Of a stretch of 64,000 nucleotides of DNA, positions 1-64,000 are shown piece by piece. The notes beneath the pieces were generated by a model. It had not been told where the DNA came from, did not search any database, and worked only from the letters and a program-made list of their open reading frames with translations. This DNA comes from a virus. The stretch is taken from positions 33,607 through 97,606 of IMG/VR virus record IMGVR_UViG_3300017763_000005; one strand, given 5' to 3'. Within the stretch, counting starts at the first letter, position 1. Each line of letters starts with the position of its first letter. A program made the position numbers and the translations under genes.

Positions 1-774
1 TACAAATAATTTAACAGCTTCATCTTCCATTTGTTTTGATATTTTAACAAAGTCTTTATCTTCTTTTAAGAGATTACGTATCATAACTGTTGTACCAGCT
101 AAATGAGTATTTTCATCTCTTGCAATAAACTTAATAATCTTTGCGTTACCTTCCATCTTTTTTAATTCAGCAAATGCCCATGAACAAGCAAATGATACAT
201 AGAATCTAATACCTTCTAATGCATTAGCTGATAATAAACACATCCATAGTGTTCTTTTATTTGATAACTTGTTTGTTGCTGCTCTATTATCGTCAATAAG
301 TTCATCATAGTATTTTGCAATGTCATCTCCACATTCCATAATTTCTTTTACATCAAGCATTGAATCAAAGACTGCACTTGGATCTGGATAGATGTTTCTT
401 ATAATATGAGTGTATGATCTACTATGAATTGTCTCAAAGAATGACCATGTTTCAATCCAGTTCTCTACTTCAGGTAACGAACATATAGGAAGGAAAGCAA
501 GGTTCGGGGCCCGACCTTGAACAGAGTCCAATAGTATTTGCCTTTTGAGATTAGATGTGAAGATGTGTTTTTCATGATCAGTTAAATTATCAAAATCCTT
601 TTTGTCTTTAGATACATCAACTTCTTCAGGTCTCCAAAAGAAACCAAGTTGTTTATCTGTTATCTTTTCTAGTTGAGGGTATTTGACTTGATCGTATCTT
701 GCGATGTCAACACTCTCATCAAAAAACATATTACGTTCTAAGTGAGATTTTTTATTTTTCTTGAGTACTGCCAT
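1..774 (-). CDS. nrdB: Ribonucleotide reductase class Ia, beta subunit NrdB (C-terminus outside window)
   Basis: Provides the di-iron/tyrosyl radical for class Ia ribonucleotide reductase and works with the adjacent NrdA. The first 258 residues are present and the reading frame runs off the low end of the window. Visible family motifs: FFWRPEEVDVS, the ETIHSRSYTHI segment carrying an iron-ligand Glu and His and the radical Tyr, NALEGIRFYVSFACS with another ligand Glu, and ARDENTHL with the last Glu and His. All iron ligands expected in the visible part are intact. The ATG at 774 overlaps the end of the small gene upstream by 23 bases. Identification is firm; only the C-terminal tail that docks to NrdA cannot be seen. 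Confidence 0.96.
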   Translation of the reverse strand, partial: MAVLKKNKKSHLERNMFFDESVDIARYDQVKYPQLEKITDKQLGFFWRPEEVDVSKDKKDFDNLTDHEKHIFTSNLKRQILLDSVQGRAPNLAFLPICSLPEVENWIETWSFFETIHSRSYTHIIRNIYPDPSAVFDSMLDVKEIMECGDDIAKYYDELIDDNRAATNKLSNKRTLWMCLLSANALEGIRFYVSFACSWAFAELKKMEGNAKIIKFIARDENTHLAGTTVMIRNLLKEDKDFVKISKQMEDEAVKLFV

Positions 775-985
775 CGGGTTTCCATGAAATGTTTGATTTT
801 GTTTCTATTGCGTCTTGTGCGCACTGTATATATTCTTTGTCTTCTTCTGAAAGTACTGACCAAAATTTACTTATTGTTAAGGTATGATCATATACTACTT
901 TCGGATTTCTTAAATGATAATCTACTTCCATCCAAGCTTGAAGTATGTCCATTCTTTGATTTATTTTCTTTCTTAAATCTTGCAT
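752..985 (-). CDS. Small conserved-looking protein between nrdA and nrdB
   Basis: A 77-residue soluble protein with no signal peptide or membrane segment and a mixed charged composition (LRKKINQRMDILQAWMEV near the start). It overlaps the 3' end of nrdA by 13 bases and the 5' end of nrdB by 23 bases, so it is probably translated by coupling and expressed with the reductase. I recognise no domain. Its position suggests an accessory role in nucleotide reduction, but that is inference only. Confidence 0.75.
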   Translation of the reverse strand: MQDLRKKINQRMDILQAWMEVDYHLRNPKVVYDHTLTISKFWSVLSEEDKEYIQCAQDAIETKSNISWKPDGSTQEK

Positions 986-3282
986 GAATCACAATCTTCA
1001 TCATCTTCAACATAGGTTTCTGCTTCACCATCATATGCATGATGAGTTTCACCATCAGTTATCTCACCAGCACCATCAAAGGTGTTAAAGTAATACAACT
1101 GTTTGAGGCCATACTTATATGCCGTCACGAGATCAGTAATCATTACTGACATTGGTACCTTATTATCCTCAAAGTGTTCAGGATTATAAGATGTGTTTAC
1201 AGAGATACCTTGGTCTATATACTTTTGTAATATACCACATATTGCTAAGTATCCTTCTGGAGATTTTTGATCCCACAGTAAATCATACTTATTCTTAAGG
1301 TGGTGATAACCAGGTACGACCTGAGCCATTACACCATCTTTACTCTGTTTGTACGATACCAATGCTCTTGGTGGTTCAATACCATTCGTACTGTTACTTA
1401 TCTGAGCGCTTGTTTCAGCGGGCATTAAGGCCATTAGTGTAGAGTTTCGAATTCCCGTTTCTCTGAGTTGTTCTCTTAACTCTTCCCACGGCAAACGTTC
1501 TCTATGCACTATAAGATTATCTAACGCTCTCTTATAAGTGTCGATAGGAAGTACTCCATCAGAATATTTCGTATCAGTATTATATATCAATTTTCCTTTC
1601 TCAGCGGCAAGGTTTGCTGAACTTTTTATTAAATAATATGACCATGCTTCTGCATATTCATCTACTATTTCGTATGCAGATTCATCGTATTTTAATCCTC
1701 TTTTTGCAAGAAAGTACGCGAGGTTGATAATCCCAACTCCCAACGGTCTTCGAGATAATGTACCTTTTTCTGCTGCTGGGATTGGATACCCTTGATAGTC
1801 AAGTAGCTCATCAAGAGCACGCACAGACAAATCGCAATATTTTTCAAATTCGGTGGTTTCATTTATAAGTCCCCAATTAATAGCCGATAAAGTACATAAT
1901 GATATTTCACCTTCTGTGTCATCATAGTTACTTAAGGGCTTTGTAGGTAAATCAATCTCACAACATAAATTACTCATACGTATTGGAGCAACTTCAGGTT
2001 TAAACGCACCATGATCATTTGCATGATCTACATTCATAAGATATATTCTACCTGTATCTTTTCTTTCAGTTAAAAATTGTTGAAAGACTTCAAGCGCTGG
2101 TAATGATTTTTTACGTATTGATGTCTTTCTTTCGTACTTCTCATATAACTTATCAAACTCATCTTGATCTGCAAAGAACGCTTCATAGAGTCCTGGCACA
2201 TCATTTGGATCGAAGAAAGTTATATTACCGCCTGATAATAACCTTTCATACATAAGTTTATTGAATTGAAATGCATAGTCCATATGTCTTACACGACTTT
2301 CATCAGTACCTTTATTGTTTTTAAGTACAATAAGATCTTCAAACTCATAGTGCCAAAGAGGTAAATAAACTGTGGCCGCTCCTCCACGTACACCTCCTTG
2401 CGAGCACGACTTCACAGCCGATTGAAAATACTTTAGGAATGGTATTAATCCTGTATGTACAACCGAACCATCACCTACCTTGGCACCATTCGCTCTTATT
2501 GATCCTGCGCCTATTCCAATACCTGCTTTCTTGCTTATATATCTGACAATAGAAGTAGCAGTAGCATTAATAGAATCAAGGGAATCTCCTGATTCAATAA
2601 GGACGCAAGAACTGAATTGTCGAGTCGGTGTTCTAACGCCTGCCATGATTGGAGTAGGTAGTGATATATAGAATTGAGAAATTGCATCATAATAGTCCTT
2701 TACAAATTTAAGTCGGTTATCTTTATACTTACCAAACAAAGTCATTGCAATCATCATATACAATATTTGTGGAGTTTCGTATATTTGTTTAGTTCTTCTA
2801 TCTTGAACTAAATATTTACCACGGAATTGTTCCATTCCAGCGTATGTAAATGTATCATCTCTTTCATGCTTAATATAATCATTAAGCTCACTGATTTCTT
2901 CATCACTATATATGTTAATGACTTCTTCATCATATACTCCAAGTTGTATATTCCTATTAATGATTACCCAAAGCGATGGAACTTGATAGTCTCCATAAGC
3001 TTCTTTTCTCATTTTATAAGATATAAGTCTTGCTGCTACGAATTGATAGTTTGGTGTATGATCAGAAATTAATTCTGCTGTGGATTTGATTAACAACTCA
3101 TGAATATCATAAGCTGGAATCTTATCGTAAAGTTGTATGTTTGCTTTGAGTTCGATTTCAGACATTGATACGCCTGATATATCTTCAACTGCCCATTCTA
3201 AAACTTTGTGTACTTTCTCTAAATCAAATGGTTGTATTGTTCCATCTCGCTTAGTGACATTTATTGTAGTTGTTCCATTCAT
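973..3282 (-). CDS. nrdA: Ribonucleotide reductase class Ia, alpha subunit NrdA
   Basis: Catalytic subunit that reduces ribonucleoside diphosphates to deoxynucleotides for phage DNA synthesis. 769 residues, normal for the family. An ATP-cone spans about residues 8-95 (KRDGTIQPFDLEKV). The redox Cys is C226 in FSSCVLI, the active-site N-x-C-x-E appears as NLCCEIDLP, its partner Cys is in ISLCTLSAINW, and the paired tyrosines of the radical path are in KQLYYFNTFDG. The C-terminal shuttle ends CDSCKI (C-x2-C). A consensus promoter lies directly upstream at 3293-3321, and the gene leads the nrdA/small ORF/nrdB unit. Confidence 0.97.
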   Translation of the reverse strand: MNGTTTINVTKRDGTIQPFDLEKVHKVLEWAVEDISGVSMSEIELKANIQLYDKIPAYDIHELLIKSTAELISDHTPNYQFVAARLISYKMRKEAYGDYQVPSLWVIINRNIQLGVYDEEVINIYSDEEISELNDYIKHERDDTFTYAGMEQFRGKYLVQDRRTKQIYETPQILYMMIAMTLFGKYKDNRLKFVKDYYDAISQFYISLPTPIMAGVRTPTRQFSSCVLIESGDSLDSINATATSIVRYISKKAGIGIGAGSIRANGAKVGDGSVVHTGLIPFLKYFQSAVKSCSQGGVRGGAATVYLPLWHYEFEDLIVLKNNKGTDESRVRHMDYAFQFNKLMYERLLSGGNITFFDPNDVPGLYEAFFADQDEFDKLYEKYERKTSIRKKSLPALEVFQQFLTERKDTGRIYLMNVDHANDHGAFKPEVAPIRMSNLCCEIDLPTKPLSNYDDTEGEISLCTLSAINWGLINETTEFEKYCDLSVRALDELLDYQGYPIPAAEKGTLSRRPLGVGIINLAYFLAKRGLKYDESAYEIVDEYAEAWSYYLIKSSANLAAEKGKLIYNTDTKYSDGVLPIDTYKRALDNLIVHRERLPWEELREQLRETGIRNSTLMALMPAETSAQISNSTNGIEPPRALVSYKQSKDGVMAQVVPGYHHLKNKYDLLWDQKSPEGYLAICGILQKYIDQGISVNTSYNPEHFEDNKVPMSVMITDLVTAYKYGLKQLYYFNTFDGAGEITDGETHHAYDGEAETYVEDDEDCDSCKI

Positions 3283-3292
3283 TATAATATAT

Positions 3293-3321
3293 ATTATACC
3301 ACAAAAGTAAACAAATGTAAA
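3293..3321 (-). promoter_or_regulatory. Sigma70-type promoter for nrdA
   Basis: On the minus strand TTTACA (3321-3316), a 17-base spacer and TATAAT (3298-3293) preceded by TGG (extended -10). Lies about 11 bases upstream of the nrdA ATG, so the leader is very short. One of thirteen near-identical promoters in the window. Confidence 0.85.
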
Positions 3322-3324
3322 CGT

Positions 3325-3627
3325 TTATTTTTGTTTTATTTTAAGTCTTCTTTCTATTTCTTTTATTCTATTGTCAAGGTTGGCATAACCATCAAAGGAT
3401 TCTATACCACACTTAGGGTGTGCATCTCTCTCTAATACTGCAATTCTTTTTGATATGAGAGGATATTTTTCATGGAACTTTTTATCTTGTTTTATAATAT
3501 CGATTCCAAGCTTTGTTTCAGCCCATTTATCTAATTTTAGTAAAGATGGGTGTAAGAAACTAAATACTGATGTTGTTAATAATTTAATAATAATTGCACG
3601 AAAAACGGCAACTATTATGCTAATCAT
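3325..3627 (-). CDS. Small membrane-anchored protein of unknown function
   Basis: 100 residues. The first ~30 are strongly hydrophobic (MISIIVAVFRAIIIKLL), suggesting an N-terminal membrane anchor or uncleaved signal; the rest is charged and ends in a helix (RIKEIERRLKIKQK). It overlaps the end of the spanin-like lipoprotein gene by 8 bases and is the last gene of the long leftward unit before the nrdA promoter. The location beside the spanin pair allows a role in lysis or envelope interaction, but I recognise no family. Confidence 0.65.
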   Translation of the reverse strand: MISIIVAVFRAIIIKLLTTSVFSFLHPSLLKLDKWAETKLGIDIIKQDKKFHEKYPLISKRIAVLERDAHPKCGIESFDGYANLDNRIKEIERRLKIKQK

Positions 3628-4141
3628 CTTTTTTAATTGCTACACCAGCACCTTTATCGCCGTTAGGCATAGTAACATTTTTATAATAAACTACTACTTC
3701 TCCCAGTTGTTTTAGGTATCGCTTAAGTTCTTGCATATCCTCAGCCATTACTTTATAGTCTCCAACTGATGTAGCTACAAATACAACTTCACCGCTGTTT
3801 TGTTTTTTCATTTCATCAAGGAATCGATCTAAATAAGTATAACCTTCTGGCCAGTCTGGATTTTCTGTTTCAGATTTATCACAAACCTTTGGTCGTTTTT
3901 CTTTACCATCTTCTTGTACAACCTTTTTACAAGGATTAGCAATACGAGCTTCTGATACCACATACCATTTAGGTGCTGTAAGTTCTACAGGTCTTGGCAA
4001 ATCAGGTTGCATAATATCTATTTGTATTGGCTTAGATACAGTCTCTATTTTCTTAGGACCTAATAAACCTAAGGTACTGCATCCTGTAAATAGAAAAATA
4101 CTACTGATTAAGAGTACTAAGTTTTTCTGTATCATCTTCAA
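3620..4141 (-). CDS. Outer-membrane lipoprotein, candidate o-spanin (Rz1-like)
   Basis: 173 residues with a lipoprotein signal: a short basic N-terminus, a hydrophobic stretch and the lipobox FTGC, so the mature protein would start at Cys20 or thereabouts. The gene begins inside the 3' end of the Rz-like gene (41-base overlap), the classic nested spanin arrangement, which is the main reason for the o-spanin call. It is longer than typical Rz1 proteins and has two further cysteines (NPCKK, KVCDK) and a Pro-rich segment after the lipobox. The C-terminal half looks globular. An unrelated lipoprotein remains possible. Confidence 0.6.
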   Translation of the reverse strand: MKMIQKNLVLLISSIFLFTGCSTLGLLGPKKIETVSKPIQIDIMQPDLPRPVELTAPKWYVVSEARIANPCKKVVQEDGKEKRPKVCDKSETENPDWPEGYTYLDRFLDEMKKQNSGEVVFVATSVGDYKVMAEDMQELKRYLKQLGEVVVYYKNVTMPNGDKGAGVAIKKDD

Positions 4142-4469
4142 GTCCCTCCATCACTGCTTCACTTGCTTTGTTAAATCTTAATTCTATAAGTCCAGGCTTT
4201 TTAATTGCAAGTGCATCTAAATTATGCCTAGCAAATATAGCTAAATATTTTGCCTTTTCTTCTTCGATCTGAGCATTCTGTCTGCTCATATTCATTAAAG
4301 CTTTACCTTGTTTCTCATATTGTTCTTTCATGATCTCCATAGCTTGTTTCTGTTCTTCGACAGCAGCCTCGAGTTTAATTTGGTTTGCTTTAAATGTTTG
4401 GTTTTGCCCATATAACCACCAGGTACTTAAACCTAGTACTAATATGATAGCTATAAAAAATTGCTGCAT
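4101..4469 (-). CDS. Inner-membrane spanin subunit (Rz-like)
   Basis: 122 residues: an N-terminal membrane segment (FIAIILVLGLSTWWLYG) followed by a long Gln/Glu/Lys-rich coiled coil (about residues 25-80) and a short end beginning HNLDALAIKKPGLIE, a layout typical of phage i-spanins that bridge to an outer-membrane lipoprotein. The start ATG shares bases with the stop of the acyl carrier gene (TAATG), and the 3' end overlaps the lipoprotein gene. Predicted to act in the last step of host lysis. The lysin of this phage is encoded far away, near 25.5 kb. Confidence 0.7.
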   Translation of the reverse strand: MQQFFIAIILVLGLSTWWLYGQNQTFKANQIKLEAAVEEQKQAMEIMKEQYEKQGKALMNMSRQNAQIEEEKAKYLAIFARHNLDALAIKKPGLIELRFNKASEAVMEGLEDDTEKLSTLNQ

Positions 4470-4687
4470 TATGAATTCACCTCAATATATTCTTTAATAA
4501 GACCTATAGTTGAAAGAGTTTCTGCATCTTCATCTGCTATTTCTACATCATATTGTTCTTCAAGCTGTAAAATAATTTCAACTGTGTCTAATGAATCAGC
4601 TCCAAGATCATCTACTAATGATTTATCATCGCTACATTCTTCTATTGTTTTACCTAAATGGTCTGCTACTATTTTATTTACTGACAT
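4469..4687 (-). CDS. acpP: Acyl carrier protein
   Basis: 72 residues, the normal size of a discrete ACP. The 4'-phosphopantetheine attachment motif DLGADSLDTVEI is intact with Ser32 as the carrier serine. Helix II and III acidic residues (EIILQLEEQYDVEIADEDAE) are typical, and the protein is very acidic. It presumably uses the host phosphopantetheinyl transferase to carry acyl groups. It sits in a late-type leftward unit between a hypothetical gene and the spanin pair, with a TAATG junction downstream and a shared base with the gene upstream. Family assignment is firm; which pathway it serves in infection is unknown. Confidence 0.92.
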   Translation of the reverse strand: MSVNKIVADHLGKTIEECSDDKSLVDDLGADSLDTVEIILQLEEQYDVEIADEDAETLSTIGLIKEYIEVNS

Positions 4688-4938
4688 TATTCGTCCTCTA
4701 TCTTATATCTTAAACCTTGCATACCTTTGATATGCACAGTTCTTTTATCATCTGTTCTAAACTTTAGTTCTTTGAAGTTTGATTTTATTATTTTTCTCAC
4801 ATGCACATATTTTTGATCGTCACCATTACCCCATTGATTATCAAAGGAAACAGTAACAGTAAATCTTGGATTTAACTTATTTACTATCCACCAATAAACT
4901 TTCTTAACAATATTAATCAGTTTTTTTAAGTATTTCAC
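4687..4938 (-). CDS. Hypothetical protein, basic amphipathic N-terminus
   Basis: 83 residues from a GTG start at 4938. I prefer this to the in-frame TTG at 4956 because AGGAGA lies 7 bases upstream of the GTG. The N-terminus (KYLKKLINIVKKVYWWIV) is basic and amphipathic, followed by a beta-rich segment (RFTVTVSFDNQWGNGD, KYVHVRKI). It overlaps the gene upstream by 26 bases and ends at the ACP start codon. No recognised family. Confidence 0.55.
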   Translation of the reverse strand: MKYLKKLINIVKKVYWWIVNKLNPRFTVTVSFDNQWGNGDDQKYVHVRKIIKSNFKELKFRTDDKRTVHIKGMQGLRYKIEDE

Positions 4939-5152
4939 GTGCGTTTCTCCTAGCAAGGATACGTTCTACAAACTTCTTACCCTCTTTAGTTCTTCCATCA
5001 TAAATTCTTTTATGCATTTGATTTTTCTTTTTATGTTTATCGTGTTTATCTTTTGGCATAGCGTCTGCTGGCATAGATACACCACCATGACCTACAGCAT
5101 TTGCTGCTGCATCTTCCCACATATCTTGGTATTCTTTAAATGATCTTATCAT
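4913..5152 (-). CDS. Small basic protein with internal-protein-like N-terminus
   Basis: 79 residues. The start MIRSFKEYQDMWEDA resembles the short leaders on several neighbours (an M-x-x-F-K-x-[YF] pattern with an acidic residue a few positions on). The middle (VGHGGVSMPADAMPK) is followed by a Lys/His-rich stretch and a basic helix (KKFVERILARRNAREILKK). Overlaps its upstream neighbour by 4 bases (ATGA). Likely a minor virion or core protein by context. Confidence 0.55.
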   Translation of the reverse strand: MIRSFKEYQDMWEDAAANAVGHGGVSMPADAMPKDKHDKHKKKNQMHKRIYDGRTKEGKKFVERILARRNAREILKKTD

Positions 5153-5739
5153 CTGCTTATATCTCTATTTGTTATGTATATATTTTGTCTTGTTTTAGAA
5201 TGTAATACCCTGTATATATTTATATTAGAAATGCTTCCAACTGGTGTTAATAAGTCATTAACTATAACTTTTGAATTTCTATGCGCTATTATTTCACCAG
5301 TTTCTAAAGATGCTACATCTTCTACTAAAATATAATTACCTGGATAAAGTCTTGCTTCTGAATCTTGATACCAATAGTTTTCATTTATCTCATTACTAAG
5401 CGGTTCTTCTAAAGCTTTTTCTAATGTTTTTAATAATTGTTTTTCAGACATTCCAGTATGTTCTTTAATCAAGAATAGAGCAGCTCCATAACGAGCAACA
5501 ACTGATTTGCCGCCTGGAGCTTTTGCCATTATTCTTTTAAGATTAAATACAAGTCTATGAAAAACTGTATAGGCTGACTTTTCTTCTGGAGTTGTACGTT
5601 CAGGTCCTTTTTTAAGTACCTTACCTTCTTTATCAATTATACCAAGCTCAAACGCTTTTGTTTTCTCAAACGGAGTAACGAGCAATTTCAAAAAGCGAAA
5701 TGCGTAAAATAAATCTCCTGTTCTTGATATAATTCCCAT
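5149..5739 (-). CDS. Conserved T4-like phage protein, probable internal virion component
   Basis: 196 residues starting MGIISRTGDLFYAFRFLKLL, an amphipathic segment that may touch membrane or other proteins. The sequence (KTKAFELGIIDKEGKV, AYTVFHRLVFNLKRIM) resembles, from memory, a protein shared by T4-like marine phages and found with virion genes. A helical middle is followed by a beta-rich C-terminal third (PGNYILVEDVASLETGEII). Overlaps 4913-5152 by 4 bases and shares one base with the gene upstream. Biochemical function unknown. Confidence 0.65.
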   Translation of the reverse strand: MGIISRTGDLFYAFRFLKLLVTPFEKTKAFELGIIDKEGKVLKKGPERTTPEEKSAYTVFHRLVFNLKRIMAKAPGGKSVVARYGAALFLIKEHTGMSEKQLLKTLEKALEEPLSNEINENYWYQDSEARLYPGNYILVEDVASLETGEIIAHRNSKVIVNDLLTPVGSISNINIYRVLHSKTRQNIYITNRDISR

Positions 5740-6110
5740 TAAAGTTCTCTTAATACCTCTACTATGTTAGGGTCCATTACGACATCAACCTTCTCATCCT
5801 CAGGTAAGTAGTGAAGATATACTAAAAATGGTTTGATATATTGATAGTGATTTTGATCTATCTTATACCATATCATTCTATTACAAGCTTCTATACCAAA
5901 TACGTTATAAAGAACTATAATGTGATTAAGAATTAATCGTTCTTGTAATTCACCATGTTCTTCGTATCGAGTAAGCAACCTTTTGAGATATTTAAATCTA
6001 CTTAAGTCTTGCTTGAATTCTTCTACATCCGTACATTCCGGATTGTTATAATGTTGTGCCGCAAAAAGTTTAAAATTCTTACTCGTCAACTCATCAAATA
6101 CTTTCATCAT
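5739..6110 (-). CDS. Conserved hypothetical protein of T4-like marine phages
   Basis: 123 residues, almost entirely alpha-helical (FKYLKRLLTRYEEHGELQ, RLILNHIIVLYNVFG, CNRMIWYKI). I recall very similar proteins in T4-like cyanophages (a DUF7207-like family), always small and uncharacterised. No signal or catalytic motif. A GAAAGG ribosome site precedes the two adjacent ATGs; I use the outer one at 6110. The 29 bases upstream hold no recognisable promoter. Confidence 0.65.
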   Translation of the reverse strand: MMKVFDELTSKNFKLFAAQHYNNPECTDVEEFKQDLSRFKYLKRLLTRYEEHGELQERLILNHIIVLYNVFGIEACNRMIWYKIDQNHYQYIKPFLVYLHYLPEDEKVDVVMDPNIVEVLREL

Positions 6111-6139
6111 ATATTATATATACCTTTCGGTATAATTAA

Positions 6140-6802
6140 TTAGTCAGTTTCGTTATCAGCTTCGTAGTTTGCATCAACGTAATCAAAGAATTCTTTCTTT
6201 TTATCTCCTTCAAGTTCATCAGGTGATTTTACACCAAATTTCTTAAGAGCTTTATCAAAGAATGCTCGGTATTTTTTTTGTTTTTCAGACTGCTCATCGA
6301 CTTTTTCGTCTTCTTCGTCTTCTTTTTTACCTTCTTTGACGTCTTTCTTTTCTTCTTCTTCGTCGTCTTTGTAGTCTTCTACTTTGTATTTTTTACCAGA
6401 AACTACGAATTCATCATCACCGTTTTTACGAGCAGCATTTAAAGCTTTAGTGAAGGCATTACCTTCTTTTTTCTCATCTTCTTCATCATCATGCTTAGCT
6501 TCTTTAGTTACTGTACCATCTGGATTTTCACCAGATTTTTTTATAACATGCTTGTCTTTAAAATCCTTTTCGCCTTTAGCTCTTGGCTCTTCAACCTCAT
6601 TAACTTTTGGCTTTTCATGAGTGTAACCTTGCTTAGCAAGTTTTTCATGATCTTCAGGAGTTTTAGCAACTACTTTTTCGCCAGTTTTAGGGTGAAACAT
6701 ATCGTGAGGATATTTAGCTTCTTCTTTTTTTGGAGCTTTACCTTCAAGTACATCTTGTACTGTGTTAGCAATGCTCATTGTTATGTCATCATTGAATTTC
6801 AT
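6140..6802 (-). CDS. Highly charged prohead core/internal virion protein candidate
   Basis: 220 residues composed largely of Glu, Asp and Lys (DDEEDEKKEGN, DDEEEEKKDVKEGKKED), a composition like T4 prohead core proteins. The N-terminus MKFNDDITMSIANTVQDVLEGK contains V-L-E-G, a plausible prohead protease site. The C-terminus (FFDKALKKFGVKSPDELEG, then FFDYVDANYEADNE) is a compact helical unit that I recall recurring in virion proteins of T4-like marine phages. Probably a scaffold or internal capsid protein; assignment rests on composition and context. Confidence 0.6.
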   Translation of the reverse strand: MKFNDDITMSIANTVQDVLEGKAPKKEEAKYPHDMFHPKTGEKVVAKTPEDHEKLAKQGYTHEKPKVNEVEEPRAKGEKDFKDKHVIKKSGENPDGTVTKEAKHDDEEDEKKEGNAFTKALNAARKNGDDEFVVSGKKYKVEDYKDDEEEEKKDVKEGKKEDEEDEKVDEQSEKQKKYRAFFDKALKKFGVKSPDELEGDKKKEFFDYVDANYEADNETD

Positions 6803-6813
6803 TTTTTTCTCCG

Positions 6814-7125
6814 TTAATTACTTAAATGAACTATGTATTCCCAAGTAACTGCTGATATTAAACCAACTAATATTACCCAGAATATTCTATTAATAATATT
6901 GACTGTGCTTGCATTGCTATTAACTAATTGCTCAACACGGTCTATTCTATTTATAAGCGATTGCACTTGAGTTGCTTGTTGCTTATTAAATTCTGCGAGA
7001 GTTGAAATCTTCTCTTCAGCTCTTGCAAGCGCTATTATCGCCTGAGCCATTTGATCTAATTTCTCTTCTATTCTATCCAATCTTTGAGATTGAACTGTGT
7101 AAACTTGCATTTCTTGTTTATCCAT
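6814..7125 (-). CDS. Coiled-coil protein with C-terminal membrane anchor
   Basis: 103 residues from the ATG at 7125; an in-frame GTG at 7161 would add 12 residues but lacks a good ribosome site. Residues ~5-70 form a coiled coil (RLDRIEEKLDQMAQAIIAL, LINRIDRVEQLV). The C-terminus is one hydrophobic helix (IINRIFWVILVGLISAVTW), a tail-anchor layout. It overlaps the cupin-like gene by 8 bases. Conserved small genes of this shape occur in T4-like marine phages; whether it is a virion, lysis or signalling component cannot be told from sequence. Confidence 0.6.
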   Translation of the reverse strand: MDKQEMQVYTVQSQRLDRIEEKLDQMAQAIIALARAEEKISTLAEFNKQQATQVQSLINRIDRVEQLVNSNASTVNIINRIFWVILVGLISAVTWEYIVHLSN

Positions 7126-7393
7126 CTTTAGAGATAATCCTACATTTGAGGGTGTTAACACCTTTTAATACTCTATGATATTCTCCCTTTGGTACGTCGA
7201 ATATCATGCCTGGTGATAATAAAAACGGTAAACAGTTATCAAACTGTATACACCAACCATCGCCTTCGAGTATTTCAATTTCACGATCTTCATTGTCACG
7301 ATGCCAAACATATTCCTCATCATCTCGATCGATAAAGAATTCTCTCTCTATACCTCCTAAGGTATATTCTTCTGCAAATGGAAGGTTTACCAA
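7118..7393 (-). CDS. Small cupin-like protein
   Basis: 91 residues from a TTG start at 7393, chosen because GGAGG lies 8 bases upstream and no ATG or GTG fits. The pattern VWHRDNEDREIEILEGDGW... LSPGMIFDVPKGEYHRVLKG looks like the two beta-hairpin motifs of a minimal cupin barrel; histidines in VWH and EYHRV could be metal ligands. Overlaps the end of its upstream neighbour by 7 bases. Function unknown. Confidence 0.55.
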   Translation of the reverse strand: MVNLPFAEEYTLGGIEREFFIDRDDEEYVWHRDNEDREIEILEGDGWCIQFDNCLPFLLSPGMIFDVPKGEYHRVLKGVNTLKCRIISKDG

Positions 7394-7758
7394 AAGTAAT
7401 TCCCTCCTCCCTTTAAACCTAATTCTTTAGCATACTTAGGTAATCTACATGCCCAATAACCAGCTGACAATTTATCAGTTTTAGTATCACAGTTATGTCT
7501 TGAAGCAAAGTTTCGAGCAGCATCACGATCATTTATCTTTGATGTTAAACCACCTTTTGCATCTCCAAAGTTTATCTTCTTTACATTACCAGTTTGTGGA
7601 TTTTTTACATATACCACATACTTGCTTGGACCAGCTGATCTTTTTGGTTTATTAAGCTCCGGAGCTTCTATCAATGGTCTTTCTAATGGAACAGTTGTTC
7701 CTTCATATAAACCAAAGTTTTTATTTATATGTTCTTTGAAATTATCCACCGAACTCAT
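7387..7758 (-). CDS. DUF5872-like protein, candidate capsid-targeted internal protein
   Basis: 123 residues. The C-terminal ~75 residues (KYVVYVKNPQTGNVKKINFGD, then ARNFASRHNCDTKTD and AGYWACRLPKYA) match my memory of the DUF5872 module found in marine phage virion-type proteins: a beta-strand pair followed by a Cys-containing basic segment. The N-terminus MSSVDNFKEHINKNFGLYEG has an L-Y-E that could be a prohead-protease site. ATG start; 17-base overlap with the gene upstream. Confidence 0.6.
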   Translation of the reverse strand: MSSVDNFKEHINKNFGLYEGTTVPLERPLIEAPELNKPKRSAGPSKYVVYVKNPQTGNVKKINFGDAKGGLTSKINDRDAARNFASRHNCDTKTDKLSAGYWACRLPKYAKELGLKGGGNYFW

Positions 7759-8116
7759 GCCCCGCTACTCTTTTCATTTGTTTTTTATATTCAGCAAAGT
7801 CAGGTTTAGATTTATATAGCTTTATAGAAATCTCGTTTCTTTCTTTACCTTTAATACGCCAGTTATAACCTTGTTCTTTATGTTCAGGATCTGTGGTTTT
7901 TACAACTCTTCTTTTGTAACCATCTTCCCAAGTTTCGCCTTTGTATTTACCTTCGCCTTCTTCTACGTTTTCTCCTTTAGCTCTGTCCATAGCTGCTTGA
8001 GTAGGAGCTCCTTTTTCTCCTTTTTTACGCATTGGCTTTCCACTCTTTCTTTTATTATGGATATTGGCCCAAAGACCAGGACCCTTTTCAGAAAGAAATG
8101 ATTTAAATGATATCAT
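7742..8116 (-). CDS. Basic protein with KxGAPT motif, candidate internal virion protein
   Basis: 124 residues, strongly basic. The leader MISFKSFLSEKG resembles T4 internal-protein leaders (hydrophobic/Lys alternation ending L-S-E). Then GLWANIHNKRKSGKPMRKKG followed by EKGAPTQAAMDRA, a motif I recall from small proteins of many marine phages, and a C-terminal beta-rich region. Four-base ATGA overlap with the gene upstream. Probably DNA-associated inside the head, by charge and context. Confidence 0.6.
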   Translation of the reverse strand: MISFKSFLSEKGPGLWANIHNKRKSGKPMRKKGEKGAPTQAAMDRAKGENVEEGEGKYKGETWEDGYKRRVVKTTDPEHKEQGYNWRIKGKERNEISIKLYKSKPDFAEYKKQMKRVAGHEFGG

Positions 8117-8406
8117 CTTTTTAAATCCATTCTAAACGATTTGCCCTTTTGTTGTTTATCTTTAGTGACTTTAAACTTAGCAATTCTAGCTATTATATTA
8201 GTTAATTCTGTTTTGCCTTTTTTTAAATCTTTTTCTAAGACCTTTTTAACTTCCTTCCATATAGAATCTAGTATATCACTATCACTAGCTACATATGGTG
8301 CTTCATCTAATTCATCTGCTTTAATACCGTCGCCATCTGTATCAATTTCTTTTTCGGCGTCAGTATAAGACTTAAATTTTTGTCTAGCTTGTTTAAAGGT
8401 TTTCAT
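8113..8406 (-). CDS. Small charged protein, candidate internal virion protein
   Basis: 97 residues starting MKTFKQARQKFKSYTDAEK, similar in style to the neighbouring leaders. An acidic EF-hand-like stretch (EIDTDGDGIKADELDE, D-x-D-x-D-G) could bind calcium. The remainder is basic helix (IWKEVKKVLEKDLKKGKTEL). Shares one base with the upstream gene's stop region. No family recognised. Confidence 0.55.
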   Translation of the reverse strand: MKTFKQARQKFKSYTDAEKEIDTDGDGIKADELDEAPYVASDSDILDSIWKEVKKVLEKDLKKGKTELTNIIARIAKFKVTKDKQQKGKSFRMDLKR

Positions 8407-9182
8407 TAGTATTTTGATCCTGCGCTTAAGTCGACTTTCATTCTTCTACCTGGTCGTATGTTTCCAGATTTTCTTTTGATTGCTTCATCCATATCTACAT
8501 CGAAGTTGATATGTGTAATATCATAACCTTGACCTTTTTTCTTAGCAGTTAACCATCTACCATTAAGTGAATCCATTGCAACTTTGTTTAAATCAGTCTT
8601 AGGAAACTTCTTACTCTTTGTAGACCCAGGGATAAAATATAAAACACCAAGATCATCGTATAACTCATCATCACCAAATGGCATAAGCTTTAAATATTTG
8701 TCTACTTCCTTTTCAGTAGTAGCAAAGTATGGCTTTGATACAAGGTCCATTAATTTTTGAAGTTTAGTTTTAGTATCTGGTATATCCCATGTACCTTCTT
8801 TAACTTTTTGCACTGATTCTGGTAAAGACATCATAAACTTACCGATATTTTTATTAGGACCTGATACACTAAGTTCAGTACCAGTTTTAGTTTTTTTACT
8901 TACAACTTTTACACCAGCCTTTTGAGCAAGCTTAACTGCAGTCTTATGACTATCGTCGTCCATATCTACTAATTTAACGGTCTCTTCGTTTACTGATTCG
9001 TTTGCTTGTCTTAAAGCATCTTTAACCATAGGATCATTTGCTAATCCTTTTTTCATTGCTTCTATTTTTTTATGAGCTCCAGTCATATTACCACCCATAT
9101 CAATTGCAATCTTTACAGCAGCTGCAACAAGAGATGAAGGGAATTTACTTCTGTATTTTTCTCTTAGTTCTTTAAATTTCAT
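8406..9182 (-). CDS. Unknown protein with internal-protein-like leader
   Basis: 258 residues. The leader MKFKELREKYRSKF has L-R-E. A helical segment (SLVAAAVKIAIDMGGNMTGAHKKIEAMKKGL, shown in parts: SLVAAAVKIAID and AHKKIEAMKKGL) is followed by a region with KLVDMDDDSHKTAVKLAQK, like the small DNA- or RNA-binding modules of phage virion proteins, then a compact C-terminal domain (FGDDELYDDLGVLYFIPG). Ends in a basic tail (RPGRRMKVDLSAGSKY). Four bases separate it from the nucleotidyltransferase-like gene upstream. No confident function. Confidence 0.55.
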   Translation of the reverse strand: MKFKELREKYRSKFPSSLVAAAVKIAIDMGGNMTGAHKKIEAMKKGLANDPMVKDALRQANESVNEETVKLVDMDDDSHKTAVKLAQKAGVKVVSKKTKTGTELSVSGPNKNIGKFMMSLPESVQKVKEGTWDIPDTKTKLQKLMDLVSKPYFATTEKEVDKYLKLMPFGDDELYDDLGVLYFIPGSTKSKKFPKTDLNKVAMDSLNGRWLTAKKKGQGYDITHINFDVDMDEAIKRKSGNIRPGRRMKVDLSAGSKY

Positions 9183-9185
9183 TTT

Positions 9186-10532
9186 TTATCCTCTTACTTT
9201 AGCGGCTAGATCTTTATCAGCTTTGCCCCATGTTCCTTTTGATTTTGTTACGAATGAATTGACTCTTGCCAATCCCCATTGAACAGCTGTTGTTCCAGGT
9301 CTATGACCTGTTTTCCATGCTGCTACTCCTCTATTGAATACTTGTCTTAATATACCTAAAGGCATACCAGATTTATCAGCTTTTTTCTTAAGTGCTGCAT
9401 CTGATTTACCTTCATGTACATTAAAGTCTTCAAATGTTAATTCACCAAACATTTGATGATATTTTTTTGTATGTGTAGATGGTTTTGTTTTTGCTGTTGC
9501 ATCACCTGGAGCTGGTTTTGTAGATTTCTTTTTAAAATGAGCATCTCTTTTTTGCTTTGTAGATTTAGAAAGACCTGCATGATATTTGGCTGGTTGTGAA
9601 CCTTTTTTGTGACCGATATCAGGATCTTCTCTATTCTCATCTTTCTTTTTCTTCTTTTCGCCAGGTGTTTCATTTTTAAGATAATTTGTATATGTTTTAG
9701 TACCTATTTCATTATATTCTAATAATTCTATAGCATCTAACCAGTATCTTTTCTTACCTAATATACCTTCTACTATTACATAATTAGTTCCACAAACTGA
9801 AATAGTACCTACTTCATTTGTTTCTTTAATTACAATTTCGTCTCCAACTTGGAATGAGTTACCTGCAACATATTCCTCTCTTGACTCAGATACAGTTGGT
9901 AATTCAACATGTTGTCTAAAAGTACTTTCTAATTTTAATCCCATACCTTTACGTACAGCATTAAAAAGATCTGTTGGATGAAACCTAGCTGGAACTCCTT
10001 TCGCAAATCCAGCTAGATCATTTTGTTGAGCGGCCATACGCATTTTTGAAGCAGACATACCAGTTGCACCTTCGGCATCTGGATCTCTTTCTCCTGCGCT
10101 TACTACATTTATTGCACCTTCGAAATTATAAAAACCGTGTTTAGCTTTTTCACCATTATATTTGTTTAATAATATATCAAACTCTCTTACTCTATCGCTA
10201 CCAGCGACAAGTGTTATTTTGGTAAAGCCTTGATCGTAAAGTTTTACTGCAATATCCAGTACTGTACGAACACCTTTATCGGCCATTATATTTCGTGCAT
10301 GTTTAGGAAACATTTTACGAAGGAATTTAATTTTATCTTTAAATTGAAGAGGATTCTTTTTAGCATCTACTGATTGTGATGCATAGATTCTATATGAACC
10401 ACCGCGTGATTGTTTTTTCAGTGCTTCAAATAATTTTTCATGACCAATCGTCGGAGGATTAAATCTCCCAAATACGAATGATACTTCTTTTGTGTTTTCA
10501 GTTAAATAATCACTGAATGATTTTATCGACAT
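9186..10532 (-). CDS. HIGH-superfamily nucleotidyltransferase (NMN adenylyltransferase-like) with DUF5824-like C-terminus
   Basis: 448 residues in two modules. After the leader MSIKSFSDYLTENTKE, residues ~17-190 form a cytidylyl/adenylyltransferase fold: FVFGRFNPPTIGHEKLFEAL holds the nucleotide-binding T-x-G-H variant of HxGH, and GMSASKMRMAA corresponds to the ISSTxxR-type motif. A basic linker (EKKKKKDENREDPDIG) leads to a C-terminal DUF5824-like module (GMPLGILRQVFNRGVAAW, TGHRPGTTAVQWGLARVNSF). Related enzymes make NAD or activate sugars or lipid heads. The L-T-E leader and neighbours suggest it is packaged in the head, which is inference. Confidence 0.7.
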   Translation of the reverse strand: MSIKSFSDYLTENTKEVSFVFGRFNPPTIGHEKLFEALKKQSRGGSYRIYASQSVDAKKNPLQFKDKIKFLRKMFPKHARNIMADKGVRTVLDIAVKLYDQGFTKITLVAGSDRVREFDILLNKYNGEKAKHGFYNFEGAINVVSAGERDPDAEGATGMSASKMRMAAQQNDLAGFAKGVPARFHPTDLFNAVRKGMGLKLESTFRQHVELPTVSESREEYVAGNSFQVGDEIVIKETNEVGTISVCGTNYVIVEGILGKKRYWLDAIELLEYNEIGTKTYTNYLKNETPGEKKKKKDENREDPDIGHKKGSQPAKYHAGLSKSTKQKRDAHFKKKSTKPAPGDATAKTKPSTHTKKYHQMFGELTFEDFNVHEGKSDAALKKKADKSGMPLGILRQVFNRGVAAWKTGHRPGTTAVQWGLARVNSFVTKSKGTWGKADKDLAAKVRG

Positions 10533-10551
10533 TTATATCCTCGGTTCCCAT

Positions 10552-11793
10552 TTAGCCTGGATTGTCCCAGCCTTTAATAATATCTTTGCTAAAGTTGTTG
10601 GTAGAAAATTCCATTCTATCAACTAGTTTAACTGCTCCACCTTCCATACGATCTATAGCAACAAAACCTTCTGGGTTGGTCACTTTAAATCCGGACGTTG
10701 TTTTAACAAACGTTCCAATTTTATTAAGTTTGTTTAGTTTATTTATAATAATTAATTTGCTGTCTACTAATAAATTTTGTAAATCAAACACATTTTGTAA
10801 GTTTTTTATATTTTTTTTATCAAAAAACTTTAATAATGCATCTCTTTGTTTTGCTTTATTATCTTTACCCTTTGTAGACGATAATTTATCGATTTGTTTT
10901 GCATATCTATCTTGAACAAACATTATTAAACCAGTAGCATGTTTTTTAGTATTAGTAATTCTTTGACCTTCTCTTACTTTTTTATTGTTATATACATTAA
11001 TAACAAGATTTAATTCTTTATTTGATTCTATTTCTTTTAATGTAGAAGCTGATATCTTTTTAAATATCTTACCAGCATCTGATAATTTCTTTGATACTTC
11101 TAAGCTATCTTGTTTAGTGAGTGTTGCAGTACCACTTAGGTCTTTTAAAGTAGCATCTTGCATCCATACATTTTTATTTGGTTTTAATTTAGAAACAATA
11201 TCTTTACCAAACTCTGCTTTCATAGTTTCAAATGTTGCTCCACTATATGATGTATGCCATACTATACCTACTTTAGCTGCTGCAATCTCTTTTGCTAAGG
11301 GCGTACCTGTAGGTACAGCATAAAGAATAGTATTAGGATGGAAAGTAATATGTTGGACTCCATCAATCTTCTCCTTTTTTAGATCACTTGAGTCAAACAT
11401 AAAGTCACCTTGTATTACATCTTTAATGCCAAGACTTTTTAGATTATCAAATGCAATCTTTAATTTTTTATTTAAATCACCTGATGTATCAGCATCTATA
11501 TCTGCATGATTCTTATATACTTTAGGATCAGCATTAAAGATACCTTTTTTTGCTACAAAGAATTGTCCATCTCGTGGATCTTCTCCAGCGAATAAGGCGG
11601 GGGCTCCGTCCCACTTGACAGTAACGTCCACAGGTGCTTTTGCGTTACCGCTCAACATATCCCTCAGTGATCTGAGCGCTAGGATTGCCTGGCGAGCCCC
11701 CTTAACTCCACCGTCAATGACAAGATCTTCAATATGTGTCATATGAGTATTCTTGCCTGCGGCCTCTGTTAAGTAATTTGTTAAACTTATCAT
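10552..11793 (-). CDS. Nucleotidyltransferase/ligase-fold-like protein, candidate internal virion protein
   Basis: 413 residues. The leader MISLTNYLTEAAGKN carries L-T-E, a T4 prohead-protease-type site. DVTVKWDGAPALFAG resembles motif I (K-x-D-G) of the covalent nucleotidyltransferase superfamily (DNA and RNA ligases, capping enzymes), QGDFMF is placed like motif III, and IVWHTSYSG may be motif IV; the expected late motif V (K-x-K) is not obvious. Four-base overlap with the upstream gene. I recall it as a conserved hypothetical (DUF6267-like) of T4-like marine phages. Ligase activity is a hypothesis. Confidence 0.55.
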   Translation of the reverse strand: MISLTNYLTEAAGKNTHMTHIEDLVIDGGVKGARQAILALRSLRDMLSGNAKAPVDVTVKWDGAPALFAGEDPRDGQFFVAKKGIFNADPKVYKNHADIDADTSGDLNKKLKIAFDNLKSLGIKDVIQGDFMFDSSDLKKEKIDGVQHITFHPNTILYAVPTGTPLAKEIAAAKVGIVWHTSYSGATFETMKAEFGKDIVSKLKPNKNVWMQDATLKDLSGTATLTKQDSLEVSKKLSDAGKIFKKISASTLKEIESNKELNLVINVYNNKKVREGQRITNTKKHATGLIMFVQDRYAKQIDKLSSTKGKDNKAKQRDALLKFFDKKNIKNLQNVFDLQNLLVDSKLIIINKLNKLNKIGTFVKTTSGFKVTNPEGFVAIDRMEGGAVKLVDRMEFSTNNFSKDIIKGWDNPG

Positions 11794-13172
11794 GTATAAA
11801 CCTTTACGTACGAGCTGGAATCTTCTGCTTTTGATCCAGCATAATTTACAATTTTAGTTATCCATCTGTTTGCTCTTTTACCTGTATTAATATCCAAGTA
11901 ATAACAAACATATAAACAACCAAGTTTAGATGAAATCCAATTAGTATCTTTTGCTAATAGTAGTTCTTGGAATTGTTCAAATGTTTCATTCTTATAAAAG
12001 TTGTTATACATCTTCCAAAATATTGCAATTCCTTTTTTATCTTTCTTTGTAGCTATTTTCTTCGCTATATTATATATTCCAGCTTTATGATTTGGTAATT
12101 TCTTATTAAATACAACTTTTGTTGCATCTTGTAAAACTCCCCAACTTGCTCCACCACCTCTTGCAGTTTTTAATATAATTTCTGCTTTTACGTTACCGCC
12201 AGGTGAGTTATCTTTTAAAGCCATTTTACCATCATCAAATACTAATGTTGCACCTTTGTTAGACCAGAAGTCTCCTCGTACAGCTCCTTGTAATAAGATC
12301 TGCATTAACTTATGATCGTCAGTATCAGGTGGTAGTTTAACATTGTATTCAGTTAGTTTAGCTTTTTTCTTAACAAGTTTAAGAGATATACCAACTAAAG
12401 TTCGATTTGCAAAGTGTTCTAATATAGATTCATTTAATGATTTAACGCTGTCTGATTTAAGATTTTTTATGTTAAAGCTTTTATCAACAGCCCATATATC
12501 GCCAGGATTCCATTTGTCATCTTTTAACGCTTTCATATCTGTATTTTTATATGCTACATTTTTAAGTGCATATATGCTATTCATGACTTTGTCATTTCTG
12601 TGAAAGGTGTGACCTTTATGGATATATTTGTTTTTAATTAATTCATATGCAGAGAGATGAGATGATGTAAACCAATCTCCTTCTACGCCTAATACTTCAT
12701 CTAATGATGCATCAACAAATACTTTTTTGTATGCTGCTTTAAGTATATCATGCGTAAAGAAATCTTCATCATGCATTCCATGATCTAACATCGCTTGGCA
12801 CATAACACATTGATGTGATTCTGTAATCTTTGTGTTAAGTGAACCTCCACCAGATCCTCCGCCACCACCAAATACTGATGACTTAGATAAATCTGATGTG
12901 GTATAACTGTTTCCATCTATTCCCATAAATGGTATAGCAGCTTTCTTATCTGAATTACTCTTTTTAAAGTCTTTTAAAAGTTTAAGTAGCTCAGGATTTT
13001 TTTCTATTACTACTGATCCGCCTTTAGCTAATTCAATTGGTTTATTTTGTCCAATCAGTCTTATAAGAATATCAACTCTCGCTTCTCCAGTAATACTGTT
13101 AGGTTTATCTAACTGAGCTGGAGTCATTTTTACTGCTTCTTTAAGTGTTTTAAAGTCTTTAAAATTTTTCAT
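11790..13172 (-). CDS. Large conserved hypothetical protein, candidate internal virion protein
   Basis: 460 residues; leader MKNFKDFKTLKEAVKM with L-K-E. A glycine linker (FGGGGGSGGGS, about residues 100-110) separates a short N-terminal region from a globular part that starts with SHQCVMCQAMLDHGMHDEDF, where Cys and His residues might bind metal. WNPGDIWAVD and ANRTLVGISLKLVKKK are conserved-looking segments that I associate with uncharacterised T4-like phage proteins. First gene after a combined consensus promoter and TATAAATA late element, so it heads the long unit down to 3.3 kb. Confidence 0.6.
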   Translation of the reverse strand: MKNFKDFKTLKEAVKMTPAQLDKPNSITGEARVDILIRLIGQNKPIELAKGGSVVIEKNPELLKLLKDFKKSNSDKKAAIPFMGIDGNSYTTSDLSKSSVFGGGGGSGGGSLNTKITESHQCVMCQAMLDHGMHDEDFFTHDILKAAYKKVFVDASLDEVLGVEGDWFTSSHLSAYELIKNKYIHKGHTFHRNDKVMNSIYALKNVAYKNTDMKALKDDKWNPGDIWAVDKSFNIKNLKSDSVKSLNESILEHFANRTLVGISLKLVKKKAKLTEYNVKLPPDTDDHKLMQILLQGAVRGDFWSNKGATLVFDDGKMALKDNSPGGNVKAEIILKTARGGGASWGVLQDATKVVFNKKLPNHKAGIYNIAKKIATKKDKKGIAIFWKMYNNFYKNETFEQFQELLLAKDTNWISSKLGCLYVCYYLDINTGKRANRWITKIVNYAGSKAEDSSSYVKVYT

Positions 13173-13178
13173 AGAGTT

Positions 13179-13207
13179 ATTATACCTTACTTTTTAGTAA
13201 ATGTAAA
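13179..13207 (-). promoter_or_regulatory. Sigma70-type promoter for the 13.2-3.3 kb unit
   Basis: TTTACA (13207-13202), 17-base spacer, TATAAT (13184-13179) on the minus strand. The only copy of the series lacking TG ahead of the -10 (AGG instead). The ATG at 13172 follows within 7 bases of the -10, implying a very short or absent leader from this promoter. Confidence 0.75.
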
Positions 13208-13211
13208 TATC

Positions 13212-13219
13212 TATTTATA
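13212..13219 (-). promoter_or_regulatory. T4-type late promoter element TATAAATA
   Basis: TATAAATA on the minus strand, 39 bases upstream of the ATG at 13172 and just upstream of the sigma70-type promoter. Fits late expression of the candidate internal-protein genes through gp55. Intergenic, so not constrained by coding. Confidence 0.6.
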
Positions 13220-13224
13220 ACTTT

Positions 13225-13404
13225 TTAAACTTTATCTTTTGTGTAGAAAAGATTGGGCGAAATTTCTCCGCCCCTGTCTACATTGATGATCTTTTTTTCA
13301 TGAAGTTTTCGAATGGTTCTTTCAGCACCTTCACGTATGCCAATTTGAAATGCTTGATAACCAGCACCGAGTATGCAAATAAATGTAATTGCGTATACTT
13401 CCAC
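13225..13404 (-). CDS. Small single-pass membrane protein
   Basis: 59 residues from a GTG start at 13404 that shares a G with the stop of the preceding gene (TAGTG), strong evidence for translational coupling. Residues 2-18 are hydrophobic (EVYAITFICILGAGYQAF), followed by a charged cytoplasmic-type tail (REGAERTIRKLHEKKI) and a short end (FYTKDKV). Similar N-terminally anchored small proteins are common in T4-like marine phages. Function unknown. Confidence 0.6.
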   Translation of the reverse strand: MEVYAITFICILGAGYQAFQIGIREGAERTIRKLHEKKIINVDRGGEISPNLFYTKDKV

Positions 13405-13568
13405 TATAGAAGCACTCTTTCTACATGTGTATCAAAACCTTTTTTTCGCATTTGCTCTTCAAATATAATTGCATCTTTAAGCTGATCAAAAATATAATCA
13501 GCTTTGACTTCTTTGTCTTCAGTAGCAATTACTTTAAATGAAACATCATCTTTCGTATACATATACAT
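13404..13568 (-). CDS. Small soluble protein
   Basis: 54 residues, MYMYTKDDVSFKVIATEDKE at the start and a charged amphipathic helix (FDQLKDAIIFEEQMRKKG) at the end. The start lies within the 3' end of the 13546-13842 gene (23-base overlap) and the stop is coupled to the next gene by TAGTG. An in-frame second ATG at 13562 is also possible. No family recognised. Confidence 0.55.
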   Translation of the reverse strand: MYMYTKDDVSFKVIATEDKEVKADYIFDQLKDAIIFEEQMRKKGFDTHVERVLL

Positions 13569-13842
13569 CCATTCTCTCCGCAAATTTTAGTGGTAATGAT
13601 TGATCGTATCTTCTACGATATGAACCTTGAGCAACTGCATGTTTAACTCTTGGACCACGTCCTTGACATTTAACATAGAATTGTACGAGCTTTTGCGGCC
13701 CGTAATTCATACTTGCTTGTGATGCACGTCTTCTTAAGATTGCATTTTGTTTCTTGACTAGATCTCTTAAATTTTGCAACTCTAGCATAGAGCTTGCGCA
13801 TTTAGGATCTGCAGTCATTACATAACTACTTGAATATCTCAT
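13546..13842 (-). CDS. Basic conserved hypothetical protein
   Basis: 98 residues with an N-terminal helical segment (SSMLELQNLRDLVKKQNAIL) and an Arg/Lys-rich C-terminal half (CQGRGPRVKHAVAQGSYRRR). No signal or membrane segment. Shares one base with the gene upstream. The basic half suggests nucleic-acid or ribosome contact, which is inference from charge only. Confidence 0.6.
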   Translation of the reverse strand: MRYSSSYVMTADPKCASSMLELQNLRDLVKKQNAILRRRASQASMNYGPQKLVQFYVKCQGRGPRVKHAVAQGSYRRRYDQSLPLKFAERMDVYVYER

Positions 13843-14048
13843 TAGTGTATTGGCCTCCCACCTAAAGTTTCTAAAAAGAATTGACCCTGAATATCATGGC
13901 CAGTTCTTGCAAATACTGAATCACACAGTTTATTCCATGATTCATTAATAGTTTCTGGATTTTTGTCTTTAGCAAAACTTTGTTCTACTAAATCTAATTC
14001 GATATCTAGTGGGATATCAGTTGCGATGTGGGTTAGTGATAATATCAT
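13842..14048 (-). CDS. Small acidic hypothetical protein
   Basis: 68 residues (IPLDIELDLVEQSFAKDK, INESWNKLCDSVFARTG). Helical, acidic, no membrane segment. Four-base overlap with 14045-14260 and a one-base junction with the next gene place it in the unit driven by the promoter at 14288-14316. Not recognised. Confidence 0.6.
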   Translation of the reverse strand: MILSLTHIATDIPLDIELDLVEQSFAKDKNPETINESWNKLCDSVFARTGHDIQGQFFLETLGGRPIH

Positions 14049-14260
14049 TGTGGTCCCTCCGGCAAAGCCTCGAATCTTTGGTTAACGAGTCTTTCAATAA
14101 CTACGTTTCTATCAGTCATAGCAACTCTCATGTCGAATGACTCGCATAATCCTGGTCTAGCTACACCGCCATCCAGTTCTCTCAGAATACAACCTGTGTT
14201 CATTTCTGAGACCTCGTCGAATAATCTTTCGAGGGTTTGTTCATTTTGTAAATTTGACAT
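14045..14260 (-). CDS. Small hypothetical protein, first gene of an early-type unit
   Basis: 71 residues (MSNLQNEQTLERLFDEVSEM), acidic, with two cysteines (TGCILREL, GLCESF). First gene behind a consensus promoter with an upstream repeat. Its ribosome site (AAGGAGA) is strong. Early promoters in T4-like phages commonly drive small host-takeover proteins, so that role is plausible but unproven. Confidence 0.6.
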   Translation of the reverse strand: MSNLQNEQTLERLFDEVSEMNTGCILRELDGGVARPGLCESFDMRVAMTDRNVVIERLVNQRFEALPEGPQ

Positions 14261-14287
14261 TTTATCTCCTTATCAATTTATAGTTAT

Positions 14288-14316
14288 ATTATACCATAGT
14301 TGGGAGCAGTTGTAAA
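14288..14316 (-). promoter_or_regulatory. Sigma70-type promoter
   Basis: TTTACA (14316-14311), 17-base spacer, TATAAT (14293-14288) with TATGG extension on the minus strand. Drives the small genes from 14260 leftward. Immediately preceded by the repeated AT-rich element at 14317-14365. Confidence 0.85.
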
Positions 14317-14365
14317 CGTTTTTTGTGAAAATAATTGAAAATAGTTGACAGAAAAGTGTTGTTCT
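14317..14365. repeat. Repeated promoter-upstream element, copy 1
   Basis: Plus-strand text includes AATAATTGAAAATAG followed by TTGACAGAAAAGTGTTGTTC. The same block occurs at 35918-35965 and 38232-38280, each time directly upstream of the -35 of a minus-strand promoter. May act as an UP element or protein-binding site; see findings. Confidence 0.75.
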
Positions 14366-14366
14366 C

Positions 14367-14390
14367 AAAAAGGGGAGTATGAAACTCCCC
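14367..14390 (-). terminator. Intrinsic terminator after the 60-residue membrane protein gene
   Basis: On the minus strand a 7-bp stem GGGGAGT/ACTCCCC with a 5-base loop followed by TTTTT. Closes the gp41 unit before the next promoter. Confidence 0.85.
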
Positions 14391-14415
14391 CACGAATTGT
14401 CATAATTAAAGGTTA

Positions 14416-14598
14416 TTATACTTCTTTTGCAATAAAAGTGTAAACACCGTAAGCAAGGGCTACCCAAGCTAGAAGGTCAACTAAGCCACCTAAGAGTAGG
14501 TAGGATAATGATAGTCCGATGATCATACCACCGTCCCAAGATGTTCTTTCTGCCCATCTATCCATTAACCATGCTTTTGCGTTATTTAACATATTCAT
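14416..14598 (-). CDS. Small two-helix membrane protein
   Basis: 60 residues: a short amphipathic start (KAWLMDRWAERTSWDGG) then about 35 hydrophobic residues that can form two closely spaced membrane helices (MIIGLSLSYLLLGGLV, LLAWVALAYGVYTFI). Similar DRxSERTSWDG-type proteins are frequent in marine phages, function unknown; a holin-like role is conceivable from size and topology only. Good ribosome site, and a terminator directly downstream. Confidence 0.65.
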   Translation of the reverse strand: MNMLNNAKAWLMDRWAERTSWDGGMIIGLSLSYLLLGGLVDLLAWVALAYGVYTFIAKEV

Positions 14599-14609
14599 AT
14601 ATTTCTCCT

Positions 14610-15995
14610 TTATACTTTAAAGTCCGCAAACGAGTCATTACTTTCCCGTTCACCAAACTTGTTTATCGGCTTATCTGGTATCATGTCAGACATAATATCT
14701 GATTGAGCCGACTCCTCTACATCATATAGCTTCATGCGGGAACGATCTACACCAACCACAAATCTCTTGTATTTGGTCGGATCGTTATAACGATTCTTCA
14801 ATTGCTTTACCATTATCTGGCCAAGTTCCTCAAGTTCCTCTGTTGATATAAGAGCAAACATAAGATCTGCCGTTGCAGGTAAACCAAATGATTCAGATGT
14901 ATCCTCTAGACCGACGTCAGTATTACTGTAGCCAGACCTTGTAGTCTGAGTAGCCGATACTATAGGTACATTGAATTCCACAGCCAGTCCGCGAAGTTCT
15001 TCCGCGATGGCTTTAATATAGGTATAACTATTTATACTTCCGCCCATGCCACGCATGCGACTTGAGGCACAAATATTTAAATAGTCAATATAGATCATAT
15101 CAGGACTAAAGTTCTTTTTGAGTCGCAACTCATTAAGTAAAGCCCTGAAATGACCAGTGTGAGCTGAGCCAGTAGGATATTCCTTAACAATAAGTTTACC
15201 CGTAGCAGCTTTCGCTATCTTTCCAATCTTATCATCGAATACATTTTTAGGTAATGACCCAAGTGATTCAATTGGCAAATTCATTAAGTTAGCATCGATT
15301 CTTTCAGCGATACGTTCTTCTGCCATTTCCATTGTAATGTACAATACATTCTTACCTAAGTTAAGAGCACTTGCTGCACAATGACACATGAATAATGACT
15401 TACCTACGCCAGTTCCGGCTAAGGCAATATTGAGAGTCTTATTAGGAAGACCTCCCTTAGTTATTTTATTGAAATAATCTAGATCAAATGGAATTCGATC
15501 TTCTTTTCTATTGTAAAAATCAAATCTTTCTTCTGAGTTATCGATATAATCATGGCCAATTGCTTCATCAAATGAAACACCAAGAGCTTCTGAAAGTATT
15601 TCAGGTATAGCACCTTCACTTCGTTCTTTATCTTTACCATCAATGATTTGTATAGAATCCATGATAGCATTATAGACAGCTCTTTCCTTACACCACTTTT
15701 CTGATTCATCAAGTAGATACTCAGTATCGATATCAGATTTATCAGCTATTTCGTTTACCAACCTTGATGCATTATTTAATACATCTTCAGGAGCATTGAT
15801 CTTTTTAAGCTCAAGCTCTAATATTTTCGATGTTGGTAATTTGTTGTGTTGACCTACAAAGTTTACAATGAGATCGAATACCGTTTTATGAGTACCTTCG
15901 AAATATTCTTTCTTAAGATATGGTACTACACGTCTACAGAACTCTTCATTATTGAGAAGATGATTCAGTATGTGTGTCGGTAGTTGATTCGTCAT
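14610..15995 (-). CDS. 41: Replicative DNA helicase gp41 (DnaB family)
   Basis: Hexameric 5'-3' helicase that unwinds the replication fork and works with the primase. 461 residues from the ATG at 15995, chosen over a TTG two codons earlier because AGGA lies 7 bases upstream. Walker A is in ALAGTGVGKSLFM, Walker B in DMIYIDYLNIC, and the RecA-type C-terminal core continues through VSATQTTRSG to the basic VGVDRSRMKLYD segment. The short acidic tail ends SFADFKV, reminiscent of clamp-binding tails. It overlaps the gene upstream by 47 bases. Confidence 0.95.
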   Translation of the reverse strand: MTNQLPTHILNHLLNNEEFCRRVVPYLKKEYFEGTHKTVFDLIVNFVGQHNKLPTSKILELELKKINAPEDVLNNASRLVNEIADKSDIDTEYLLDESEKWCKERAVYNAIMDSIQIIDGKDKERSEGAIPEILSEALGVSFDEAIGHDYIDNSEERFDFYNRKEDRIPFDLDYFNKITKGGLPNKTLNIALAGTGVGKSLFMCHCAASALNLGKNVLYITMEMAEERIAERIDANLMNLPIESLGSLPKNVFDDKIGKIAKAATGKLIVKEYPTGSAHTGHFRALLNELRLKKNFSPDMIYIDYLNICASSRMRGMGGSINSYTYIKAIAEELRGLAVEFNVPIVSATQTTRSGYSNTDVGLEDTSESFGLPATADLMFALISTEELEELGQIMVKQLKNRYNDPTKYKRFVVGVDRSRMKLYDVEESAQSDIMSDMIPDKPINKFGERESNDSFADFKV

Positions 15996-16311
15996 GTCCA
16001 ATTCCTATTGTTGATTGATTAGTTTCGTTAGCATAATCTAACGAATCTGTTATTATATATTGTAGTACAGCTCCAAGATAGTTTTTAAATGTCTCATCTT
16101 TATCAAGTTCATCTACACTAAACTCGCCTGGATCTTGTACTGTATAGTTAAATGTAAGTGTAGCCATGTCCAGTGCTGGATCTTCTTTGATACCAACCTG
16201 TCCATAAACTACGATTACATCTTTCCATGTACCTGTTTTAAGAAGTACTCCACTTAAAGGGCTATTCTCATTTTCTACAATTGAGTAGTCTTTTTCAGAT
16301 ACATTATACAT
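15949..16311 (-). CDS. Conserved hypothetical protein between uvsX and gp41
   Basis: 120 residues, acidic, beta-rich in the first two thirds (VIVVYGQVGIKEDPALDMAT, TLTFNYTVQDPGEF), with a Ser/Thr/His-rich tail (STTDTHTESSSQ). It shares one base with the end of uvsX and overlaps gp41. Genes of this type sit between uvsX and 41 in T4-like marine phages, suggesting a recombination or replication accessory role. No domain recognised. Confidence 0.65.
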   Translation of the reverse strand: MYNVSEKDYSIVENENSPLSGVLLKTGTWKDVIVVYGQVGIKEDPALDMATLTFNYTVQDPGEFSVDELDKDETFKNYLGAVLQYIITDSLDYANETNQSTIGIGHDESTTDTHTESSSQ

Positions 16312-17363
16312 TAGTCTTCCGTTTCAATATCAAGATCAATATCAATCATTGGTCTATGTCCAATTGAATAATATGTTTTAACAAACTCTTTAAAGTCTGT
16401 ATTTTTAAAGATTGGATCCCAGAATTTTTTAGTAAGAGTATCTTTTTCTCTTACTTTAGTATCGTTAATTTCTCCAGTTTTCATATCAACTGCAGCGTAC
16501 CAACCAACGTTTGGTTTAGTTACATATCCACCAGCAAGAGCTACAGTTAAGAGTCCACTATACTGCTCAATACCACCTTCCCATGAAACACTAATAGGTA
16601 CTTTAGATTTTTCTTTTACAAACCTAGATTTCTCTACATTGATTACAAAGTGATACCCTTGAATCTCTGTTCCTTTTTTATCTTGTTGTCTTCCAATAAT
16701 CCAAATGTTATCAGCTGAATAGTAAATACCAGTACCACCTGATACTACAGCTTTTGGAAATAAACCAATCTCTTGATAGGTATGGTTCACCGCAAGTAAA
16801 GGGATATTCTTCATAGTAAGATAAGGAGTAACCATTCTGAATAGTCCCTTTAATGCTTTAGCTCTTGTCATATCAGCAACTGATTTCTCATTCAAAGCAT
16901 CTTCCAATTCTTTTTTGGACGCTAAATTACCAATTGAATCAATAACCACTATGACTTTATCGTTTCTTTCAATATTTTCTAACTGACCAACTAAATCAAA
17001 TTTAAGTTGCTCAACATCAGTAATTGGAGTATGTAATACTCTTGATGTATCGATACCAAAAGATTCGAAATAAGATTGTGGTGAACCAAATTCTGAATCG
17101 TAAAATAACATTACGGCATCTTCATGTTGTTTTAAATATGCTGCACCCATTAATAATGCAAATGAGGTTTTGAAATGTTTAGATGGACCAGCAAGAACTG
17201 TAAGTCCTGATGTTAATCCTCCATCAATATCTCCTGATAATGCAACGTTAACCATTGGCACATCAGTAGTAATTATGTCTTTCTCTGCAAAAAGAATAGA
17301 CTTGGATAGTATAGATGTTTCTTTTATCTTACTATTTTTCTTTAATTTATCCATTATAGACAT
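16311..17363 (-). CDS. uvsX: Recombinase UvsX (RecA family)
   Basis: Forms filaments on single-stranded DNA and drives strand exchange for recombination-dependent replication, loaded by UvsY. 350 residues. Walker A is the T4-style LAGPSKHFKTSFAL, Walker B is KVIVVIDSIGNLAS, and the sequence through LLAVNHTYQEIGLFPK, which holds the L2-type region, is typical. An acidic tail (MIDIDLDIETED) follows. The unit is transcribed with bS21 (2-base gap) from the promoter at 17664. Confidence 0.96.
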   Translation of the reverse strand: MSIMDKLKKNSKIKETSILSKSILFAEKDIITTDVPMVNVALSGDIDGGLTSGLTVLAGPSKHFKTSFALLMGAAYLKQHEDAVMLFYDSEFGSPQSYFESFGIDTSRVLHTPITDVEQLKFDLVGQLENIERNDKVIVVIDSIGNLASKKELEDALNEKSVADMTRAKALKGLFRMVTPYLTMKNIPLLAVNHTYQEIGLFPKAVVSGGTGIYYSADNIWIIGRQQDKKGTEIQGYHFVINVEKSRFVKEKSKVPISVSWEGGIEQYSGLLTVALAGGYVTKPNVGWYAAVDMKTGEINDTKVREKDTLTKKFWDPIFKNTDFKEFVKTYYSIGHRPMIDIDLDIETED

Positions 17364-17364
17364 A

Positions 17365-17631
17365 TTATCTTCTCCTGCCTTTTTGAGGCTTCATGTATGC
17401 ATCATTGATGCGTTGTAATTTACGAGTTCTACTAATAGCTTCGGCTTTTTTGCGTTGCCTTCTTTGAGCTGGTTTTTCGTAGTACTGGCGTTCGCGTACT
17501 TCTTGTACGATGCCTGCTTTCTCACAGGCTTTTTTAAATTTGCGAAGTCCTACATCAAAAGGCATTTCCTTTTGAGGACGTTTATCTCGCGGGTTTCGAT
17601 TGGGCCTTGGCCTTAAATCAATACTGGGCAT
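17365..17631 (-). CDS. rpsU: Ribosomal protein bS21 homologue
   Basis: 88 residues, highly basic. The core [18 protein letters not shown], then [19 protein letters not shown], is the bS21 signature (a short strand, a helix and a long basic helix). It carries an N-terminal extension ([20 protein letters not shown]) and ends PQKGRRR. bS21 sits on the 30S platform near the anti-Shine-Dalgarno, so a phage copy may replace host bS21 and bias translation. First gene behind its own promoter, followed by uvsX. Known from marine phages including Pelagibacter phages. Confidence 0.92.
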
Positions 17632-17663
17632 ATATTCTCCGTGTTTTATTTCTCATTGTATAT

Positions 17664-17692
17664 ATTATACCATAAAATCAGTGAGTTGTAAA
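17664..17692 (-). promoter_or_regulatory. Sigma70-type promoter for rpsU-uvsX-41
   Basis: TTTACA (17692-17687), 17-base spacer, TATAAT (17669-17664) with ATGG extension. The promoter overlaps the last codons of the methyltransferase gene, so that coding end and the promoter share sequence. Confidence 0.85.
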
Positions 17693-18852
17693 CTGTTTTT
17701 TTCATATTCATAGGTTCTTTTTTTATTGTCTTGAACTAAGAATTGAGTATCTACTAACTCAAGGTTATTATTTAAATATTCTTTAACCATACGTGCTGGA
17801 TGTTCAGCTGTCGTTACAGGTACATTTTGACATATATGATTTAAAGATCTTTTTGCATCAAGCAATACAAAGTTAAATGGTAACTTCATAAGCGATAAAG
17901 CTTCTCTTACTGTTAAGTAACGATCTTCATCTGGATGTGTTAAGCAAGTTGGCATATGTCCAACAAAAGCTCCTATTTTATCTTTAGGAATCTCTGTTGT
18001 TTTTCTCATGATATTACCACCCGCTTTAAGTTTATGATATTGTCTATCGCATTTCTTTGCTACATTCTCAAAACCGTTTGCTCTCATCCATTTAGCAACT
18101 TCTTTGTAGGTTGTTCTTTCTTCTATGTAATCCATAGGGTTAGTTGTCTTTTCTATTTTATTTTGAAATTCACTGTGGGATATACCACCTTCCAACTCCT
18201 CTAATACATATTTATAGTATGGCTCTTCTGAAGGAGTCTTATCGTTACAAAGTATTTGACTCATTGGATCATTATCGCAGCGTTTTACTTCTCTTATATC
18301 ATCAGCAATCATAGTTGGTTTTTCTAATACATAATCAAATAATGGTACTTGATCTCCTTTCCAAAAGAAATAAAATGTACGATCTCTTACTTGACTTAAT
18401 CCATGTAATATTGATTTTGTTTTAAAGATACTAAATGTATATCCATGTTCTTCTCCAATCTTTCTTAATCTTCGAACTACTGGTTCTCCCATCTTACTTG
18501 CTAACCTAGGAGCATTCTCTCCCCAAAAGACTTTTGGTTGAACCTCACCAAGTACATATTCTGCAGACTTATACATCCATTCGTTCATAGGATTATTACT
18601 CGAAGCAGATGGACTAAGTGAGCTGAGCCCTGCACATGGGCATACAGTATTAATCACATCAACTTTTTCTGTGTAACTCGCTCCCTCTGAGAGGTTCAAA
18701 TATGGGACACTATGGTTGTAATAATTGTTTAAGTGACTTTCATTAGCTTGAAATCCCTCAAACGTTAAGAAATACTTTGGCTTTTCTCCAAAGACATTTT
18801 CCATTGCTATTGTTTCTCCACCTATTAGTGGTACTATACTTGCGTAACTCAT
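17665..18852 (-). CDS. DNA (cytosine-5)-methyltransferase
   Basis: 395 residues from ATG 18852, preferred over an upstream in-frame start at 18894 because it forms an ATGA overlap with the preceding gene and aligns with the SAM-binding start (SIVPLIGGETIAM). Motif IV is CPCAG with the nucleophile Cys73, motif VI is GENAP (about 111-115), motif VIII is QVRDR (154-158), and ARMVKEYL near the C-terminus fits motif X. The target domain lies around 220-330. The C-terminus ends LQLTDFMV, a hydrophobic-acidic tail like its neighbours'. No cognate restriction enzyme is adjacent, so probably self-protection or epigenetic marking. Confidence 0.88.
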   Translation of the reverse strand: MSYASIVPLIGGETIAMENVFGEKPKYFLTFEGFQANESHLNNYYNHSVPYLNLSEGASYTEKVDVINTVCPCAGLSSLSPSASSNNPMNEWMYKSAEYVLGEVQPKVFWGENAPRLASKMGEPVVRRLRKIGEEHGYTFSIFKTKSILHGLSQVRDRTFYFFWKGDQVPLFDYVLEKPTMIADDIREVKRCDNDPMSQILCNDKTPSEEPYYKYVLEELEGGISHSEFQNKIEKTTNPMDYIEERTTYKEVAKWMRANGFENVAKKCDRQYHKLKAGGNIMRKTTEIPKDKIGAFVGHMPTCLTHPDEDRYLTVREALSLMKLPFNFVLLDAKRSLNHICQNVPVTTAEHPARMVKEYLNNNLELVDTQFLVQDNKKRTYEYEKNSLQLTDFMV

Positions 18853-19829
18853 CCGAAAAACTCCTCTAATCCTTGAGGTTCCATTCCATTCCAATGTGGA
18901 TAGAACTCTCTTGATAAATGTATTGATTGTGGCTTCTCCATATATTTAAAATCGAGCTTGCCTTCTTGATTGTATAAGTACTCAGTCCATCTTATAATAC
19001 CATATTGTTTTTCAATATAGTCATTAAACTGATTTCTCCAATCGTTTCTTTCTTTCCATGAACCATAAAATGGTTGACCTTTATAGAAACCTGATTGTGG
19101 TATTCTTCTACTGACATCTTCAATTGGAAGCAACTCATAAATTTTAGCTTTATACTTACTTGCTTCTTCAATATATCTATCAGCCAAATCTTCTACCTTT
19201 TGTTCTAATCTTATTGCATGATGACGAACATCAATATTACCAAAATAACATTCAAGCTCGTCGTATTCATGTGGTATGAATGTATCAAATCCTTCATTGA
19301 TAGCTCCATTCAAAGTTTTAAATGGAACACTGTTGACTGTCCAGCCTGGACGATACATACATATTGAATGACTATCGCCAATAACTAGTTTACGAGTTGG
19401 ATTGATATAGTCTACTCTTTCAGCTTCATTAAACATTCTTTCTAGATTTTTTAAGTCTACATCATGCCATTCTGGCTGAACCTCTTTTTTAGCCGATTCC
19501 AGTTTTGATTTAACCATTTCGTGGTACGGCGGGAAGTCGATTCCAATGGAATAGACTTTACCTTTGAACTGAGAAAAATTAACAGTGTTCTTAACATAAG
19601 GAAAACCGTATACGCCACCAAACATATTAATTCCACCACTCCAATCAGTACCATGATAGACCCAAAGGTTATCATAAATATTATGGTCTTCAATTTCTCC
19701 ACCGTAGTTAACATCGCAGTTTCCATATTTCTCCTTTATCATATCTCCATACATTACTCCAGCAGCACCTCTATGAGAACCTGGTCTCTTTGCTATTGGA
19801 ATAAATGGACAATTAATTATATTTTTCAT
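18849..19829 (-). CDS. SGNH/GDSL-hydrolase-like protein
   Basis: 326 residues. LVIGDSHSICMYRPG (GDSHS at 151-155) looks like block I of SGNH hydrolases, and CYFGNIDVRHHAIRL (about 195-208) like the oxyanion and Arg/His block seen in GDSH-type proteins of polysaccharide loci; FYGSWKERNDWRNQFNDYI and SIHLSREFY could supply the terminal Asp/His region. The N-terminal 140 residues are not recognised. ATGA overlaps on both sides bind it to the methyltransferase and the hypermodification-type enzyme. The C-terminal tail QGLEEFFG nearly repeats the end of this phage's DNA polymerase. Possibly an acyl- or glycosyl-type modifier acting at DNA; unproven. Confidence 0.5.
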   Translation of the reverse strand: MKNIINCPFIPIAKRPGSHRGAAGVMYGDMIKEKYGNCDVNYGGEIEDHNIYDNLWVYHGTDWSGGINMFGGVYGFPYVKNTVNFSQFKGKVYSIGIDFPPYHEMVKSKLESAKKEVQPEWHDVDLKNLERMFNEAERVDYINPTRKLVIGDSHSICMYRPGWTVNSVPFKTLNGAINEGFDTFIPHEYDELECYFGNIDVRHHAIRLEQKVEDLADRYIEEASKYKAKIYELLPIEDVSRRIPQSGFYKGQPFYGSWKERNDWRNQFNDYIEKQYGIIRWTEYLYNQEGKLDFKYMEKPQSIHLSREFYPHWNGMEPQGLEEFFG

Positions 19830-20890
19830 TCAAAAAACTCCGTGAGTGTATTAGTTTTTTGTACTCTTGCTACACGTCTACGTGCGCAAGCTTTTTCATC
19901 TTCTCTTATTTGAAGGTATACTCCAAACTGACATGATAGAACTTCTGTTCCATAATACTTAAGAGAATCTTGTTCGTATTGAAACAATTTAGTTCCATCT
20001 TTCTTATCGATATTAAATGCTTCAGGATGAAAGACCACATCTTTTGTAAGTCCAATCTCATCTGCATTTTCTCTCATAAAATAAATTGCTTCATCATATA
20101 GTTTCTTTGGAGCATCAGGCCACATAAGTTCTATTGTATAAACTGCTCCTGGTCCAGGCGCTACAAATCTTTGATCATGATGATACCTCATTTGTGGTAA
20201 TACTGAAGATGAAGCTGCTCCGTGAAATCCGTAGTAATGTCCTATACCAGGCTGTTCTCTTAAAAGATTATATATCTCTGACATATGATCACAGAGTTGC
20301 ATACGTTCTAAGAATCCAGTATCTCTAAATGAAGATACCCATTCACATACATCAACTGGATGAAACTTTCTATTTGGTTCGTTATACTTTCTTCTACAAT
20401 GGTTTCTACCAGCTGTTTGAATAGAAGTATGTAATTCAGTCGTTCCCCATATTGGTTGTTTATTTGCAATTGCTTTATCTAAATTCTGTCTTATTGATTG
20501 AATATAATCTTTGTCTTCATCTGCAAATCTATCAAAGTCTACAAATACATTATCTTCTCCTGAAGCTAAGAAGTGAACTCCTCTCCCTCCATAAAAATGA
20601 GATATAAAAGTATTACCAACAATATTCATTATTGAAGTATCTAAACTTGCAATCTCTTGACCAATAAATCTCATACGATCATCAAGTGTAATTGTTGGAT
20701 GAAAATATTCTACATCTTCTCCAAGACCAAAGTCTGCATCTCCATGTCGATTAACAGCTTCATATGTTTCATCGATATAACCAAGTTGAATACCTGATCT
20801 TTGATTGACTTTATATAAGAACCAATTGAACTCTTTCATGAGTTCTTTATCGTAGTTCCACCAATCGTAATTATATTTAATACTTGACAC
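19826..20890 (-). CDS. Putative DNA-base hypermodification enzyme (HMUDK/aGPT-Pplase-like helical domain)
   Basis: 354 residues, mostly helical. The segment PGIGHYYGFHGAASSSVL, then MRYHHDQRFVAPGPGAVY, resembles the G-I-G and GPGA signatures of the helical family that contains 5-hmdU DNA kinases and alpha-glutamyl/putrescinyl-thymine pyrophosphorylases. The C-terminal part has a Cys/Arg-rich end (EDEKACARRRVARVQ). It lies in a cluster with dCMP hydroxymethylase and ends NTLTEFFE, a polymerase-like clamp-tail. Overlaps neighbours on both sides. Family membership is from memory of motifs and is moderate only. Confidence 0.5.
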   Translation of the reverse strand: MSSIKYNYDWWNYDKELMKEFNWFLYKVNQRSGIQLGYIDETYEAVNRHGDADFGLGEDVEYFHPTITLDDRMRFIGQEIASLDTSIMNIVGNTFISHFYGGRGVHFLASGEDNVFVDFDRFADEDKDYIQSIRQNLDKAIANKQPIWGTTELHTSIQTAGRNHCRRKYNEPNRKFHPVDVCEWVSSFRDTGFLERMQLCDHMSEIYNLLREQPGIGHYYGFHGAASSSVLPQMRYHHDQRFVAPGPGAVYTIELMWPDAPKKLYDEAIYFMRENADEIGLTKDVVFHPEAFNIDKKDGTKLFQYEQDSLKYYGTEVLSCQFGVYLQIREDEKACARRRVARVQKTNTLTEFFE

Positions 20891-21257
20891 GTTCCTCGTT
20901 ATCTCTTTTACAATGTACTATTGAGACGTTTGGACATCTCTTTCTAATTTCTTTAATTTGTATAGGATCATCTTCAAAATGCATTTGAACTTCTATACCA
21001 AGATCTTTTAACATATTAATCATTTGACCTTTAAAAATACCAGAAGCTTTTCTTCCATAAATTGAATTATCATAACGGTCAAGTGGATTCATATATACGG
21101 TATTATATATGCCTCTTGAATGTAGCATTTTTTCTGTAGCTTCTCTATCATGATACGGCCGCCCCGTAAGAATTATGTCATTCTCACAGGGTCTTACGCC
21201 GGTGACGTCTTCGCCAAAATAGATCACACCATCAATGTCAAAACTATTAACTTTCAT
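20877..21257 (-). CDS. HAD-superfamily phosphatase-like protein
   Basis: 126 residues. The start MKVNSFDIDGVIYFG is HAD motif I (D-x-D-G-V); IILTGRPYHDREATEKML supplies motif II (T-G-R) and HFEDDPIQIKEI the acidic motif IV. Such small capless HADs dephosphorylate small metabolites or nucleic-acid ends. Overlaps the inositol-phosphate synthase gene by 11 bases; an inositol-1-phosphate or nucleotide substrate is a natural guess from position, no more. Confidence 0.75.
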   Translation of the reverse strand: MKVNSFDIDGVIYFGEDVTGVRPCENDIILTGRPYHDREATEKMLHSRGIYNTVYMNPLDRYDNSIYGRKASGIFKGQMINMLKDLGIEVQMHFEDDPIQIKEIRKRCPNVSIVHCKRDNEERVKY

Positions 21258-22539
21258 AATCAGTTTGACCAGCTTGGAAGGTGAAAGGCAAGTCTTTAGC
21301 CTTTGGTCTATTTTCCTTGAGCTGAGGTTTAGTCATGTCTGTAATGACTCTTCTCGCTAAGGCGTCACATTCAAATTTAGCATCCTCAGTTTTTAACTGT
21401 ACTGGAGGAGTCTTTTGAGTCCAAGCTGATGGTCCTCTTAGATATCCAACAATACCCATTTCTGATGCTACCTTACAAAATCTAATTGCTGAAACAACAA
21501 CTCCACCAGAGTTTGGCGAATCTTGAACTGAAAGTCTTGCTGACATTTCGTATCTTGCTCCTGCAAATCCATAAGCAACCATATCAAAGTTTGCTATCTT
21601 ATTATCAGATGAAATAAAATCTCCACCTGGTTTTTGTTGAACAGTAAGAGATGGACCAGCAAATAAAGTCATACCTGCTGTAGACTCATCTCTTACAATA
21701 TTCTGACCTTTAAGAACATTTTCTTTTGAGATATGTTTGTTTTTTAATCTATATTGTTTAGCCATATTTAAGAAGTCAGTATTAGCTGTTCTTCCTGTTC
21801 TAATATGTTCTTGACCTTGTGTAGATCCAGCTGCCATATTCATTTGAATATGTTGAGTAATCATAAGTCCTGAATCAAGCATTGCACCTTGTAAAACTTC
21901 TGACATTCTTGAAGCTCCCCAAGCTGATCTCATATCTGATCCAATGAAACTTAAACCAGCATCTATAAATCTTTGTTCAACTTCTAATGCATCATCAGTT
22001 GAAATTAATGTAGGAATACAATTAACAAAATGTACTCCAGCTGCAACTGCGACATCAATCCAATATCTTGATGCTTCTTCTGATCCTACTGGTAAGTAAT
22101 TAATAAGTACGTCTACATTATGATACTGTAATAACTCAACTGTTCTATCGAACGATTCAGCTGGAACAGCTCCATTTACAAATGTGACTTCATCTGGATA
22201 GTCATGCATATGTGGTGCTATCCCGTCCATTTCTGGAGCTGAATAGACCATTGCGTCTTTATGTACGCATGAACTATTTGATGTAGTAGTAATTTTATCG
22301 ACATGATCCATAGCACAATTAGGTTGAGCTCGTAAAGCTTTTGCTAATTTCTTATTTACTTTTCTCTTATCGATATCAAATCCAACGACAAATTCTATAT
22401 CGTGTACTGAATATCCTCCGATATCTTCATACATAAGACCTATTTTATCTTCTGGATTTTCGTTATAATATTGAATTCCCTCTACGAGAGACTTCGCACA
22501 TGATCCGACACCTATGATGCCTGCTTTTATTTTTGACAT
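21247..22539 (-). CDS. ino1: Myo-inositol-1-phosphate synthase homologue
   Basis: 430 residues. NAD-binding GIIGVGSCAKSLVEGIQYY at the N-terminus, then FVVGFDIDKRKVNKKLAKAL, VDVLINYLPVGSEEASRYW, GVHFVNCIPTLIS and GLSFIGSDMRSAWGASRM form the order of motifs seen in inositol-phosphate synthases (actinobacterial and archaeal type). The catalytic Lys region is probably RLKNKHISKENVLKG. It would convert glucose-6-phosphate to inositol-1-phosphate. ATG with GGAGAAAA upstream. Set within a nucleotide and DNA-modification cluster, not near sugar or lipid genes, which makes the role interesting. Confidence 0.85.
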   Translation of the reverse strand: MSKIKAGIIGVGSCAKSLVEGIQYYNENPEDKIGLMYEDIGGYSVHDIEFVVGFDIDKRKVNKKLAKALRAQPNCAMDHVDKITTTSNSSCVHKDAMVYSAPEMDGIAPHMHDYPDEVTFVNGAVPAESFDRTVELLQYHNVDVLINYLPVGSEEASRYWIDVAVAAGVHFVNCIPTLISTDDALEVEQRFIDAGLSFIGSDMRSAWGASRMSEVLQGAMLDSGLMITQHIQMNMAAGSTQGQEHIRTGRTANTDFLNMAKQYRLKNKHISKENVLKGQNIVRDESTAGMTLFAGPSLTVQQKPGGDFISSDNKIANFDMVAYGFAGARYEMSARLSVQDSPNSGGVVVSAIRFCKVASEMGIVGYLRGPSAWTQKTPPVQLKTEDAKFECDALARRVITDMTKPQLKENRPKAKDLPFTFQAGQTDYES

Positions 22540-22571
22540 AATTTTTCTCCTTGTTTATATCAGTTTATTTG

Positions 22572-22609
22572 AGTGAGAAATTTGGCTGGGAGACCCAGAG
22601 TAGCTCACT
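22572..22609 (-). other. Structured leader upstream of the inositol-phosphate synthase gene
   Basis: The only sizeable intergenic gap in this cluster holds nested inverted repeats: an outer 6-bp pair AGTGAG (22572-22577)/CTCACT (22604-22609) and an inner 5-bp CTGGG/CCCAG with a 3-base loop (22586-22598). No U-tract follows, so it is not a clear terminator. It lies 33-70 bases ahead of the start codon and could be regulatory or a processing site. Confidence 0.4.
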
Positions 22610-22913
22610 ATATACTATTAGTTATAACACTTATCAAGCCACTTCCTAAGATGAGACATGCTGCTGTGTTTAAAATTATCAACGCTCTATCTTTCCAGAT
22701 AAGAGCTACTACTAACCAACCGAAACATCCTATTAAGGAAAAGGTTTGATCGTAGATCGCAAGATCAGGACTTGATCTTACTGCCATTGCCAATAAAAGA
22801 ATAGCAGATGCTACCCATTTTATATACCAATCGATTGTATACTTAGGAGTTGCACTCTTAAATATACGTTTTGAATTCTCTAATTCTTTTGCGTCAAACT
22901 TTGATTGACTCAT
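22608..22913 (-). CDS. Small polytopic membrane protein
   Basis: 101 residues with three predicted membrane helices (VASAILLLAMAV, FSLIGCFGWLVVALIW, LIILNTAACLILGSGL) after a charged cytoplasmic-type N-terminus (SKFDAKELENSKRIFK). It overlaps the dCMP deaminase by 20 bases. Similar small proteins occur in T4-like marine phages; function unknown. Confidence 0.65.
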   Translation of the reverse strand: MSQSKFDAKELENSKRIFKSATPKYTIDWYIKWVASAILLLAMAVRSSPDLAIYDQTFSLIGCFGWLVVALIWKDRALIILNTAACLILGSGLISVITNSI

Positions 22914-23355
22914 ATTCTATACCTGCTTCTTCAAATAATTGTTCTGTTAATGTATCGCTTTTATTCCAACGATCTGGAGTATCTTGAGAGAAAGCCATTA
23001 CTCTTTTGACACCGACTTGGATAAGACCTTTTGCGCATTCGCTACAGGTTGGTAATCCGTGTACATATACTGTCGAGCCTTTTAAAGATACTCCATTTGC
23101 TGCTGCATTGTAAATACAGTTCATTTCTGCATGTACTACATATTTGTATTTTTCTTCTCTGTCATTATATCTTTCTTCAGTATCTTCAATACCTCGTGGA
23201 AACCCATTATAGCCTTGAGCTATGATTTCTCCATTTTCTCCAATAGCAACTGCACCAATTTGTCGGCTTGGATCTTTTGACCACGTGCCAAAGTGCCATG
23301 CTAGAGCGAGATATCTCGTATCCCAATTACTTGATAAGGTCAAAGTGTCTTTCAT
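22894..23355 (-). CDS. cd: dCMP deaminase
   Basis: Deaminates dCMP to dUMP, feeding thymidylate synthesis. 153 residues from the ATG at 23355, chosen because upstream in-frame codons run far into the hydroxymethylase gene. Zinc motifs intact: VVHAEMNCIYNAA (H75, E77) and PTCSECAKGLIQ (C104, C107). RQIGAVAIGENG and GYNGFPRGIED are typical of phage dCMP deaminases. It overlaps dCMP hydroxymethylase by 29 bases, so two enzymes competing for dCMP are co-expressed. Confidence 0.93.
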   Translation of the reverse strand: MKDTLTLSSNWDTRYLALAWHFGTWSKDPSRQIGAVAIGENGEIIAQGYNGFPRGIEDTEERYNDREEKYKYVVHAEMNCIYNAAANGVSLKGSTVYVHGLPTCSECAKGLIQVGVKRVMAFSQDTPDRWNKSDTLTEQLFEEAGIEYESIKV

Positions 23356-24007
23356 ATACGTGTAAGTTTTGTACTTGCCAGTGAATATCACCTAAGCCAA
23401 TATGACCTAGTACTTTTTCTTTATTAAGATCTGATGCTAAGTTAACGAGTACTTGTTTTTGCCAAGCATAATCGTTTTTATAACCAAACACTACATCATT
23501 AGATCTCATTTGAACTACACAATGTAGTTCTCTATTTCTAATATAATACGTTACTGCATTAGTACAAATAAAATCGTTTTTACCATTCTCATCAAATTCA
23601 AACCAGATGCTTGGTCTTTGATAGACCATACTTGCTCGTCTTGAATCAATATTGTATGTAAGTTCATTTAATACTTGTTGATATTGACAATGAAACTTAG
23701 GACTATAAATGAGATGACCATAATTAGAATTGATTTCACCATGAATATTAGCAGTTGATTGCCAAGCTTTTGGTGGTTCTTTATCTCCTTCAGGATAGAT
23801 ATCAGTTATATTCGTTGATTCAGATTGATACCAATCGAGTTCAGCTTTAATATATTCTCTGTTTGGAGTACCAAAGATTGCTGGTTTATCAGCAAGAAAT
23901 GATGCACCAATAATTTCTACAGTCTTACATCCAGTTTTATCTGTTGTAAACTGTTTTGATTCAAGAGCATTAACAAATATCTCTGCGATATCTTTAGTCG
24001 TCTGCAT
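23327..24007 (-). CDS. 42: dCMP hydroxymethylase (T4 gp42 homologue)
   Basis: Converts dCMP to 5-hydroxymethyl-dCMP using methylene-tetrahydrofolate. 226 residues from the ATG at 24007, which begins MQTTKDIAEIF at the T4-equivalent position; longer in-frame starts lie inside the gene upstream. Motifs: KTVEIIGASFLADKPAIFG, GEINSNYG, catalytic Cys148 in FICTNAV, and MRSNDVVFGYKNDYAWQK, where Asp179 is the residue that selects dCMP rather than dUMP. The C-terminus is about 20 residues shorter than T4 gp42. Implies hydroxymethylcytosine in phage DNA. Confidence 0.93.
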   Translation of the reverse strand: MQTTKDIAEIFVNALESKQFTTDKTGCKTVEIIGASFLADKPAIFGTPNREYIKAELDWYQSESTNITDIYPEGDKEPPKAWQSTANIHGEINSNYGHLIYSPKFHCQYQQVLNELTYNIDSRRASMVYQRPSIWFEFDENGKNDFICTNAVTYYIRNRELHCVVQMRSNDVVFGYKNDYAWQKQVLVNLASDLNKEKVLGHIGLGDIHWQVQNLHVYERHFDLIK

Positions 24008-24323
24008 TTTGAATCCTGTTATTGAACATATCTCTATTTGGATCTTGGCCTTCCATTTTACCACGAGCATAAGCAACTGCAAAAGAACAATAGTTAATCA
24101 TGTCTTTATAAGTATCTTCAATGCTTTCGAAGTTTGGTTCATCGGTTGATTCAAGCAATGATGTTGCTCGCATAATTTTACCAAGAATGATATCATGAAT
24201 AGTATCAATGCCGCGTCTATAATGCATTGCTTGTACTACTGTAGATTCAGAGCTTTGGTAGTCTTGAGATTTTTTAGTTTGTAGTTCTGCACATTCTTGC
24301 AGGACTCTTAGGCTTTCTTTCAT
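23994..24323 (-). CDS. Nucleotide-modification-associated domain protein (Nmad1/DUF1599-like)
   Basis: 109 residues, all helical. LQECAELQTKKSQDYQSSES, then IIGKIMRA-like IILGKIMRATSLLES and SIEDTYKDMINYCSFAV match the DUF1599/Nmad1 pattern (K-K-x-x-D-Y, K-x-x-R, D-x-x-x-D-x-x-N-Y). That family accompanies modified-base biosynthesis in phages. Leads the cluster from its own promoter at 24352-24380, and overlaps dCMP hydroxymethylase by 14 bases. Confidence 0.75.
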   Translation of the reverse strand: MKESLRVLQECAELQTKKSQDYQSSESTVVQAMHYRRGIDTIHDIILGKIMRATSLLESTDEPNFESIEDTYKDMINYCSFAVAYARGKMEGQDPNRDMFNNRIQNADD

Positions 24324-24351
24324 AATGTCTCCATAATTTATTAATAGTTAT

Positions 24352-24380
24352 ATTATACCATACTTTAGCGTAAATGTAAA
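24352..24380 (-). promoter_or_regulatory. Sigma70-type promoter for the dCMP hydroxymethylase cluster
   Basis: TTTACA (24380-24375), 17-base spacer, TATAAT (24357-24352) with TATGG. Overlaps the stop of the preceding nuclease-like gene. It is the only strong promoter I see for the 24.3-17.7 kb cluster, so those genes are probably one transcript. Confidence 0.85.
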
Positions 24381-24808
24381 CAAGTTTTTTCACTAAATTT
24401 AAATCCATCCCATTCATAGTATCCACCAAGTTTATAGTAGGTATTTTCTTTTGGATCGTTGACAAAGATCATAGCTTTATCTGCTGCAGGTTTGCCCCAC
24501 AAGTCTAAATTTCTTCTATGCTCGTTAAGTCTTTGTAATACGCTTGGTATATATTGAGAAATTTTCGTAACCTTGACTTCTACCCATTTATTGTCAAGAT
24601 CAATTACGTCTTGATACATAGCAGGATTATCTGTGTAACCAATTTTCTCAATTAGAAACCATTCAGCTGTATGACCATACTCAACGGTTTCTATTATCTT
24701 TTCTAATGACCTTCCCTTACGTGTATTAGGATTATTAAATATTAATTCTGCTTCTGCTTTTGCTCTTTTATGAAGAGCCTCATTATCTAATTCGTTCTTA
24801 TCAAACAT
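24365..24808 (-). CDS. Putative PD-(D/E)XK nuclease-like protein
   Basis: 147 residues. GHTAEWFLIEKIG, then MYQDVIDLDNKWVEVKVTKIS reads as the E...D...E-x-K active-site spacing of restriction-endonuclease-fold nucleases. No other domain. Its start overlaps the stop of the staphylococcal-type nuclease gene by one base. Could help degrade host DNA; alternative is a small non-catalytic conserved protein. Confidence 0.5.
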   Translation of the reverse strand: MFDKNELDNEALHKRAKAEAELIFNNPNTRKGRSLEKIIETVEYGHTAEWFLIEKIGYTDNPAMYQDVIDLDNKWVEVKVTKISQYIPSVLQRLNEHRRNLDLWGKPAADKAMIFVNDPKENTYYKLGGYYEWDGFKFSEKTCLHLR

Positions 24809-25260
24809 TATGGCTTATATATTATCCCCTGTTCATTTAGAGCTGCTCTATTCCACATATGACCTTTAATAGTATCTTCTTTTGATTGTCCCATGTATGG
24901 AACTGCATGATGATTATCCATCATAAGTTGATTAACACTTTTTTCAATATCAACTTCAAATACTGGATGACCTTCGGCATGTTTTTCTATTATAAAGATC
25001 TCTCCAATAATTCTTCCAAACTTACCTTTATCATGAACTATTAATTCAACTTCAGTTTCTTCTAATAAAGATGTAAGAAAATATTTTGCTTGTTTACCAT
25101 AATACTTTTCTTCTAAGTCTCTTGTTCTTGACTCTGGAGTATCAATACCCATTAATCTTACTCTTTGTTTTTTCATCCATATACCAAAACCAAGATCGAT
25201 GTCTACATCAACTGTATCTCCATCTACGATTCGAGTAACGTCAACTTTATATCTGTACAT
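24808..25260 (-). CDS. Staphylococcal nuclease (thermonuclease)-like protein
   Basis: 150 residues. VTRIVDGDTVDVDIDLGFG, RVRLMGIDTPESR and GKFGRIIGEIFI carry the catalytic Asp, Arg, Asp40/Glu43 and second Arg of the SNase OB-fold. No signal peptide, so it would act in the cytoplasm. Next to another nuclease-like gene and after the lysin gene. Likely degrades DNA or RNA; such genes are common in T4-like marine phages. Confidence 0.88.
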   Translation of the reverse strand: MYRYKVDVTRIVDGDTVDVDIDLGFGIWMKKQRVRLMGIDTPESRTRDLEEKYYGKQAKYFLTSLLEETEVELIVHDKGKFGRIIGEIFIIEKHAEGHPVFEVDIEKSVNQLMMDNHHAVPYMGQSKEDTIKGHMWNRAALNEQGIIYKP

Positions 25261-25269
25261 TATTGTCTC

Positions 25270-25827
25270 CTACTTATAAAATATATGATTATTTATAACA
25301 ACAGTATTGTTCAATGAGTCAGCCCAGTAAGGATGTACACTATCTGAATGATAATGTGTAGAACCTTCAGTTATATCTCCATACTTATCTTGTAAAACAT
25401 CTCTTGCTACATGCATCGAATATAACCAAGTAGGACTATCAACTGGATCATCTGATTTACCATCACAGAACCAGCTAAACTGACATTGATTTCGTATTGG
25501 AACTACTTCATTTTTCCAATTAACTCTCATTTTAGCTTGATAAACTACACCACATATCGTCGTAGGATAATTAAAATGATTAACTCTATTTAAAACAACT
25601 TGAGCTACTGCAATTTTTCCAGCTAATGGTTGATTACCTGCTTCAAAATAAATATTTTGAGCTAAACAATATTGTTCTCCATTTGGATCAGATGCATAAG
25701 CTCTTGGTACAGCAAACATAACAGCTCCAAGTAAAAATCCAAATAGCATTCCACTTAAAAATGATTTGAACATTTTACGTCCTTGTTCGTTAACTTCTTT
25801 ATCTATTGCTTTGCCAAATTTACTCAT
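25270..25827 (-). CDS. Cell-wall hydrolase SleB-like endolysin with N-terminal anchor
   Basis: 185 residues. A short basic tail is followed by a hydrophobic segment (FLSGMLFGFLLGAVMFAV) ending in AYA, a signal-arrest or cleavable signal. The hydrolase domain (residues ~53-185) has CLAQNIYFEAGNQPLAG, AVAQVVLNRVN, CQFSWFCDG and THYHSDSVHPYWA, the pattern of SleB (Hydrolase_2) peptidoglycan enzymes with the catalytic Glu in YFEA. Internal Met19 at 25773 could give a shorter signal form. ATGA overlap with the gene upstream. Confidence 0.85.
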   Translation of the reverse strand: MSKFGKAIDKEVNEQGRKMFKSFLSGMLFGFLLGAVMFAVPRAYASDPNGEQYCLAQNIYFEAGNQPLAGKIAVAQVVLNRVNHFNYPTTICGVVYQAKMRVNWKNEVVPIRNQCQFSWFCDGKSDDPVDSPTWLYSMHVARDVLQDKYGDITEGSTHYHSDSVHPYWADSLNNTVVINNHIFYK

Positions 25828-26741
25828 ATATTATTTTTAAACACGAATTCAATAGCTCGTGCAGCCTCCTTTTCTAAATCACGTTTTGAATACCAACCAC
25901 CTGTATCAAGATCTAAGTCTCTACAAATGTACTCAATCTCTTTAGGAGTAATTGGATATCCTTTACTCATAGCATTACCTGCTGTTGTTAGCATGATTTG
26001 ATACATCTTAGAGTACCAACCAGTACCAGTAATACCTTTATATTCATCAATCTGTTTTTTGTTTACAAATGGACAATCACGATATGATGTCCAACTAAAG
26101 TTAGTATTATTTAATTCATTGCGTTTTCTTTCAAGTAAAGCTTTTTGTATTGCTTCAGGAAAACGATCGAACATTGTTTGATTAGGTTTGACGTATGGAT
26201 ACTTTTCCATAAGGTCATTTGGATTCATAATATCTCCATCATGAGAGAATATGAAGTTGAAACTGTTTTTATATTTAGCAGGAACATAATACATTCTGCT
26301 TAAGTCTTTGGTTTGAGCATCAGCAATATCGCCAATCTCTTTATTTAAAGCATACCAAAAATGCTTAATATCATCGGTATCTACATTGCATGTCAATGGA
26401 AATACTAAACGAAACTTTGGAGATTCAACTGTAGATGAAGCTGTTGAATAACAAACATAACGATACTTATCATACTTTGATTCGATATCTTTCATATCTC
26501 CTTCATAGTCATCAATATCAAGAATACCAAAGCCACCCCAACCTACAACATTATCGTTTGCACGAGTAGTATCAGGTTGATAAATGGCTGGACTTAAAAG
26601 AGGAGCATCCTTCTTTGTAGGATACTTTGTAGATTCTGATAGCTTATACAGGATAGCCTCGAACTCGTCGAAGCTAGTATAGTCCATACGTTTATCTGTT
26701 TTATTATCGTATATACTATCGAATATCGTTAAACTTACCAT
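25824..26741 (-). CDS. Primase-polymerase-like (AEP/RepB-type) protein
   Basis: 305 residues. FGILDIDDYEG supplies a D-x-D, followed by YSTASSTVESPKFRLVFPL and DLSRMYYVPAKY, a motif order like archaeo-eukaryotic primase and RepB-type domains in plasmid and phage replication proteins. The C-terminal third is helical (YCRDLDLDTGGWYSKRDLEKE approximated as ICRDLDLDTGGWYSKRD). Overlaps the MazG-like gene by 26 bases and the lysin gene by 4. No DnaG-type primase is seen in this window. Assignment is tentative. Confidence 0.5.
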   Translation of the reverse strand: MVSLTIFDSIYDNKTDKRMDYTSFDEFEAILYKLSESTKYPTKKDAPLLSPAIYQPDTTRANDNVVGWGGFGILDIDDYEGDMKDIESKYDKYRYVCYSTASSTVESPKFRLVFPLTCNVDTDDIKHFWYALNKEIGDIADAQTKDLSRMYYVPAKYKNSFNFIFSHDGDIMNPNDLMEKYPYVKPNQTMFDRFPEAIQKALLERKRNELNNTNFSWTSYRDCPFVNKKQIDEYKGITGTGWYSKMYQIMLTTAGNAMSKGYPITPKEIEYICRDLDLDTGGWYSKRDLEKEAARAIEFVFKNNI

Positions 26742-27129
26742 GATTGTCTTTGTGACTTGGTGCCTCCCAATCTTCAGGTTTAATTAAGTCTGGTAATCCA
26801 AGTGGATTAGGTCTTTCTGGTTTTACGCCGACTTGTTTATTCATATTTGCTTTAAGTACTTCATCCCATGCTTTATATGGATTAATTCCAAAAGCATCTA
26901 GTGTACCAATTGCTACAACACAAAGATCGATAAGACCATCAACTATTTCTTCTGCATCAGTACTTATAAGTGCTGCTTCAGTTTCATCAAGCTCTTCTCT
27001 TAAGAAGTCAACTCTAAATTGTAAGTATGTACGAAGTTTATCTGGATTTTCTTTGTTTTCTTCCATCCATTTCTTTACACCATACTTATCATGCATGATT
27101 GCAATATCTCTTACCCAATCAAAACTCAT
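26716..27129 (-). CDS. MazG-like nucleotide pyrophosphohydrolase
   Basis: 137 residues. LREELDETEAAL and DAEEIVDGLIDLCVVAIGT present the E-x-x-E/D and E-x-x-D metal-binding helices of all-alpha NTP pyrophosphohydrolases. The C-terminus has a short loop (GLPDLIKPEDWEAPSH) typical of the phage versions. It could hydrolyse dNTPs or ppGpp-like alarmones. Overlaps 27126-27290 by an ATGA junction. Confidence 0.8.
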   Translation of the reverse strand: MSFDWVRDIAIMHDKYGVKKWMEENKENPDKLRTYLQFRVDFLREELDETEAALISTDAEEIVDGLIDLCVVAIGTLDAFGINPYKAWDEVLKANMNKQVGVKPERPNPLGLPDLIKPEDWEAPSHKDNHGKFNDIR

Positions 27130-27290
27130 TTTCTATTGTCCTCTAATTGTAATAGTGTTATCCATATTAATAGCAATAAGAATCCCCACATGCTATTTAG
27201 TGTTTGTAAAAGTGGATACATAAAATCATATCCAAAAAGTACTGAGGATACAACTGTTAATCCAAATATTCCAGTTAATAATCTCATCAT
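27126..27290 (-). CDS. Small two-helix membrane protein
   Basis: 54 residues (MMRLLTGIFGLTVVSSVLFG, then WGFLLLLIWITLLQL) with two hydrophobic helices and a charged end (EDNRK). Both junctions are ATGA overlaps (27287-27290 and 27126-27129), which makes the reading frame credible despite its size. Function unknown. Confidence 0.6.
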   Translation of the reverse strand: MMRLLTGIFGLTVVSSVLFGYDFMYPLLQTLNSMWGFLLLLIWITLLQLEDNRK

Positions 27291-27574
27291 GTTATAATTT
27301 TGTTCTTAGGTGCAACAAGTCCAGTATCCATTTGCCTTACCTGATCGACTAACTCGTCGACTGGATCAACTGTGAATACAATAAAGTTTTTAGGAATAGT
27401 GATTCCATCTTTTGCTTTTGTATAAGCCATGAAAGGCATAAATCCAATTTTGCCTTCACCAGCTGGTATTAAAGAATAGCCATCAGTAATAGTAACATCG
27501 CTGCCATTATCTACTACTTTGCCAATTACTTCCTCTCCTGAGGATAATCTTACTAGTTTCATATTTTTCTCCAT
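27287..27574 (-). CDS. Sm-like fold small protein, copy 1
   Basis: 95 residues. MKLVRLSSGEEVIGKVVDNG resembles the Sm1 strand pattern (L-x-x-G-x-x-x-x-G) and is followed by IGFMPFMAYTKAKDGITI and FIVFTVDPVDELVDQVRQM. The same layout appears in 42046-42429 (HFKLMNGEEIIGLL, then SAWFPFSED and IIQHVPIAESIKD), so the two look like paralogues. Internal Met5 is an alternative start. Directly behind the promoter at 27583. RNA binding is inferred from the fold only. Confidence 0.55.
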   Translation of the reverse strand: MEKNMKLVRLSSGEEVIGKVVDNGSDVTITDGYSLIPAGEGKIGFMPFMAYTKAKDGITIPKNFIVFTVDPVDELVDQVRQMDTGLVAPKNKIIT

Positions 27575-27582
27575 AGGTATAT

Positions 27583-27611
27583 ATTATACCATACTTTTAG
27601 TAATTTGTAAA
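27583..27611 (-). promoter_or_regulatory. Sigma70-type promoter
   Basis: TTTACA (27611-27606), 17-base spacer, TATAAT (27588-27583) with TATGG. Lies between DNA polymerase and the Sm-like gene and drives the 27.6-24.4 kb unit. Confidence 0.85.
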
Positions 27612-27616
27612 CGTTT

Positions 27617-30148
27617 TTATCCAAAAAAATCCTCAAGGCTTGCGACTTCTTTTGAGTTCCAGCCAACTGCATCCAATATTGGTTCAATTGGATCGAGGAA
27701 AGTTTTTTGAAATTGTATCTCATGATCAATATATTTTCTTAAGCCAAACTCTTCAGGAAGATAGTCTGGAAAAGCAATTACATTTTCATGAATTGAATTT
27801 GGTTGACGAAGATATAAGAACTTAATCTTTTCGCCATTATTGATTGGTTCATATTTCTTTTTAAGTTGCATATCTTCTACAAGTTTGTTATATAGAATAG
27901 AACCACGAACATGAATAGGTGTACCTTTTTTATAGAGAGTATTTCTATCCTGCCATTTGCGAACTTGAGTTACGCCTCTTGGAAAGGCAATCTCGTCTGG
28001 TTCAAGCGTTTTAAAATAGTTTTTGAATTGTTCGATTGCTTGTTGAACTGATGACTCATCTTCTTTCATGATAACGTGAAAGATCTTTTTAAGAGCTTCA
28101 CGACATGGAGCTGGTGTAGAAGACTTAATAGCTTCAATACCCATAATTTTGAGTTTTGGTTCAGCATATCTTACGCCTTCGTTGTCATGTACATTCATAA
28201 TATATCGTTTCTTTGCAGTCCAAAGAGCACGATCAGCAATTGCTTCACGTTTCATGACCATACGATTATCTACACCGCCTAATATATCATAGAGTTCAGC
28301 ATAAGACTTTTCAAGCTCTGGTTCCAAAGCATCTTGGCAAACTTTATCTAAGAAATCGATTGGATTGTTTGGTTGTACCTTTTTGACGAGATCGTCTAAG
28401 CTAACATACAACGAGTCGGTGTCGATTGCAACGATATAATCTTTCCAGTCTCTGTTTTGGAGCACTCGATTGAGGTAGGAGTTAAGCGCATATTCGGCCC
28501 ATCGTATTGTAAGTTGTCCGGTGAGGGTAATTGCTTCTGCGATTCGTTGGTCAAAAAAGCGAAAGTAGCGATTCCCCATAGCACCATACAAGCTATTAAG
28601 GAGAATCTTAATCGACATTTGTCTGTTTTCTGCGATTGCAATATCTCTTTCGATTCGATACATTTCTTGTTTATCATTTTTATCTACCTTTTGTAATTCT
28701 TTTTGAGCATCAATCATTTGTTGCTTGATTTCTACACGTTCTTTATACATCTCATCGATAATAAATGGAACAATACCTTGTCGATCAGTTCGAAAATATT
28801 GGCCATTTGCAGCAAGAGCTTTACCACGATTGTCAGGACGAGTAGATTTAGTAAGAACATTTTCAATATCAAACTGAGTAATCTCTCCATTGGCAATCGT
28901 TTCTGGCGACATGTTGTATTGCATAATGATTGATGGATATAGTGAGTTAAGATCAAACGATACAATATTGTCATGTATTCCTACATGAGGATCTTTTACA
29001 AACCCGCCAGGATAAGCTGACTTTGTTTTATCTTCGATAAATGGAACAACGATATTGTTTGCAAACAGTTTACGATATATAATCGTATCCCATATCAATG
29101 TTGTACCAAACGTGTCATTATAGTTTACGCCACCTTTATATGCCATTGTCATGCAAAGTGTAATTAATCCAAGCTTATCTTCGATACGATCTACAAGCTC
29201 AACGTCTTTGATATTATAGTCAATAAACTTTTGATGATTATGTTTGTAAAGAGTATGAAGATTAGAATACTCTTCGTATGAGAGTTTCTTTTCGCCAAGT
29301 ACAACATGAGCAATATGATCAAGTTTATACGACTCTTGTGGACCATATGAATAACCAAACTTTTTAAATAAGTCAAGATAATCTAATTGAGATATACCTT
29401 TAAGCTCATAAGCAGTTTGAGTTCTACCCATCTTAGTTATTTCTTGTCTGTCAACCATACCCCAAGGACTTAGCCTTTTGACATATGATTCGCCAAGCAT
29501 ACGATTAATACGATTGACAAGATATGGAATATCAAAGAACCTTGTATTCCAGCCAGTAACAACGTCTGGACTATATTGTTGAGAAGACCAATGAGTAATA
29601 AAGTTAATAAGCAAATCGTCTTCACGATCAAACTTACGATATACAACCATGTGATCTTTCATGTATGATTGTTCAGTGTCATAGTCGCCAAGTCCCCATA
29701 CGTAATATGTTCCACCAATATTACTTTTCATTGCAATCGATATAACTTTATGATCAGCCTTTTCTGGCTCAGGGAATCCATCATCGGATGCGACTTCGAT
29801 ATCGATTGTGGTTACGTTGATTTTATTACGATTGAATTCAACTTCACCTGGGTAATAGTCATTGATAAAAGCAGGAATATACTTTGTATTTCCATAGATT
29901 GTTTTACCTGAGACTCCTTTGTTTGCAGTAACGTATTCGTTAGCTGCTCTCATAGATTCGAATCTCTTACCAGCATTAGCTACGCCGACAGGAGTTCCAT
30001 CTAGAGCTTTCCAATTTGTTTTTAGATTTGTGGATGTAAAAAGGATTGGTTCGTATTTGATTTTCTTTTCGATTCTTCGACCATGATCATATCCTCGTAA
30101 AAGAATTTGATTGCCATATCGAGAAACGTTAGTATAGAATTGCAACAT
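27617..30148 (-). CDS. 43: DNA polymerase gp43 (family B)
   Basis: Replicative polymerase with proofreading. 843 residues, slightly shorter than T4 gp43. Exonuclease motif TTIDIEVASDDG (D116, E118); later exonuclease region VVTGWNTRFFDIPYLV; polymerase motif A SFDLNSLYPSIIMQ; motif B region ILLNSLYGAMGNRYFRF; motif C AIDTDSLYVS. The C-terminus ends ASLEDFFG, the expected clamp-binding tail that docks to gp45. Its own promoter lies 7 bases upstream of the ATG, so the leader is very short. Confidence 0.97.
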   Translation of the reverse strand: MLQFYTNVSRYGNQILLRGYDHGRRIEKKIKYEPILFTSTNLKTNWKALDGTPVGVANAGKRFESMRAANEYVTANKGVSGKTIYGNTKYIPAFINDYYPGEVEFNRNKINVTTIDIEVASDDGFPEPEKADHKVISIAMKSNIGGTYYVWGLGDYDTEQSYMKDHMVVYRKFDREDDLLINFITHWSSQQYSPDVVTGWNTRFFDIPYLVNRINRMLGESYVKRLSPWGMVDRQEITKMGRTQTAYELKGISQLDYLDLFKKFGYSYGPQESYKLDHIAHVVLGEKKLSYEEYSNLHTLYKHNHQKFIDYNIKDVELVDRIEDKLGLITLCMTMAYKGGVNYNDTFGTTLIWDTIIYRKLFANNIVVPFIEDKTKSAYPGGFVKDPHVGIHDNIVSFDLNSLYPSIIMQYNMSPETIANGEITQFDIENVLTKSTRPDNRGKALAANGQYFRTDRQGIVPFIIDEMYKERVEIKQQMIDAQKELQKVDKNDKQEMYRIERDIAIAENRQMSIKILLNSLYGAMGNRYFRFFDQRIAEAITLTGQLTIRWAEYALNSYLNRVLQNRDWKDYIVAIDTDSLYVSLDDLVKKVQPNNPIDFLDKVCQDALEPELEKSYAELYDILGGVDNRMVMKREAIADRALWTAKKRYIMNVHDNEGVRYAEPKLKIMGIEAIKSSTPAPCREALKKIFHVIMKEDESSVQQAIEQFKNYFKTLEPDEIAFPRGVTQVRKWQDRNTLYKKGTPIHVRGSILYNKLVEDMQLKKKYEPINNGEKIKFLYLRQPNSIHENVIAFPDYLPEEFGLRKYIDHEIQFQKTFLDPIEPILDAVGWNSKEVASLEDFFG

Positions 30149-30154
30149 GTATAT

Positions 30155-30183
30155 ATTATACCATAGTTTTGTACGTTTGTAAA
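30155..30183 (-). promoter_or_regulatory. Sigma70-type promoter for gp43
   Basis: TTTACA (30183-30178), 17-base spacer, TATAAT (30160-30155) with TATGG. The text just upstream on the minus strand (TCAATTATTTTC near 30200) is a partial match to the repeated promoter-upstream element. Confidence 0.85.
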
Positions 30184-30213
30184 CGTTTTATTTCAATTAT
30201 TTTCAATAAGGTT

Positions 30214-30233
30214 GGGGGAGTTATTCCTCCCCC
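30214..30233 (-). terminator. Hairpin terminator before the gp43 promoter
   Basis: On the minus strand a 7-bp GGGGGAG/CTCCCCC stem with a 6-base loop. The following T-run is weak (AACCTTATT), so efficiency is uncertain. Closes the Hsp20 and 46-residue ORF unit. Confidence 0.65.
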
Positions 30234-30254
30234 GCATGATTTTCATTTTGAGAC

Positions 30255-30395
30255 TTAAATGCTAGCCACTTGAGCAATCATTATAGCTGGTGCTAATCCT
30301 AAGATTAACGTAGTTACAATAATGCTAATTGTAGCTGTCTTTAAGGTCTCGGCAACGTCATCATATTTTTCAGCAAAGCTTATTATATGTTTCAT
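30255..30395 (-). CDS. Small single-pass membrane protein
   Basis: 46 residues: charged start MKHIISFAEKYDDVAETLK, then a hydrophobic helix (ISIIVTTLILGLAPAIMIA). GGAG lies 6 bases upstream of the ATG at 30395, and a hairpin terminator follows. Too short for family recognition, but the start signals are good. Confidence 0.5.
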   Translation of the reverse strand: MKHIISFAEKYDDVAETLKTATISIIVTTLILGLAPAIMIAQVASI

Positions 30396-30450
30396 GTTGT
30401 TCTCCAGTAAATAGTTGTTACTTATCTACTGAGTGTCGCTGCTCGCCAGT

Positions 30451-30906
30451 CTATCCTTTCAGATATTCTTTCTTCTTTGATGCCCCAGCAGACCCTAATT
30501 TGATCTTCCTAGGACGCTTTTCTTCTGGGAGTTCTACTCTGGCATACACCACTAGTATTCCATCCTTAAGATCAGCACCGTCAATTACAACAAATTCAGA
30601 GAGTCGGAAGGACTTCTCAAATTTGCGGGACGATATACCTTTAAATGCAAAGTCACGTTCGTCTTTACCCATTTCACCAGATATTTTTAGGATTCCATCT
30701 TTGACTTCAACACTAATGTCTTCATCTTTGAATCCAGCAACCGCTAGTTCGATTAAGAATTTCTCCTCATCGATTCTTACGATGTTATGTGGTGGATAGT
30801 TATCAGTTCCAGATCTAGCACTTTGATGAATCCTTTCCAGGTCTTCAAATAAAGTATCAAATCCAACGAATAGTGAACGAGGCACGTTCAAGTTATTTCT
30901 TACCAT
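30451..30906 (-). CDS. hsp20: Small heat-shock protein Hsp20 (IbpA-like)
   Basis: 151 residues. The alpha-crystallin domain (about 40-135) is clear: NIVRIDEEKFLIELAVAGF, VEVKDGILKISGE, KGISSRKFEKSFRLSEFV, DGADLKDGILVVYARVELP. The C-terminal anchor is KIKLGS rather than the classic I-x-I. It acts as an ATP-independent holdase, probably for phage protein folding or assembly. A TATAAATA element at 30972 suggests late expression, and GGAGGAATT precedes the ATG. Confidence 0.94.
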   Translation of the reverse strand: MVRNNLNVPRSLFVGFDTLFEDLERIHQSARSGTDNYPPHNIVRIDEEKFLIELAVAGFKDEDISVEVKDGILKISGEMGKDERDFAFKGISSRKFEKSFRLSEFVVIDGADLKDGILVVYARVELPEEKRPRKIKLGSAGASKKKEYLKG

Positions 30907-30971
30907 TTTAATTCCTCCTATATAATAGCAAGGTTGTTTGTGATCCGGTCCAATACCGCAATCATCAATTA

Positions 30972-30979
30972 TATTTATA
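30972..30979 (-). promoter_or_regulatory. T4-type late promoter element upstream of hsp20
   Basis: TATAAATA on the minus strand in the intergenic gap 65 bases ahead of the hsp20 start. Context and spacing fit a gp55-dependent late promoter. Confidence 0.6.
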
Positions 30980-30996
30980 ATAGCTTAGACACTACT

Positions 30997-31143
30997 TTAA
31001 ATAATTTGTGTAAATATACCAACTATTAATCCAGCTGTAAACATTACTAGATATCCTAATAGAGTTAATTGATCGTCTATCATTTTGTTTTTTGGTATAA
31101 GTTTTAAGTTTTTTAGTTCTTTTATTGTTTGCTTTCCTGTCAT
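30997..31143 (-). CDS. Small membrane protein downstream of regA
   Basis: 48 residues (MTGKQTIKELKNLKLIPKNK, then LLGYLVMFTAGLIVGIF), a basic start and one C-terminal membrane helix. The ATG overlaps the regA stop (ATGA), supporting coupled translation. Unknown function. Confidence 0.55.
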   Translation of the reverse strand: MTGKQTIKELKNLKLIPKNKMIDDQLTLLGYLVMFTAGLIVGIFTQII

Positions 31144-31568
31144 TCCTGCTTTTGAGTGTTCCCAATATTATATTTTGGACAGAGCTCCCATTGTGATTTC
31201 TCCTTAAAGGGGATCACCTTAATTTGTCTTAATGGAGCAATATCTTTTGCTTTCTCAGGATTAACTATTGATATAAGTCCCCAATCAGCAAGTAATGTTG
31301 ATATTGTGTTTCTACGTTGTATATCGTTTTCTAATAAATTAGATGGCTTACCATCTAATAGAAAGAGCTCTTTAAAATGGACGATGAAGTATCTGCCTTG
31401 CTTATGTAATATATGACAAGACTGAAATAGCTTTTGGTCCTTTCGTGATGCGACTCCAATACGTGTTAATGTTTCACGTATTTTTAAAAAGTCGTCTGGT
31501 TCGTTGAGAGTAACTTCAAGCATACTGCTTGGAGTCCAATCTGTGATTTGTATGTTATCGTTTTCCAC
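31140..31568 (-). CDS. regA: Translational repressor RegA
   Basis: 142 residues. MLEVTLNEPDDFLKIRETLT, GVASRKDQKLFQSCHILHKQ and YFIVHFKELFLLDG follow T4 RegA closely, and LLADWGLISIVNP matches its C-terminal helix region. RegA binds AU-rich ribosome sites of early phage mRNAs. The N-terminus has about 15 extra residues compared with T4; Met16 at 31523 is a possible alternative start that would restore T4 length. The gene overlaps gp62 by 14 bases, as the clamp-loader/regA order in T4 predicts. Confidence 0.93.
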   Translation of the reverse strand: MENDNIQITDWTPSSMLEVTLNEPDDFLKIRETLTRIGVASRKDQKLFQSCHILHKQGRYFIVHFKELFLLDGKPSNLLENDIQRRNTISTLLADWGLISIVNPEKAKDIAPLRQIKVIPFKEKSQWELCPKYNIGNTQKQE

Positions 31569-31932
31569 CTTTATAAATCCTTTGTTTCAATTGTTCAATT
31601 TGTTCATGACTCATTAATGATAATGCAGATTTAGCCTTTTCATTACTATATCCATAATATTCTTTGATGAGTTCGAGATTGTCGACTTCACTGGCCTTAA
31701 TCCATTTGGACCATCTCTTCTTCTTCCTTATTATATTTATAAAAAAATCGAACTGAAGGCGACTATCTAGGTGATGAAAACGATTCATTTCATTAGCAAA
31801 GAGGATAGTATCTTGAAAATGCGATAATCCACGATTAATAATAAATGAGTTATACTCTTTTTCAGCAATATCATCTACCATGATATCTTTCTTAGATTCG
31901 TTAATTGCTTTTAAATATTCAAATGGATTCAT
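31555..31932 (-). CDS. 62: Clamp-loader small subunit gp62
   Basis: 125 residues, shorter than T4 gp62 (about 187) but like the short form in T4-like marine phages. MNPFEYLKAINESKKDIM, FQDTILFANEMNRFHHLD and KRWSKWIKASEVDN are recognisable. Forms the clamp loader with gp44. Overlaps 31919-32131 by 14 bases and regA by 14 bases. Confidence 0.85.
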   Translation of the reverse strand: MNPFEYLKAINESKKDIMVDDIAEKEYNSFIINRGLSHFQDTILFANEMNRFHHLDSRLQFDFFINIIRKKKRWSKWIKASEVDNLELIKEYYGYSNEKAKSALSLMSHEQIEQLKQRIYKGGKR

Positions 31933-32131
31933 TTTCGTTTATGTAAACTCTTGCTTGTTTTTCTGAGTCAAAGATTCTTTCGTATTTTACTTCATTATCT
32001 TCAAATCGAACGACTCTCCATCTTGTGACTTCTAAATCGTACATTACTGGCCACATTTGGTATTTTGTTATAACTTCTTCTTCTGCTTCAAATGTGCCAT
32101 TATGTAGGTTATGAATAAATTTCTTAATCAT
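31919..32131 (-). CDS. Small hypothetical protein between gp44 and gp62
   Basis: 70 residues, beta-rich (FEAEEEVITKYQMWPVMYD, TRWRVVRFEDNEVKYER) with an end typical of short phage accessory proteins (SEKQARVYINENE). It overlaps gp44 by 4 bases and gp62 by 14. A role with the clamp loader is possible from position. No family recognised. Confidence 0.6.
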   Translation of the reverse strand: MIKKFIHNLHNGTFEAEEEVITKYQMWPVMYDLEVTRWRVVRFEDNEVKYERIFDSEKQARVYINENESI

Positions 32132-33063
32132 TTGAATTTGACTCCTGCCATTACTTCAGTTAAACATGCAACCATATTCAATTCATGGTCAGCAACAAAA
32201 CTGTTTTTATATTGATAATCTGCCAAGATCAAAACCAATTGTGGTATTGATTGTGGCTCTACGAATTCGTTCATGTTATCGTATATTTTACGAAACATCG
32301 ATGCTGGTTCAGTGTCAATGTTATCTGCAACCCATTGTCTCATCTGTTTAAAGTTTTTAATTTTAAGAGAATTCATCAGAGTATCTAACGATATATCCGT
32401 TGCGTTTGCAAGTATTCCACTATCAATCTTACCAAAGTTAGAGTATCTTTGTAACTCATTTAATGTTCTACGAAAGTCTGGAAAGTATTTAATAATCAGT
32501 TCAGCAAGAACAGCTGGATCTGAATTGATATTTTCAACTGATAATATTTGCTGTACTCTTTGCATGAACATACCAGCCAAAGCATCTCTTTCTTTCTTTG
32601 GCATAGCAAATTCAATAACACTACATCTTGAATGTAATGGTTCAATAACACGATTTTTAAAGTTGCATGTTAATATAAACCTACAGTTAGCTGAAAACTC
32701 TTCAATAAATCCACGCAAAGCTGGTTGAGTGGATTGTGGATTAAGGTAGTCCGCTTCGTCTAAGATGACGACTTTGTAGCCGCCTGATAAGGAAACTGAC
32801 GAAGCGAACTGTTTGATTTTATTTCTAAGTGTATCAATGCCTGATTCTTCTGATCCATTAATAATAATGTAATCTAAATCAAGTTCATTACAAAGCGCAC
32901 GAGCAACTGTGGTTTTACCTGTACCCGCTGTTCCAGTGAGCATCATATTTTGAAGCTCACCACCTGAAACTATGTTTGCAAATGTTTTAGTTAAGTCTTG
33001 AGAGAGTATACACTCTTCGATTTTCTTTGGTCTATACTTTTCAACCCATAGGAATTCATTCAT
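32128..33063 (-). CDS. 44: Clamp-loader large subunit gp44 (AAA+ ATPase)
   Basis: 311 residues. Walker A TGTAGTGKTTVARAL, Walker B KVVILDEADYLN, the sensor region RFILTCNFKNRVIEP and the Arg finger in HSRCSVIEF identify an RFC-type ATPase. With gp62 it loads the gp45 clamp at primer ends. Starts MNEFLWVEKYRPKKIEECI, the usual WVEKYRP opening. Overlaps the 33056-33319 gene by 8 bases. Confidence 0.96.
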   Translation of the reverse strand: MNEFLWVEKYRPKKIEECILSQDLTKTFANIVSGGELQNMMLTGTAGTGKTTVARALCNELDLDYIIINGSEESGIDTLRNKIKQFASSVSLSGGYKVVILDEADYLNPQSTQPALRGFIEEFSANCRFILTCNFKNRVIEPLHSRCSVIEFAMPKKERDALAGMFMQRVQQILSVENINSDPAVLAELIIKYFPDFRRTLNELQRYSNFGKIDSGILANATDISLDTLMNSLKIKNFKQMRQWVADNIDTEPASMFRKIYDNMNEFVEPQSIPQLVLILADYQYKNSFVADHELNMVACLTEVMAGVKFK

Positions 33064-33319
33064 TGATTACCTCCCATGATTCAACTGTATCAAGTCTAAA
33101 TGATCTCCAAGCATCTTTGTCAAGAGACCAGACTGGAAACGCTTCCATCTCATTAGCTGAATAATTAATAGTAGATGATATTCCATTATCTTTTAAGATG
33201 TCAACATTTAATGTACAAGGCATAACTCTTATTTCGCCTGTATCGATTTTTTTAAATGTGACTGTGACTTGCCCTTTTTGTAAAGCCTCAAGCAATTTGG
33301 CTCTTTCATTTGTTTTCAT
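33056..33319 (-). CDS. Small SH3-barrel-like protein (DUF2693-like)
   Basis: 87 residues. GQVTVTFKKIDTGEIRVMPC, then VWSLDKDAWRSFRLDTV fits the short strand-rich proteins annotated as DUF2693 or SH3-like fold. Transcribed with gp44, whose start it overlaps. Possibly nucleic-acid binding; not proven. Confidence 0.65.
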   Translation of the reverse strand: MKTNERAKLLEALQKGQVTVTFKKIDTGEIRVMPCTLNVDILKDNGISSTINYSANEMEAFPVWSLDKDAWRSFRLDTVESWEVINE

Positions 33320-33340
33320 AATATATCCTATAATAAATGT

Positions 33341-33359
33341 GAGGGGAATTCCACCCCTC
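33341..33359 (-). terminator. Hairpin between 33365-33619 and the clamp-loader unit
   Basis: 6-bp GAGGGG/CCCCTC stem with a 7-base loop; the minus-strand continuation is T-rich (ACATTTATT) but without a pure T-run. Probably a partial terminator or mRNA 3' end. Confidence 0.55.
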
Positions 33360-33364
33360 TATGA

Positions 33365-33619
33365 TTAAGACTCTTCAGTTGATTCAACTTCAGGTACTTC
33401 ACCTTCTGGTTGATCTTCACCTTTTGGAGCAGCAGCTTCTAAGAATTTTACAACTCTATTTCTTAAGCTTCCAACTGCTTCAAGTTCAGGACCTTCAAAC
33501 CCGCCTCTCTTTGAACACAAATCAATGATTTGTACCATAGTGGCGATATCTTGAAGACCAAGCTGAACTGGTTCTTCTACTACAGTCTCAACGTTTTCGT
33601 TATTCACGTCTTCTGACAT
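33365..33619 (-). CDS. Small acidic conserved protein between gp45 and gp44
   Basis: 84 residues, very acidic, with an ordered middle (LGLQDIATMVQIIDLCSKRG, GSLRNRVVKFLEAAAP) and disordered acidic ends. A protein of this type lies next to gp45 in T4-like marine phages. A late element lies upstream at 33688, and an AGGAGA ribosome site precedes the ATG. Function unknown; a sliding-clamp or late-transcription partner is conceivable. Confidence 0.65.
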   Translation of the reverse strand: MSEDVNNENVETVVEEPVQLGLQDIATMVQIIDLCSKRGGFEGPELEAVGSLRNRVVKFLEAAAPKGEDQPEGEVPEVESTEES

Positions 33620-33638
33620 AATCTTCTCCTATGCATAG

Positions 33639-33698
33639 TTACGAAATAAAGAAGACCCGACCATCGGCATCTTCCATTCCTACAATATATTTATACAT
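33639..33698 (-). other. Possible 19-codon leader ORF
   Basis: ATG at 33698, overlapping the last codon of gp45, runs 19 codons (MYKYIVGMEDADGRVFFIS) to a TAA, then 19 bases to the next gene. The composition looks protein-like, and an internal ATG has GTAGGA just before it. It could be a translated micro-ORF, a leader peptide or the remnant of a longer gene. Too short to be sure. Confidence 0.3.
33688..33695 (-). promoter_or_regulatory. T4-type late promoter element
   Basis: TATAAATA on the minus strand overlapping the gp45 stop codon and 68 bases upstream of the ATG at 33619. Partly coding, so chance cannot be excluded. Confidence 0.45.
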
Positions 33699-34362
33699 TG
33701 TAGCTTGAGTTTTTCTCAAGAGCGATAAAATAATCCACTGGATAGTTACTGTTAGTCCAGTTAGAGATTAGCTTTGAGCTTATGCTTACAAAGTAATCGC
33801 CTGGTAGTAACTTCAAGTTTGGAATACTTACCACGAAGTTAAATTCATTTTTACATGAATTGTCTTTATCTAGTTCAATCTCAAACACGTTTGAAGTTGA
33901 GTCTCTTGTATCTAATACAGAAGCTTCAATTATTCCATTGTTGCCTGTGATTGCTAGTTCAGTATGACCTAAAACAGCTGCAGCTTTTCGAATCTGATTT
34001 AGTTTATCTTCTTCGATATTAACTCCAAGCTCTGGATCAGGCATCTGAATTTCTTTTTGAGGTGTGGTTAGGATATCGCTTTCAGAAAAGAAATATCTAA
34101 TCTTTTGTCCACTACCTTGAATTAATACTGACTTGTCTTCGAACTGTAAAGTTGGTTGGTCAATCAAACTTAAGACTGATAAGAATTCATTTAAGTCATA
34201 GACTCCAAACTCTTGTGGAAAGTCTTCTACAATAGTTGCTGATGCAAGAATCGTTTTAGACTCTGAAATTGTCTTTAATTTTTGACCTGGTTGAAATACC
34301 AAGTTAGGATTAATTGTTGCGAAGTTTTTTAACACATTCACGGTGTCATTTGATAGATTCAT
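33691..34362 (-). CDS. 45: Sliding clamp gp45
   Basis: 223 residues, equal to T4 size. MNLSNDTVNVLKNFATINPN, VFQPGQKLKTISESKTILAS and GVYDLNEFLSVLSLIDQP are gp45-like; the two-domain PCNA fold continues to SYNV. The trimeric clamp tethers DNA polymerase and, in T4, activates late transcription with gp33 and gp55. Behind its own promoter at 34382. Confidence 0.95.
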   Translation of the reverse strand: MNLSNDTVNVLKNFATINPNLVFQPGQKLKTISESKTILASATIVEDFPQEFGVYDLNEFLSVLSLIDQPTLQFEDKSVLIQGSGQKIRYFFSESDILTTPQKEIQMPDPELGVNIEEDKLNQIRKAAAVLGHTELAITGNNGIIEASVLDTRDSTSNVFEIELDKDNSCKNEFNFVVSIPNLKLLPGDYFVSISSKLISNWTNSNYPVDYFIALEKNSSYNV

Positions 34363-34381
34363 ATTTTCTCCATAATAATAT

Positions 34382-34410
34382 ATTATACCATACTTTCATC
34401 GTTATGTAAA
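34382..34410 (-). promoter_or_regulatory. Sigma70-type promoter for gp45
   Basis: TTTACA (34410-34405), 17-base spacer, TATAAT (34387-34382) with TATGG. Overlaps no coding sequence; ends 4 bases from the stop of the 98-residue gene upstream. Confidence 0.85.
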
Positions 34411-34413
34411 CGA

Positions 34414-34710
34414 TTATTTTTGATTTTTGTCATGACAGTCTAAAGCGATAATAGCATAATGCAAAATCTTTAAAAGATCAGCTCTATTATGTCCTTCTTT
34501 CTTACCATATCTTTGAGCGTACTTAAGTACATTACCCAAAGAAAATCCCATACCATGACCACAATCAATAATGAATTCAGTTGATTGAAACTGATTTTTT
34601 GAATAGTGGCCGCCGTAAGTTTTATCAATATAAGCTTGAAGCTCTGTAATCAGAGCTTTCTCATTAAACTTATAGTCAATTTGCTTAGATGATTTTTTAA
34701 ACATCATCAT
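34414..34710 (-). CDS. DUF3310-like small protein
   Basis: 98 residues. GHYSKNQFQSTEFIIDCGHG, then GFSLGNVLKYAQRYGKKEG and RADLLKILHYAIIAL match the DUF3310 pattern (H-Y, F-x-L-G-N-x-x-K-Y-x-x-R-x-G-K-K, D-L-x-K). That family is frequently annotated as nucleotide-kinase-like without proof. It overlaps the MoxR-like gene by 14 bases. Confidence 0.7.
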   Translation of the reverse strand: MMMFKKSSKQIDYKFNEKALITELQAYIDKTYGGHYSKNQFQSTEFIIDCGHGMGFSLGNVLKYAQRYGKKEGHNRADLLKILHYAIIALDCHDKNQK

Positions 34711-35854
34711 ATTCTCCTACATCAGGATATTCAACTTCAGGAGTTACAATCTCATCGGCATCTACTTTGCTGTAGAGATCGAGGAATGCTTCCTTTGTAT
34801 CATTATCAAACCTTGAAATACAAAGATCAATTGCTTTGTCTCTTTTATCAAAGATTGAAAACGTTTGAACAATGTGGCAAAGTCTTCTAGTTGAAATAAC
34901 TTCATCAACACCATCATCGTAAAAAGTTTTACGTATAATGTCAGCCCATGTTACGAGCTTATCAGCAAAGTCGCTGTCTACACAATTGAATTTCTCCATG
35001 TGTTTTAATACAATCTTTTTTTCGATTGATAGCGATGGGAACTGCTGATCTACTGATATTGTAAATCTTTCGAGGAAAGCATCATCAATGATCGAAGCAG
35101 CTGTAAATCTGCCGTCATCAGAACCTTTACCTTTTGTATTTGCTGTGGCAATAACATTGAAGCCTTCAGCAGGATATACAATATCGCCAGTCTTTTTGAC
35201 TAGGACTGGTTTGCCTTCAAGGATTCCTTGTAAACACATGATTTTATTTGTTGCTCTATCGATCTCATCGAGGAGTAACACTGCGCCATTTTCCATAGCT
35301 TTTAAAACTGGACCTTTAGAGAAAACTGTTTCTCCATTGATAAGTCTAAATCCACCAAGCAAATCATCCTCATCAGTTTCAGGATTGATTTGAACTCTTA
35401 TAAACTCTTTGCCGACTTTAGCACATGCTTGTTCGACCATAAAAGTTTTACCGTTGCCAGATAGACCAGCAATATAAGTTGGATAGAACATATTTGATTT
35501 TATGATTTTTACAATATCGTGATATGCTCCCCAAGCAATAAATGTATCATCAATTTGAGCGAAGTTCTTTTCTTCGTTTACTATTGATTGCATTTGAGCA
35601 GCTTGAGCAGGGATGCTGTTTACTACAGAAGTACTGATTGCAGACTCTCTTAGAGGTTCAATCAAACCAGCAAGATCATAAGTACCAATCTTGACTCTGT
35701 TAGATTTTTGCATAAGTGGATCCCAGTCTTTTCCTGAGTATCCAAACGATTCGCCAACTTCGACGATCGCATTTTTTCTGAATTGAGTTTGATCAGGATA
35801 TCTGATCGCAAGCTCTTTTAAGATTATTTCAGTTGATTTTTTCAAGTTATTCAT
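34697..35854 (-). CDS. cobS: MoxR/CobS-like AAA+ ATPase
   Basis: 385 residues. Walker A YIAGLSGNGKTFMVEQ, Walker B GAVLLLDEIDRATN, sensor ATANTKGKGSDDGRF and Arg finger DAFLERFTI form a MoxR-class AAA+ core (about 120-340). The N-terminal 100 residues are helical. The next gene upstream encodes a VWA-domain protein, the standard MoxR partner. CobS naming follows the T4-like cyanophage annotations; cobalt chelation here is unsupported. Transcribed from the promoter at 35889. Confidence 0.85.
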   Translation of the reverse strand: MNNLKKSTEIILKELAIRYPDQTQFRKNAIVEVGESFGYSGKDWDPLMQKSNRVKIGTYDLAGLIEPLRESAISTSVVNSIPAQAAQMQSIVNEEKNFAQIDDTFIAWGAYHDIVKIIKSNMFYPTYIAGLSGNGKTFMVEQACAKVGKEFIRVQINPETDEDDLLGGFRLINGETVFSKGPVLKAMENGAVLLLDEIDRATNKIMCLQGILEGKPVLVKKTGDIVYPAEGFNVIATANTKGKGSDDGRFTAASIIDDAFLERFTISVDQQFPSLSIEKKIVLKHMEKFNCVDSDFADKLVTWADIIRKTFYDDGVDEVISTRRLCHIVQTFSIFDKRDKAIDLCISRFDNDTKEAFLDLYSKVDADEIVTPEVEYPDVGEYDDV

Positions 35855-35888
35855 AATATAGTTTTCTCCTTATCTTTATTATTTGTAT

Positions 35889-35917
35889 ATTATACCATAG
35901 TTCGGCGCATTTGTAAA
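35889..35917 (-). promoter_or_regulatory. Sigma70-type promoter for the MoxR-like gene
   Basis: TTTACA (35917-35912), 17-base spacer, TATAAT (35894-35889) with TATGG. Preceded by repeat copy 2. Confidence 0.85.
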
Positions 35918-35965
35918 CGATTATTTTCACTTTTTTTGAAAATAATTGACAGAAAAGTGTTGATC
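35918..35965. repeat. Repeated promoter-upstream element, copy 2
   Basis: Plus strand carries GAAAATAATTGACAGAAAAG then TGTTGATCTT, matching copies 1 and 3 with a 9-10 base deletion in the AT-rich half. Ends exactly at the stop codon of the VWA gene. Confidence 0.7.
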
Positions 35966-38170
35966 TTATTCTGCAACTGCTTTACCGAAGTTAGTTAGTA
36001 GTGTTTTGTTAAGCTTTTTAGACTTACTAAACTTTTTAAATGCTGTGGTCAATTGACCTTTTGAAGCATCTTCAGCTGTAACAAATTCTTCTGCATCTGT
36101 TTCTAGTCTTTTAGATTTCAAAAAATAGAATTCGTTATAGCCAAGAGCATCTTTGAAAGTTACACATTTCTTTTTGTTGTATTCTTTCTGATACTTTCTC
36201 ATATTGCTGCTATCGTAGTAACAATCTTCATCGCAATCTTCAATTTTATATTTAAAGTTGTGAGCATTGTCTGCTAAGAAAAAGCCGATTGTAGTACAAC
36301 CAAATTTCTTTTGTAAGTTTTCAAGTAAGCTTTGAGTACCTCTTTTTCTTGTATCTTCTAGTTTAATATGCTCGCCCATAATATTTACAATAGCACCTTT
36401 GTAAGATTCTGTAAGAGTGTAATCTCTTTTACGATTTTTTACTATGCTGATTCCATTTGTATCTCCATCAGAGATTACTACGAAATTCATATTGTCAATG
36501 TTGTTTGCTCTTTTAAACTTATTAACCATTCTATGAGCAGCTATCAATGATTGATTAAGAGGTGTTGAACCATACTCTTCTTCTGGTGCCAATACATATC
36601 TTTCATAGAAACCATACTCACGTTTTGCAAGTACTTTTCTTAAGTAGATGTGGAATAAAGCTTCTTCATAATCTGCCTTTTTAAGAGTTGACGCAATTAC
36701 TTGAGGTAATGATAATCCACCGTGATGTACCTCTGATTCAATTTGAGCTATTGAATGGTCTTTTACTCCATCTTCCTCATCATATAACCATTGGCTTAAT
36801 CTTGGATTGCTATTCGTAAAACCATAAACATCAAACGGGATATTAACAGTTTTACAGAAAACAACTAAGTGTAAAAGTTGATCCATTACATTAGTCATAC
36901 ATTCTGACATAGAACCTGAGTAATCAATTAACATCATCATTCCATGATTTTTAGCATCAGCTAATTTTGTAACTCTTGCAAATATATCGTCGTTTGTTTT
37001 ATATGACCATAATCTATTTACATCAACTGAACCAGTTTTTGCAGTTTGAGCTCTTGTATATCTGAAAGCTGCTTTTCTCATTTCAAATTCTTTGACAGCA
37101 AAGTTGACATTTTGTTTGACAGTCTTAAGATATTGTTTAAACTCATATTCATGCATAGCAAGAGTCATTTCACTTTGGCCATCAAAATGTTCTAGTTTAG
37201 CTTGTCTTGATTTTTTAAGCTGAGCATATGGTGTGATAATAGCATCTCTTACTGGTTTACTAAATTCGTTACCAATAAGAGTTTGTGTACCACCTTCATT
37301 AATATCTAAGAGTGTATGCTCTTTTCTTCTAAATGCTTCATCTGTTTCAGAAACATCTTCTTCAGATGGTTTTTGGTCTTCAACATTTCCTTGATCATCT
37401 CCATCATCATCGGCCTTTGAAGGATCTCCTTTTGCTGAATCGTTTCCTTCTTCATCAGTTTCATCAATAGGATCTTGTTGTTCGTTTCCAGTATCTTTTG
37501 TTTGTTCATCTTGACTCTCCATATCATCGTGACCAGTTGGACTCATGTCATCCTCTTCTTCTTGACCTTCAGTTTCACTTTGTGATCCCATAGGTGGAGG
37601 TGTCATAAGCTCTTCTTGATTTTCTTTTGTATAAGCAAGAATATCTCTTACTAAATCAAGTACTTCATCAAATGTTTCTGTCTTCATTGATCTGTTATAG
37701 AAGACAAGTTCTTCATCTGACATAGGTACATCAAGGTGAGCACCAACTTTAGCCTTTAGGTTAATTTTATCGATAAGTTTAACTTGATCCCAATCTAAGT
37801 CTTCATCAACTCCAAAAAAGTCGTCTTCAAAAAGCTTTTTGTATCCTCTTGCCATTGGAGCAACAAGACCAACATAAGCTTCTTTAATGTGTCTTTCAAT
37901 TCTAGCATCTTCAACAACATTAATATAAGAACGAGGACAGCCTTCTAGTTTTTCAGGACTATCATGCCAGCCTTCGTATGGTGTAAATAAAGCATGTCCA
38001 ACTTCATGACCTATAAAAAGATCTGCGACATCTTTACCCATATCTTTCCAGAGTGGAATACCTAGAATTCTGTTTTTAATATCAAACCAAGCTGTTTTGT
38101 AATTACCATATTGCACAGTAATATTTTCTTTTGCTAAAAGCTTGGCAAGAGTGCTTTTGTGTTTAATCAT
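35966..38170 (-). CDS. VWA-domain metallopeptidase-like protein (CobT-like)
   Basis: 734 residues in three parts. N-terminus: FIGHEVGHALFTPYEGWHD with an HExxH zinc motif (HEVGH) and a possible downstream Glu in NVVEDARIERHI (residues ~50-95). Middle (about 195-275): a very acidic disordered linker. C-terminal half: MMMLIDYSGSMSECMTN, a D-x-S-G-S MIDAS motif, and FVVISDGDTNG of a von Willebrand A domain. With the adjacent MoxR-like ATPase it probably forms a chaperone or protease-like complex acting on protein assemblies. Own promoter at 38203. Confidence 0.82.
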   Translation of the reverse strand: MIKHKSTLAKLLAKENITVQYGNYKTAWFDIKNRILGIPLWKDMGKDVADLFIGHEVGHALFTPYEGWHDSPEKLEGCPRSYINVVEDARIERHIKEAYVGLVAPMARGYKKLFEDDFFGVDEDLDWDQVKLIDKINLKAKVGAHLDVPMSDEELVFYNRSMKTETFDEVLDLVRDILAYTKENQEELMTPPPMGSQSETEGQEEEDDMSPTGHDDMESQDEQTKDTGNEQQDPIDETDEEGNDSAKGDPSKADDDGDDQGNVEDQKPSEEDVSETDEAFRRKEHTLLDINEGGTQTLIGNEFSKPVRDAIITPYAQLKKSRQAKLEHFDGQSEMTLAMHEYEFKQYLKTVKQNVNFAVKEFEMRKAAFRYTRAQTAKTGSVDVNRLWSYKTNDDIFARVTKLADAKNHGMMMLIDYSGSMSECMTNVMDQLLHLVVFCKTVNIPFDVYGFTNSNPRLSQWLYDEEDGVKDHSIAQIESEVHHGGLSLPQVIASTLKKADYEEALFHIYLRKVLAKREYGFYERYVLAPEEEYGSTPLNQSLIAAHRMVNKFKRANNIDNMNFVVISDGDTNGISIVKNRKRDYTLTESYKGAIVNIMGEHIKLEDTRKRGTQSLLENLQKKFGCTTIGFFLADNAHNFKYKIEDCDEDCYYDSSNMRKYQKEYNKKKCVTFKDALGYNEFYFLKSKRLETDAEEFVTAEDASKGQLTTAFKKFSKSKKLNKTLLTNFGKAVAE

Positions 38171-38202
38171 TGAGTTTCCTTATCTTTTTGATTTATATAT
38201 CT

Positions 38203-38231
38203 ATTATACCATAGTTCAGCGCATATGTAAA
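38203..38231 (-). promoter_or_regulatory. Sigma70-type promoter for the VWA metallopeptidase gene
   Basis: TTTACA (38231-38226), 17-base spacer, TATAAT (38208-38203) with TATGG. Preceded by repeat copy 3 and the tRNA gene. Confidence 0.85.
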
Positions 38232-38280
38232 CGTTTTTTGGTGAAATAATTGAAAATAGTTGACAGAAAAGTGTTGTTCT
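38232..38280. repeat. Repeated promoter-upstream element, copy 3
   Basis: Plus strand GAAATAATTGAAAATAG then TTGACAGAAAAGTGTTGTTC, nearly identical to copy 1. Lies between the promoter and the 3' end of tRNA-Thr. Confidence 0.75.
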
Positions 38281-38291
38281 TCTGAGAAAAG

Positions 38292-38367
38292 TGGTGCTGG
38301 TAGTCGGATTCGAACTGACGACCTACTGATTACAAATCAGTTGCTCTACCAACTGAGCTATACCAGC
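38292..38367 (-). tRNA. tRNA-Thr (anticodon TGT)
   Basis: 76 bases including encoded CCA. Acceptor stem GCTGGTA/TACCAGC, D arm GCTCAGTTGGTAGAGC, anticodon stem ACTGA/TCAGT with loop TTTGTAA (anticodon TGT, reads ACA), T arm with TTCGAAT and one A-C mismatch in the stem, discriminator A. It starts 2 bases after the gp46 stop codon and is probably cut out of the 41.9-38.3 kb transcript. Confidence 0.93.
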
Positions 38368-38368
38368 A

Positions 38369-40084
38369 TTATTTAATCTTTGAGAAATTCCTCTCTTTGA
38401 AGAATTCTATCTTACTTCTGAACTTATTTTCTAATACATCGCCTTTATGAGATATAATGAATACATTACTTCCATCATCAAGAGTATCTAGAATCTTTGT
38501 GAGGTTATCTACACCATCTAAGTCTAGACTTGAATCGAATGTTTCATCAAGAATAAGCAAATTAGATGCTGCACTATTCTTCATTTTAGCTATTTGTCTC
38601 CATGTAAAGAGAAGAGCTAAGTCGATTCTTTGTTTTTCTCCTTCTGAAAAGGAAGCATAGTTAAATGAATCACGATGACGAGATCGAATAGTCTCATTAA
38701 AGTTTTCATCTAAATGAAATGACACAAAGAAATCTAAGATCTGTAAGTATTGGTTAATTAATCTATTCATCACTGGCAAATATTGCTTAATGACTTTAGT
38801 TTTAATTCCAGTATCTTTGAGCATTTCTCCTATGACTTCATTATAGGTTCTTTCTTCTACATACTCAAGTTTCTTTTCAGTTGATGTATCTTTATTCTTT
38901 CTTAATGAAGTAAGTTCTTTCTTTGCTTTTGATACGTCTCCAGTTTGACCTTGTAGACCATCAATTTCTTTCTGTACTTTATTAACTTCTTTTTGTAAAA
39001 GAGCAATTGCATCATTGTTACTATTTATCTTTTGTTGTTTTTGACGGAGCTTATTTAAACTATTAGATACTTCTTGTTGCTCAACTTTTAACTCATCAAT
39101 ATTTTTAGTTAAGTCTTGTTTAGCAGTTTGTATCTCTTTTGCTTTATCTTTTAAAAGACCAAGCTTTTCAGTTTTCTTTTCTTCTTCAATAGGTTGATCA
39201 CACGTCGGACATTCATCATTCTCTTCATAGAATCTTGACTCGTCAACTAAACCTTTAATCTTATCGTTGAATTGCATATCATATGAATCAAGTTGAGAAA
39301 GCTTTTTAACAATCTGTCCACTATGTTTTTCTTCAGTTGATATTGATGCTGATAAATTCTTCCCAAGCTGTTTGCTTTCGTCAAAGAGTTTATTGATTTG
39401 TTCTTTATGGTTTTCAATACTATCTCTTTTCTTTTCTATTTGATCATCGTTTAACTCTTGTAAGTCTTTTATATACTTGCCTTGAGCATCCATTTTAGTT
39501 TTAAGAATATCTATTTGATGATTAACATCAGTTAATTCATCTTTGATTTTAGAGTTTCTTTCTTTTAAAAGAGTATTCATCTTAGAAAAGATGTTAATGT
39601 CTAGTAAGTCTTCAATGATATTTCTTCTTGACCAAACAGGCAATTGCATGAATGGTATAAAAGAAGATGAACCAAGTACAACTACCTGGTGAAATGATTT
39701 ATGATTTAGCTTAAGGATATTTTGTTCTAAGAACTTTTGATAATCTCTTGCATTAGATGCTTGATTAATAAGATTACCATTTTGATATATTTCAAACTTA
39801 CCTGGCTTAATACCACGTATAATCTTAAACTCATGACTTCCTATAGTCATTTCAACTGTAACCAATGTACCTTTTTTATTGATACTATTAATCATTTGGT
39901 CTTTCTTAATATCTCTATGGGGTTTGCCAAAGAGTGCAAAGGATAGAGCATCAAGTAAAGTTGACTTACCTGCTCCATTCTGACCAACGATTAACGTTGA
40001 TGGTGTTTTATCTAATAATATTTTTATTGGATCGCTTCCAGTGGATAGAAAGTTCTTCCACTCACATGATTTAAAATGTATCAT
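38369..40084 (-). CDS. 46: Recombination endonuclease subunit gp46 (Rad50/SbcC-like)
   Basis: 571 residues. Walker A VGQNGAGKSTLLDALSFA, a long coiled coil interrupted by the zinc hook ECPTCDQPIEEE (C-x-x-C), signature FSEGEKQRIDLALLF and Walker B NLLILDETFDSSLD. With gp47 it resects DNA ends for recombination and degrades host DNA. Overlaps gp47 by 4 bases; tRNA-Thr follows. Confidence 0.96.
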   Translation of the reverse strand: MIHFKSCEWKNFLSTGSDPIKILLDKTPSTLIVGQNGAGKSTLLDALSFALFGKPHRDIKKDQMINSINKKGTLVTVEMTIGSHEFKIIRGIKPGKFEIYQNGNLINQASNARDYQKFLEQNILKLNHKSFHQVVVLGSSSFIPFMQLPVWSRRNIIEDLLDINIFSKMNTLLKERNSKIKDELTDVNHQIDILKTKMDAQGKYIKDLQELNDDQIEKKRDSIENHKEQINKLFDESKQLGKNLSASISTEEKHSGQIVKKLSQLDSYDMQFNDKIKGLVDESRFYEENDECPTCDQPIEEEKKTEKLGLLKDKAKEIQTAKQDLTKNIDELKVEQQEVSNSLNKLRQKQQKINSNNDAIALLQKEVNKVQKEIDGLQGQTGDVSKAKKELTSLRKNKDTSTEKKLEYVEERTYNEVIGEMLKDTGIKTKVIKQYLPVMNRLINQYLQILDFFVSFHLDENFNETIRSRHRDSFNYASFSEGEKQRIDLALLFTWRQIAKMKNSAASNLLILDETFDSSLDLDGVDNLTKILDTLDDGSNVFIISHKGDVLENKFRSKIEFFKERNFSKIK

Positions 40085-41142
40085 ACTACTTCTAGATTTT
40101 GTGCCTCCGTAAATAACTTACGTAGTTCTACTTTAAGATGTTCTTTATCTAAGTCAGTATCTACTGCTTCGACATAAGAATCTAAAAGTTCAGTAGTATC
40201 TTCTAGGGATATTTTCTCGTCTTCTACGCTTTCTCCCAAATACTCTTCAAAACTTTCAGCTATCTTAAGCTCATACGTTTCAATGTTTTGTAATCGATCA
40301 ATAAACTTATCGAACATATACAAGTCGTTTTTATTTATAACAATCAGTTTAATGAACTTCTTTTCAAACTCTGATATGTCTACTTTATCATAATCTGTTT
40401 TAGTATCATCATATATAACTTTCTTAAACATTGTAATTGGATTACGAACTGCTTCAACTTCTCTTGTTTCAGTATCTAGTACATGAAAGAATTTAGGATC
40501 GTCTACATCTGCCCAAGTGAATTCCATTTGAGAACCAAGATAAGTTACGTTACCTTGAGTTGATCTTGTATGGAAATGACCACTTAATACTTTTTCAAAT
40601 CTTGAGAATACATCAGCACTCATACCATGTGGATTAGGCATCCCTGCCATCATATCAAATCCTTTTAATTCTAAATGAGCTCCAAGTATTGGCGCACCAC
40701 ATTTTTGAGCAAACTCTGTATACTCTTTATAATTTGAATTATTAATCCAAGGTATAACTGCAACTTTTAGACCATCATAGTCTAATACAGTTGGCTTCAT
40801 TATGATATTTACATTACTGGTAAAATAGCCAAGCAGTTCTTTGAGGCTACACAATTCATTTGTGTTTTTAAAATAGACATCGTGGTTTCCTGGGATGATA
40901 TCCATAGTAATGCCAGCATCCCGCATAGGCTCAAGAAAATGCTTACGATTAGCATTAAGCGCTTTAAAGTTGACAAATTTTCTGTGTTCATAATAGTCTC
41001 CTAAATGAAGTATGTTTTTAATGTTATGTTCTTTTAAATATGGAAAAAATATCTCGAGATAAAAGCGTTCTTGATACTGTAAGAAAATATCACTACTATT
41101 TCTGACACCACAATGAGTATCATTTAATATTGCTACCTTCAT
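40081..41142 (-). CDS. 47: Recombination endonuclease subunit gp47 (Mre11/SbcD-like)
   Basis: 353 residues. Phosphoesterase motifs KVAILNDTHCGVRN, ILHLGDYYEHRKF, IIPGNHDVYF and VLSGHFHTRS are complete. Partner of gp46. Start overlaps the small basic gene upstream (ATGA). Confidence 0.96.
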   Translation of the reverse strand: MKVAILNDTHCGVRNSSDIFLQYQERFYLEIFFPYLKEHNIKNILHLGDYYEHRKFVNFKALNANRKHFLEPMRDAGITMDIIPGNHDVYFKNTNELCSLKELLGYFTSNVNIIMKPTVLDYDGLKVAVIPWINNSNYKEYTEFAQKCGAPILGAHLELKGFDMMAGMPNPHGMSADVFSRFEKVLSGHFHTRSTQGNVTYLGSQMEFTWADVDDPKFFHVLDTETREVEAVRNPITMFKKVIYDDTKTDYDKVDISEFEKKFIKLIVINKNDLYMFDKFIDRLQNIETYELKIAESFEEYLGESVEDEKISLEDTTELLDSYVEAVDTDLDKEHLKVELRKLFTEAQNLEVV

Positions 41143-41324
41143 GCTTGTTTTGCGAGACTCATCATGCGTTTTTGAGCTTTCATAATTCGCCTTCCAGCTA
41201 ATTTAATCTTTTCCATTTTAGCAGCAATGACTACTCTATGGACTTTACGCTTTTCTTCACGTTGAGTTCTTTTCTTCATAAGACGCATATGTCTTAGATT
41301 TTGTTTTGTGCTTACTTTTTTCAT
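41139..41324 (-). CDS. Small very basic protein
   Basis: 61 residues, about one third Lys/Arg (LRHMRLMKKRTQREEKRKVH), helical, no cysteines. One-base junction with gp55 and ATGA overlap with gp47. Likely binds nucleic acid or an acidic partner; no family recognised. Confidence 0.6.
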   Translation of the reverse strand: MKKVSTKQNLRHMRLMKKRTQREEKRKVHRVVIAAKMEKIKLAGRRIMKAQKRMMSLAKQA

Positions 41325-41899
41325 TACATAAATAACTCGAGTTTTTCTTTCTCTCGTTTCTTCTCCTCTTTTGCAAATTGTTTAATAGCTTCATCTTTTG
41401 TACGTATAGTACCAATCCTTTGTCTTAATGTATCAACATAAGCCATTGTTTCTTCAGCACCTTCGTTATCCATACCCATAGCAACAAAGTCTTCAATACC
41501 CATTTTCTCAATGAACTTAAACTTGATATCTTGTTGTTTCTTTTCTTTGGTGATTCTACGAATAAATGCAAAATAGCATATTTGAGTAAAGTATGAGAAT
41601 GCATTTGGTTTGCCTGTTCTTGTAGCAGTTTCGATATTATAATTACCAATTGCTCTTAAACAGTTTTCAACTGCATCCATTACCATTTCTTCTCGATATG
41701 TGTACCTCACGAAGTTCGGTCTGTGAGACAGTCCTTCTGAGATTCTTATAAAACATCTTGCAATATAATCAGGAACTGTAGGTACTGGCTTATCAGCTTT
41801 TCTGCATGCATGAGCTTCTACAGCATAATCCATAACGGCTTCAGAGAATTCTCTGTTATTGACGTAATGAGGTTTATCTTTTGGTTTAATTTGAGCCAT
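41324..41899 (-). CDS. 55: Late-transcription sigma factor gp55
   Basis: 191 residues. RRITKEKKQQDIKFKF and NAFSYFTQICYFAF resemble the region-2-like core of T4 gp55, and FSEAVMDYAVEAHACR the N-terminal region. It directs host RNA polymerase to TATAAATA late promoters, which occur throughout the structural genes of this window. The tail ends EKEKLELFM, a short hydrophobic-acidic end consistent with clamp binding. Own promoter at 41919. Confidence 0.92.
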   Translation of the reverse strand: MAQIKPKDKPHYVNNREFSEAVMDYAVEAHACRKADKPVPTVPDYIARCFIRISEGLSHRPNFVRYTYREEMVMDAVENCLRAIGNYNIETATRTGKPNAFSYFTQICYFAFIRRITKEKKQQDIKFKFIEKMGIEDFVAMGMDNEGAEETMAYVDTLRQRIGTIRTKDEAIKQFAKEEKKREKEKLELFM

Positions 41900-41918
41900 A
41901 TATTTTCTCCATAATGTA

Positions 41919-41947
41919 TTATTATACCATACTTTCAGTCAAATGTA
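41919..41947 (-). promoter_or_regulatory. Sigma70-type promoter for gp55-47-46
   Basis: TTTACA (41947-41942), 17-base spacer, TATAAT (41924-41919) with TATGG. The 35 bases further upstream are shared with an oppositely directed promoter at 41983. Confidence 0.85.
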
Positions 41948-41982
41948 AACGATTAATTTATTTTAATTATTTTCACAAAAAA

Positions 41983-42011
41983 CGTTTACAAATGCTTGTT
42001 TTTATGGTATA
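41983..42011 (+). promoter_or_regulatory. Plus-strand sigma70-type promoter, antisense to the Sm-like/uvsW unit
   Basis: TTTACA (41983-41988), 17-base spacer, TATAAT (42006-42011) with TATGG, preceded by ATTATTTTCACAAAAAACG as in the minus-strand promoter at 14288. The only plus-strand member of the series. No plus-strand gene of credible composition follows, so the RNA would run antisense to the genes from 42046. See findings. Confidence 0.75.
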
Positions 42012-42045
42012 ATATATTAACACCCGGAGCGGTAGAGGTATAGGA

Positions 42046-42429
42046 TTAATGTATTGTCCTCTTCGCATCAGGTATCAGATCAGCGTAATCAGAACTTAAA
42101 CTGTCTTCGTACTCTTTTAAGAGTTCTTCATCAGTTCGAGTATCAGGTGGGCTGATCGGTTTATCCATCTTAAGAGCAAAGTCAACATATGTATCTTTTA
42201 TAGACTCTGCTATTGGTACATGCTGTATTATACTGCTCTTAAGTACTTTAAATTGTTTATCCTCTGAGAATGGAAACCATGCAGAGAATTGTATACCACC
42301 AAGAAGACTTGGATTGATTCTTACTGGTCGTTCAATAATGTAATTATCGTCATTCTTAATTGCAAGTAATCCGATAATCTCTTCACCATTCATGAGTTTA
42401 AAATGTCTTATATTTAATCCTGTATTCAT
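42046..42429 (-). CDS. Sm-like fold protein, copy 2
   Basis: 127 residues; HFKLMNGEEIIGLLAIKND, then GGIQFSAWFPFSED and IIQHVPIAESIKDTYVDFAL share layout with 27287-27574. The C-terminus is longer and acidic (DTRTDEELLKEYEDSLSS). A TATAAATA lies exactly 5 bases ahead of its ATG with no obvious Shine-Dalgarno. Sits between uvsW and gp55; RNA or assembly chaperone function is only a guess from the fold. Confidence 0.6.
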   Translation of the reverse strand: MNTGLNIRHFKLMNGEEIIGLLAIKNDDNYIIERPVRINPSLLGGIQFSAWFPFSEDKQFKVLKSSIIQHVPIAESIKDTYVDFALKMDKPISPPDTRTDEELLKEYEDSLSSDYADLIPDAKRTIH

Positions 42430-42434
42430 ATTAT

Positions 42435-42442
42435 TATTTATA
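42435..42442 (-). promoter_or_regulatory. TATAAATA element 5 bases ahead of an ATG
   Basis: Minus-strand TATAAATA followed by ATAAT and ATG. At T4 late-promoter spacing the transcript would begin at or next to the ATG, which would give a leaderless mRNA. AT-rich, so chance is possible. Confidence 0.4.
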
Positions 42443-43934
42443 TGTTTATATCGTACATCTTATAGTTAAATCTTTCTTTTGAGTATATTTTAATTCTTTC
42501 AGCTGCATGCTGTAATGTATAGTTCTTTTGTGTCTTCCAATGTAAGTCATCTGCTATATCATATATCTTAGTATCTGTTCCATCTTCACTCTTCCTCAAC
42601 CCTCTTCCGATCGATTGAAGTACTCTAATTTGGCTTTTACTTGGGCTAGCAAAGATGATGTTATGTAAATTGCGAATGTTAATACCAGTAGAAAAAGTCC
42701 CAATACTTGCAACGATAATTGCGTCTTTCTCTTTCTCGGTAATCTCACGGACTGATTCTCTTGTGTCAACATCTGTTTCTCCTGATACGTAAAAGAGTTT
42801 TCTCTTATCTGGCATCTTTGTTTGTAATAATGAATGCAATGGTTTACCATGCTTGTCTACGTAATTAAACAATATTAAAGTATTGCCTTTTTGATCTAAT
42901 GCTAAATTACTTATAAATTTGTTTCTTGGTTCGTACCTTACAATAAAATCTAACTCTTGTTGATATTTCTCTTTTACTATCTGTTTGCAATACTCTTCTT
43001 TATATTTAAGTATTAATATATCTATATTTAATTGAGCCAGATCGTCATTGTCCATTAACTCTTTTGTAGTAGTTACTTTATATACTGGACCAAACAATCC
43101 TTCTAATACTAATTGATGTGTTTGAGTTCCATCTAATGTTCCAGTAGTACCAATACGATATTTTGCTTCTGTACATTTCTCTAATATACTTGTTAATGAT
43201 TTTGCTTTAAAGTTATGTGCTTCGTCTCCTATGACCATACCAAAACTATTAAACCAACTTGCTGGTAATTTATATATTGATTGCCAAGTGGATATAATAA
43301 TTCTTTGAGATACTCCAATTTTTTCTCGGCCAGAATATATTCTATGACAGTTTTCTTCATGAGACCATGTATCCTTACGAGAGTAGTCTCCGAAATCAGA
43401 GTACATTTGCTCTACCAATGATGTCGTAGGTACTATCAGCAAAACGTTACCATCAAAAACATCTAGGTAATATCTTATAGCTAAATATATGATTAAACTC
43501 TTCCCAGAAGCAGTTGGTGATAACAGTAAGGATTTCTCTTGAGAAAGTGTGTGCGAGAGTCCCTCCAATTGATATTGTCTAGGTATTATATCAACTCCGT
43601 TCACAGAAAGGGACAGATTTGATAATAGGCCTTCTAGGTCAGGGCTGAGGGATGATTCGAGTGCACCATATTGCGGCGATTCTATCACTTCTAACTTATA
43701 ATCCCTCACGTCACAAAACTCACGCAAATATTTGTGAAGTCCGCAGTATAATGTTTTCTTTCTACTATCAAATAATCTTATTTTACCGTCCCACATACGA
43801 TTACGATATGCTGGCATAAATTTATACCCAGGCACAAAGAATTGGAAATGCTCTGATAATTCCATTTCAATAGACGGGTCGGTTTGTATGTTTAAGAAGA
43901 CTTCGTTCTTCTTTTGAATAGTAATGGTTTCCAT
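42438..43934 (-). CDS. uvsW: Recombination/branch-migration helicase UvsW
   Basis: 498 residues. After an N-terminal DNA-binding region (FVPGYKFMPAYRNRMWDGK), motif I is LLSPTASGKSLIIYL, motif II is MVIGDEAHNFKAK (DEAH), motif III is IGTTGTLDG and motif VI is QSIGRGLRKSEDG. An SF2 helicase that resolves R-loops and branched DNA and controls origin switching in T4. Eight bases separate it from the Sm-like gene. Confidence 0.95.
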   Translation of the reverse strand: METITIQKKNEVFLNIQTDPSIEMELSEHFQFFVPGYKFMPAYRNRMWDGKIRLFDSRKKTLYCGLHKYLREFCDVRDYKLEVIESPQYGALESSLSPDLEGLLSNLSLSVNGVDIIPRQYQLEGLSHTLSQEKSLLLSPTASGKSLIIYLAIRYYLDVFDGNVLLIVPTTSLVEQMYSDFGDYSRKDTWSHEENCHRIYSGREKIGVSQRIIISTWQSIYKLPASWFNSFGMVIGDEAHNFKAKSLTSILEKCTEAKYRIGTTGTLDGTQTHQLVLEGLFGPVYKVTTTKELMDNDDLAQLNIDILILKYKEEYCKQIVKEKYQQELDFIVRYEPRNKFISNLALDQKGNTLILFNYVDKHGKPLHSLLQTKMPDKRKLFYVSGETDVDTRESVREITEKEKDAIIVASIGTFSTGINIRNLHNIIFASPSKSQIRVLQSIGRGLRKSEDGTDTKIYDIADDLHWKTQKNYTLQHAAERIKIYSKERFNYKMYDINI

Positions 43935-43935
43935 A

Positions 43936-44100
43936 TTACCAATTATGTATAATATTTCCTATAATAAAAAAAGCGCATACAACGTTTACTAAAACAACAA
44001 AGGTTCTTATTACAGCAACATAGTTATCGTAATCTTCTGTTTTATCGTCACTAAATGAACCTATAGAGTATTTCCATATAGTCCAAAATTTAGATACCAC
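43936..44100 (-). CDS. Small membrane protein between uvsY and uvsW
   Basis: 54 residues from a GTG at 44100 (an in-frame TTG at 44121 would add 7). Starts VSKFWTIWKYSIGSFSDDK, a conserved-looking opening, then a membrane helix (TFVVLVNVVCAFFIIGNII). GGAG is 11 bases upstream of the GTG. Overlaps the end of uvsY by 11 bases. T4-like marine phages carry similar proteins at this place; function unknown. Confidence 0.6.
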   Translation of the reverse strand: MVSKFWTIWKYSIGSFSDDKTEDYDNYVAVIRTFVVLVNVVCAFFIIGNIIHNW

Positions 44101-44536
44101 TAGTAAACTTTCTCCACTCAATCATGTTCTTTATATTCTGATGTCTCCATTTGACATTCTCTAATATTTCTTTTAAAGTAGCACAAACTTCTTCTAGGTA
44201 TTGTATCTTAGCTTGATGTTCTTGAATTAATGGATCAGCATCATAGTATCTGTCCATATCGCCTTTTAAAACTGTAAGACCATTTAAAGGATCATAATCC
44301 CAACCTTTCTCATCAATTTCTTCTTTTGACATTTTGCCATTATAATGTAGCCACTTGTCTTTAAGCAAAACTTTAAAATCAAGTTCAGCCTTTTTAAGTT
44401 TCATTCTATTAACTGATAAAAGTTCTAAATATTTGCCGTGAAGTTTAGCGGAGTCTCTTGATGTCTCATCTAGATTCATTTCATCTATAATGGAATCAGT
44501 TTTCCACATATCTAAGATTTGTTGTAAATTATTCAT
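44090..44536 (-). CDS. uvsY: Recombination mediator UvsY
   Basis: 148 residues, all helical. LLSVNRMKLKKAELDFKVLL and CATLKEILENVKWRHQNIKN fit the UvsY pattern. It loads UvsX on gp32-covered DNA. Placed between uvsW and the capsid genes and behind its own promoter at 44543, as expected from T4-like synteny. Fewer hallmark residues than other core genes, so confidence relies on position too. Confidence 0.85.
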   Translation of the reverse strand: MNNLQQILDMWKTDSIIDEMNLDETSRDSAKLHGKYLELLSVNRMKLKKAELDFKVLLKDKWLHYNGKMSKEEIDEKGWDYDPLNGLTVLKGDMDRYYDADPLIQEHQAKIQYLEEVCATLKEILENVKWRHQNIKNMIEWRKFTSGI

Positions 44537-44542
44537 GTATAT

Positions 44543-44571
44543 ATTATACCATACTTTAGTGAAAATGTAAA
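44543..44571 (-). promoter_or_regulatory. Sigma70-type promoter for uvsY
   Basis: TTTACA (44571-44566), 17-base spacer, TATAAT (44548-44543) with TATGG. Only 6 bases separate the -10 from the uvsY ATG. Confidence 0.85.
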
Positions 44572-44578
44572 GGTATTT

Positions 44579-45049
44579 TTATTTAAATTCAAAATTGGTG
44601 TATGCAAAAGTTACATCCATTTGCACATATTCGATACTCTCTGCTTGAGCGTCAAATTCTATTGCAGACATACTTGTTGGAAATACATCTTTAAACAATA
44701 CTTCTTTTATAACATTATTATGAGAAGTTAGTATTAAAAGGGTAGCGTCAACTTTAAAATCTTCTGCATTTGTAGATTGAGCTATATTGTGCATCCAATC
44801 GAGAGTTTCAATATAGTTTTCTAAGTTTTCTGTAACGTTAACTCTTAAAGCTAAGTCTTCAAATTCGAGCCTATCACCTGTAAATCCTAATGTGACTCCG
44901 CGATACCCTTGCTCAGTTTGATTAACTGAGATACCTGGTAATGTAGCTCCTACTGCAAAATACTCTAAGTTAGGATATGTAGTACTGTCAATTTTAAATT
45001 GAAACCCTACTGGGCTTAAGAAATTCTTATTTGTAGTTAATGTTGCCAT
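44579..45049 (-). CDS. Second tail-tube-like structural protein (gp19 family)
   Basis: 156 residues, beta-rich. NFLSPVGFQFKIDSTTYPNL, AVGATLPGISVNQTEQGYRG and FKDVFPTSMSAIEFDAQAES recall gp19-type tube proteins; the end FPTSMSAIEF...VTFAYTNFEF parallels FPTNISEIEV...VEFQLQYWE in the gp19 gene at 50331. Placed after gp23 and its terminator, with a TATAAATA 5 bases ahead of the ATG. A tube-like paralogue is the best reading. Confidence 0.7.
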   Translation of the reverse strand: MATLTTNKNFLSPVGFQFKIDSTTYPNLEYFAVGATLPGISVNQTEQGYRGVTLGFTGDRLEFEDLALRVNVTENLENYIETLDWMHNIAQSTNAEDFKVDATLLILTSHNNVIKEVLFKDVFPTSMSAIEFDAQAESIEYVQMDVTFAYTNFEFK

Positions 45050-45054
45050 ATATC

Positions 45055-45062
45055 TATTTATA
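45055..45062 (-). promoter_or_regulatory. T4-type late promoter element ahead of the tube-like gene
   Basis: TATAAATA, then GATAT, then the ATG at 45049, the same 5-base spacing as at 42435. A leaderless transcript is possible; AAGGTG lies further upstream. Confidence 0.55.
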
Positions 45063-45081
45063 CACCTTAAAATGTTAAGAT

Positions 45082-45110
45082 AAAGAAAAGGGGTCTAAAA
45101 AGACCCCTTT
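45082..45110 (-). terminator. Intrinsic terminator after gp23
   Basis: 10-bp AAAGGGGTCT/AGACCCCTTT stem (45087-45096 with 45101-45110), 4-base loop and a following TTTTCTTTA on the minus strand. The strongest terminator in the window, placed right after the major capsid gene. Confidence 0.92.
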
Positions 45111-45132
45111 AAGATGAGTGTTTAACTCTGGC

Positions 45133-46458
45133 TTACACCATGATGTCGTCAACTCTGAAGATTCTAAAGTACTGGTTAGCACGGTTAGTACCTGTGCCAT
45201 CAGCAGCTACGAATGGATTTGCAACCATACCGTATCTTGTTTTGAATCCCATTCTTGGTTGGAAATCGTTCTCACCCACTGCTTTAACCATTGTTAAAGG
45301 TACGTAAGGACAATAGAACATACCAGCATCATACGGGTTAGTTCCTCTATATCCAACACAAACGAAGTCAGTAGTTGCATATGGATCGATGTACACCTTG
45401 ATTCTTCCATTTAGAAGACCAGCAAAAGTATTACCAGTATCATCAACGTTTAAGTTTGCACTTAAAGCAGGTGTGTAATCTAGCATGCCAGCGGCAGCTA
45501 AAGCTGAAGCAACGTCTGAAGAACAGATAACAAAGTTACCTTTTCCACGTCTTGTTTCTTTAGCGATTATGTTACATTCTCTCTCAATCTGCATGATAAG
45601 ACCTTTAAATCTTTCTACCATCCATCTTCCATCTGAGTCTGTGTTAACATCAAAAATACCACTTACAGCAGTAGAAGTTTGAAGAGCACCAATTTTAGCT
45701 TTTGTTAAAATTGTTCTTACAACTTCTCTGTTGATTTCAGCCAAGATTTCAGCTGAAAGGATATTAGCCAATTCGCCTTCAGCATCCAATCCGTGGATTG
45801 CTTTAAGGTCTTGTGCTAATTCCATTGTGTACTCAGCTTTTAGAGCTCTTGACTTAGCTGTTACAGTTGATTTCTCAATTGAAAAAGCCATTTCGCCGAA
45901 AGAACCGTCGCCGGACTCGCCGACTCCCAATCTTTCTGCAGCTGATGTAGCAAGACCTGAACCGTGTGTTGACACTGTGTCAGCTTCGTCTGCTATTGTA
46001 CCGTCTGTATCAGCATCAGTAACACCTACTAGACCTGTTGGGTCAGCTTGATGAGTACCTGTTCCTGAGAAGTCAGTATCAGCTTCGTCAAATAGAGCTT
46101 CTGTTCCGCCCTGAGTTGAGTATTTTGATTTCATTGCAAAGATAAGTCCTGTAGGACCACTCATTGGCTGAACGCCAGCGATATCATAAGCAATTAAGTT
46201 AGGCATAGCTCTACGAACTAAAGAGATTAATACTGGATCAAAAGTTCCAATACTTCCACCACCAATGTTATTTGGCGCTGCAGCTTCAGAAATATAATTT
46301 CCTTGTGCTTGAGCTCTTTCTTCTTGTAGGGCAACCTCTTGGTTTTCTAACAATCTAGCTGTTACAGCTTTCTTGTATCTGTCGGAAATTTCAGGAGCTG
46401 ACTCGTGATCGAGAACAGGACCCCATTTTTCCATTAAGTTTTTATCTGCTTGAAACAT
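45133..46458 (-). CDS. 23: Major capsid protein gp23
   Basis: 441 residues. MFQADKNLMEKWGPVLDH opens the propeptide; NYISEAAAPNNIGG contains I-S-E at residue 58, the expected gp21 cleavage site, giving a mature protein of about 383 residues. RRAMPNLIAYDIAGVQPMSG, PTGLIFAMKSKY and YGMVANPF are typical of T4 gp23. Forms the hexameric head lattice. A strong terminator follows. Confidence 0.97.
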   Translation of the reverse strand: MFQADKNLMEKWGPVLDHESAPEISDRYKKAVTARLLENQEVALQEERAQAQGNYISEAAAPNNIGGGSIGTFDPVLISLVRRAMPNLIAYDIAGVQPMSGPTGLIFAMKSKYSTQGGTEALFDEADTDFSGTGTHQADPTGLVGVTDADTDGTIADEADTVSTHGSGLATSAAERLGVGESGDGSFGEMAFSIEKSTVTAKSRALKAEYTMELAQDLKAIHGLDAEGELANILSAEILAEINREVVRTILTKAKIGALQTSTAVSGIFDVNTDSDGRWMVERFKGLIMQIERECNIIAKETRRGKGNFVICSSDVASALAAAGMLDYTPALSANLNVDDTGNTFAGLLNGRIKVYIDPYATTDFVCVGYRGTNPYDAGMFYCPYVPLTMVKAVGENDFQPRMGFKTRYGMVANPFVAADGTGTNRANQYFRIFRVDDIMV

Positions 46459-46476
46459 TTCTGTTTTCCCCTATAT

Positions 46477-47649
46477 TTACTTTGTGAAATTAGTTATAGC
46501 TTGAGTGTATTTAGACATAGACTCTGATGATACTTCTTCTGAAATATTATCTTCGCCTAAAAGACTATCAACTTCGTCCACTGATTCGTCAGTCTCATTT
46601 TTGAAGTATGACTCTTTAACAGTTTTTACTTTCATTTCGAAAGTTTCTTTGTTATCGAATTCGATATCTTCTACTAATGATGCTAATTTCTCAGCTTCAG
46701 TTTCTGCAAGCCCTGATGATTGTTCTCTTACTACTTCTTGCTTTTCAAAGTTTTGAACAGCTTCATGTAATTTGATATTATCATCTGTGGTTTTATTTAA
46801 AGTCTCTTCTAGCTCAGTGACTTGTTCGTTGAGTTCATCAACTAAGTCTTCTTTAACTTCAGGTACTTCGATGTAGTGTTCTTTGAACACTGACTGAAGT
46901 GAAGTCATAAACTCTTCAGCAATTTCAGTCCTAAGACCTTGTTGAACTGCAAGTTCATTATCTTTCATCCATCCTTCAACTACGTAGTTAAGGTATGAAT
47001 CTACCTTCTCTACTAATGAAGATTGTACTTCTGATACTTCTTCTTCTAAATTTTGCGCATATTCTGCTTCTAGCCTATCAATTTCTTGAGTTAACTTACT
47101 TGTAAGTACTGCCTCAAAAATGACAGATGCTTTATCACGGAATCCTTCGCTGAGTGTAGCTTCTTCTTTGATGATTGTATCCAAATCTTCATCAAAATCA
47201 ATTGCTTCAACTTTAGCTTTCGCTTTAGGATCTGCAACCTTCTTAACACCGCCATCTTTAGCAGCATCAGCTGATTTCACTGAATCTTCTTCACCATCAA
47301 TAGTTACTAACTTAGCAAACATTTTTTGCGCGTCTTCTTTTTTAGCCTTTTTAAGCATTTCAACTGCTGCTTGAATAACACCAGCTTTAGTTTTTGGAGT
47401 CTCGACTTTAGGAGCAGCTTCTTTCATCTCCTCTTCTTCGTCTTCGTCTTCATCTTCTTCAGCGTCTTCGTGTTTCTTCATGGCATTAACTTTTTTCTTG
47501 CCATAAGTCTCATCAAGAGTTTCTTCAGTTTCTTCTTCTTCCTCGTCTAAAATTGTTTCATTTTCAACGAGCTCTTCAGATTCTTGAAGTTGCTCTTCTT
47601 CAACAGTTTCTACTACTTCTTCAGCATTGTTTAAAACGTCGTCTGACAT
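46477..47649 (-). CDS. 22: Prohead scaffold protein gp22
   Basis: 390 residues, highly acidic with long helical, coiled-coil segments (DELNEQVTELEETLNKTTDD). Gly/Pro-poor and Glu-rich as expected of a scaffold core that is later degraded by gp21. Longer than T4 gp22 (about 269), mostly through an acidic N-terminal extension (EEEEETEETLDE). Placed between gp21 and gp23. Confidence 0.9.
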   Translation of the reverse strand: MSDDVLNNAEEVVETVEEEQLQESEELVENETILDEEEEETEETLDETYGKKKVNAMKKHEDAEEDEDEDEEEEMKEAAPKVETPKTKAGVIQAAVEMLKKAKKEDAQKMFAKLVTIDGEEDSVKSADAAKDGGVKKVADPKAKAKVEAIDFDEDLDTIIKEEATLSEGFRDKASVIFEAVLTSKLTQEIDRLEAEYAQNLEEEVSEVQSSLVEKVDSYLNYVVEGWMKDNELAVQQGLRTEIAEEFMTSLQSVFKEHYIEVPEVKEDLVDELNEQVTELEETLNKTTDDNIKLHEAVQNFEKQEVVREQSSGLAETEAEKLASLVEDIEFDNKETFEMKVKTVKESYFKNETDESVDEVDSLLGEDNISEEVSSESMSKYTQAITNFTK

Positions 47650-47658
47650 AGTATTCTC

Positions 47659-48318
47659 CTATGATTTTAGATTTAATTTAGAGAGGAAATTTTTAAAAGC
47701 TCTTATTTCAACATCTGGCGATGTTGGATTCTTTGCTGTCTTGATTTCAGTCTCAATTACTTCAATATCTTGTTGACGAATTAGCCCATTATCCCATACC
47801 CATTCAACACCTTCCATAACTCCATTTACAAATGCACTTGGAGCTGAAGGGTCTTGAACAATATCTACAGTTGATAACATAAAGTCATCTCCCACATATT
47901 GAGCGCCATTCTTCTGTACAAGACTTCCCATACCACGACTTGATACACCAAGCTTAACTCCACCTTCGAGCAGACCTTCGACGATCTGACCCATAGGAGT
48001 CTTTAAGATTGATGCCTTTCCTACAACATCATTTCCCTGCCAATGCAGATCTGTGATTTTGTGCGAAACTTTATCCAGGTTTACTGTTGGTCCTTCTGGA
48101 TGATTTAACTCTCCAACAGCTCTTCCTGTTTTAACTTGTTCGGTTACGTATTTTTCTACAGCCTTTTCAAGACTTTCTTTTGTGTAGATACGGCCGTTTC
48201 TGTTCTTTTTTTCCGATTGCATAAATACGCCTTCGATGTAATAGTTCTTAGTTCCATCTTTTTTGGCTTCGCAAATCGTTTCTAAATTGTTTTCTACGTA
48301 TTCTGTTATTAATTTCAT
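47659..48318 (-). CDS. 21: Prohead protease gp21
   Basis: 219 residues. GRAVGELNHPEGPTVNLD provides the catalytic His73 and GVKLGVSSRGMGS the Ser (about 126-127) of the T4-type prohead protease. It cleaves gp23, gp22 and internal proteins after L/I-x-E. The N-terminus MKLITEYVENNLETICEAKK itself holds such a site (I-C-E), consistent with self-processing. Confidence 0.95.
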   Translation of the reverse strand: MKLITEYVENNLETICEAKKDGTKNYYIEGVFMQSEKKNRNGRIYTKESLEKAVEKYVTEQVKTGRAVGELNHPEGPTVNLDKVSHKITDLHWQGNDVVGKASILKTPMGQIVEGLLEGGVKLGVSSRGMGSLVQKNGAQYVGDDFMLSTVDIVQDPSAPSAFVNGVMEGVEWVWDNGLIRQQDIEVIETEIKTAKNPTSPDVEIRAFKNFLSKLNLKS

Positions 48319-48543
48319 TTAGATACCTAGTAATTTTAGCATATCATCTGCAGCTTTTTCAGCTTCTTTCTGATTCTTATAGTTATTGTCTAGAAGTTCT
48401 CCATCTACATACACAGAAAATTTTGTACCTTTTTTAGCAAGTACAACTTCTTTATCTTTTTTCTTACCAGCTTTAAAAGACTTAATTTTCTTTTCTCCGC
48501 TTGCAAGTTTAACTTTTTCTCTCAGCTCAACAAATGATAGCAT
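48319..48543 (-). CDS. 68: Prohead core protein gp68-like
   Basis: 74 residues, Lys-rich. MLSFVELREKVKLASGEKKI opens with an internal-protein-type leader (L-R-E) and continues SFKAGKKKDKEVVLAKKG and SVYVDGELLDNNY. Lies between gp21 and gp67 as in T4. One base separates its stop from the gp21 start. Confidence 0.75.
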   Translation of the reverse strand: MLSFVELREKVKLASGEKKIKSFKAGKKKDKEVVLAKKGTKFSVYVDGELLDNNYKNQKEAEKAADDMLKLLGI

Positions 48544-48549
48544 GGATTA

Positions 48550-48729
48550 TTATCCTTGTGTTTCGTTTTCTTTCTCAGCGACTTTACGCTGAACCATTCC
48601 TGATGCTATTTCTATCTTCTTAGCATCAAGAGCTGCGGCCATTTTGTCAGCCATAAGAGTATTAAACTCTTTATTAGCCTTTACGTTATCGCCATCATTT
48701 AAGTTTTTAATCAATTCATTAATTGCCAT
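48550..48729 (-). CDS. 67: Prohead core protein gp67-like
   Basis: 59 residues: MAINELIKNLNDGDNVKANK, then FNTLMADKMAAALDAKKIEI, with a charged end (VAEKENETQG). Matches T4 gp67 in size, position (directly after gp20) and helical LIKxxNxGD/ADKMAAALD composition, but lacks the long acidic tail of T4 gp67. A TATAAATA lies 20 bases upstream of the ATG. Confidence 0.75.
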   Translation of the reverse strand: MAINELIKNLNDGDNVKANKEFNTLMADKMAAALDAKKIEIASGMVQRKVAEKENETQG

Positions 48730-48749
48730 TTTTAAAATCCTTGTTTATA

Positions 48750-48757
48750 TATTTATA
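48750..48757 (-). promoter_or_regulatory. T4-type late promoter element for the 67-68-21-22-23 unit
   Basis: TATAAATA on the minus strand in the 31-base gap between gp20 and gp67, followed by AAGGATTTTTAAAA-type ribosome context. Confidence 0.7.
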
Positions 48758-48760
48758 AAA

Positions 48761-50269
48761 TTAATCGTCCCAGCGAGGGTCCTCATCGTCTGGAGCATCA
48801 AGTTTACCAGCTTTGGTTTCCTGATCAATTTGTTTCTCAATTTCCTCCAGCTCGTCATCACTAAATCTAAGTACGTTTTTACGTATCCACTCATTGGATA
48901 TATATTTACCAACGTATTCATCTAAAGATGATAACATATCAAATCTTTCTCTCATCATTTCTGCTTGTTTTAATTCTGAGAAATAATTATCTTCAATAAA
49001 ATTGAATACAATTTTTTCTTTCCAAATCTTCCAATCATCTTTTGTAATGATGCCTTTGAGTAAGAGTTGAGTTTTTAATAGTTGCATAAACAAATCAGAA
49101 AATCTTTTTCTTAATCTATCTATGAACTTCTTAAACTTTACTTCGTCTCGTGTAATCTCTGCTGTTCTGCCAAGATTGAATCCGGACTCTTGTTCTAAAC
49201 GATCAGTTGGAACATTAAGTGATTTATATAGTTTCTTTTGAAAATATATAATATCATCTATTTGTCCTAAGTTCTCGCCGCCTGGTAGCGTAGTGATTTC
49301 AGTACCTCTTCCACCTTCTCGTCTTGGTAAGAAGAAATCTTCTAACATACTCATATGTTTTCGATCATCTTTGATATCACCAGTCTTAGCATCATATACC
49401 AATTTGTTTCTATATTGATTCATAATACCTCTTAGGTATTCTTCGGCTTTACCTTTTGGTAAGTTACCAACATCAATATAAAATATCCTACGTTCTGGGG
49501 CACGTGATATTCTGTATATAACCAATGAATCTTCCATCATTCTAAGTTGATTCACTGGCTTTAATGCTTTATGTAAATAAGAAAGTATTCTTTTTCTACT
49601 TGGATCCATTATACCTGATGTACAATATGCAATTGCATCTGGATATATTTTAAGACCTTGATTAGCACCAACTGTTCCTTTATCTTGGAACATAAAGTAT
49701 TCATCTACTTTCTTAATAAGTTTAGCTCCTGTTTTAGGATCTGTTTTTTCTTCGATCTCTTTTACTTTACGTAATTTAGTAGGATCGATATATCTTAATT
49801 CTTGTATACCTTTTTTAGTATTACTTGTATCTACGATAATATGATAAGGTAATCTACCATCTACATACCATCTTCTAAATATATCATGTGCATAACTATT
49901 AAAGTTAAGCATTGAAAGAATCGCTTCAAATTCATTTTTTATTGATTCTTTAATTTTATCTGAAACTTCTAATTCATCTAATATAACGTTAACAGGTGAA
50001 TCATCATTGTCACCAACAATTGATTCATTAATAATATCTTCTACTGCAGCATCGCATTCGGGCTGTGAAGCTATATCTCTGTATTTCATTATAAGATCAT
50101 TATCATTCTTGGCCTTATCGCCGTCCATATCAATATATGCACCAAAATGACCTCCGGCCTGTATTACACCAGCGCCGTCTTCGTCCGTTCTCGGTACAAA
50201 AGACGGTAATTTCTTATCGTCTTCTTTATCTTTTTTTCTATTGATTTCAAAACCAAAAAATTCGGCCAT
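48761..50269 (-). CDS. 20: Portal vertex protein gp20
   Basis: 502 residues. FGFEINRKKDKEDDKKLPSF at the start, GLKIYPDAIAYCTSGIMDPS, LSYLHKALKPVNQLRMMEDS, VIYRISRAPERRIFYIDVGN and PTDRLEQESGFNLGRTAEIT are well-known gp20 marker segments. Forms the dodecameric DNA-entry ring and head-assembly initiator. Acidic/Asp-rich C-terminus. Late promoter at 50320. Confidence 0.97.
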   Translation of the reverse strand: MAEFFGFEINRKKDKEDDKKLPSFVPRTDEDGAGVIQAGGHFGAYIDMDGDKAKNDNDLIMKYRDIASQPECDAAVEDIINESIVGDNDDSPVNVILDELEVSDKIKESIKNEFEAILSMLNFNSYAHDIFRRWYVDGRLPYHIIVDTSNTKKGIQELRYIDPTKLRKVKEIEEKTDPKTGAKLIKKVDEYFMFQDKGTVGANQGLKIYPDAIAYCTSGIMDPSRKRILSYLHKALKPVNQLRMMEDSLVIYRISRAPERRIFYIDVGNLPKGKAEEYLRGIMNQYRNKLVYDAKTGDIKDDRKHMSMLEDFFLPRREGGRGTEITTLPGGENLGQIDDIIYFQKKLYKSLNVPTDRLEQESGFNLGRTAEITRDEVKFKKFIDRLRKRFSDLFMQLLKTQLLLKGIITKDDWKIWKEKIVFNFIEDNYFSELKQAEMMRERFDMLSSLDEYVGKYISNEWIRKNVLRFSDDELEEIEKQIDQETKAGKLDAPDDEDPRWDD

Positions 50270-50290
50270 ATTTTTTCCTCACATTATCGG

Positions 50291-50309
50291 AGGGGACATT
50301 ACATCCCCT
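50291..50309 (-). other. Hairpin in the gp20 leader
   Basis: 6-bp AGGGGA/TCCCCT inverted repeat with a 7-base loop and no T-run, lying between the late element at 50320 and the gp20 ATG. May be a weak terminator for gp19 transcripts or a stabilising 5' structure on gp20 mRNA. Confidence 0.4.
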
Positions 50310-50319
50310 CGTCTAATAT

Positions 50320-50327
50320 TATTTATA
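50320..50327 (-). promoter_or_regulatory. T4-type late promoter element for gp20
   Basis: TATAAATA on the minus strand between the gp19 stop and the gp20 start, 50 bases ahead of the ATG. Confidence 0.65.
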
Positions 50328-50330
50328 TAC

Positions 50331-50858
50331 CTACGAAGTAGTGTTAGATTCCCAGTATTGTAACTGGAATTCTACTGTGAACTCTTCAATAGTATTTTCT
50401 GAATCATAACTTACTTCAATTTCAGAAATATTAGTAGGAAATAATCCTCTAAAATCATATCTCTTAGTTGGGTTACCTTCTTTATCCAATTGTTCAACAA
50501 TTGCATCAGCTTGGTAATCAGTAGGATTTGATAATCCTGTATTTTCATTATGATTATTAATACCATTCATCCGACGTTCCATCGAGTTACGAACTTCAAA
50601 CCCAACGTCATTAATGACTGTGATTGTCCAAGGTTCAAATGTTCTGTCTCCAGCTATTTGAAGTGTTCTACCTCTGAATAAAACAGGGATAGGTTCAATT
50701 ACTGAAGAAGGCATTTGAGCTGTTTTACACATAAATGATGTAAGTTCTACATCACCTTGCGCATAACTTGGATAGTTCATAGTTACCTTAAAAAGGTTGG
50801 ATCTTGCTCCACCGCCTACTAGTTTAGATTTAAAATCATCTACACCTAAAATTGCCAT
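50331..50858 (-). CDS. 19: Tail tube protein gp19
   Basis: 175 residues. LFKVTMNYPSYAQGDVELTS, MCKTAQMPSSVIEPIPVLF, GRTLQIAGDRTFEPWTITVI and YDFRGLFPTNISEIEVSYDS are gp19 hallmarks. Polymerises into the inner tail tube. 11 bases downstream of gp18. Confidence 0.94.
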   Translation of the reverse strand: MAILGVDDFKSKLVGGGARSNLFKVTMNYPSYAQGDVELTSFMCKTAQMPSSVIEPIPVLFRGRTLQIAGDRTFEPWTITVINDVGFEVRNSMERRMNGINNHNENTGLSNPTDYQADAIVEQLDKEGNPTKRYDFRGLFPTNISEIEVSYDSENTIEEFTVEFQLQYWESNTTS

Positions 50859-50869
50859 GTCTTATCCTC

Positions 50870-52558
50870 CTATGAACCTGCAATCTCGGAGAATTCTACT
50901 CCGGATCGGGTTGCTACAAAGTTCAATGTTATGAAGTTAATAGATCTGTTTGGCTTGATAAAAATATCAGCTACAAATTTATTACCATCAACCACTTGAC
51001 TTGTGTTGTTAGTTTGATCACAGATTACTAAAAAGTCTGTGAGTCCACGTCTTCCTTTGACGTCTCTCAAGAACGGTTCAACTAAGTTTCTGAACTGTGC
51101 TCTTGTAAATTCGTCGTTAAATTCGAAGAGTTGCGCTTTAGCTGCTGTGCTAACCGCTTTCTCTAATGCAATAAAGAGTCTACGTACATTTATTCTGTCG
51201 AATGCTGAAGGTCTACTTAATAAAGTTTTGTCCCCAAATAGTAAAGTACCTTGTCCAGGTAATGATACTATAGGATTGACTCTTGCTTTATAAAGAGTAT
51301 CTCTGTCTGCTTTCTTAGGATTAAATGCTAATTTAGTTACTCCAAGAAGTTGACCTCTATTTACGCCTGCTGGAGAGAACCATGCATCTGCCACATTGTC
51401 TGTGTTAGCGCAAAGTCCTGCATGATGACCTGCAGCTCCAATATATCTGTATACGTCGTTATATTTGTCGTATACATATAAAGCTGTTGAGTCAACAGAA
51501 GCGTAAGATGTAGATGTTAAACCATCAGCAAATGCTTTCACATCAGCTGCAGGAGTTGAACTACCTACTGTGTCTTCTAATGGTGGAGATACAAAAGCCA
51601 TACAATCTTTTCTTGCGTTAACAATAGCTATTAAATCTTCTGCTATTGTCTCTGCGCCATTGGCGTCAGGAGTAGCAAATAATAGATTTACATCTACAGT
51701 GTCTGCATCTTCTAAAAGATCATATCCTAATGCGATCTCTCCAGTTGTTGGAGCATTATCGTCCGATCCACCCGCAAGTGAATGTTCGATAGCTGCGTTA
51801 TTGGTTGTCATTGATCCGGATTGAGAAGCTAATGTTTCTCCAGCATCAGATAAACTTGTATCATGATCAGCCCACCAAATATATTCGGATTGTGAATTAA
51901 TCACATCCTTATAAAAGTTTGATGTACCATCAGAATTTTTAGCATCTGAACCTTGCGATACAAATGCGAATGTTTCTAATACTGTTCCTGGTGTACCAGA
52001 TATAGCTCCATCTTCATCAACAACTGCTACATGCAGTTCGTCGTTTGCAGAAGTTTTACCTAGGTCTATCGCATATTGTGATGTCCCTGGTGCAGCATCA
52101 AAATTAGCAGAATATGTCCACCCTGAAAAGGATGTAATACCCTGTGTAACCATTGATACTTTTAAGCTATTACCTAACACGCCTGGATATTTAGCTACCC
52201 AGTTACCCTTACTTAGACTACCGTCAGCGTAATTATTATCATAGTCATCTTCATTCTTTATCAGCTGTCCTGAACCATCTGCAGTCGCGTTGTCGTGACC
52301 GGATGCTACTCGAACTACTTTTAGTGCGTTTCCATACTTTAAGAATGACGCTGCTACTAAAAAGTATTTTGCTGTATTGTCGTCCGGTGCACCAAATTTC
52401 TCGGCAAGTTCATTTTCAGAACTTACTGTCATTATTTGCTCCACAGGACCCCAGTTGAACGAGCCTGCAAATCCACCAATGCTGGTTGATACTGCTGGGA
52501 CTACATTCGTAGCGTCGATCTCATTGACCTGAACGCCTGGTGATACTTGAAATGCCAT
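50870..52558 (-). CDS. 18: Tail sheath protein gp18
   Basis: 562 residues, shorter than T4 gp18 (about 659). SPGVQVNEIDATNVVPAVST, AGSFNWGPVEQIMTVSSENE, the C-terminal FNDEFTRAQFRNLVEPFLRD and VVDGNKFVADIFIKPNRSIN are standard sheath motifs. The middle (about 110-290) is Ser/Ala/Asp-rich and variable. Contractile sheath subunit. Late promoter at 52620. Confidence 0.96.
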   Translation of the reverse strand: MAFQVSPGVQVNEIDATNVVPAVSTSIGGFAGSFNWGPVEQIMTVSSENELAEKFGAPDDNTAKYFLVAASFLKYGNALKVVRVASGHDNATADGSGQLIKNEDDYDNNYADGSLSKGNWVAKYPGVLGNSLKVSMVTQGITSFSGWTYSANFDAAPGTSQYAIDLGKTSANDELHVAVVDEDGAISGTPGTVLETFAFVSQGSDAKNSDGTSNFYKDVINSQSEYIWWADHDTSLSDAGETLASQSGSMTTNNAAIEHSLAGGSDDNAPTTGEIALGYDLLEDADTVDVNLLFATPDANGAETIAEDLIAIVNARKDCMAFVSPPLEDTVGSSTPAADVKAFADGLTSTSYASVDSTALYVYDKYNDVYRYIGAAGHHAGLCANTDNVADAWFSPAGVNRGQLLGVTKLAFNPKKADRDTLYKARVNPIVSLPGQGTLLFGDKTLLSRPSAFDRINVRRLFIALEKAVSTAAKAQLFEFNDEFTRAQFRNLVEPFLRDVKGRRGLTDFLVICDQTNNTSQVVDGNKFVADIFIKPNRSINFITLNFVATRSGVEFSEIAGS

Positions 52559-52619
52559 CGCTTTGTCCTCTATGTTTGAGTTAGTTAATATGTTTCATAA
52601 TACGAATATTCAATAGTAT

Positions 52620-52627
52620 TATTTATA
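52620..52627 (-). promoter_or_regulatory. T4-type late promoter element for gp18
   Basis: TATAAATA on the minus strand in the gap between gp17 and gp18, 61 bases ahead of the gp18 ATG. Confidence 0.65.
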
Positions 52628-52642
52628 ATAAAGTAATCTTCA

Positions 52643-54256
52643 TTAGATGTTGCGTCCTGTCCATTCAGATTCAAACCATATATTACCATCATCACCTTTT
52701 ACACCTTGTTCTTTATTATCATAATTAATACTTTCTACATAACCGAATGGTAACATATCATCTTGAATTGCTTTTAATCTTTCCCTATATAACATATCTT
52801 TCATATCAATATTTGTTAGAGCTTCAAATACATCTGTAGAAGTAAACCAGGCAAACAATACTAAGTTCATCATTAAATCATCATGGTTTGGAGCAATAGC
52901 CATAAAGCTATTTCCTCTACTTACAAAAGTACTCATCTCTAAAATTGTTTGTGCATCATTAATTTTTAATTTTTTCTGTTCAATTAAATCTTTTATAGCT
53001 GAACAACCAATCCTTTTTACTCTTTTAGTCATATTAACACCAAGAGCATCTGCCTTTACGCTTGATTCAACAAACATATTTTCGTATTCTAAATCGTAAT
53101 ATAATCCATTACAAACAACTGAACCTTGGTCATTACTTTCTACAATGGTATAAGCCATATTATAAAAATTAGCATATTTGTATATAATATCTGGCAATAA
53201 CATTGGAGATATATTATTATCTCTAAAAATTGCAACTTGTTCAAATTGTTTTGATGATACATCTATTATTGTAAATGTGCTATAATCTTGTTGTCTTCCT
53301 TTTGCAACATCTACTGTCATGACATATTCATGATCTTCTATTGGTTGCTTATATATAAAAACATTCTCCTTAATAAACTCAGGTTCTATACTTACTTGAG
53401 CCAGTAAATAATTAGCATCTATTAATGTGTTGCCTCTTCCATGGAACGTATTACCAAATTCTTGTTCAAACTGCAACTCAGATGTATTATTAACTGTTTC
53501 TTCTTTCCATTTTTCATCTCTACCTGGTACATCCCACCAATCTACTCTAAATGGTTTAAATTCATTTGTATTTTGTACAGCACCTTCCCATAACTTATGG
53601 TATACATTACCTATACCGTTAGCTGTTGATGTAATAATAATTTGAGCATCTTTACCAGCTGATACAACAGGATAAGTTGAAGTATAAAATTGAGCATCAT
53701 TTTCAACAAATGCAAACTCATCTAAGAATAATAAGTTAATTGAAAGACCACGAATAGAACTACCAGTTGTAGCTGATGCTATTATTCTAGAATTATTACT
53801 AAACTCAACTGATCCTTTATTTAATGCTTTGCAGCCTGGTTGTAAAAAGAACGGCAAATTTTCTAAAGCTAATGTTATACGTGCTAACATTTCTCTTGCA
53901 ACAGCACCTTTGTTAGCTAATATAGCTATTGTTTTTTCTGGATGAAAACATGCATACCATAAGAGATATACAACTGATGATATTGACTTACCGCTTTGTC
54001 TACATGCTAATACAATACTAAAACGATTTTCATGAAAATGCTGAAACATTTTTTCTTGATATGGATATAAATCAAAATCAACTAATCCTTCATCTAAAGA
54101 AATAATTTTTATATAAGTGCGGGCAAAGTATGCAGGATCTTGCATACATTTTTGATATTCTAGGACTTCTTCTTTACTAAATTCAGTTTGGACGCCATCT
54201 CTCTTGACGTTTGGATTACCTAGATAACCGAATTCATTATTTTTTAACGTCGCCAT
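52643..54256 (-). CDS. 17: Terminase large subunit gp17
   Basis: 537 residues. Walker A LACRQSGKSISSVV (residues 84-97), Walker B LLFLDEFAFVEND, coupling motif IITSTANGIG and the nuclease part MTVDVAKGRQQDYSTF, IVESNDQGS and HDDLMMNLVLFAW with acidic metal ligands. Packages DNA through the gp20 portal. Overlaps gp16 by 20 bases. Confidence 0.96.
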   Translation of the reverse strand: MATLKNNEFGYLGNPNVKRDGVQTEFSKEEVLEYQKCMQDPAYFARTYIKIISLDEGLVDFDLYPYQEKMFQHFHENRFSIVLACRQSGKSISSVVYLLWYACFHPEKTIAILANKGAVAREMLARITLALENLPFFLQPGCKALNKGSVEFSNNSRIIASATTGSSIRGLSINLLFLDEFAFVENDAQFYTSTYPVVSAGKDAQIIITSTANGIGNVYHKLWEGAVQNTNEFKPFRVDWWDVPGRDEKWKEETVNNTSELQFEQEFGNTFHGRGNTLIDANYLLAQVSIEPEFIKENVFIYKQPIEDHEYVMTVDVAKGRQQDYSTFTIIDVSSKQFEQVAIFRDNNISPMLLPDIIYKYANFYNMAYTIVESNDQGSVVCNGLYYDLEYENMFVESSVKADALGVNMTKRVKRIGCSAIKDLIEQKKLKINDAQTILEMSTFVSRGNSFMAIAPNHDDLMMNLVLFAWFTSTDVFEALTNIDMKDMLYRERLKAIQDDMLPFGYVESINYDNKEQGVKGDDGNIWFESEWTGRNI

Positions 54257-54650
54257 CTACTATTACATTATCTTTTTTTAATAATAATCTTTGTAAATCA
54301 GTTGTACTTCCTACAAACATATTATTATTTGTCACTTGTTTAGCTTCTTCCCTTTCGTCTTTAGTTAAGTCTTGCTTACTTTTTTGAAGGTCCATTAAGT
54401 TTTTAGTTACATCACCAAGATTTTTAATTGTTTGAGATAATACCTCAAACGCTCTTGGGTGTTCTGATTCTCTTGCTAACTCAGCAAGCACATCCATAGA
54501 TCTTGTACCTGTGTATATAAGATCTTTATATGTTTTACGAGAAAATTCATAATCATCTTTTATATCTTTATCAAGTTTTAGTGGTCTATCTTTTTTAACT
54601 ACTGGCAAATTCTTTTCTAATTTTGCTACTATTTTTTCTTTTTTATCCAT
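54237..54650 (-). CDS. 16: Terminase small subunit gp16
   Basis: 137 residues, helical and charged: LKLDKDIKDDYEFSRKTYKD, LIYTGTRSMDVLAELARESE and AFEVLSQTIKNLGDVTKNLM are typical of gp16. Recognises DNA and regulates gp17. Shares one base with gp15 and overlaps gp17. Confidence 0.92.
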   Translation of the reverse strand: MDKKEKIVAKLEKNLPVVKKDRPLKLDKDIKDDYEFSRKTYKDLIYTGTRSMDVLAELARESEHPRAFEVLSQTIKNLGDVTKNLMDLQKSKQDLTKDEREEAKQVTNNNMFVGSTTDLQRLLLKKDNVIVDGDVKK

Positions 54651-55405
54651 TATTCGGTACCATCTTGTGTTATGGTTTCTGTTATTGTAAAGCTATCTGC
54701 CGTATCTGTAGCTCCAACAGTAAAGTCCATTTCCTCAAACAATTGTGTTGTTAAATCTTTATCATGAAAATCAATATTAACTTCGCGTATAATAGCGCTA
54801 TCTCCTGTAGGTCCAAAGAACTTCATTTTCATTGTAAAGTCTAATTGATAAATTAATACACGCCTTTCAGTAAAGTCTCCTTCATACTGATCCTCTATTT
54901 GAACACCACCTAATATAACTGAAACATCTTGCTTATAATTAAATCCAGATACAGGAGTAATTGTTACGCTATACTCTGGCTGAAAATAAGGAAGAATTTG
55001 TTCGACTATTTGTAGTCCATCATCTTGATTTTTTACCATAATATATAATGACATTCCAATATCATATGAAGTATAATGTTTAATTGTTTTCTTTTTAGTT
55101 ACATCTGAAGCATGCGTTTCTGATATTACATTTCTTTTAGGCATTTTTTGACTTGTATCTAAAGTTAAACCCGTAATTTCAAATCCCATTCTTGGTAATT
55201 TAATTGCCATAGTAGCGTCTCTACCAGTTTCCTGATCTAAACGAGATAAGAATTTTGCTTTAGGTCCATAAGCTAATGGAACTCTTACTTGATTTAATAC
55301 ACTTCCATCTGCAGCTTTTCTTGCTACTTTTAAATTATTAAATAGCGTACCAAAAACAGCAACTGATTTTCTCATTGTTGCGTGATAAAAATGATCTCCA
55401 AACAT
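54650..55405 (-). CDS. 15: Tail sheath stabiliser/completion protein gp15
   Basis: 251 residues. FYHATMRKSVAVFGTLFNNL, VPLAYGPKAKFLSRLDQETG, LPRMGFEITGLTLDTSQKMP and VMVKNQDDGLQIVEQILPYF (here IMVKNQDDGLQIVEQILPYF) are gp15 markers. It caps the tail for head joining. One-base junctions with gp14 and gp16. Confidence 0.95.
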   Translation of the reverse strand: MFGDHFYHATMRKSVAVFGTLFNNLKVARKAADGSVLNQVRVPLAYGPKAKFLSRLDQETGRDATMAIKLPRMGFEITGLTLDTSQKMPKRNVISETHASDVTKKKTIKHYTSYDIGMSLYIMVKNQDDGLQIVEQILPYFQPEYSVTITPVSGFNYKQDVSVILGGVQIEDQYEGDFTERRVLIYQLDFTMKMKFFGPTGDSAIIREVNIDFHDKDLTTQLFEEMDFTVGATDTADSFTITETITQDGTE

Positions 55406-56676
55406 TAGTATGTCTCCGATGGATCACCAAATGGATTTGATTCTGAAAAATCAATAAATCCATCAGCATCTAATTCAAAATCAATATTTTGAGCAGCCTC
55501 ATCTGTAGCCCAAGTTACTCCTGTAGTATCTGTAATGTCACTACGTATAACTGATATTGTTCCAGTATAACCTGTTGTTCTTCCAGTTAATGTTCCATCT
55601 TTTACAAATTCTTTTGCATCTGAGGATCCTGATGTGCCTATATTACTTACCCATATTTTACTAAGAACATTTGAAGCTTTAGTTCTTTGTTGTACTTCAC
55701 CAAATATTTTTACAGGAGATACAACTGCAGATGTAAGTACTGCTGTTCCGCCCATACCACTATGGTTTGAACAATAGTAATATAATGTTGTAGGTGTTGA
55801 TGAACTTACTACAATAACTACTTTTGCTCCAGCTTGTCCAGGAGTACCAGTGACTGTAACTCCAGTTGTATATTCAGCGCCACTTGCATGTGAACCATTA
55901 GCAGTAGTACTAAATTTAAAGTTATGAGTAGCATTACTTGCATCTGATAAATCAAATGTTACAGTTGAACCTATTGATAATGTTTTATTTGGATGTATAT
56001 CATTATCTAAATAAAATTTACTATTTGCAACAGTTACGGCATAAGTTTTAGCTGCAATATCTTGACTGATTGTTTGTTCTACTATTTCACCAACACTAAA
56101 ATGATTACCGCCACTAATAGCAATTTCCATAGGTATTTGATAAGCAACTTCTGCAGTTGAATCATCTATCGATGTAATACCAGTTTCAAAATCTTCATCA
56201 TTATATTCAAATAATGAACATGTCATCTTGTATACTGGTAAATTTGATAGTTGATAAAACGGTTGATCGTCTTCTACAAATGAAATTTCAAAGAAACTAT
56301 TTGTCATAGGCAAGAAGATTAAATCTCCTTCCTGTGGTCTTGGATCTACTTGGTTGTCATCAAATACTCCTACACGAGTATCCCATCGTCTGCGTGATAC
56401 TATAAATGTAGCTTCGTCTCTTATTTCTAAACCAAATTTAGAATATAAATCTCCAGATCCTTCAAACCCTTCATTATTTTCAATATACATTTCAAGTAAA
56501 TAAGCATCATCAAAACTAGATGCTGGATCTTCGTTTAAAACATTATCACGATTTACAAGAGTGCGTGGAATATAATAGACGTCTTGTCCATATATTCCCA
56601 ATGATTCTATTATCAGGTCTTCGTAAAGATTCTGTTCAGATTTTACGGCCTGAGAAAAATATACATTTCTCGGCAT
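55405..56676 (-). CDS. 14: Neck protein gp14 with a cupredoxin-like insertion
   Basis: 423 residues, much longer than T4 gp14 (about 256). The gp14 frame is seen in MPRNVYFSQAVKSEQNLYED, QDVYYIPRTLVNRDNVLNED, SFFEISFVEDDQPFYQLSNL and the C-terminal QNIDFELDADGFIDFSESNP. Residues ~205-320 are an inserted beta-sandwich: KTLSIGSTVTFDLSDASN, ATHNFKFSTT (H251), TLYYYCSNHSGMGG (C302, H305, M308). These four match the ligands of type 1 copper sites. Head-tail connector protein; the inserted domain could decorate the neck. Confidence 0.92.
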   Translation of the reverse strand: MPRNVYFSQAVKSEQNLYEDLIIESLGIYGQDVYYIPRTLVNRDNVLNEDPASSFDDAYLLEMYIENNEGFEGSGDLYSKFGLEIRDEATFIVSRRRWDTRVGVFDDNQVDPRPQEGDLIFLPMTNSFFEISFVEDDQPFYQLSNLPVYKMTCSLFEYNDEDFETGITSIDDSTAEVAYQIPMEIAISGGNHFSVGEIVEQTISQDIAAKTYAVTVANSKFYLDNDIHPNKTLSIGSTVTFDLSDASNATHNFKFSTTANGSHASGAEYTTGVTVTGTPGQAGAKVVIVVSSSTPTTLYYYCSNHSGMGGTAVLTSAVVSPVKIFGEVQQRTKASNVLSKIWVSNIGTSGSSDAKEFVKDGTLTGRTTGYTGTISVIRSDITDTTGVTWATDEAAQNIDFELDADGFIDFSESNPFGDPSETY

Positions 56677-56679
56677 TTT

Positions 56680-57651
56680 TTATCCTGTCATGAAGTCGAC
56701 TGGCTGTTCCCAATTAAGTCTAGCCTCTTCTTCTAATTTTTCTATTTCTTCATTTGCGTCGTCAAATATTTGACGTCCATTAAATGTTACGCCACCTGGC
56801 ATTACCATACCTTCAAATTTAATTAGATTAGTTCCCCACTGTCTTTTAATCAATGCTGTCGCATATCTCTTTAAGAAGTAATCGTTATAAACATCGGTGT
56901 AAGTATTTGGATCGATAATTCTATAACATTCTACTACTAAATAATCATCAACATCTACTTCTTCATCCCAATCCATAAAAACATCTAATTGATTTTTATG
57001 TTTATCAAAGTTTATATGTTTTTGATCAGAATCTATAACTAAATCTAAGAGCGATAAGAATTGTTGTGACATCACATATTCAGTTAAATTACCCATAAAA
57101 CCAACTGAGTATATATCATTTAAATGTATTTGATATCTTATATCAAACATATCACTTGAAGATACAGAATCTCTAATTGGCATAACTCTTACAACATCTG
57201 TAATTAAGTCATTGATTGGTATATAACGATTCTCTATATCGCCTTTTGATATTCCATTAGAAGCTATTGTTCCTGTAGCACTAGTTGTTCCACCAGTAAT
57301 TACATCTCCAACAGCAAAAGCAGTATTAGAATCTACTAATGCATTATATGTTATTTTAGTTCCAGTGGCTGTTTTAACTACTGCTTTAGCACCTGAAGTA
57401 CCTCCAGTAATAGTTTCACCTACACTAAAATTTCCTGCAACTGCAGCAGTGAGTGTTAAAGATGAATTAGTGACTTTATGTTTTAGATAAAATTTTTCTA
57501 TAGAATCTGCATGATAATGCTGATAAAATTGTAGAGCTTCATCTACTCTATCATCGATTTGATCATCGTCAACATTGATTTCTATTACAGGTGCGCCTAA
57601 TGATCTTAAGCAATAATCTATAAAAGTTTGTTTACTATTTGGAGCTGCCAT
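56680..57651 (-). CDS. 13: Neck protein gp13 with a repeat insertion
   Basis: 323 residues. QTFIDYCLRSLGAPVIEINV, DRVDEALQFYQHYHADSIEK, FDIRYQIHLNDIYSVGFMG and IDPNTYTDVYNDYFLKRYAT are gp13 features. Between residues ~60 and 130 there is an insertion with two GExIxGG repeats (NFSVGETITGGTSGAKAVV and AFAVGDVITGGTTSATGTI), small beta motifs that I have seen in marine phage structural proteins. Connector to the tail. Late promoter at 57673. Confidence 0.93.
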   Translation of the reverse strand: MAAPNSKQTFIDYCLRSLGAPVIEINVDDDQIDDRVDEALQFYQHYHADSIEKFYLKHKVTNSSLTLTAAVAGNFSVGETITGGTSGAKAVVKTATGTKITYNALVDSNTAFAVGDVITGGTTSATGTIASNGISKGDIENRYIPINDLITDVVRVMPIRDSVSSSDMFDIRYQIHLNDIYSVGFMGNLTEYVMSQQFLSLLDLVIDSDQKHINFDKHKNQLDVFMDWDEEVDVDDYLVVECYRIIDPNTYTDVYNDYFLKRYATALIKRQWGTNLIKFEGMVMPGGVTFNGRQIFDDANEEIEKLEEEARLNWEQPVDFMTG

Positions 57652-57672
57652 AATTAATTCCTATTATAGTTC

Positions 57673-57680
57673 TATTTATA
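57673..57680 (-). promoter_or_regulatory. T4-type late promoter element for gp13-14-15-16-17
   Basis: TATAAATA on the minus strand 21 bases ahead of the gp13 ATG, in the gap after the tail-fibre genes. Confidence 0.7.
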
Positions 57681-57713
57681 ATAGTTTACACTTCAATTAG
57701 GATTAATATCTTA

Positions 57714-58040
57714 TTAAAGTTGTTCCGGAACTACTGTCCAGTCATCTGGTAATGAATTTACTATCACTGTAATTTCATCTTTCATTTCTTGTATTTTTTC
57801 AGCTCCTAAAAATGCTTCTACCCAACTTTGTAGTTGTGCATCTGTTACATCTTCTACACTCGAAAAGGAATCAGAAAGATTATTATCATCAAAAGCAACG
57901 CAACCACCAGCTTCTGAGTAATGCCCTCTGCTGTCCGTTCCTCTTATTTTAAATGTTATTTGTCTAATTATATCTCTTTTTCTGCTATTCTTGTTCCACG
58001 GAACTAGTTCTGATATATCCACTACCCATGTAAATGTCAT
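57714..58040 (-). CDS. Small tail/fibre-region protein
   Basis: 108 residues. MTFTWVVDISELVPWNKNSR, DIIRQITFKIRGTDSRGHYS and QLQSWVEAFLGAEKIQEMKD: a beta-rich start and a helical end, like small proteins found beside fibre genes in marine phages. 13 bases after the fibre gene upstream. Function unknown. Confidence 0.6.
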   Translation of the reverse strand: MTFTWVVDISELVPWNKNSRKRDIIRQITFKIRGTDSRGHYSEAGGCVAFDDNNLSDSFSSVEDVTDAQLQSWVEAFLGAEKIQEMKDEITVIVNSLPDDWTVVPEQL

Positions 58041-58053
58041 CTTATTTCTCCTT

Positions 58054-59475
58054 TTATGCCCATCCTATTTGTGCTCCTGACATATCTGTATAAGCAGTAT
58101 TACCTGCAGAACCACCGTGTCCACCTTTGTTTACAACAAACTTAGCTGTAGGGTGAGTCATACTTGGAAAACTTACTGTAATTTTAAATCCTTGCGACCC
58201 AACAGAAACAGCTGCTATACTAGCACTTCCGGAAGTTGCATAGAAAGCTGCTGCACTTTGTGTTATGCCATTATTTACATATCCCGAATAATGACCACTA
58301 TGATATTTAGAATTATATCCTGCTATATAAAATTCTACAGAAAAACCACCATAACCAACTCCACTTGCTCCAGTATTTGGATTTGGTATTGAAAAATACA
58401 CACTTGTAAAATTGCCGCCTCTACCACCTTGTCCATGATAAGTCCATTGATTGCCATTAGTATCACTACTCATATTAGCATCGCCAGGAGGCCCATTCAT
58501 TAAAATACCACCTCTTTTTACATGAAGACCTTCAGAACCGTTTCTATTTTCATAATCTCCGTCTGTGTCTCCTATACTTAAACCCTTAGGAGTAACCCTT
58601 GCATATTCTGCATTTTTTACTCTAAAATGTATGCCCGATGCTGTGCCACCCCAAGCATTATCATCAGCTTTTAATTTTAAGACATATGAATCTTGTGTAA
58701 TATATGTTGGTGAGTTAGTGCTGTTTGATAAATGTATTTGGTTAACTGCTGTATCAGTTTCTACTGTTAAAGCATTTTGGTCTGTACTCTTTATATGAAG
58801 GTCTGTTGATGGACTAGAAGTCCCAATTCCAACATTTCCAGCTGAGGTAACAGTTAATAATTCTGTAGTACCTGTTCTAATTGACATATAATTCGGAGAG
58901 CTAGGTGTGTAAAGACCGAAGTACCTATGAGCAGTATCTCCAAATAAAATTTCGTGTGTACCACTAGTGTTAGCAAATAAAACACCAGTACCTAATACAT
59001 CTAGTTTTCTTTGAGGACTACCTGTACCAATTCCAACATTCTCTGAACTGTCAATTGTAATAGCAGTAGCATCTGCACTTGATACTATACCATCTACTCC
59101 TCCACCTGCAGCATCTTCCCAAGCAATACCTGAGCCTGTTGATGTTAAAACTTGGCCATCAGATCCTTGTGCACTACTTATTGTTAGGTTAGGTATCTCT
59201 ACTGTTCCAGTAAATGTTGGACTTGCTAGAGGAGCTTTCAATGCAATACTATTGGTAACGGTTGTACTAAAGTTTGCATCATCGCCTAAAGCTGCAGCTA
59301 ATTCATTGAGTGTGTTTAATGCAGCTGGTGAACTATCAACTAATGCTGTTATTTCCTGTTGAACAAAAGCAGTCGTTGCAGGAGCAGTTGTATTTGTCCC
59401 CGCACTTGCAGTTGTCAGAGTAATCTGATCAGGTGTTATAGCTCCATCTGCGATTAATTTTACTTTTGTTGTCAT
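58054..59475 (-). CDS. Tail-fibre-like structural protein
   Basis: 473 residues. The N-terminal module (LIADGAITPDQITLTTASAG, AATTAFVQQEI-like TTAFVQQEITALVDSSPAAL, LNELAAALGDDANFSTTVTN) repeats in 59749-62226. Then QGSDGQVLTSTGSGIAWEDA, a low-complexity fibre region (SSENVGIGTGSPQRKLDVLG, GNVGIGTSSPSTDLHIKSTD) and a glycine-rich C-terminal domain (GGHGGSAGNTAYTDMSGAQ). No chaperone domain. Shares a base with the next gene upstream. Confidence 0.85.
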   Translation of the reverse strand: MTTKVKLIADGAITPDQITLTTASAGTNTTAPATTAFVQQEITALVDSSPAALNTLNELAAALGDDANFSTTVTNSIALKAPLASPTFTGTVEIPNLTISSAQGSDGQVLTSTGSGIAWEDAAGGGVDGIVSSADATAITIDSSENVGIGTGSPQRKLDVLGTGVLFANTSGTHEILFGDTAHRYFGLYTPSSPNYMSIRTGTTELLTVTSAGNVGIGTSSPSTDLHIKSTDQNALTVETDTAVNQIHLSNSTNSPTYITQDSYVLKLKADDNAWGGTASGIHFRVKNAEYARVTPKGLSIGDTDGDYENRNGSEGLHVKRGGILMNGPPGDANMSSDTNGNQWTYHGQGGRGGNFTSVYFSIPNPNTGASGVGYGGFSVEFYIAGYNSKYHSGHYSGYVNNGITQSAAAFYATSGSASIAAVSVGSQGFKITVSFPSMTHPTAKFVVNKGGHGGSAGNTAYTDMSGAQIGWA

Positions 59476-59756
59476 TAGCTATTATCCGTTATGTATTGTT
59501 TGCCTGTTGCAATTGCTGTTGTGTAACTTGTTTTATCTGCTGATGAGCCTGCTACATCAGGTGTAGGATCCTCATCATCTATTGGTGCCATAGCTAATAC
59601 AATTTCTAAATACTCTACATTTTCTTGTACTCTACGATTTACAATTTGTTGCGTGTGACCTTCCATGAAATATGAAAGGTCGCCATCATTAATTTGATTA
59701 ATTAAAGTTACAGAATCATCTGCACCTGTAAGTACTTGTTCAACTGTTTTAGCCAT
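59475..59756 (-). CDS. Small fibre-region hypothetical protein
   Basis: 93 residues. MAKTVEQVLTGADDSVTLIN, IVNRRVQENVEYLEIVLAM, then a linker-like end (TPDVAGSSADKTSYTTAIA). Overlaps the fibre genes on both sides (8 bases and 1 base), so it is translationally coupled. May be an assembly factor or fibre bridge; not recognised. Confidence 0.6.
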   Translation of the reverse strand: MAKTVEQVLTGADDSVTLINQINDGDLSYFMEGHTQQIVNRRVQENVEYLEIVLAMAPIDDEDPTPDVAGSSADKTSYTTAIATGKQYITDNS

Positions 59757-62226
59757 TTTGTAATTCCTCTACTTTAGCCGAAAGTTCTTGTACGGCTTTT
59801 ACTAACATAGGTATTAATTCATTAGGTGTTAATGCCTGTGTACCATCTTCTTGTTCTTCCCATAAATGTGATATAACCTCAGGATGATTGTCTAGTGCTT
59901 CTTTAACATCCTGTGCAATAAATCCAATTTTTCCTATTGGATTATCTTTCTCATACCTTTCGTCTGAGTCAGATTTATGATTTGATAATTCAGCATCAAT
60001 GTCTTTTTTCTTTCTCCAATCAAAATTAACTGGTTTTAAATCATTTATAAACGCAAGTCCTGCTTCACTTGGTCGTATATTTTCTTTTAATCTTTCGTCT
60101 GAACTTCCACTCCAACCAGTTGCTCCTAAAGAAATCCAAGATTTGCTACCACCATAACCAAGAGTTGCGTATGTGCCTGCTGCTCCGGATGTTGCTCCGT
60201 ACCCAATTGTTATACCACCATTGCTTGCGCCACTTACTTGAGCACCTGCACCAACAACGGTATTGTATGAACCTGTATTGCCACTTCCTGCACCTGAGCC
60301 AAAAAAAGCATTTGCAAAACCTCCACAACTTCTTCCTGCTTTATACCCTACCATGCAATTAGCATATCCAGTCGTAAGATTAGTGTCACCAGCTCTATCT
60401 CCAATGATTACATTTGTATAACCAGTAGTAACATTATAACCTGCTTGGTTTCCAATAAAGACTGAATCATCTGTGCTTGTTCCTGTGTAAAAAGCTTCAT
60501 TACCCACAACAACTGTTCTACCAGTTGTCATGTTATAAGCTGCATGATTTCCTACGACTACAGCATCGTCTCCTGATGAGTGTAATCTTTTTGCATTATA
60601 TCCAATTGCAACATTACCTTCACCTGTTTGGAAATTACGCATGGCATGAACTCCCATAACAGTGTTAAGAGAGCCTGATGTAATTCCAGTAAAATTATTA
60701 CCACCCACTGCAGTGTTAGAATGACCAGTACATACTCCAGATTCTGCTGTTGAAGCTCCAATAAAACAGTTTTGATTTCCTGTACTATTTTCTGCTCCTG
60801 CTAAGAACCCTATAAAAGTATTTGAACTACCAGTTGAATCTTCACCTGCTCTATGTCCTAGTGCTGTTACTTGTGTTGCTGTGGTTGTAGTTGAAAGGGC
60901 ATTATAACCAACTGCTGTATTAGCAGCTGCAGTGTTAGCTGCCAACGCGCCTGCGCCAATAGCAGTATTATAAGAGCCTACTGATGCTGCTGATAAAGAC
61001 GCATATCCTACTGCAGTATTATTTTGTGCATCTGATGCTCTATAAGCAGCATATGCACCTATGTGAACATTTTTAATTCCTGTTGTAATGTCTCCACCTG
61101 CTTCAAATCCTACAGCTACATTCTGATTACCCGATGTTAGAGCTGCAAAAACATCTACACCCACACCAGTATTATAACTAGCTGCATTAAGTGTTCCAGT
61201 AGCGTTATCACCTAAAATTATAGAGCTAGTGAAATTAGTTCCGCCCTCTTTAAATGTAGGTCCACCACCTGCTGCATCTTCCCAAGCTACTCCTGAACCT
61301 GTTGAAGTAAGTACTTGCCCGTCTGTACCTTGGTCTGTTCCAATTTTTAAATTGCCAATAGATGCTATTCCAGCTAAGTGAAGGTCTTTCCATCTTACAG
61401 AAGAAAAGCCTAAATCTAAAGTATTATCGGTTTGACCTGAAGATGTGTTATAAGGTAATACACCATTTACTGCATCATTAAATCTAATTCCAGTATCGGT
61501 TGTTCCAATATAAATATCTGTTGCTTCAGTACCAATACTTCCAACTATTGTTCCATCTTTAGTAAATACCAACATATCACCATCATTTGTCAGTCTGTTT
61601 AAAGAAATTGGATTTGCCCCATTTCTAGTAAATGTAGCAAGAGCTGCTGCACTAGCAGGATCTCCTCTTAGAGCTATACCTTCTACACTATAAGTATCAG
61701 CAGTTTTACCCACCAACACGTTTCCACCATTAAAATAACTTAACCCATTTGCCTGTATATCAACCTTATCTGTGGTATCTGATTTTATAAGTATTCTACC
61801 ATCATCACTTGCGTTAGTAGTTATAGTAATTGTATTTTTACCTGCAGTATTGGGACTAAAAAAGGCTTGAGTTCCAATTAAATTGCCTGTTAATGTTCCA
61901 CCTGCTAAAGGTAATTTAGTTGCTATACTATTTGTGACTGTTGTACTAAAGTTTGCATCATCTCCTAAAGCTGCAGCTAATTCATTAAGTGTATCTAATG
62001 TACTTGGTGCAGAGTCTGCTAGGTTTGCAATTGCTGTTGATACGAATGCAGTACTTGCGGCTGTCGTATCATTATCACCAGCTGTTGCTGTTGCAACTGT
62101 AACTGCTTTACCTGTAAGATCTAAAGTTGTATGTAATTTATCTGCAGTTATACTTGTATTCGTAATTGCTGAAGCTGTAATTGCTCCATCTGCTATGATC
62201 GCTGATGTTATTTTTGTTAATGCCAT
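59749..62226 (-). CDS. Long tail-fibre protein with beta-helix repeats and peptidase S74 chaperone domain
   Basis: 825 residues. The N-terminal module (ITADKLHTTLDLTGKAVTVA, STLDTLNELAAALGDDANFS) is shared with 58054-59475. Residues ~360-690 hold many N-T-x-x-G-x-x-A repeats (NTAVGYASLSAAS, NTAIGAGALAAN, NTAVGYNALS), typical of left-handed beta-helix fibres. The C-terminus (SSDERLKENIRPSEAGLAF, KIGFIAQDVKEALDNHPEVI) is an S74 intramolecular chaperone with the cleaving Ser-Asp before ERLKENI. Probably a trimeric host-range fibre. Confidence 0.92.
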   Translation of the reverse strand: MALTKITSAIIADGAITASAITNTSITADKLHTTLDLTGKAVTVATATAGDNDTTAASTAFVSTAIANLADSAPSTLDTLNELAAALGDDANFSTTVTNSIATKLPLAGGTLTGNLIGTQAFFSPNTAGKNTITITTNASDDGRILIKSDTTDKVDIQANGLSYFNGGNVLVGKTADTYSVEGIALRGDPASAAALATFTRNGANPISLNRLTNDGDMLVFTKDGTIVGSIGTEATDIYIGTTDTGIRFNDAVNGVLPYNTSSGQTDNTLDLGFSSVRWKDLHLAGIASIGNLKIGTDQGTDGQVLTSTGSGVAWEDAAGGGPTFKEGGTNFTSSIILGDNATGTLNAASYNTGVGVDVFAALTSGNQNVAVGFEAGGDITTGIKNVHIGAYAAYRASDAQNNTAVGYASLSAASVGSYNTAIGAGALAANTAAANTAVGYNALSTTTTATQVTALGHRAGEDSTGSSNTFIGFLAGAENSTGNQNCFIGASTAESGVCTGHSNTAVGGNNFTGITSGSLNTVMGVHAMRNFQTGEGNVAIGYNAKRLHSSGDDAVVVGNHAAYNMTTGRTVVVGNEAFYTGTSTDDSVFIGNQAGYNVTTGYTNVIIGDRAGDTNLTTGYANCMVGYKAGRSCGGFANAFFGSGAGSGNTGSYNTVVGAGAQVSGASNGGITIGYGATSGAAGTYATLGYGGSKSWISLGATGWSGSSDERLKENIRPSEAGLAFINDLKPVNFDWRKKKDIDAELSNHKSDSDERYEKDNPIGKIGFIAQDVKEALDNHPEVISHLWEEQEDGTQALTPNELIPMLVKAVQELSAKVEELQNG

Positions 62227-62233
62227 TTATTTA

Positions 62234-62563
62234 TTATTCCTCGTGTATGTGTTCATATATAACCCATGATTCTGAACTCTCATCCCACTTATATTGTTGA
62301 CCATCATTAGGATATGCAACTGGTGGCTGCCATTTAAAAGTTTCGTTGTTTAACACCCACGAGTTATAAGGCTGCGGTTCAATAAATACATCGTTTTGAG
62401 CATCATAAGTAAATCCAACGCCTGCATATATGTTTCTTATAGAACCATCTTCTTTTGTCTCTAGCCACGTTCCAGCAGTGGTATCTATATAAGAATCCAT
62501 AAAATCTTGATCCGCAACAATACTTTCTACAACTAGACCATTTACAACTTTTACAAATATCAT
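62234..62563 (-). CDS. Small fibre-associated Trp-rich protein
   Basis: 109 residues. VVNGLVVESIVADQDFMDSY, YAGVGFTYDAQNDVFIEPQP and YNSWVLNNETFKWQPPVAYP, then YKWDESSESWVIYE. The F/Y-D-x-x-x-x-x-F-x-x-P-x-P-Y-x-S-W pattern is common in small proteins next to marine phage fibres, perhaps tail-fibre assembly factors. ATGA overlap with the glycine-rich protein gene. Confidence 0.7.
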   Translation of the reverse strand: MIFVKVVNGLVVESIVADQDFMDSYIDTTAGTWLETKEDGSIRNIYAGVGFTYDAQNDVFIEPQPYNSWVLNNETFKWQPPVAYPNDGQQYKWDESSESWVIYEHIHEE

Positions 62564-63855
62564 ACTGCGTACCTCACTATAACAATTCCAGAACCACCTG
62601 CACCAGCAGCCCTTTGGTTGCCTGCGTAAAGTTGACCTCCTCCGCCACCGGAACCAGTATTAGCTGTTCCTGCTGTTCCGTCTGAGTCATATCCCATTGC
62701 ACCAATGCCGCCGCCACCTAAACCACCTTCATTTCTGCCATATAAGTGTGTTTGTGCTTCAACCGCACCAGCACCACCTCCTGCATAATAGTAGGTACCA
62801 CTTTCATTTACGCCTGTGCTTGTAGCAGCACCCCAAGCAGAATAAGCGCTTGTACCATCTCCACCATCAGATTGTGTAGCGTTCATATTATTACAGTCGT
62901 ATGCTCCATTAACACCAGCTTGACCAGCTCCTCCGCCACCACCTGCTGAACCACATGAGGTTAATGTACTTCCGCCTGCGTTACCTTGACCTGAAGTTCC
63001 TGCACCGCCAGATGAACCGCCAGAATCACGACCACCTCCGCCACCAGAACCGCCGCTACGCCCATTGCCGCCAGCTCCACTCTGGCCGCCACCGCCTCCG
63101 CCAACGGCTACTGTTTCGCCTGGAAAAGTTGAATTACCACCATCTGAGCCTGTTCCTCCAGCTGCTCCGCCAGCTCCAACAGTAATAGAGTATGTTTGTT
63201 CTGTAAGATTTATAGCAGCTCCTAGAACAACACCGCCAGCTCCTCCTCCGCCACCGCCATTATATCCAACGCCTCCACCACCACCACCACCACCGATGAT
63301 GAGTGCTTGTGCTGATTTGCTACCTACAACAACTAAATTTCCGCTTGCTGTAAATACATGATATTTGTAACCGCCAGAAGTAACTGTACTATTTCCGCCT
63401 GTAGCACTAAAGCCTACATCAGAACTACCCTTACCAATATTAGTCCAAAAATTTGCATTGCTTGTTGCATCAGTACAACACCAAAGATTTCCAGTGCTTT
63501 TATTTAACCATAGTGTTCCAACGCCTGTTGATGGATTGGTATTTGCTGCTGGATCAGAGGTTGCTACAGTAGTCTCTGTTAAAGATTCAAAAGAGCTTGC
63601 TGCTGAAGCAAAAGATAAAGTTCCACTACCATTTGTTTTTAAGAATTGACCATCAGAACCATCAGAAACAGCAAGAGCAGGTATTCCAACCGCATTATCT
63701 GCTATAAGAGCAGAGGTAATAGCATCATCTGCAATAGAAGCTGTTACGACTGCATCATCAGCAATGGTTGCACTTGTAATAGCATCATCCGCAATTGCAG
63801 CAGTGGTTACTGCATCGTCTGCTATTTGTTCGGATTGTATTTGTGTATTTGCCAT
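62560..63855 (-). CDS. Glycine-rich tail-fibre/adhesin protein
   Basis: 431 residues. The first 60 repeat an Ala-Asp unit (IADDAVTTAAIADDAITSAT); SDGSDGQFLKTNGSGTLSFA follows, then after about residue 190 a strongly glycine-rich domain (IIGGGGGGGGVGYNGGGGG, TVGAGGAAGGTGSDGGNSTF, VAVGGGGGGQSGAGGNG). The composition resembles receptor-binding glycine-loop adhesins of the gp38 type and S-type marine fibres. Ends SGIVIVRYAV. Adjacent to the partial gene upstream with no gap. Confidence 0.8.
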   Translation of the reverse strand: MANTQIQSEQIADDAVTTAAIADDAITSATIADDAVVTASIADDAITSALIADNAVGIPALAVSDGSDGQFLKTNGSGTLSFASAASSFESLTETTVATSDPAANTNPSTGVGTLWLNKSTGNLWCCTDATSNANFWTNIGKGSSDVGFSATGGNSTVTSGGYKYHVFTASGNLVVVGSKSAQALIIGGGGGGGGVGYNGGGGGGAGGVVLGAAINLTEQTYSITVGAGGAAGGTGSDGGNSTFPGETVAVGGGGGGQSGAGGNGRSGGSGGGGGRDSGGSSGGAGTSGQGNAGGSTLTSCGSAGGGGGAGQAGVNGAYDCNNMNATQSDGGDGTSAYSAWGAATSTGVNESGTYYYAGGGAGAVEAQTHLYGRNEGGLGGGGIGAMGYDSDGTAGTANTGSGGGGGQLYAGNQRAAGAGGSGIVIVRYAV

Positions 63856-64000
63856 TTATCCCTCTAGTGTTTCTATCCTTGATTTTAAAGATTCTATTTC
63901 TGTCATAGCTTCTTGTAGTGCCTTAATAGCCATAATGTACATTTGCTGTTCTTTAACACCCTTACGAATTACAGCATCTTGAGCAGCAGTTTTTGTATCA
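63856..64000 (-). CDS. C-terminus of a fibre-type protein (5' end outside window)
   Basis: Only the last 47 residues lie inside the window: DTKTAAQDAVIRKGVKEQQM, then a heptad-like coiled coil (AIKALQEAMTEIESLKSRIE) and TLEG. This end matches the terminal coiled coils of S74-type fibre proteins. TAA at 63856-63858 is directly followed by the next ATG. Confidence 0.6.
   Translation of the reverse strand, partial: DTKTAAQDAVIRKGVKEQQMYIMAIKALQEAMTEIESLKSRIETLEG

Follow-up and report, generated by a model that had tools for sequence, protein, structure and literature searches.

T4-type N-terminal leaders probably mark head-packaged cargo, including enzymes, in a virus related to the Kyanoviridae

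The internal proteins IPI, IPII and IPIII of phage T4 are inhibitors of restriction nucleases. In the T4 record, IPII and IPIII start with MKTYQEFIAE and IPI starts with MKTFKEFTSTTTPVSTITEA. Mutagenesis of the IPIII capsid-targeting sequence assigned control of targeting to residues 4 and 7 and of processing to residues 8 and 10; IPIII influences head assembly, too (PMC9026906). Further Ip proteins are described from T-even phages (Repoila 1994, cited in PMC12373910; PMC9026906). Early delivery of head-packaged enzymes, some of them multi-domain, is also the idea behind the polyvalent and MuF-fused effectors of the Aravind group, as far as they are described in PMC9503650, with packaging inferred from head-protein fusion or context. 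By their description, the ejection proteins of phiKZ and SPN3US are packaged with propeptides that a gp21-like protease cuts off behind a short motif with a terminal E; their lineage, that of giant phages, has a cleavage motif of its own (PMC5694885, PMC10052503). Moreover, cyanophage virion proteomes list puzzling enzymes (cytidylyltransferase, kinase, SAM hydrolase, Cas9-like nuclease). The parts of these papers that we drew on report presence only, leave route or contamination unexplained and propose no packaging signal (PMC10665884, PMC9146016, PMC3037559, PMC9602691). A shared T4-type tag would account for the packaging of such enzymes and tell cargo from carry-over, and would let sequence alone reveal candidates for injection among the proteins of abundant marine phages.

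In this study of a marine T4-like phage, we show an N-terminal leader, its distribution, its late promoters as sequence matches and its recurrence on proteins found in a relative's virion. The window analysed comprises 64,000 nucleotides (positions 33,607 to 97,606 of IMG/VR record IMGVR_UViG_3300017763_000005); unless stated otherwise, coordinates refer to this window and features lie on its minus strand. Unlike the polyvalent and MuF systems, a short separate tag here precedes stand-alone enzymes, and unlike the cyanophage papers we propose a packaging signal. The mechanism itself is already known; new are the cargo and the spread beyond T-even phages, and the openly licensed literature yielded no report of such tagged cargo outside that group.

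A sequence-only reading had described positions 4913-13172 as an island of consecutive genes with leaders of T4 type ahead of an L/I-x-E site. All seven N-termini that it quoted exist on the minus strand where it placed them. Five are MISFKSFLSE (gene 7742-8116), MISLTNYLTE (10552-11793), MSIKSFSDYLTE (9186-10532), MKNFKDFKTLKE (11790-13172) and MKFKELRE (8406-9182); two further ones are MSSVDNFKEHINKNFGLYE (7387-7758) and MIRSFKEYQDMWE (4913-5152). The island is not continuous, since beside the strong-leader genes about five have no leader (5149-5739, 5739-6110, 6140-6802, 6814-7125, 7118-7393) and four have only a weak one. Gene 6140-6802 and some other island genes encode highly charged proteins with no enzyme match.

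We rejected L/I-x-E alone as leader criterion, its frequency being no higher than chance: [LI]xE occurs within the first 14 residues of 25 of 146 genes, 20.8 being expected. Enrichment is seen for the composite motif [FYLI]xx[FY][LI]xE (4/146 genes vs 0.34 expected); within this one genome, however, it is not independent evidence, as the list of that reading had given the motif its first shape. The full pattern comprises a hydrophobic or aromatic residue 4, aromatic residue 7, L or I at 8 and E at 10, positions identical to those mapped by IPIII mutagenesis. It is found in 7742-8116, in 9186-10532 (shifted by 2), in 10552-11793 and in a HAD-type phosphatase gene outside the window (G000:C1:26002-26610; leader MKKFNEFLAE); a spacer variant is found in 11790-13172. 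Only degenerate forms occur in 4913-5152, 7387-7758, 8113-8406 and 8406-9182. A leader matrix was built from marine relatives only, with T4, S-CREM2 and the cytidylyltransferase family left out. Among 52 T4 proteins it ranks IPIII, IPII and IPI at the top (chance 1 in 22,100). In this genome it selects 9186-10532 (score 20.1, the highest), 7742-8116 (19.1) and 10552-11793 (15.5), more weakly 11790-13172 and 4913-5152 (7.4), and also the HAD phosphatase. No relatives at Megablast level of DNA similarity were found in the phage collection.

The first gene of the unit encodes a 460-aa phrog_1462 protein (11790-13172, leader at 13137-13172). It retains L/I-x-E in front of the mature N-terminus, with E12 in at least 90% of 32 aligned sequences, and the length of the spacer varies as in T4 IPI. 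The model is confident (pLDDT 87.6) with a disordered leader, and a fold search against the PDB gave no match at E <= 0.001. The 413-aa product of 10552-11793 (leader at 11764-11793) carries the strict motif and matches DUF6267 from residue 15 (9.4e-101). L8 and E10 are kept in at least 90% of 46 sequences, and residues 1-19 are disordered in the model. A search for the ligase motifs KxDG, EGxV and K found KWDGAP, EGxVA and AVKLV invariant in the 46 sequences, from which one may guess at a member of the covalent nucleotidyltransferase (ligase) superfamily. Profile searches gave no meaningful PDB relatives and the fold search of the model no PDB match at E <= 0.001. When all 46 members were compared with Pfam at a limit of E = 10, the 25 families listed included no ligase family.

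The 448-aa protein of 9186-10532 (leader at 10497-10532) has a C-terminal DUF5824 and matches phrog_3041 (1.5e-88) and phrog_395 (3.1e-67). GRFNPP and GH stand directly behind the leader, the residues of the GRFNPPTxGH motif being invariant among 10 sequences; Pfam PF01467 reaches 18.8 bits, under its cut-off of 21 bits, and sequence searches found no meaningful PDB relatives. Motif and family membership identify it as a predicted cytidylyltransferase/NMNAT-like enzyme of the HIGH superfamily. Contrary to the earlier supposition of unknown function throughout, this gene and the HAD phosphatase outside the window give part of the cargo a predicted function. At a module boundary of the same protein, residues 365-374 form an internal leader-like stretch, LTFEDFNVHE (9411-9440), which is weak here (score 1.8) and strong in relatives (MKSFKQSLEE).

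The small proteins are more variable. The leader of the 124-aa protein 7742-8116 (8087-8116) has the strict motif and is kept or varied across its family. The 258-aa protein 8406-9182 (leader at 9159-9182) is classed as weak, with a negative matrix score; its start, MK(x)FKxLRE, recurs in relatives. The 97-aa protein 8113-8406 begins with the degenerate MKTFKQARQKFKSY, its relatives with MKNFKEHAQLDEA or MKTFKQHINE. Weak leaders are likewise present on the 123-aa protein 7387-7758 (7702-7758; score 2.8; relatives MKTFKEHLEGFGLYEG and MIDFKDYIVEAFGIYEG) and on the 79-aa protein 4913-5152 (5114-5152; relatives MKSFKDMWEDAA). Pfam and PHROG scans of ten island proteins revealed no fused MuF or portal domain and no head domain of another kind.

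Concerning expression, the late element that had been placed at 13212 is present: TATAAATA, matching the T4-type late promoter element, occupies 13212-13219, 40 nt upstream of the first gene. It also lies upstream of 4913-5152 (within 80 nt) and of the HAD gene. In the whole window the minus strand holds 18 copies and the plus strand 1, 19 in total against a shuffle mean of 11.2, a number reached by 0 of 100 shuffles. A late promoter is one mark of T4-type cargo, and by its sequence TATAAATA appears to provide it. The gp21-type protease and gp22-type scaffold, by which such cargo is further recognised, are encoded in the genome as in T4. The proposed processing enzyme is a gp21-type prohead protease (47659-48318; phrog_207 head maturation protease, 8.8e-81), the proposed leader-binding core a gp22-type scaffold (46477-47649; phrog_237, 1.9e-67) with 17 [LI]xE sites; a prohead core protein (48550-48729; phrog_1064, 6.2e-07) is also present. 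The cleavage-type motifs claimed for gp21 and gp23 were confirmed, ICE at residues 15-17 of the protease and ISE at 56-58 of the gp23-type major capsid protein (45133-46458), where ISE58/A59 is the candidate processing site. A Pfam search of the whole record for Clp protease gave no match.

The leader is widespread among relatives. In 160 related loci the motif stands at the N-terminus of 162 of 2062 proteins; the counts for the three control positions are 1, 3 and 10. The tag is found on unrelated proteins of 14 families, compared to 0 to 1 family (at 30% or more) at control positions. In Synechococcus phage S-CREM2, the four highest matrix scores among 219 proteins all belong to the 52 virion proteins of published mass spectrometry (p = 0.003), and 4 of 5 strict matches are virion proteins (Fisher test, p = 0.012). 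The leader units gp6, gp15-12 and gp154 all have TATAAATA just upstream; gp175, the sole strict match not found in virions, has none there. Matrix scores of all virion versus all other proteins do not differ significantly (Mann-Whitney, p 0.17 for S-CREM2 and 0.44 for S-SZBM1), as expected because shell and tail components make up most of the virion proteins; the signal lies only in the top ranks. The published virion lists, in the parts consulted, place cytidylyltransferase homologues in particles of S-SM1, S-SZBM1, S-CREM2 and others, detected by different groups (PMC10665884, PMC9146016, PMC3037559, PMC9602691). As far as these papers extend, S-CREM2, S-SZBM1, S-SM1 and S-SCSM1 share with our virus the homologous cytidylyltransferase, its DUF6267 neighbour, the location between gp41/mazG and nrdA genes and the same leader on detected enzymes. 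DUF6267 lacks the leader in the S-SZBM1, S-CREM2 and S-CRM01 genomes. The leaderless homologues S-SZBM1_141 and S-CREM2 gp87 are missing from the virion lists, which do include the leader-bearing cytidylyltransferases of both phages. Leaders are retained by diverged orthologues in S-CRM01, S-H34, S-B68 and S-N03. Leaderless virion proteins are also encoded in the homologous region (S-SZBM1_136 and _139, S-CREM2 gp156 and gp160), thus the leader is not the sole route.

The T4-type capsid-targeting leader proposed by the sequence-only reading is thus well supported for the strong-leader genes, by the IPIII positions, the matrix recovery of T4 internal proteins, the virion relatives and the late promoters, and not for the whole island. 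These genes very probably encode T4-type capsid-targeted cargo that would be trimmed by gp21 and is probably injected. The likeness to T4 and T-even Ip proteins, as far as the latter are described, comprises leader length, residues 4, 7, 8 and 10, the L/I-x-E end, the IPI-like spacer variant, unrelated mature parts and the late-type promoter element. The first 10 to 13 residues would serve as capsid-targeting sequence, binding the prohead scaffold core via residues 4 and 7. After assembly, cleavage by gp21 following L/I-x-E (L/I at residue 8, E at 10) would leave the folded protein free in the head, to pass with the DNA into the next host. The tag would be placed on many unrelated proteins, namely the cytidylyltransferase/NMNAT-like, DUF6267 and phrog_1462 proteins, one small protein and the HAD phosphatase. 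By analogy to T4 IPI-III, the likely purpose is to have proteins in the host ahead of phage gene expression, for take-over and counter-defence.

Late elements often precede leader genes and translation signals sit in the start region, so that the shared N-terminus might be a conserved start for late-gene translation or mRNA control and not a protein-level tag. We consider this barely credible. The key residues are kept via differing synonymous codons (E by GAA/GAG, F by TTT/TTC, L by TTA/CTA/CTT/CTC/TTG), hence selection acts on the protein. Moreover, most late genes behind TATAAATA have no leader-type start, L/I-x-E stays beside the mature protein despite the variable spacer, and the same motif recurs at a module boundary within one chain. 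It is very improbable that presence in S-CREM2 virions reflects carry-over of abundant late proteins and that the likeness to T4 leaders is coincidental. Carry-over of abundant proteins was raised as possible by the S-CREM2 authors, in the part of their account that we used, and leader-bearing S-SZBM1_191 and _192 are not among the 30 detected virion proteins of that phage; both points also speak against the preferred cargo reading. Against this stand the cytidylyltransferase detections already described, the recovery of all three T4 internal proteins unseen and the virion status of the top four S-CREM2 scores.

A further alternative accepts core targeting and gp21 cleavage and assigns the proteins to head assembly or DNA condensation instead of host action. 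The effect of T4 IPIII on head assembly (PMC9026906) would fit, as would the high charge of 6140-6802 and similar island genes. We judge it unlikely: enzyme-like domains stand behind leaders in this genome and its relatives (cytidylyltransferase, HAD/PAP2 phosphatases, Zeta-toxin-like kinase, SAM lyase), and cargo content varies between relatives, which fits accessory effectors more than assembly factors.

On the preferred reading of the strong-leader proteins as targeted cargo, the proteins probably delivered with the DNA can be listed by reading the tag, as the best-tagged four proteins are all in the relative's particle. This list is also a shortlist of candidate counter-defence proteins, because T4 internal proteins inhibit restriction. 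A wider proposal is possible, if rather doubtful. The portable head-loading tag may be in general use among T4-like phages, extending far outside the T-even group, internal copies in fused cargo may let gp21 free several effectors per chain, and NMNAT-like, ligase-like DUF6267 and polynucleotide-phosphatase-like HAD enzymes may form a delivered kit acting on nucleotides and RNA, which would counter host defence by restoring NAD+ or RNA immediately on entry. The phages compared differ from T4 in lineage, the cultured relatives being Kyanoviridae and a few unclassified phages. Unlike the T4 internal proteins, their cargo includes enzymes and reaches about 870 aa in relatives (tagged S-CREM2 gp14 and gp12, 755 to 869 aa, are above T4 internal protein size, a point against the preferred reading), several tagged genes share an operon, and one chain holds a leader-like copy. 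In phage C48C1, the gene corresponding to 9186-10532 is split at this internal stretch, and the separate module gene starts with MITFKKYLEE.

The window spans 33607-97606 in a virus record 97.6 kb long and carries T4-type head genes, namely a gp23-like (45133-46458) and a gp22-like gene (46477-47649), a gp21-like protease (47659-48318) and a prohead core protein (48550-48729). Between the latter two lies a 74-aa gene (48319-48543) whose start, MLSFVELREK, resembles the MKFKELREK of 8406-9182. On the minus strand, the genes between 13172 and 4913 (the island) had been read from sequence as consecutive genes with leaders ending near an L-x-E-type site. All seven quoted N-termini are found in the window, and 8113-8406 provides an eighth candidate start (MKTFKQARQKFKSY), with leader-like starts MKNFKEHAQLDEA and MKTFKQHINE in its relatives; those at 5149, 5739, 6140, 6814 and 7118 are without leader. 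Nor did L-x-E hold up as a marker: L/I-x-E occurs in the first 14 residues of 25 of 146 genes versus 20.8 expected from internal stretches of proteins, which is no enrichment. The composite [FYLI]xx[FY][LI]xE is enriched (4 of the 146 genes, 0.34 expected), being present in 7742-8116, the cytidylyltransferase/NMNAT-like 9186-10532, the DUF6267 protein 10552-11793 and, outside the window, a HAD-type phosphatase (G000:C1:26002-26610, MKKFNEFLAE; Pfam DUF2608 1.5e-05, PHROG polynucleotide kinase 1.3e-09). Because this pattern came from the list of the sequence-only reading, independent tests were sought.

In the 10-residue capsid-targeting sequence of T4 IPIII, residues 4 and 7 serve targeting and residues 8 and 10 processing, and gp21 cleavage follows L/I-x-E (PMC9026906). 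IPII and IPIII start MKTYQEFIAE and IPI starts MKTFKEFTSTTTPVSTITEA (T4 record). A position matrix was trained on leaders of marine relatives without the cytidylyltransferase family and with T4 and S-CREM2 sequences excluded. Applied to 52 T4 proteins encoded in a single 30-kb segment, it ranked IPIII, IPII and IPI first to third (chance 1 in 22,100).

Two scans using DUF6267 proteins gathered 160 viral loci, in which the N-terminal motif, here with V or M permitted in place of L/I, is found in 162 of 2062 called proteins. At control positions of the same proteins it occurs 3 (residues 31-44), 1 (residues 51-64) and 10 times (last 14 residues). Members of a family share descent and are not independent observations, so counts are also given by family: the motif occurs in 14 families with at least three members, including PAP2 phosphatases and Zeta-toxin-like kinases, and eight of the 14 have it in at least 30% of members, versus 0, 0 and 1 families at the three control positions. 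Conserved leader residues are encoded by varying synonymous codons, which places the constraint on the protein. DUF6267 and cytidylyltransferase domains begin immediately after the leader. In the family of the phrog_1462 protein (11790-13172), L/I-x-E is fixed beside the mature start, with a spacer of varying length between it and the F-x-x-F part, as in T4 IPI.

The published virion proteome of Synechococcus phage S-CREM2 comprises 52 of 219 proteins (PMC10665884), and the matrix top four of the 219 are all virion proteins (p = 0.003): gp154 cytidylyltransferase (MKNFSSFLTE), gp6 SAM hydrolase (MKDFDSFLEE), gp14 kinase (MKRFDAFLTE) and gp13 (MKDLHSFLTE). Rank five, the 55-aa ORF gp175, was not detected in virions; TATAAATA stands immediately upstream of each unit with gp6, gp15-gp12 and gp154, and gp175 lacks it. 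The Cas9-like nuclease gp12 (L084:7704-10313), reported in virions, has RFASFMAE at residues 18-25, about 17 residues past the annotated start; the orthologues (L178-L181) of S-H34 (FSSFLKE), S-B68 (FSSFIAE), S-N03 (FSNFLKE) and S-CRM01 (LDSFIKE) retain this site. The cytidylyltransferase S-SZBM1_140 (MRFRQFIIEA) was found in virions, and cytidylyltransferase or NMNAT-like virion proteins are reported also for S-SM1, S-SCSM1 and S-CBWM1. The leader-bearing S-SZBM1_191 and _192 (L095:22311-22628 and 22628-23125, minus strand; MKSFKSFLSE, MKTFKQYITE), an adjacent pair beside virion protein _190, are not among the 30 virion proteins detected, perhaps because the proteome is shallow. The leaderless DUF6267 homologues S-SZBM1_141 and S-CREM2 gp87 were likewise not detected in these published proteomes. 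Virion detection in a relative is no proof that the corresponding protein is packaged by the window phage.

Members of the 9186 family in relatives contain a second stretch resembling a leader, e.g. MKSFKQSLEEADAKAALKKKA, directly before the last module of the DUF5824 region, and 40 of the 50 strong internal matrix matches in all relatives belong to this family. Phage C48C1 has the gene divided at the internal leader, the module being a separate gene starting MITFKKYLEE; the annotated start of its cytidyltransferase C48C1_89 (L089:11688) is internal, and the upstream frame gives the leader VIKNFSQYLLEE. The window's own version, LTFEDFNVHE, is a weak one with a score of 1.8. An internal leader is what a fusion between two tagged cargo genes would leave behind; that it is cleaved is a guess.

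What is shown is the leader and its distribution, the late elements, the protease and scaffold genes, and the presence of tagged proteins in a relative's virion. By analogy with T4, the leader would bind the core, gp21 would cut it and the cargo would be released into the host. This mechanism is the known one of T4 internal proteins, and a T4 review already proposes that the targeting sequence may let T4-like phages package varied proteins (PMC9026906). New are the leader on enzyme cargo of marine relatives, its connection with so far unexplained enzymes in virions, and its internal copies, for none of which an earlier report was found in openly licensed papers. The purpose is less certain than any other step; IPI-III of T4 are inhibitors of GmrSD-type restriction enzymes (PMC12373910), and SAM hydrolase and the NMNAT-like enzymes would suit counter-defence or host take-over.

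In both predicted structures the leader is disordered and a folded body follows it. The phrog_1462 model is confident (pLDDT 87.6), matches no PDB fold at E <= 0.001 and possibly represents a new fold. In DUF6267, KWDGAP, EGxVA and AVKLV are invariant and recall motifs I, IV and V of ligases; a fold search of its predicted structure gave no supporting match. Judged by eye, 4469-4687 encodes an acyl carrier protein-like protein (DDLGADSLDTVEII) and 21247-22539 a 430-aa inositol-phosphate synthase-like protein.

Follow-up and report, generated by a model that had tools for sequence, protein, structure and literature searches.

In marine T4-like phages, a non-coding promoter of the early type occupies a fixed place at the 3′ end of the uvsW transcription unit, on the strand opposite to the genes, and its conservation gives good support to its being under selection. 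A functional rightward non-coding transcript against the Sm-like/uvsW unit is strongly supported as its predicted product. We tentatively read the element as an early cis-antisense promoter that would delay the uvsW unit, a reading to which we give somewhat less than an even chance. The promoter lies in a 64,000-nt stretch of the IMG/VR record IMGVR_UViG_3300017763_000005, hereafter the window, which covers positions 33607–97606 of the 97,606-base record. The features of the window that are relevant here are as follows.

41324–41899, minus strand: gene for a gp55-type late sigma factor (phrog_234, E 6e-50)
41921–41949, minus strand: early-type promoter of gp55, divergent (motif match)
41966–41984, plus strand: upstream box ATTATTTTCACAAAAAACG, common to some minus-strand early promoters
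41985–42013, plus strand: lone early-type promoter, exact, with −35 TTTACA (41985–41990), a 17-nt spacer ending in TATGG, and −10 TATAAT (42008–42013)
42020–42044, plus strand: predicted transcript 5′ end, rich in G (ACACCCGGAGCGGTAGAGGTATAGG), with conservation that reaches the Sm-like stop codon in the window's clade
42046–42429, minus strand: Sm-like gene (127 aa), last of the uvsW unit, of the T4-GC 139 family in S-PM2 and P-SSM2
42438–43934, minus strand: uvsW helicase (UvsW_N, DNA helicase)
44090–44536, minus strand: uvsY recombination mediator (annotation matches)
44543–44571, minus strand: early-type promoter of uvsY (motif match)

The plus-strand promoter belongs to the early (sigma70-like) series of these phages by its −35 box (TTTACA/TTGACA/TGTACA), its spacer (16–17 nt), and its −10 box (TATAAT type). 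The first-pass annotation had described it as a perfect member of the series, which is exact, and as a lone rightward promoter among leftward genes, which was confirmed for the whole record. The motif TTTACA-N15-19-TATAAT had 14 matches in the window against 0.41 expected, with only 41985–42013 on the plus strand, and the exact TTTACA-17-TATAAT form occurred 21 times in the record, 20 times on the minus strand and once on the plus strand. All major nearby ORFs are on the minus strand. Each of the 20 minus-strand promoters had an ORF of 71 or more codons behind it at a distance of 6–55 nt, whereas the plus-strand promoter was the sole case among the 21 with no ORF of at least 40 codons within 400 nt. 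Its transcript is predicted to start rightward, as had been proposed, at 42019/42020 (6–7 nt past TATAAT), slightly further right than the earlier estimate of about 42018. The fraction of G in the first 25 transcribed bases was 0.40, compared with a mean of 0.154 for the 20 minus-strand promoters, none of which exceeded 20%. For 9 of these 20 early-type promoters, a start codon was found 6–10 nt past the −10 box (e.g., at window positions 44571, 30183, 27611, 13207, and 3321 on the minus strand), and genes including uvsY and that for DNA polymerase may be translated from leaderless mRNAs.

The upstream box ATTATTTTCACAAAAAACG had been reported as shared with the minus-strand promoters. This holds in full for the promoter at 14288–14316 and nearly so for that at 38203–38231, whereas the other promoters carry only parts of it. 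The box is part of a phage-wide ATTTTCA/TGAAAAT motif upstream of the −35 boxes, which occurred 10 times in the 60 nt before the 21 promoters, compared with 0.53 occurrences at random. A ATTATTTTCAC...GTGAAAATAAT-like motif was observed ahead of the −35 box at 14316, 35917, and 38231 (minus strand) and at 41966–41984 (plus strand), and it looks like a shared regulator site of several early promoters.

A transcript from this promoter would enter the Sm-like gene tail first and oppose uvsW if it reads on. By this geometry, the promoter would direct an RNA complementary to the opposing gene, as in cis-antisense RNAs. The Sm-like label itself is reasonable; the Pfam family Sm_like matched four of eight family members (best 1.4e-10) with the window's own protein below the cut-off, and PDB 3by7 also matched. 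A second small protein of the same PHROG (527) is encoded at 27287–27574 and has its own early promoter. ATAAATA boxes were observed on the minus strand at 42435–42441 and 45055–45061, in each case 5 nt ahead of a start codon (of the Sm-like gene and gp19, respectively), and they are possibly late promoters of leaderless genes. As ATAAATA was not above chance in the window, the box before the Sm-like gene was not used as evidence.

The promoter was conserved in the relatives. Among 79 IMG/VR loci with a close gp55, read upstream of that gene, 76 had the exact plus-strand promoter with a 17-nt spacer (−35 TTTACA/TTGACA/TGTACA) and one more had it with a single-base difference; of the remaining two, one (L035) stops short of the site and the other (L064) has the promoter further away. 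Downstream of the −10 box, these loci shared a conserved stretch of the ..CCGGGGAGGGTAGAGGTATACTA.. type ending at the Sm-like stop codon. The last codons of the Sm-like gene (Thr-Ile-His-stop) varied synonymously among relatives, which indicates constraint there on the protein, and third-base conservation deeper inside its 3′ end was only slightly raised (0.65–0.70 vs 0.60) and thus gives no transcript length. With a profile of the Sm-like gene, this gene was found in 313 of 329 loci and the promoter in 270 of these 313, with its −10 box mostly 20–45 nt beyond the Sm-like stop codon. After removal of redundancy, 229 of 246 loci, including those of S-PM2, P-SSM2, and HTVC008M, carried the promoter, whereas 8.5 would be expected from shuffled sequence. 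The predicted reverse-strand start lies at about 84,439–84,440 in S-PM2 (AJ630128), 124,805–124,806 in P-SSM2 (AY939844), and 80,260–80,261 in HTVC008M (KC465899). The loci are mostly metagenomic contigs. A sigma70-type promoter was present in the same place and direction in C48C1 relatives, cyanophages, and HTVC008M-like phages, while classic Straboviridae (Vibrio CZ01 and Escherichia G50) and RL2RES were without this gene order around gp55. Judged by this conservation, the promoter is clearly under selection in hundreds of marine T4-like phages.

The promoter is often the only, or nearly the only, counter-strand promoter of its type in a record. Counted with the motif relevant to each phage, the matches on the gene strand and the other strand were 22:1 (G001), 18:1 (G002), 14:2 (G003), 4:1 (S-PM2), 8:1 (P-SSM2), 16:1 (G007), 12:2 (G008), 6:1 (G009), 9:1 (G010), and 11:1 (G011). 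Where the context was checked, the counter-strand match was this promoter, with two exceptions, namely the second hit in G003 and the hit in C48C1. The former (G003:53565–53593) is a TTGACA-17-TATAAT sequence upstream of a tail-tube-like gene, pointing away from it. The latter is a lone reverse match inside a structural gene, which differs from the element because the copy of the element in C48C1 has TTGACG. The lone promoter and the gp55 promoter had the same −35 type in 26 of 57 non-redundant cases, compared with 11.6 on permutation (maximum of 22 in 5000 permutations). This agreement suggests that the lone promoter is probably read by the same polymerase form as the gp55 promoter and is maintained as that form changes. 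In P-SSM2 (L173:2930–3040), inspection by eye showed that the gp55 promoter (TTGTCA-17-TATAAT) overlaps the antisense promoter (TTGACA) at the −35 boxes, an overlap that would make the two promoters mutually exclusive.

The pairing with gp55 is not what fixes the position of the promoter. The distance from the promoter to gp55 exceeded 250 nt in 33 of 222 loci, frequently because one or two complete genes lay between them, and the promoter still adjoined the Sm-like gene; its description as half of a divergent pair with gp55, the conservation of which we checked, is weakened accordingly. In three loci (L151, L153, and L157), the Sm-like gene is followed by a further gene (218 aa in L153), and the promoter lies just behind the latter; in L141, a 193-aa gene lies downstream of the Sm-like gene and the promoter 28 nt behind it. 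A tandem duplication of about 220 bp (L084:1–515) contains two intact promoters with their start elements and a duplicated tail of the Sm-like gene. By these arrangements, the position of the promoter appears to be tied to the end of the uvsW unit, pointing back into the unit, and not to gp55.

No protein product was found for the transcript, as the ORFs in relatives were short and varying (median of about 28 aa). The first-pass annotation had also suggested a short RNA with a 3′ end; candidates for an intrinsic terminator numbered 10 in 125 sequences and 9 in shuffled sequences, so neither a conserved terminator nor a conserved 3′ end marks a discrete small RNA. The Rfam covariance models gave no family match, and a similarity search with the bare intergenic DNA returned only unrelated chance matches. 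Two candidates were rejected. In a small ORF behind AGAGG...ATG, the ATG/GTG is complementary to the conserved His codon that precedes the Sm-like stop, and the frame closes at once in several loci (e.g., ATG TAG in L012 and L014). A minus-strand terminator of the uvsW unit is disfavoured by the wobble pairs, which in three clades favour the plus strand, and by the absence of a following U-run. No publication on an RNA at this site was found in a literature search that left out most subscription journals, and the lone counter-strand promoter behind uvsW appears to be undescribed so far.

The start site carries conserved structure. We distinguished the window's clade (A), C48C1-like phages (B), cyanophages (C), and HTVC008M-like phages (D). 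Clades B, C, and D have an inverted repeat with arms of about 5–6 nt. Its centre is at the expected start, in many cases at TGT, and the sequence of the repeat differs from phage to phage while the pairing is kept. Swapping the halves between phages lowered the stem score from 4.26 to 3.40 (sd 0.15) in clade B, from 4.72 to 4.30 (sd 0.13) in clade C, and from 4.22 to 3.59 (sd 0.11) in clade D, and this effect was gone when only the transcribed bases were counted. G.T was tolerated better than A.C in the three clades, which points to the non-template strand. As the repeat begins 1–2 bases past the −10 box, it would not be wholly in the RNA if transcription starts at the usual 6–8 nt, and we infer that it lies partly outside the RNA. 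Clade A has a short covarying hairpin just inside the transcript (3.77 vs 3.13 in the swap test, sd 0.16), in which G.U and A.C were not distinguished. The initial transcript in the relatives had mean fractions of 0.32 for G and 0.14 for C.

We infer the early activity of the promoter, its antisense action on the uvsW unit, and its purpose as follows. Host RNA polymerase, unmodified or early-modified, would start at about 42020 and run back through the Sm-like gene towards uvsW, and the antisense RNA or head-on polymerases would hold the uvsW unit low while the early promoters are active. After the shut-off of these promoters and the change to late transcription directed by gp55, the block would lift and UvsW would be made. 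A regulatory antisense RNA or a switch between early and late states, both proposed in the first-pass annotation, may thus be at work. The window has an early-series promoter for uvsY and no further one ahead of uvsW; early read-through from uvsY into uvsW is thus plausible and would be a plausible target of the suppression, and an early opposing transcript would help to keep uvsW late. In T4, a late promoter drives the expression of UvsW, which unwinds the R-loops at origins (PMC3016281). The uvsY early promoter was seen in the window alone, and 1.9 kb would have to be transcribed to reach the uvsW start if there is no small stable product. Simple antisense transcription by itself does not require a conserved G-rich start or a start-site inverted repeat.

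These start-site features bear on a credible but unlikely alternative, an R-loop replication origin, in which the transcript would stay annealed to the template and prime the leading strand, the R-loop would gain stability from its G-rich start and from the repeat in the displaced strand, and UvsW would later remove it. A T4 origin comprises a promoter whose transcript serves as an R-loop primer; at oriE this is an early promoter, and early synthesis in T4 begins mostly in regions of late genes (PMC3016281). The element resembles oriF, oriG, and oriE in being a promoter whose transcript would matter apart from any protein, and its uvsY/uvsW neighbourhood resembles that of oriF (PMC3016281). 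It is a unique geneless promoter, present universally where the uvsW/late-gene side borders on the gp55/replication-gene side; its initial transcript is G-rich in the window and in relatives; and the repeat in clades B, C, and D spans the start site, with the wobble preference on the non-template strand, and would resist re-annealing. Against an origin, no A+T-rich unwinding element was found (A+T of 0.66–0.69 in the 200 nt past the Sm-like stop, within a local range of 0.64–0.73), and six genomes showed no strand-composition switch at the site, a test that is weak for T4-type replication and a sign that supports rather than defines an origin. The element further differs from the T4 origins in that its transcription would run against the surrounding genes. 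We consider it rather unlikely that the site is a conserved transcription-primed origin of marine T4-like phages that combines a G-rich R-loop transcript and a self-complementary repeat in the displaced strand beside the gene of the helicase switching the origin off.

It is improbable that the element acts chiefly as a boundary, where a polymerase starting or paused at the promoter would stop uvsW-unit transcripts from entering the gp55-side unit or an overlapping duplex would set the 3′ ends. Such a role would fit the start-site repeat and the fixed position 20–45 nt behind the last stop codon of the unit, which the promoter retains where a different gene ends the unit. However, a hairpin in the minus-strand RNA is not favoured, since stem scores fall when A.C is allowed instead of G.U in clades B, C, and D (not in A). 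No U-run follows on the minus strand, and gp55 having its own promoter is no proof that read-through is harmful.

A trans-acting small RNA with its function in the first 30–40 nt (the 5′ hairpin and the G-rich stretch) is doubtful to a still greater degree. The start region is conserved and the hairpin covaries in the window's clade, where the first 56 nt of the window's transcript fold at −17.3 kcal/mol (z −2.2), but the individual folds are weak on average (mean z −1.1), the terminator and Rfam searches were negative, and the repeat of the other clades begins before the expected transcript start. A chance match or the scar of a lost plus-strand gene, the latter raised by the first-pass annotation, has only the lack of a downstream ORF in its favour and is refuted by the excess of loci over shuffled sequence and the counts of counter-strand promoters. 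The co-evolution of the −35 boxes also speaks against it, and the promoter is kept as its surroundings change, with no plus-strand gene at the site in any relative examined.

The early cis-antisense reading has partial parallels. Bacterial and phage operons can have antisense promoters at their 3′ ends, which act by antisense RNA or transcriptional interference; the element resembles them in geometry and position and differs in its depth of conservation and the repeat at its start site. From the early sigma70-like series of marine T4-like phages, whose −35/−10 motifs, spacing, and upstream box it shares, it is set apart by lying on the opposite strand with no ORF behind it and by a start that is rich in G and bears an inverted repeat or hairpin. 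CfrI, an antisense RNA of about 225 nt in cyanophage S-PM2 (PMC2984593, PMC12197685), is likewise a marine T4-like phage RNA that comes from the counter-strand and opposes a gene at its 3′ end. It is located at psbA and a homing endonuclease gene, and the literature examined contained no other confirmed antisense RNA from a marine T4-like phage; CfrI was experimentally shown, whereas the uvsW-unit element, recognised here by its sequence, was found in all clades examined.

Marine T4-like phages occur in large numbers in the ocean, and how they control uvsW, late transcription, and the start of replication has received little study. A lone non-coding promoter that almost all of them retain marks a shared control point, and it makes two questions, early UvsW silencing and the site of replication start, accessible in the cultured phages S-PM2, P-SSM2, and HTVC008M.
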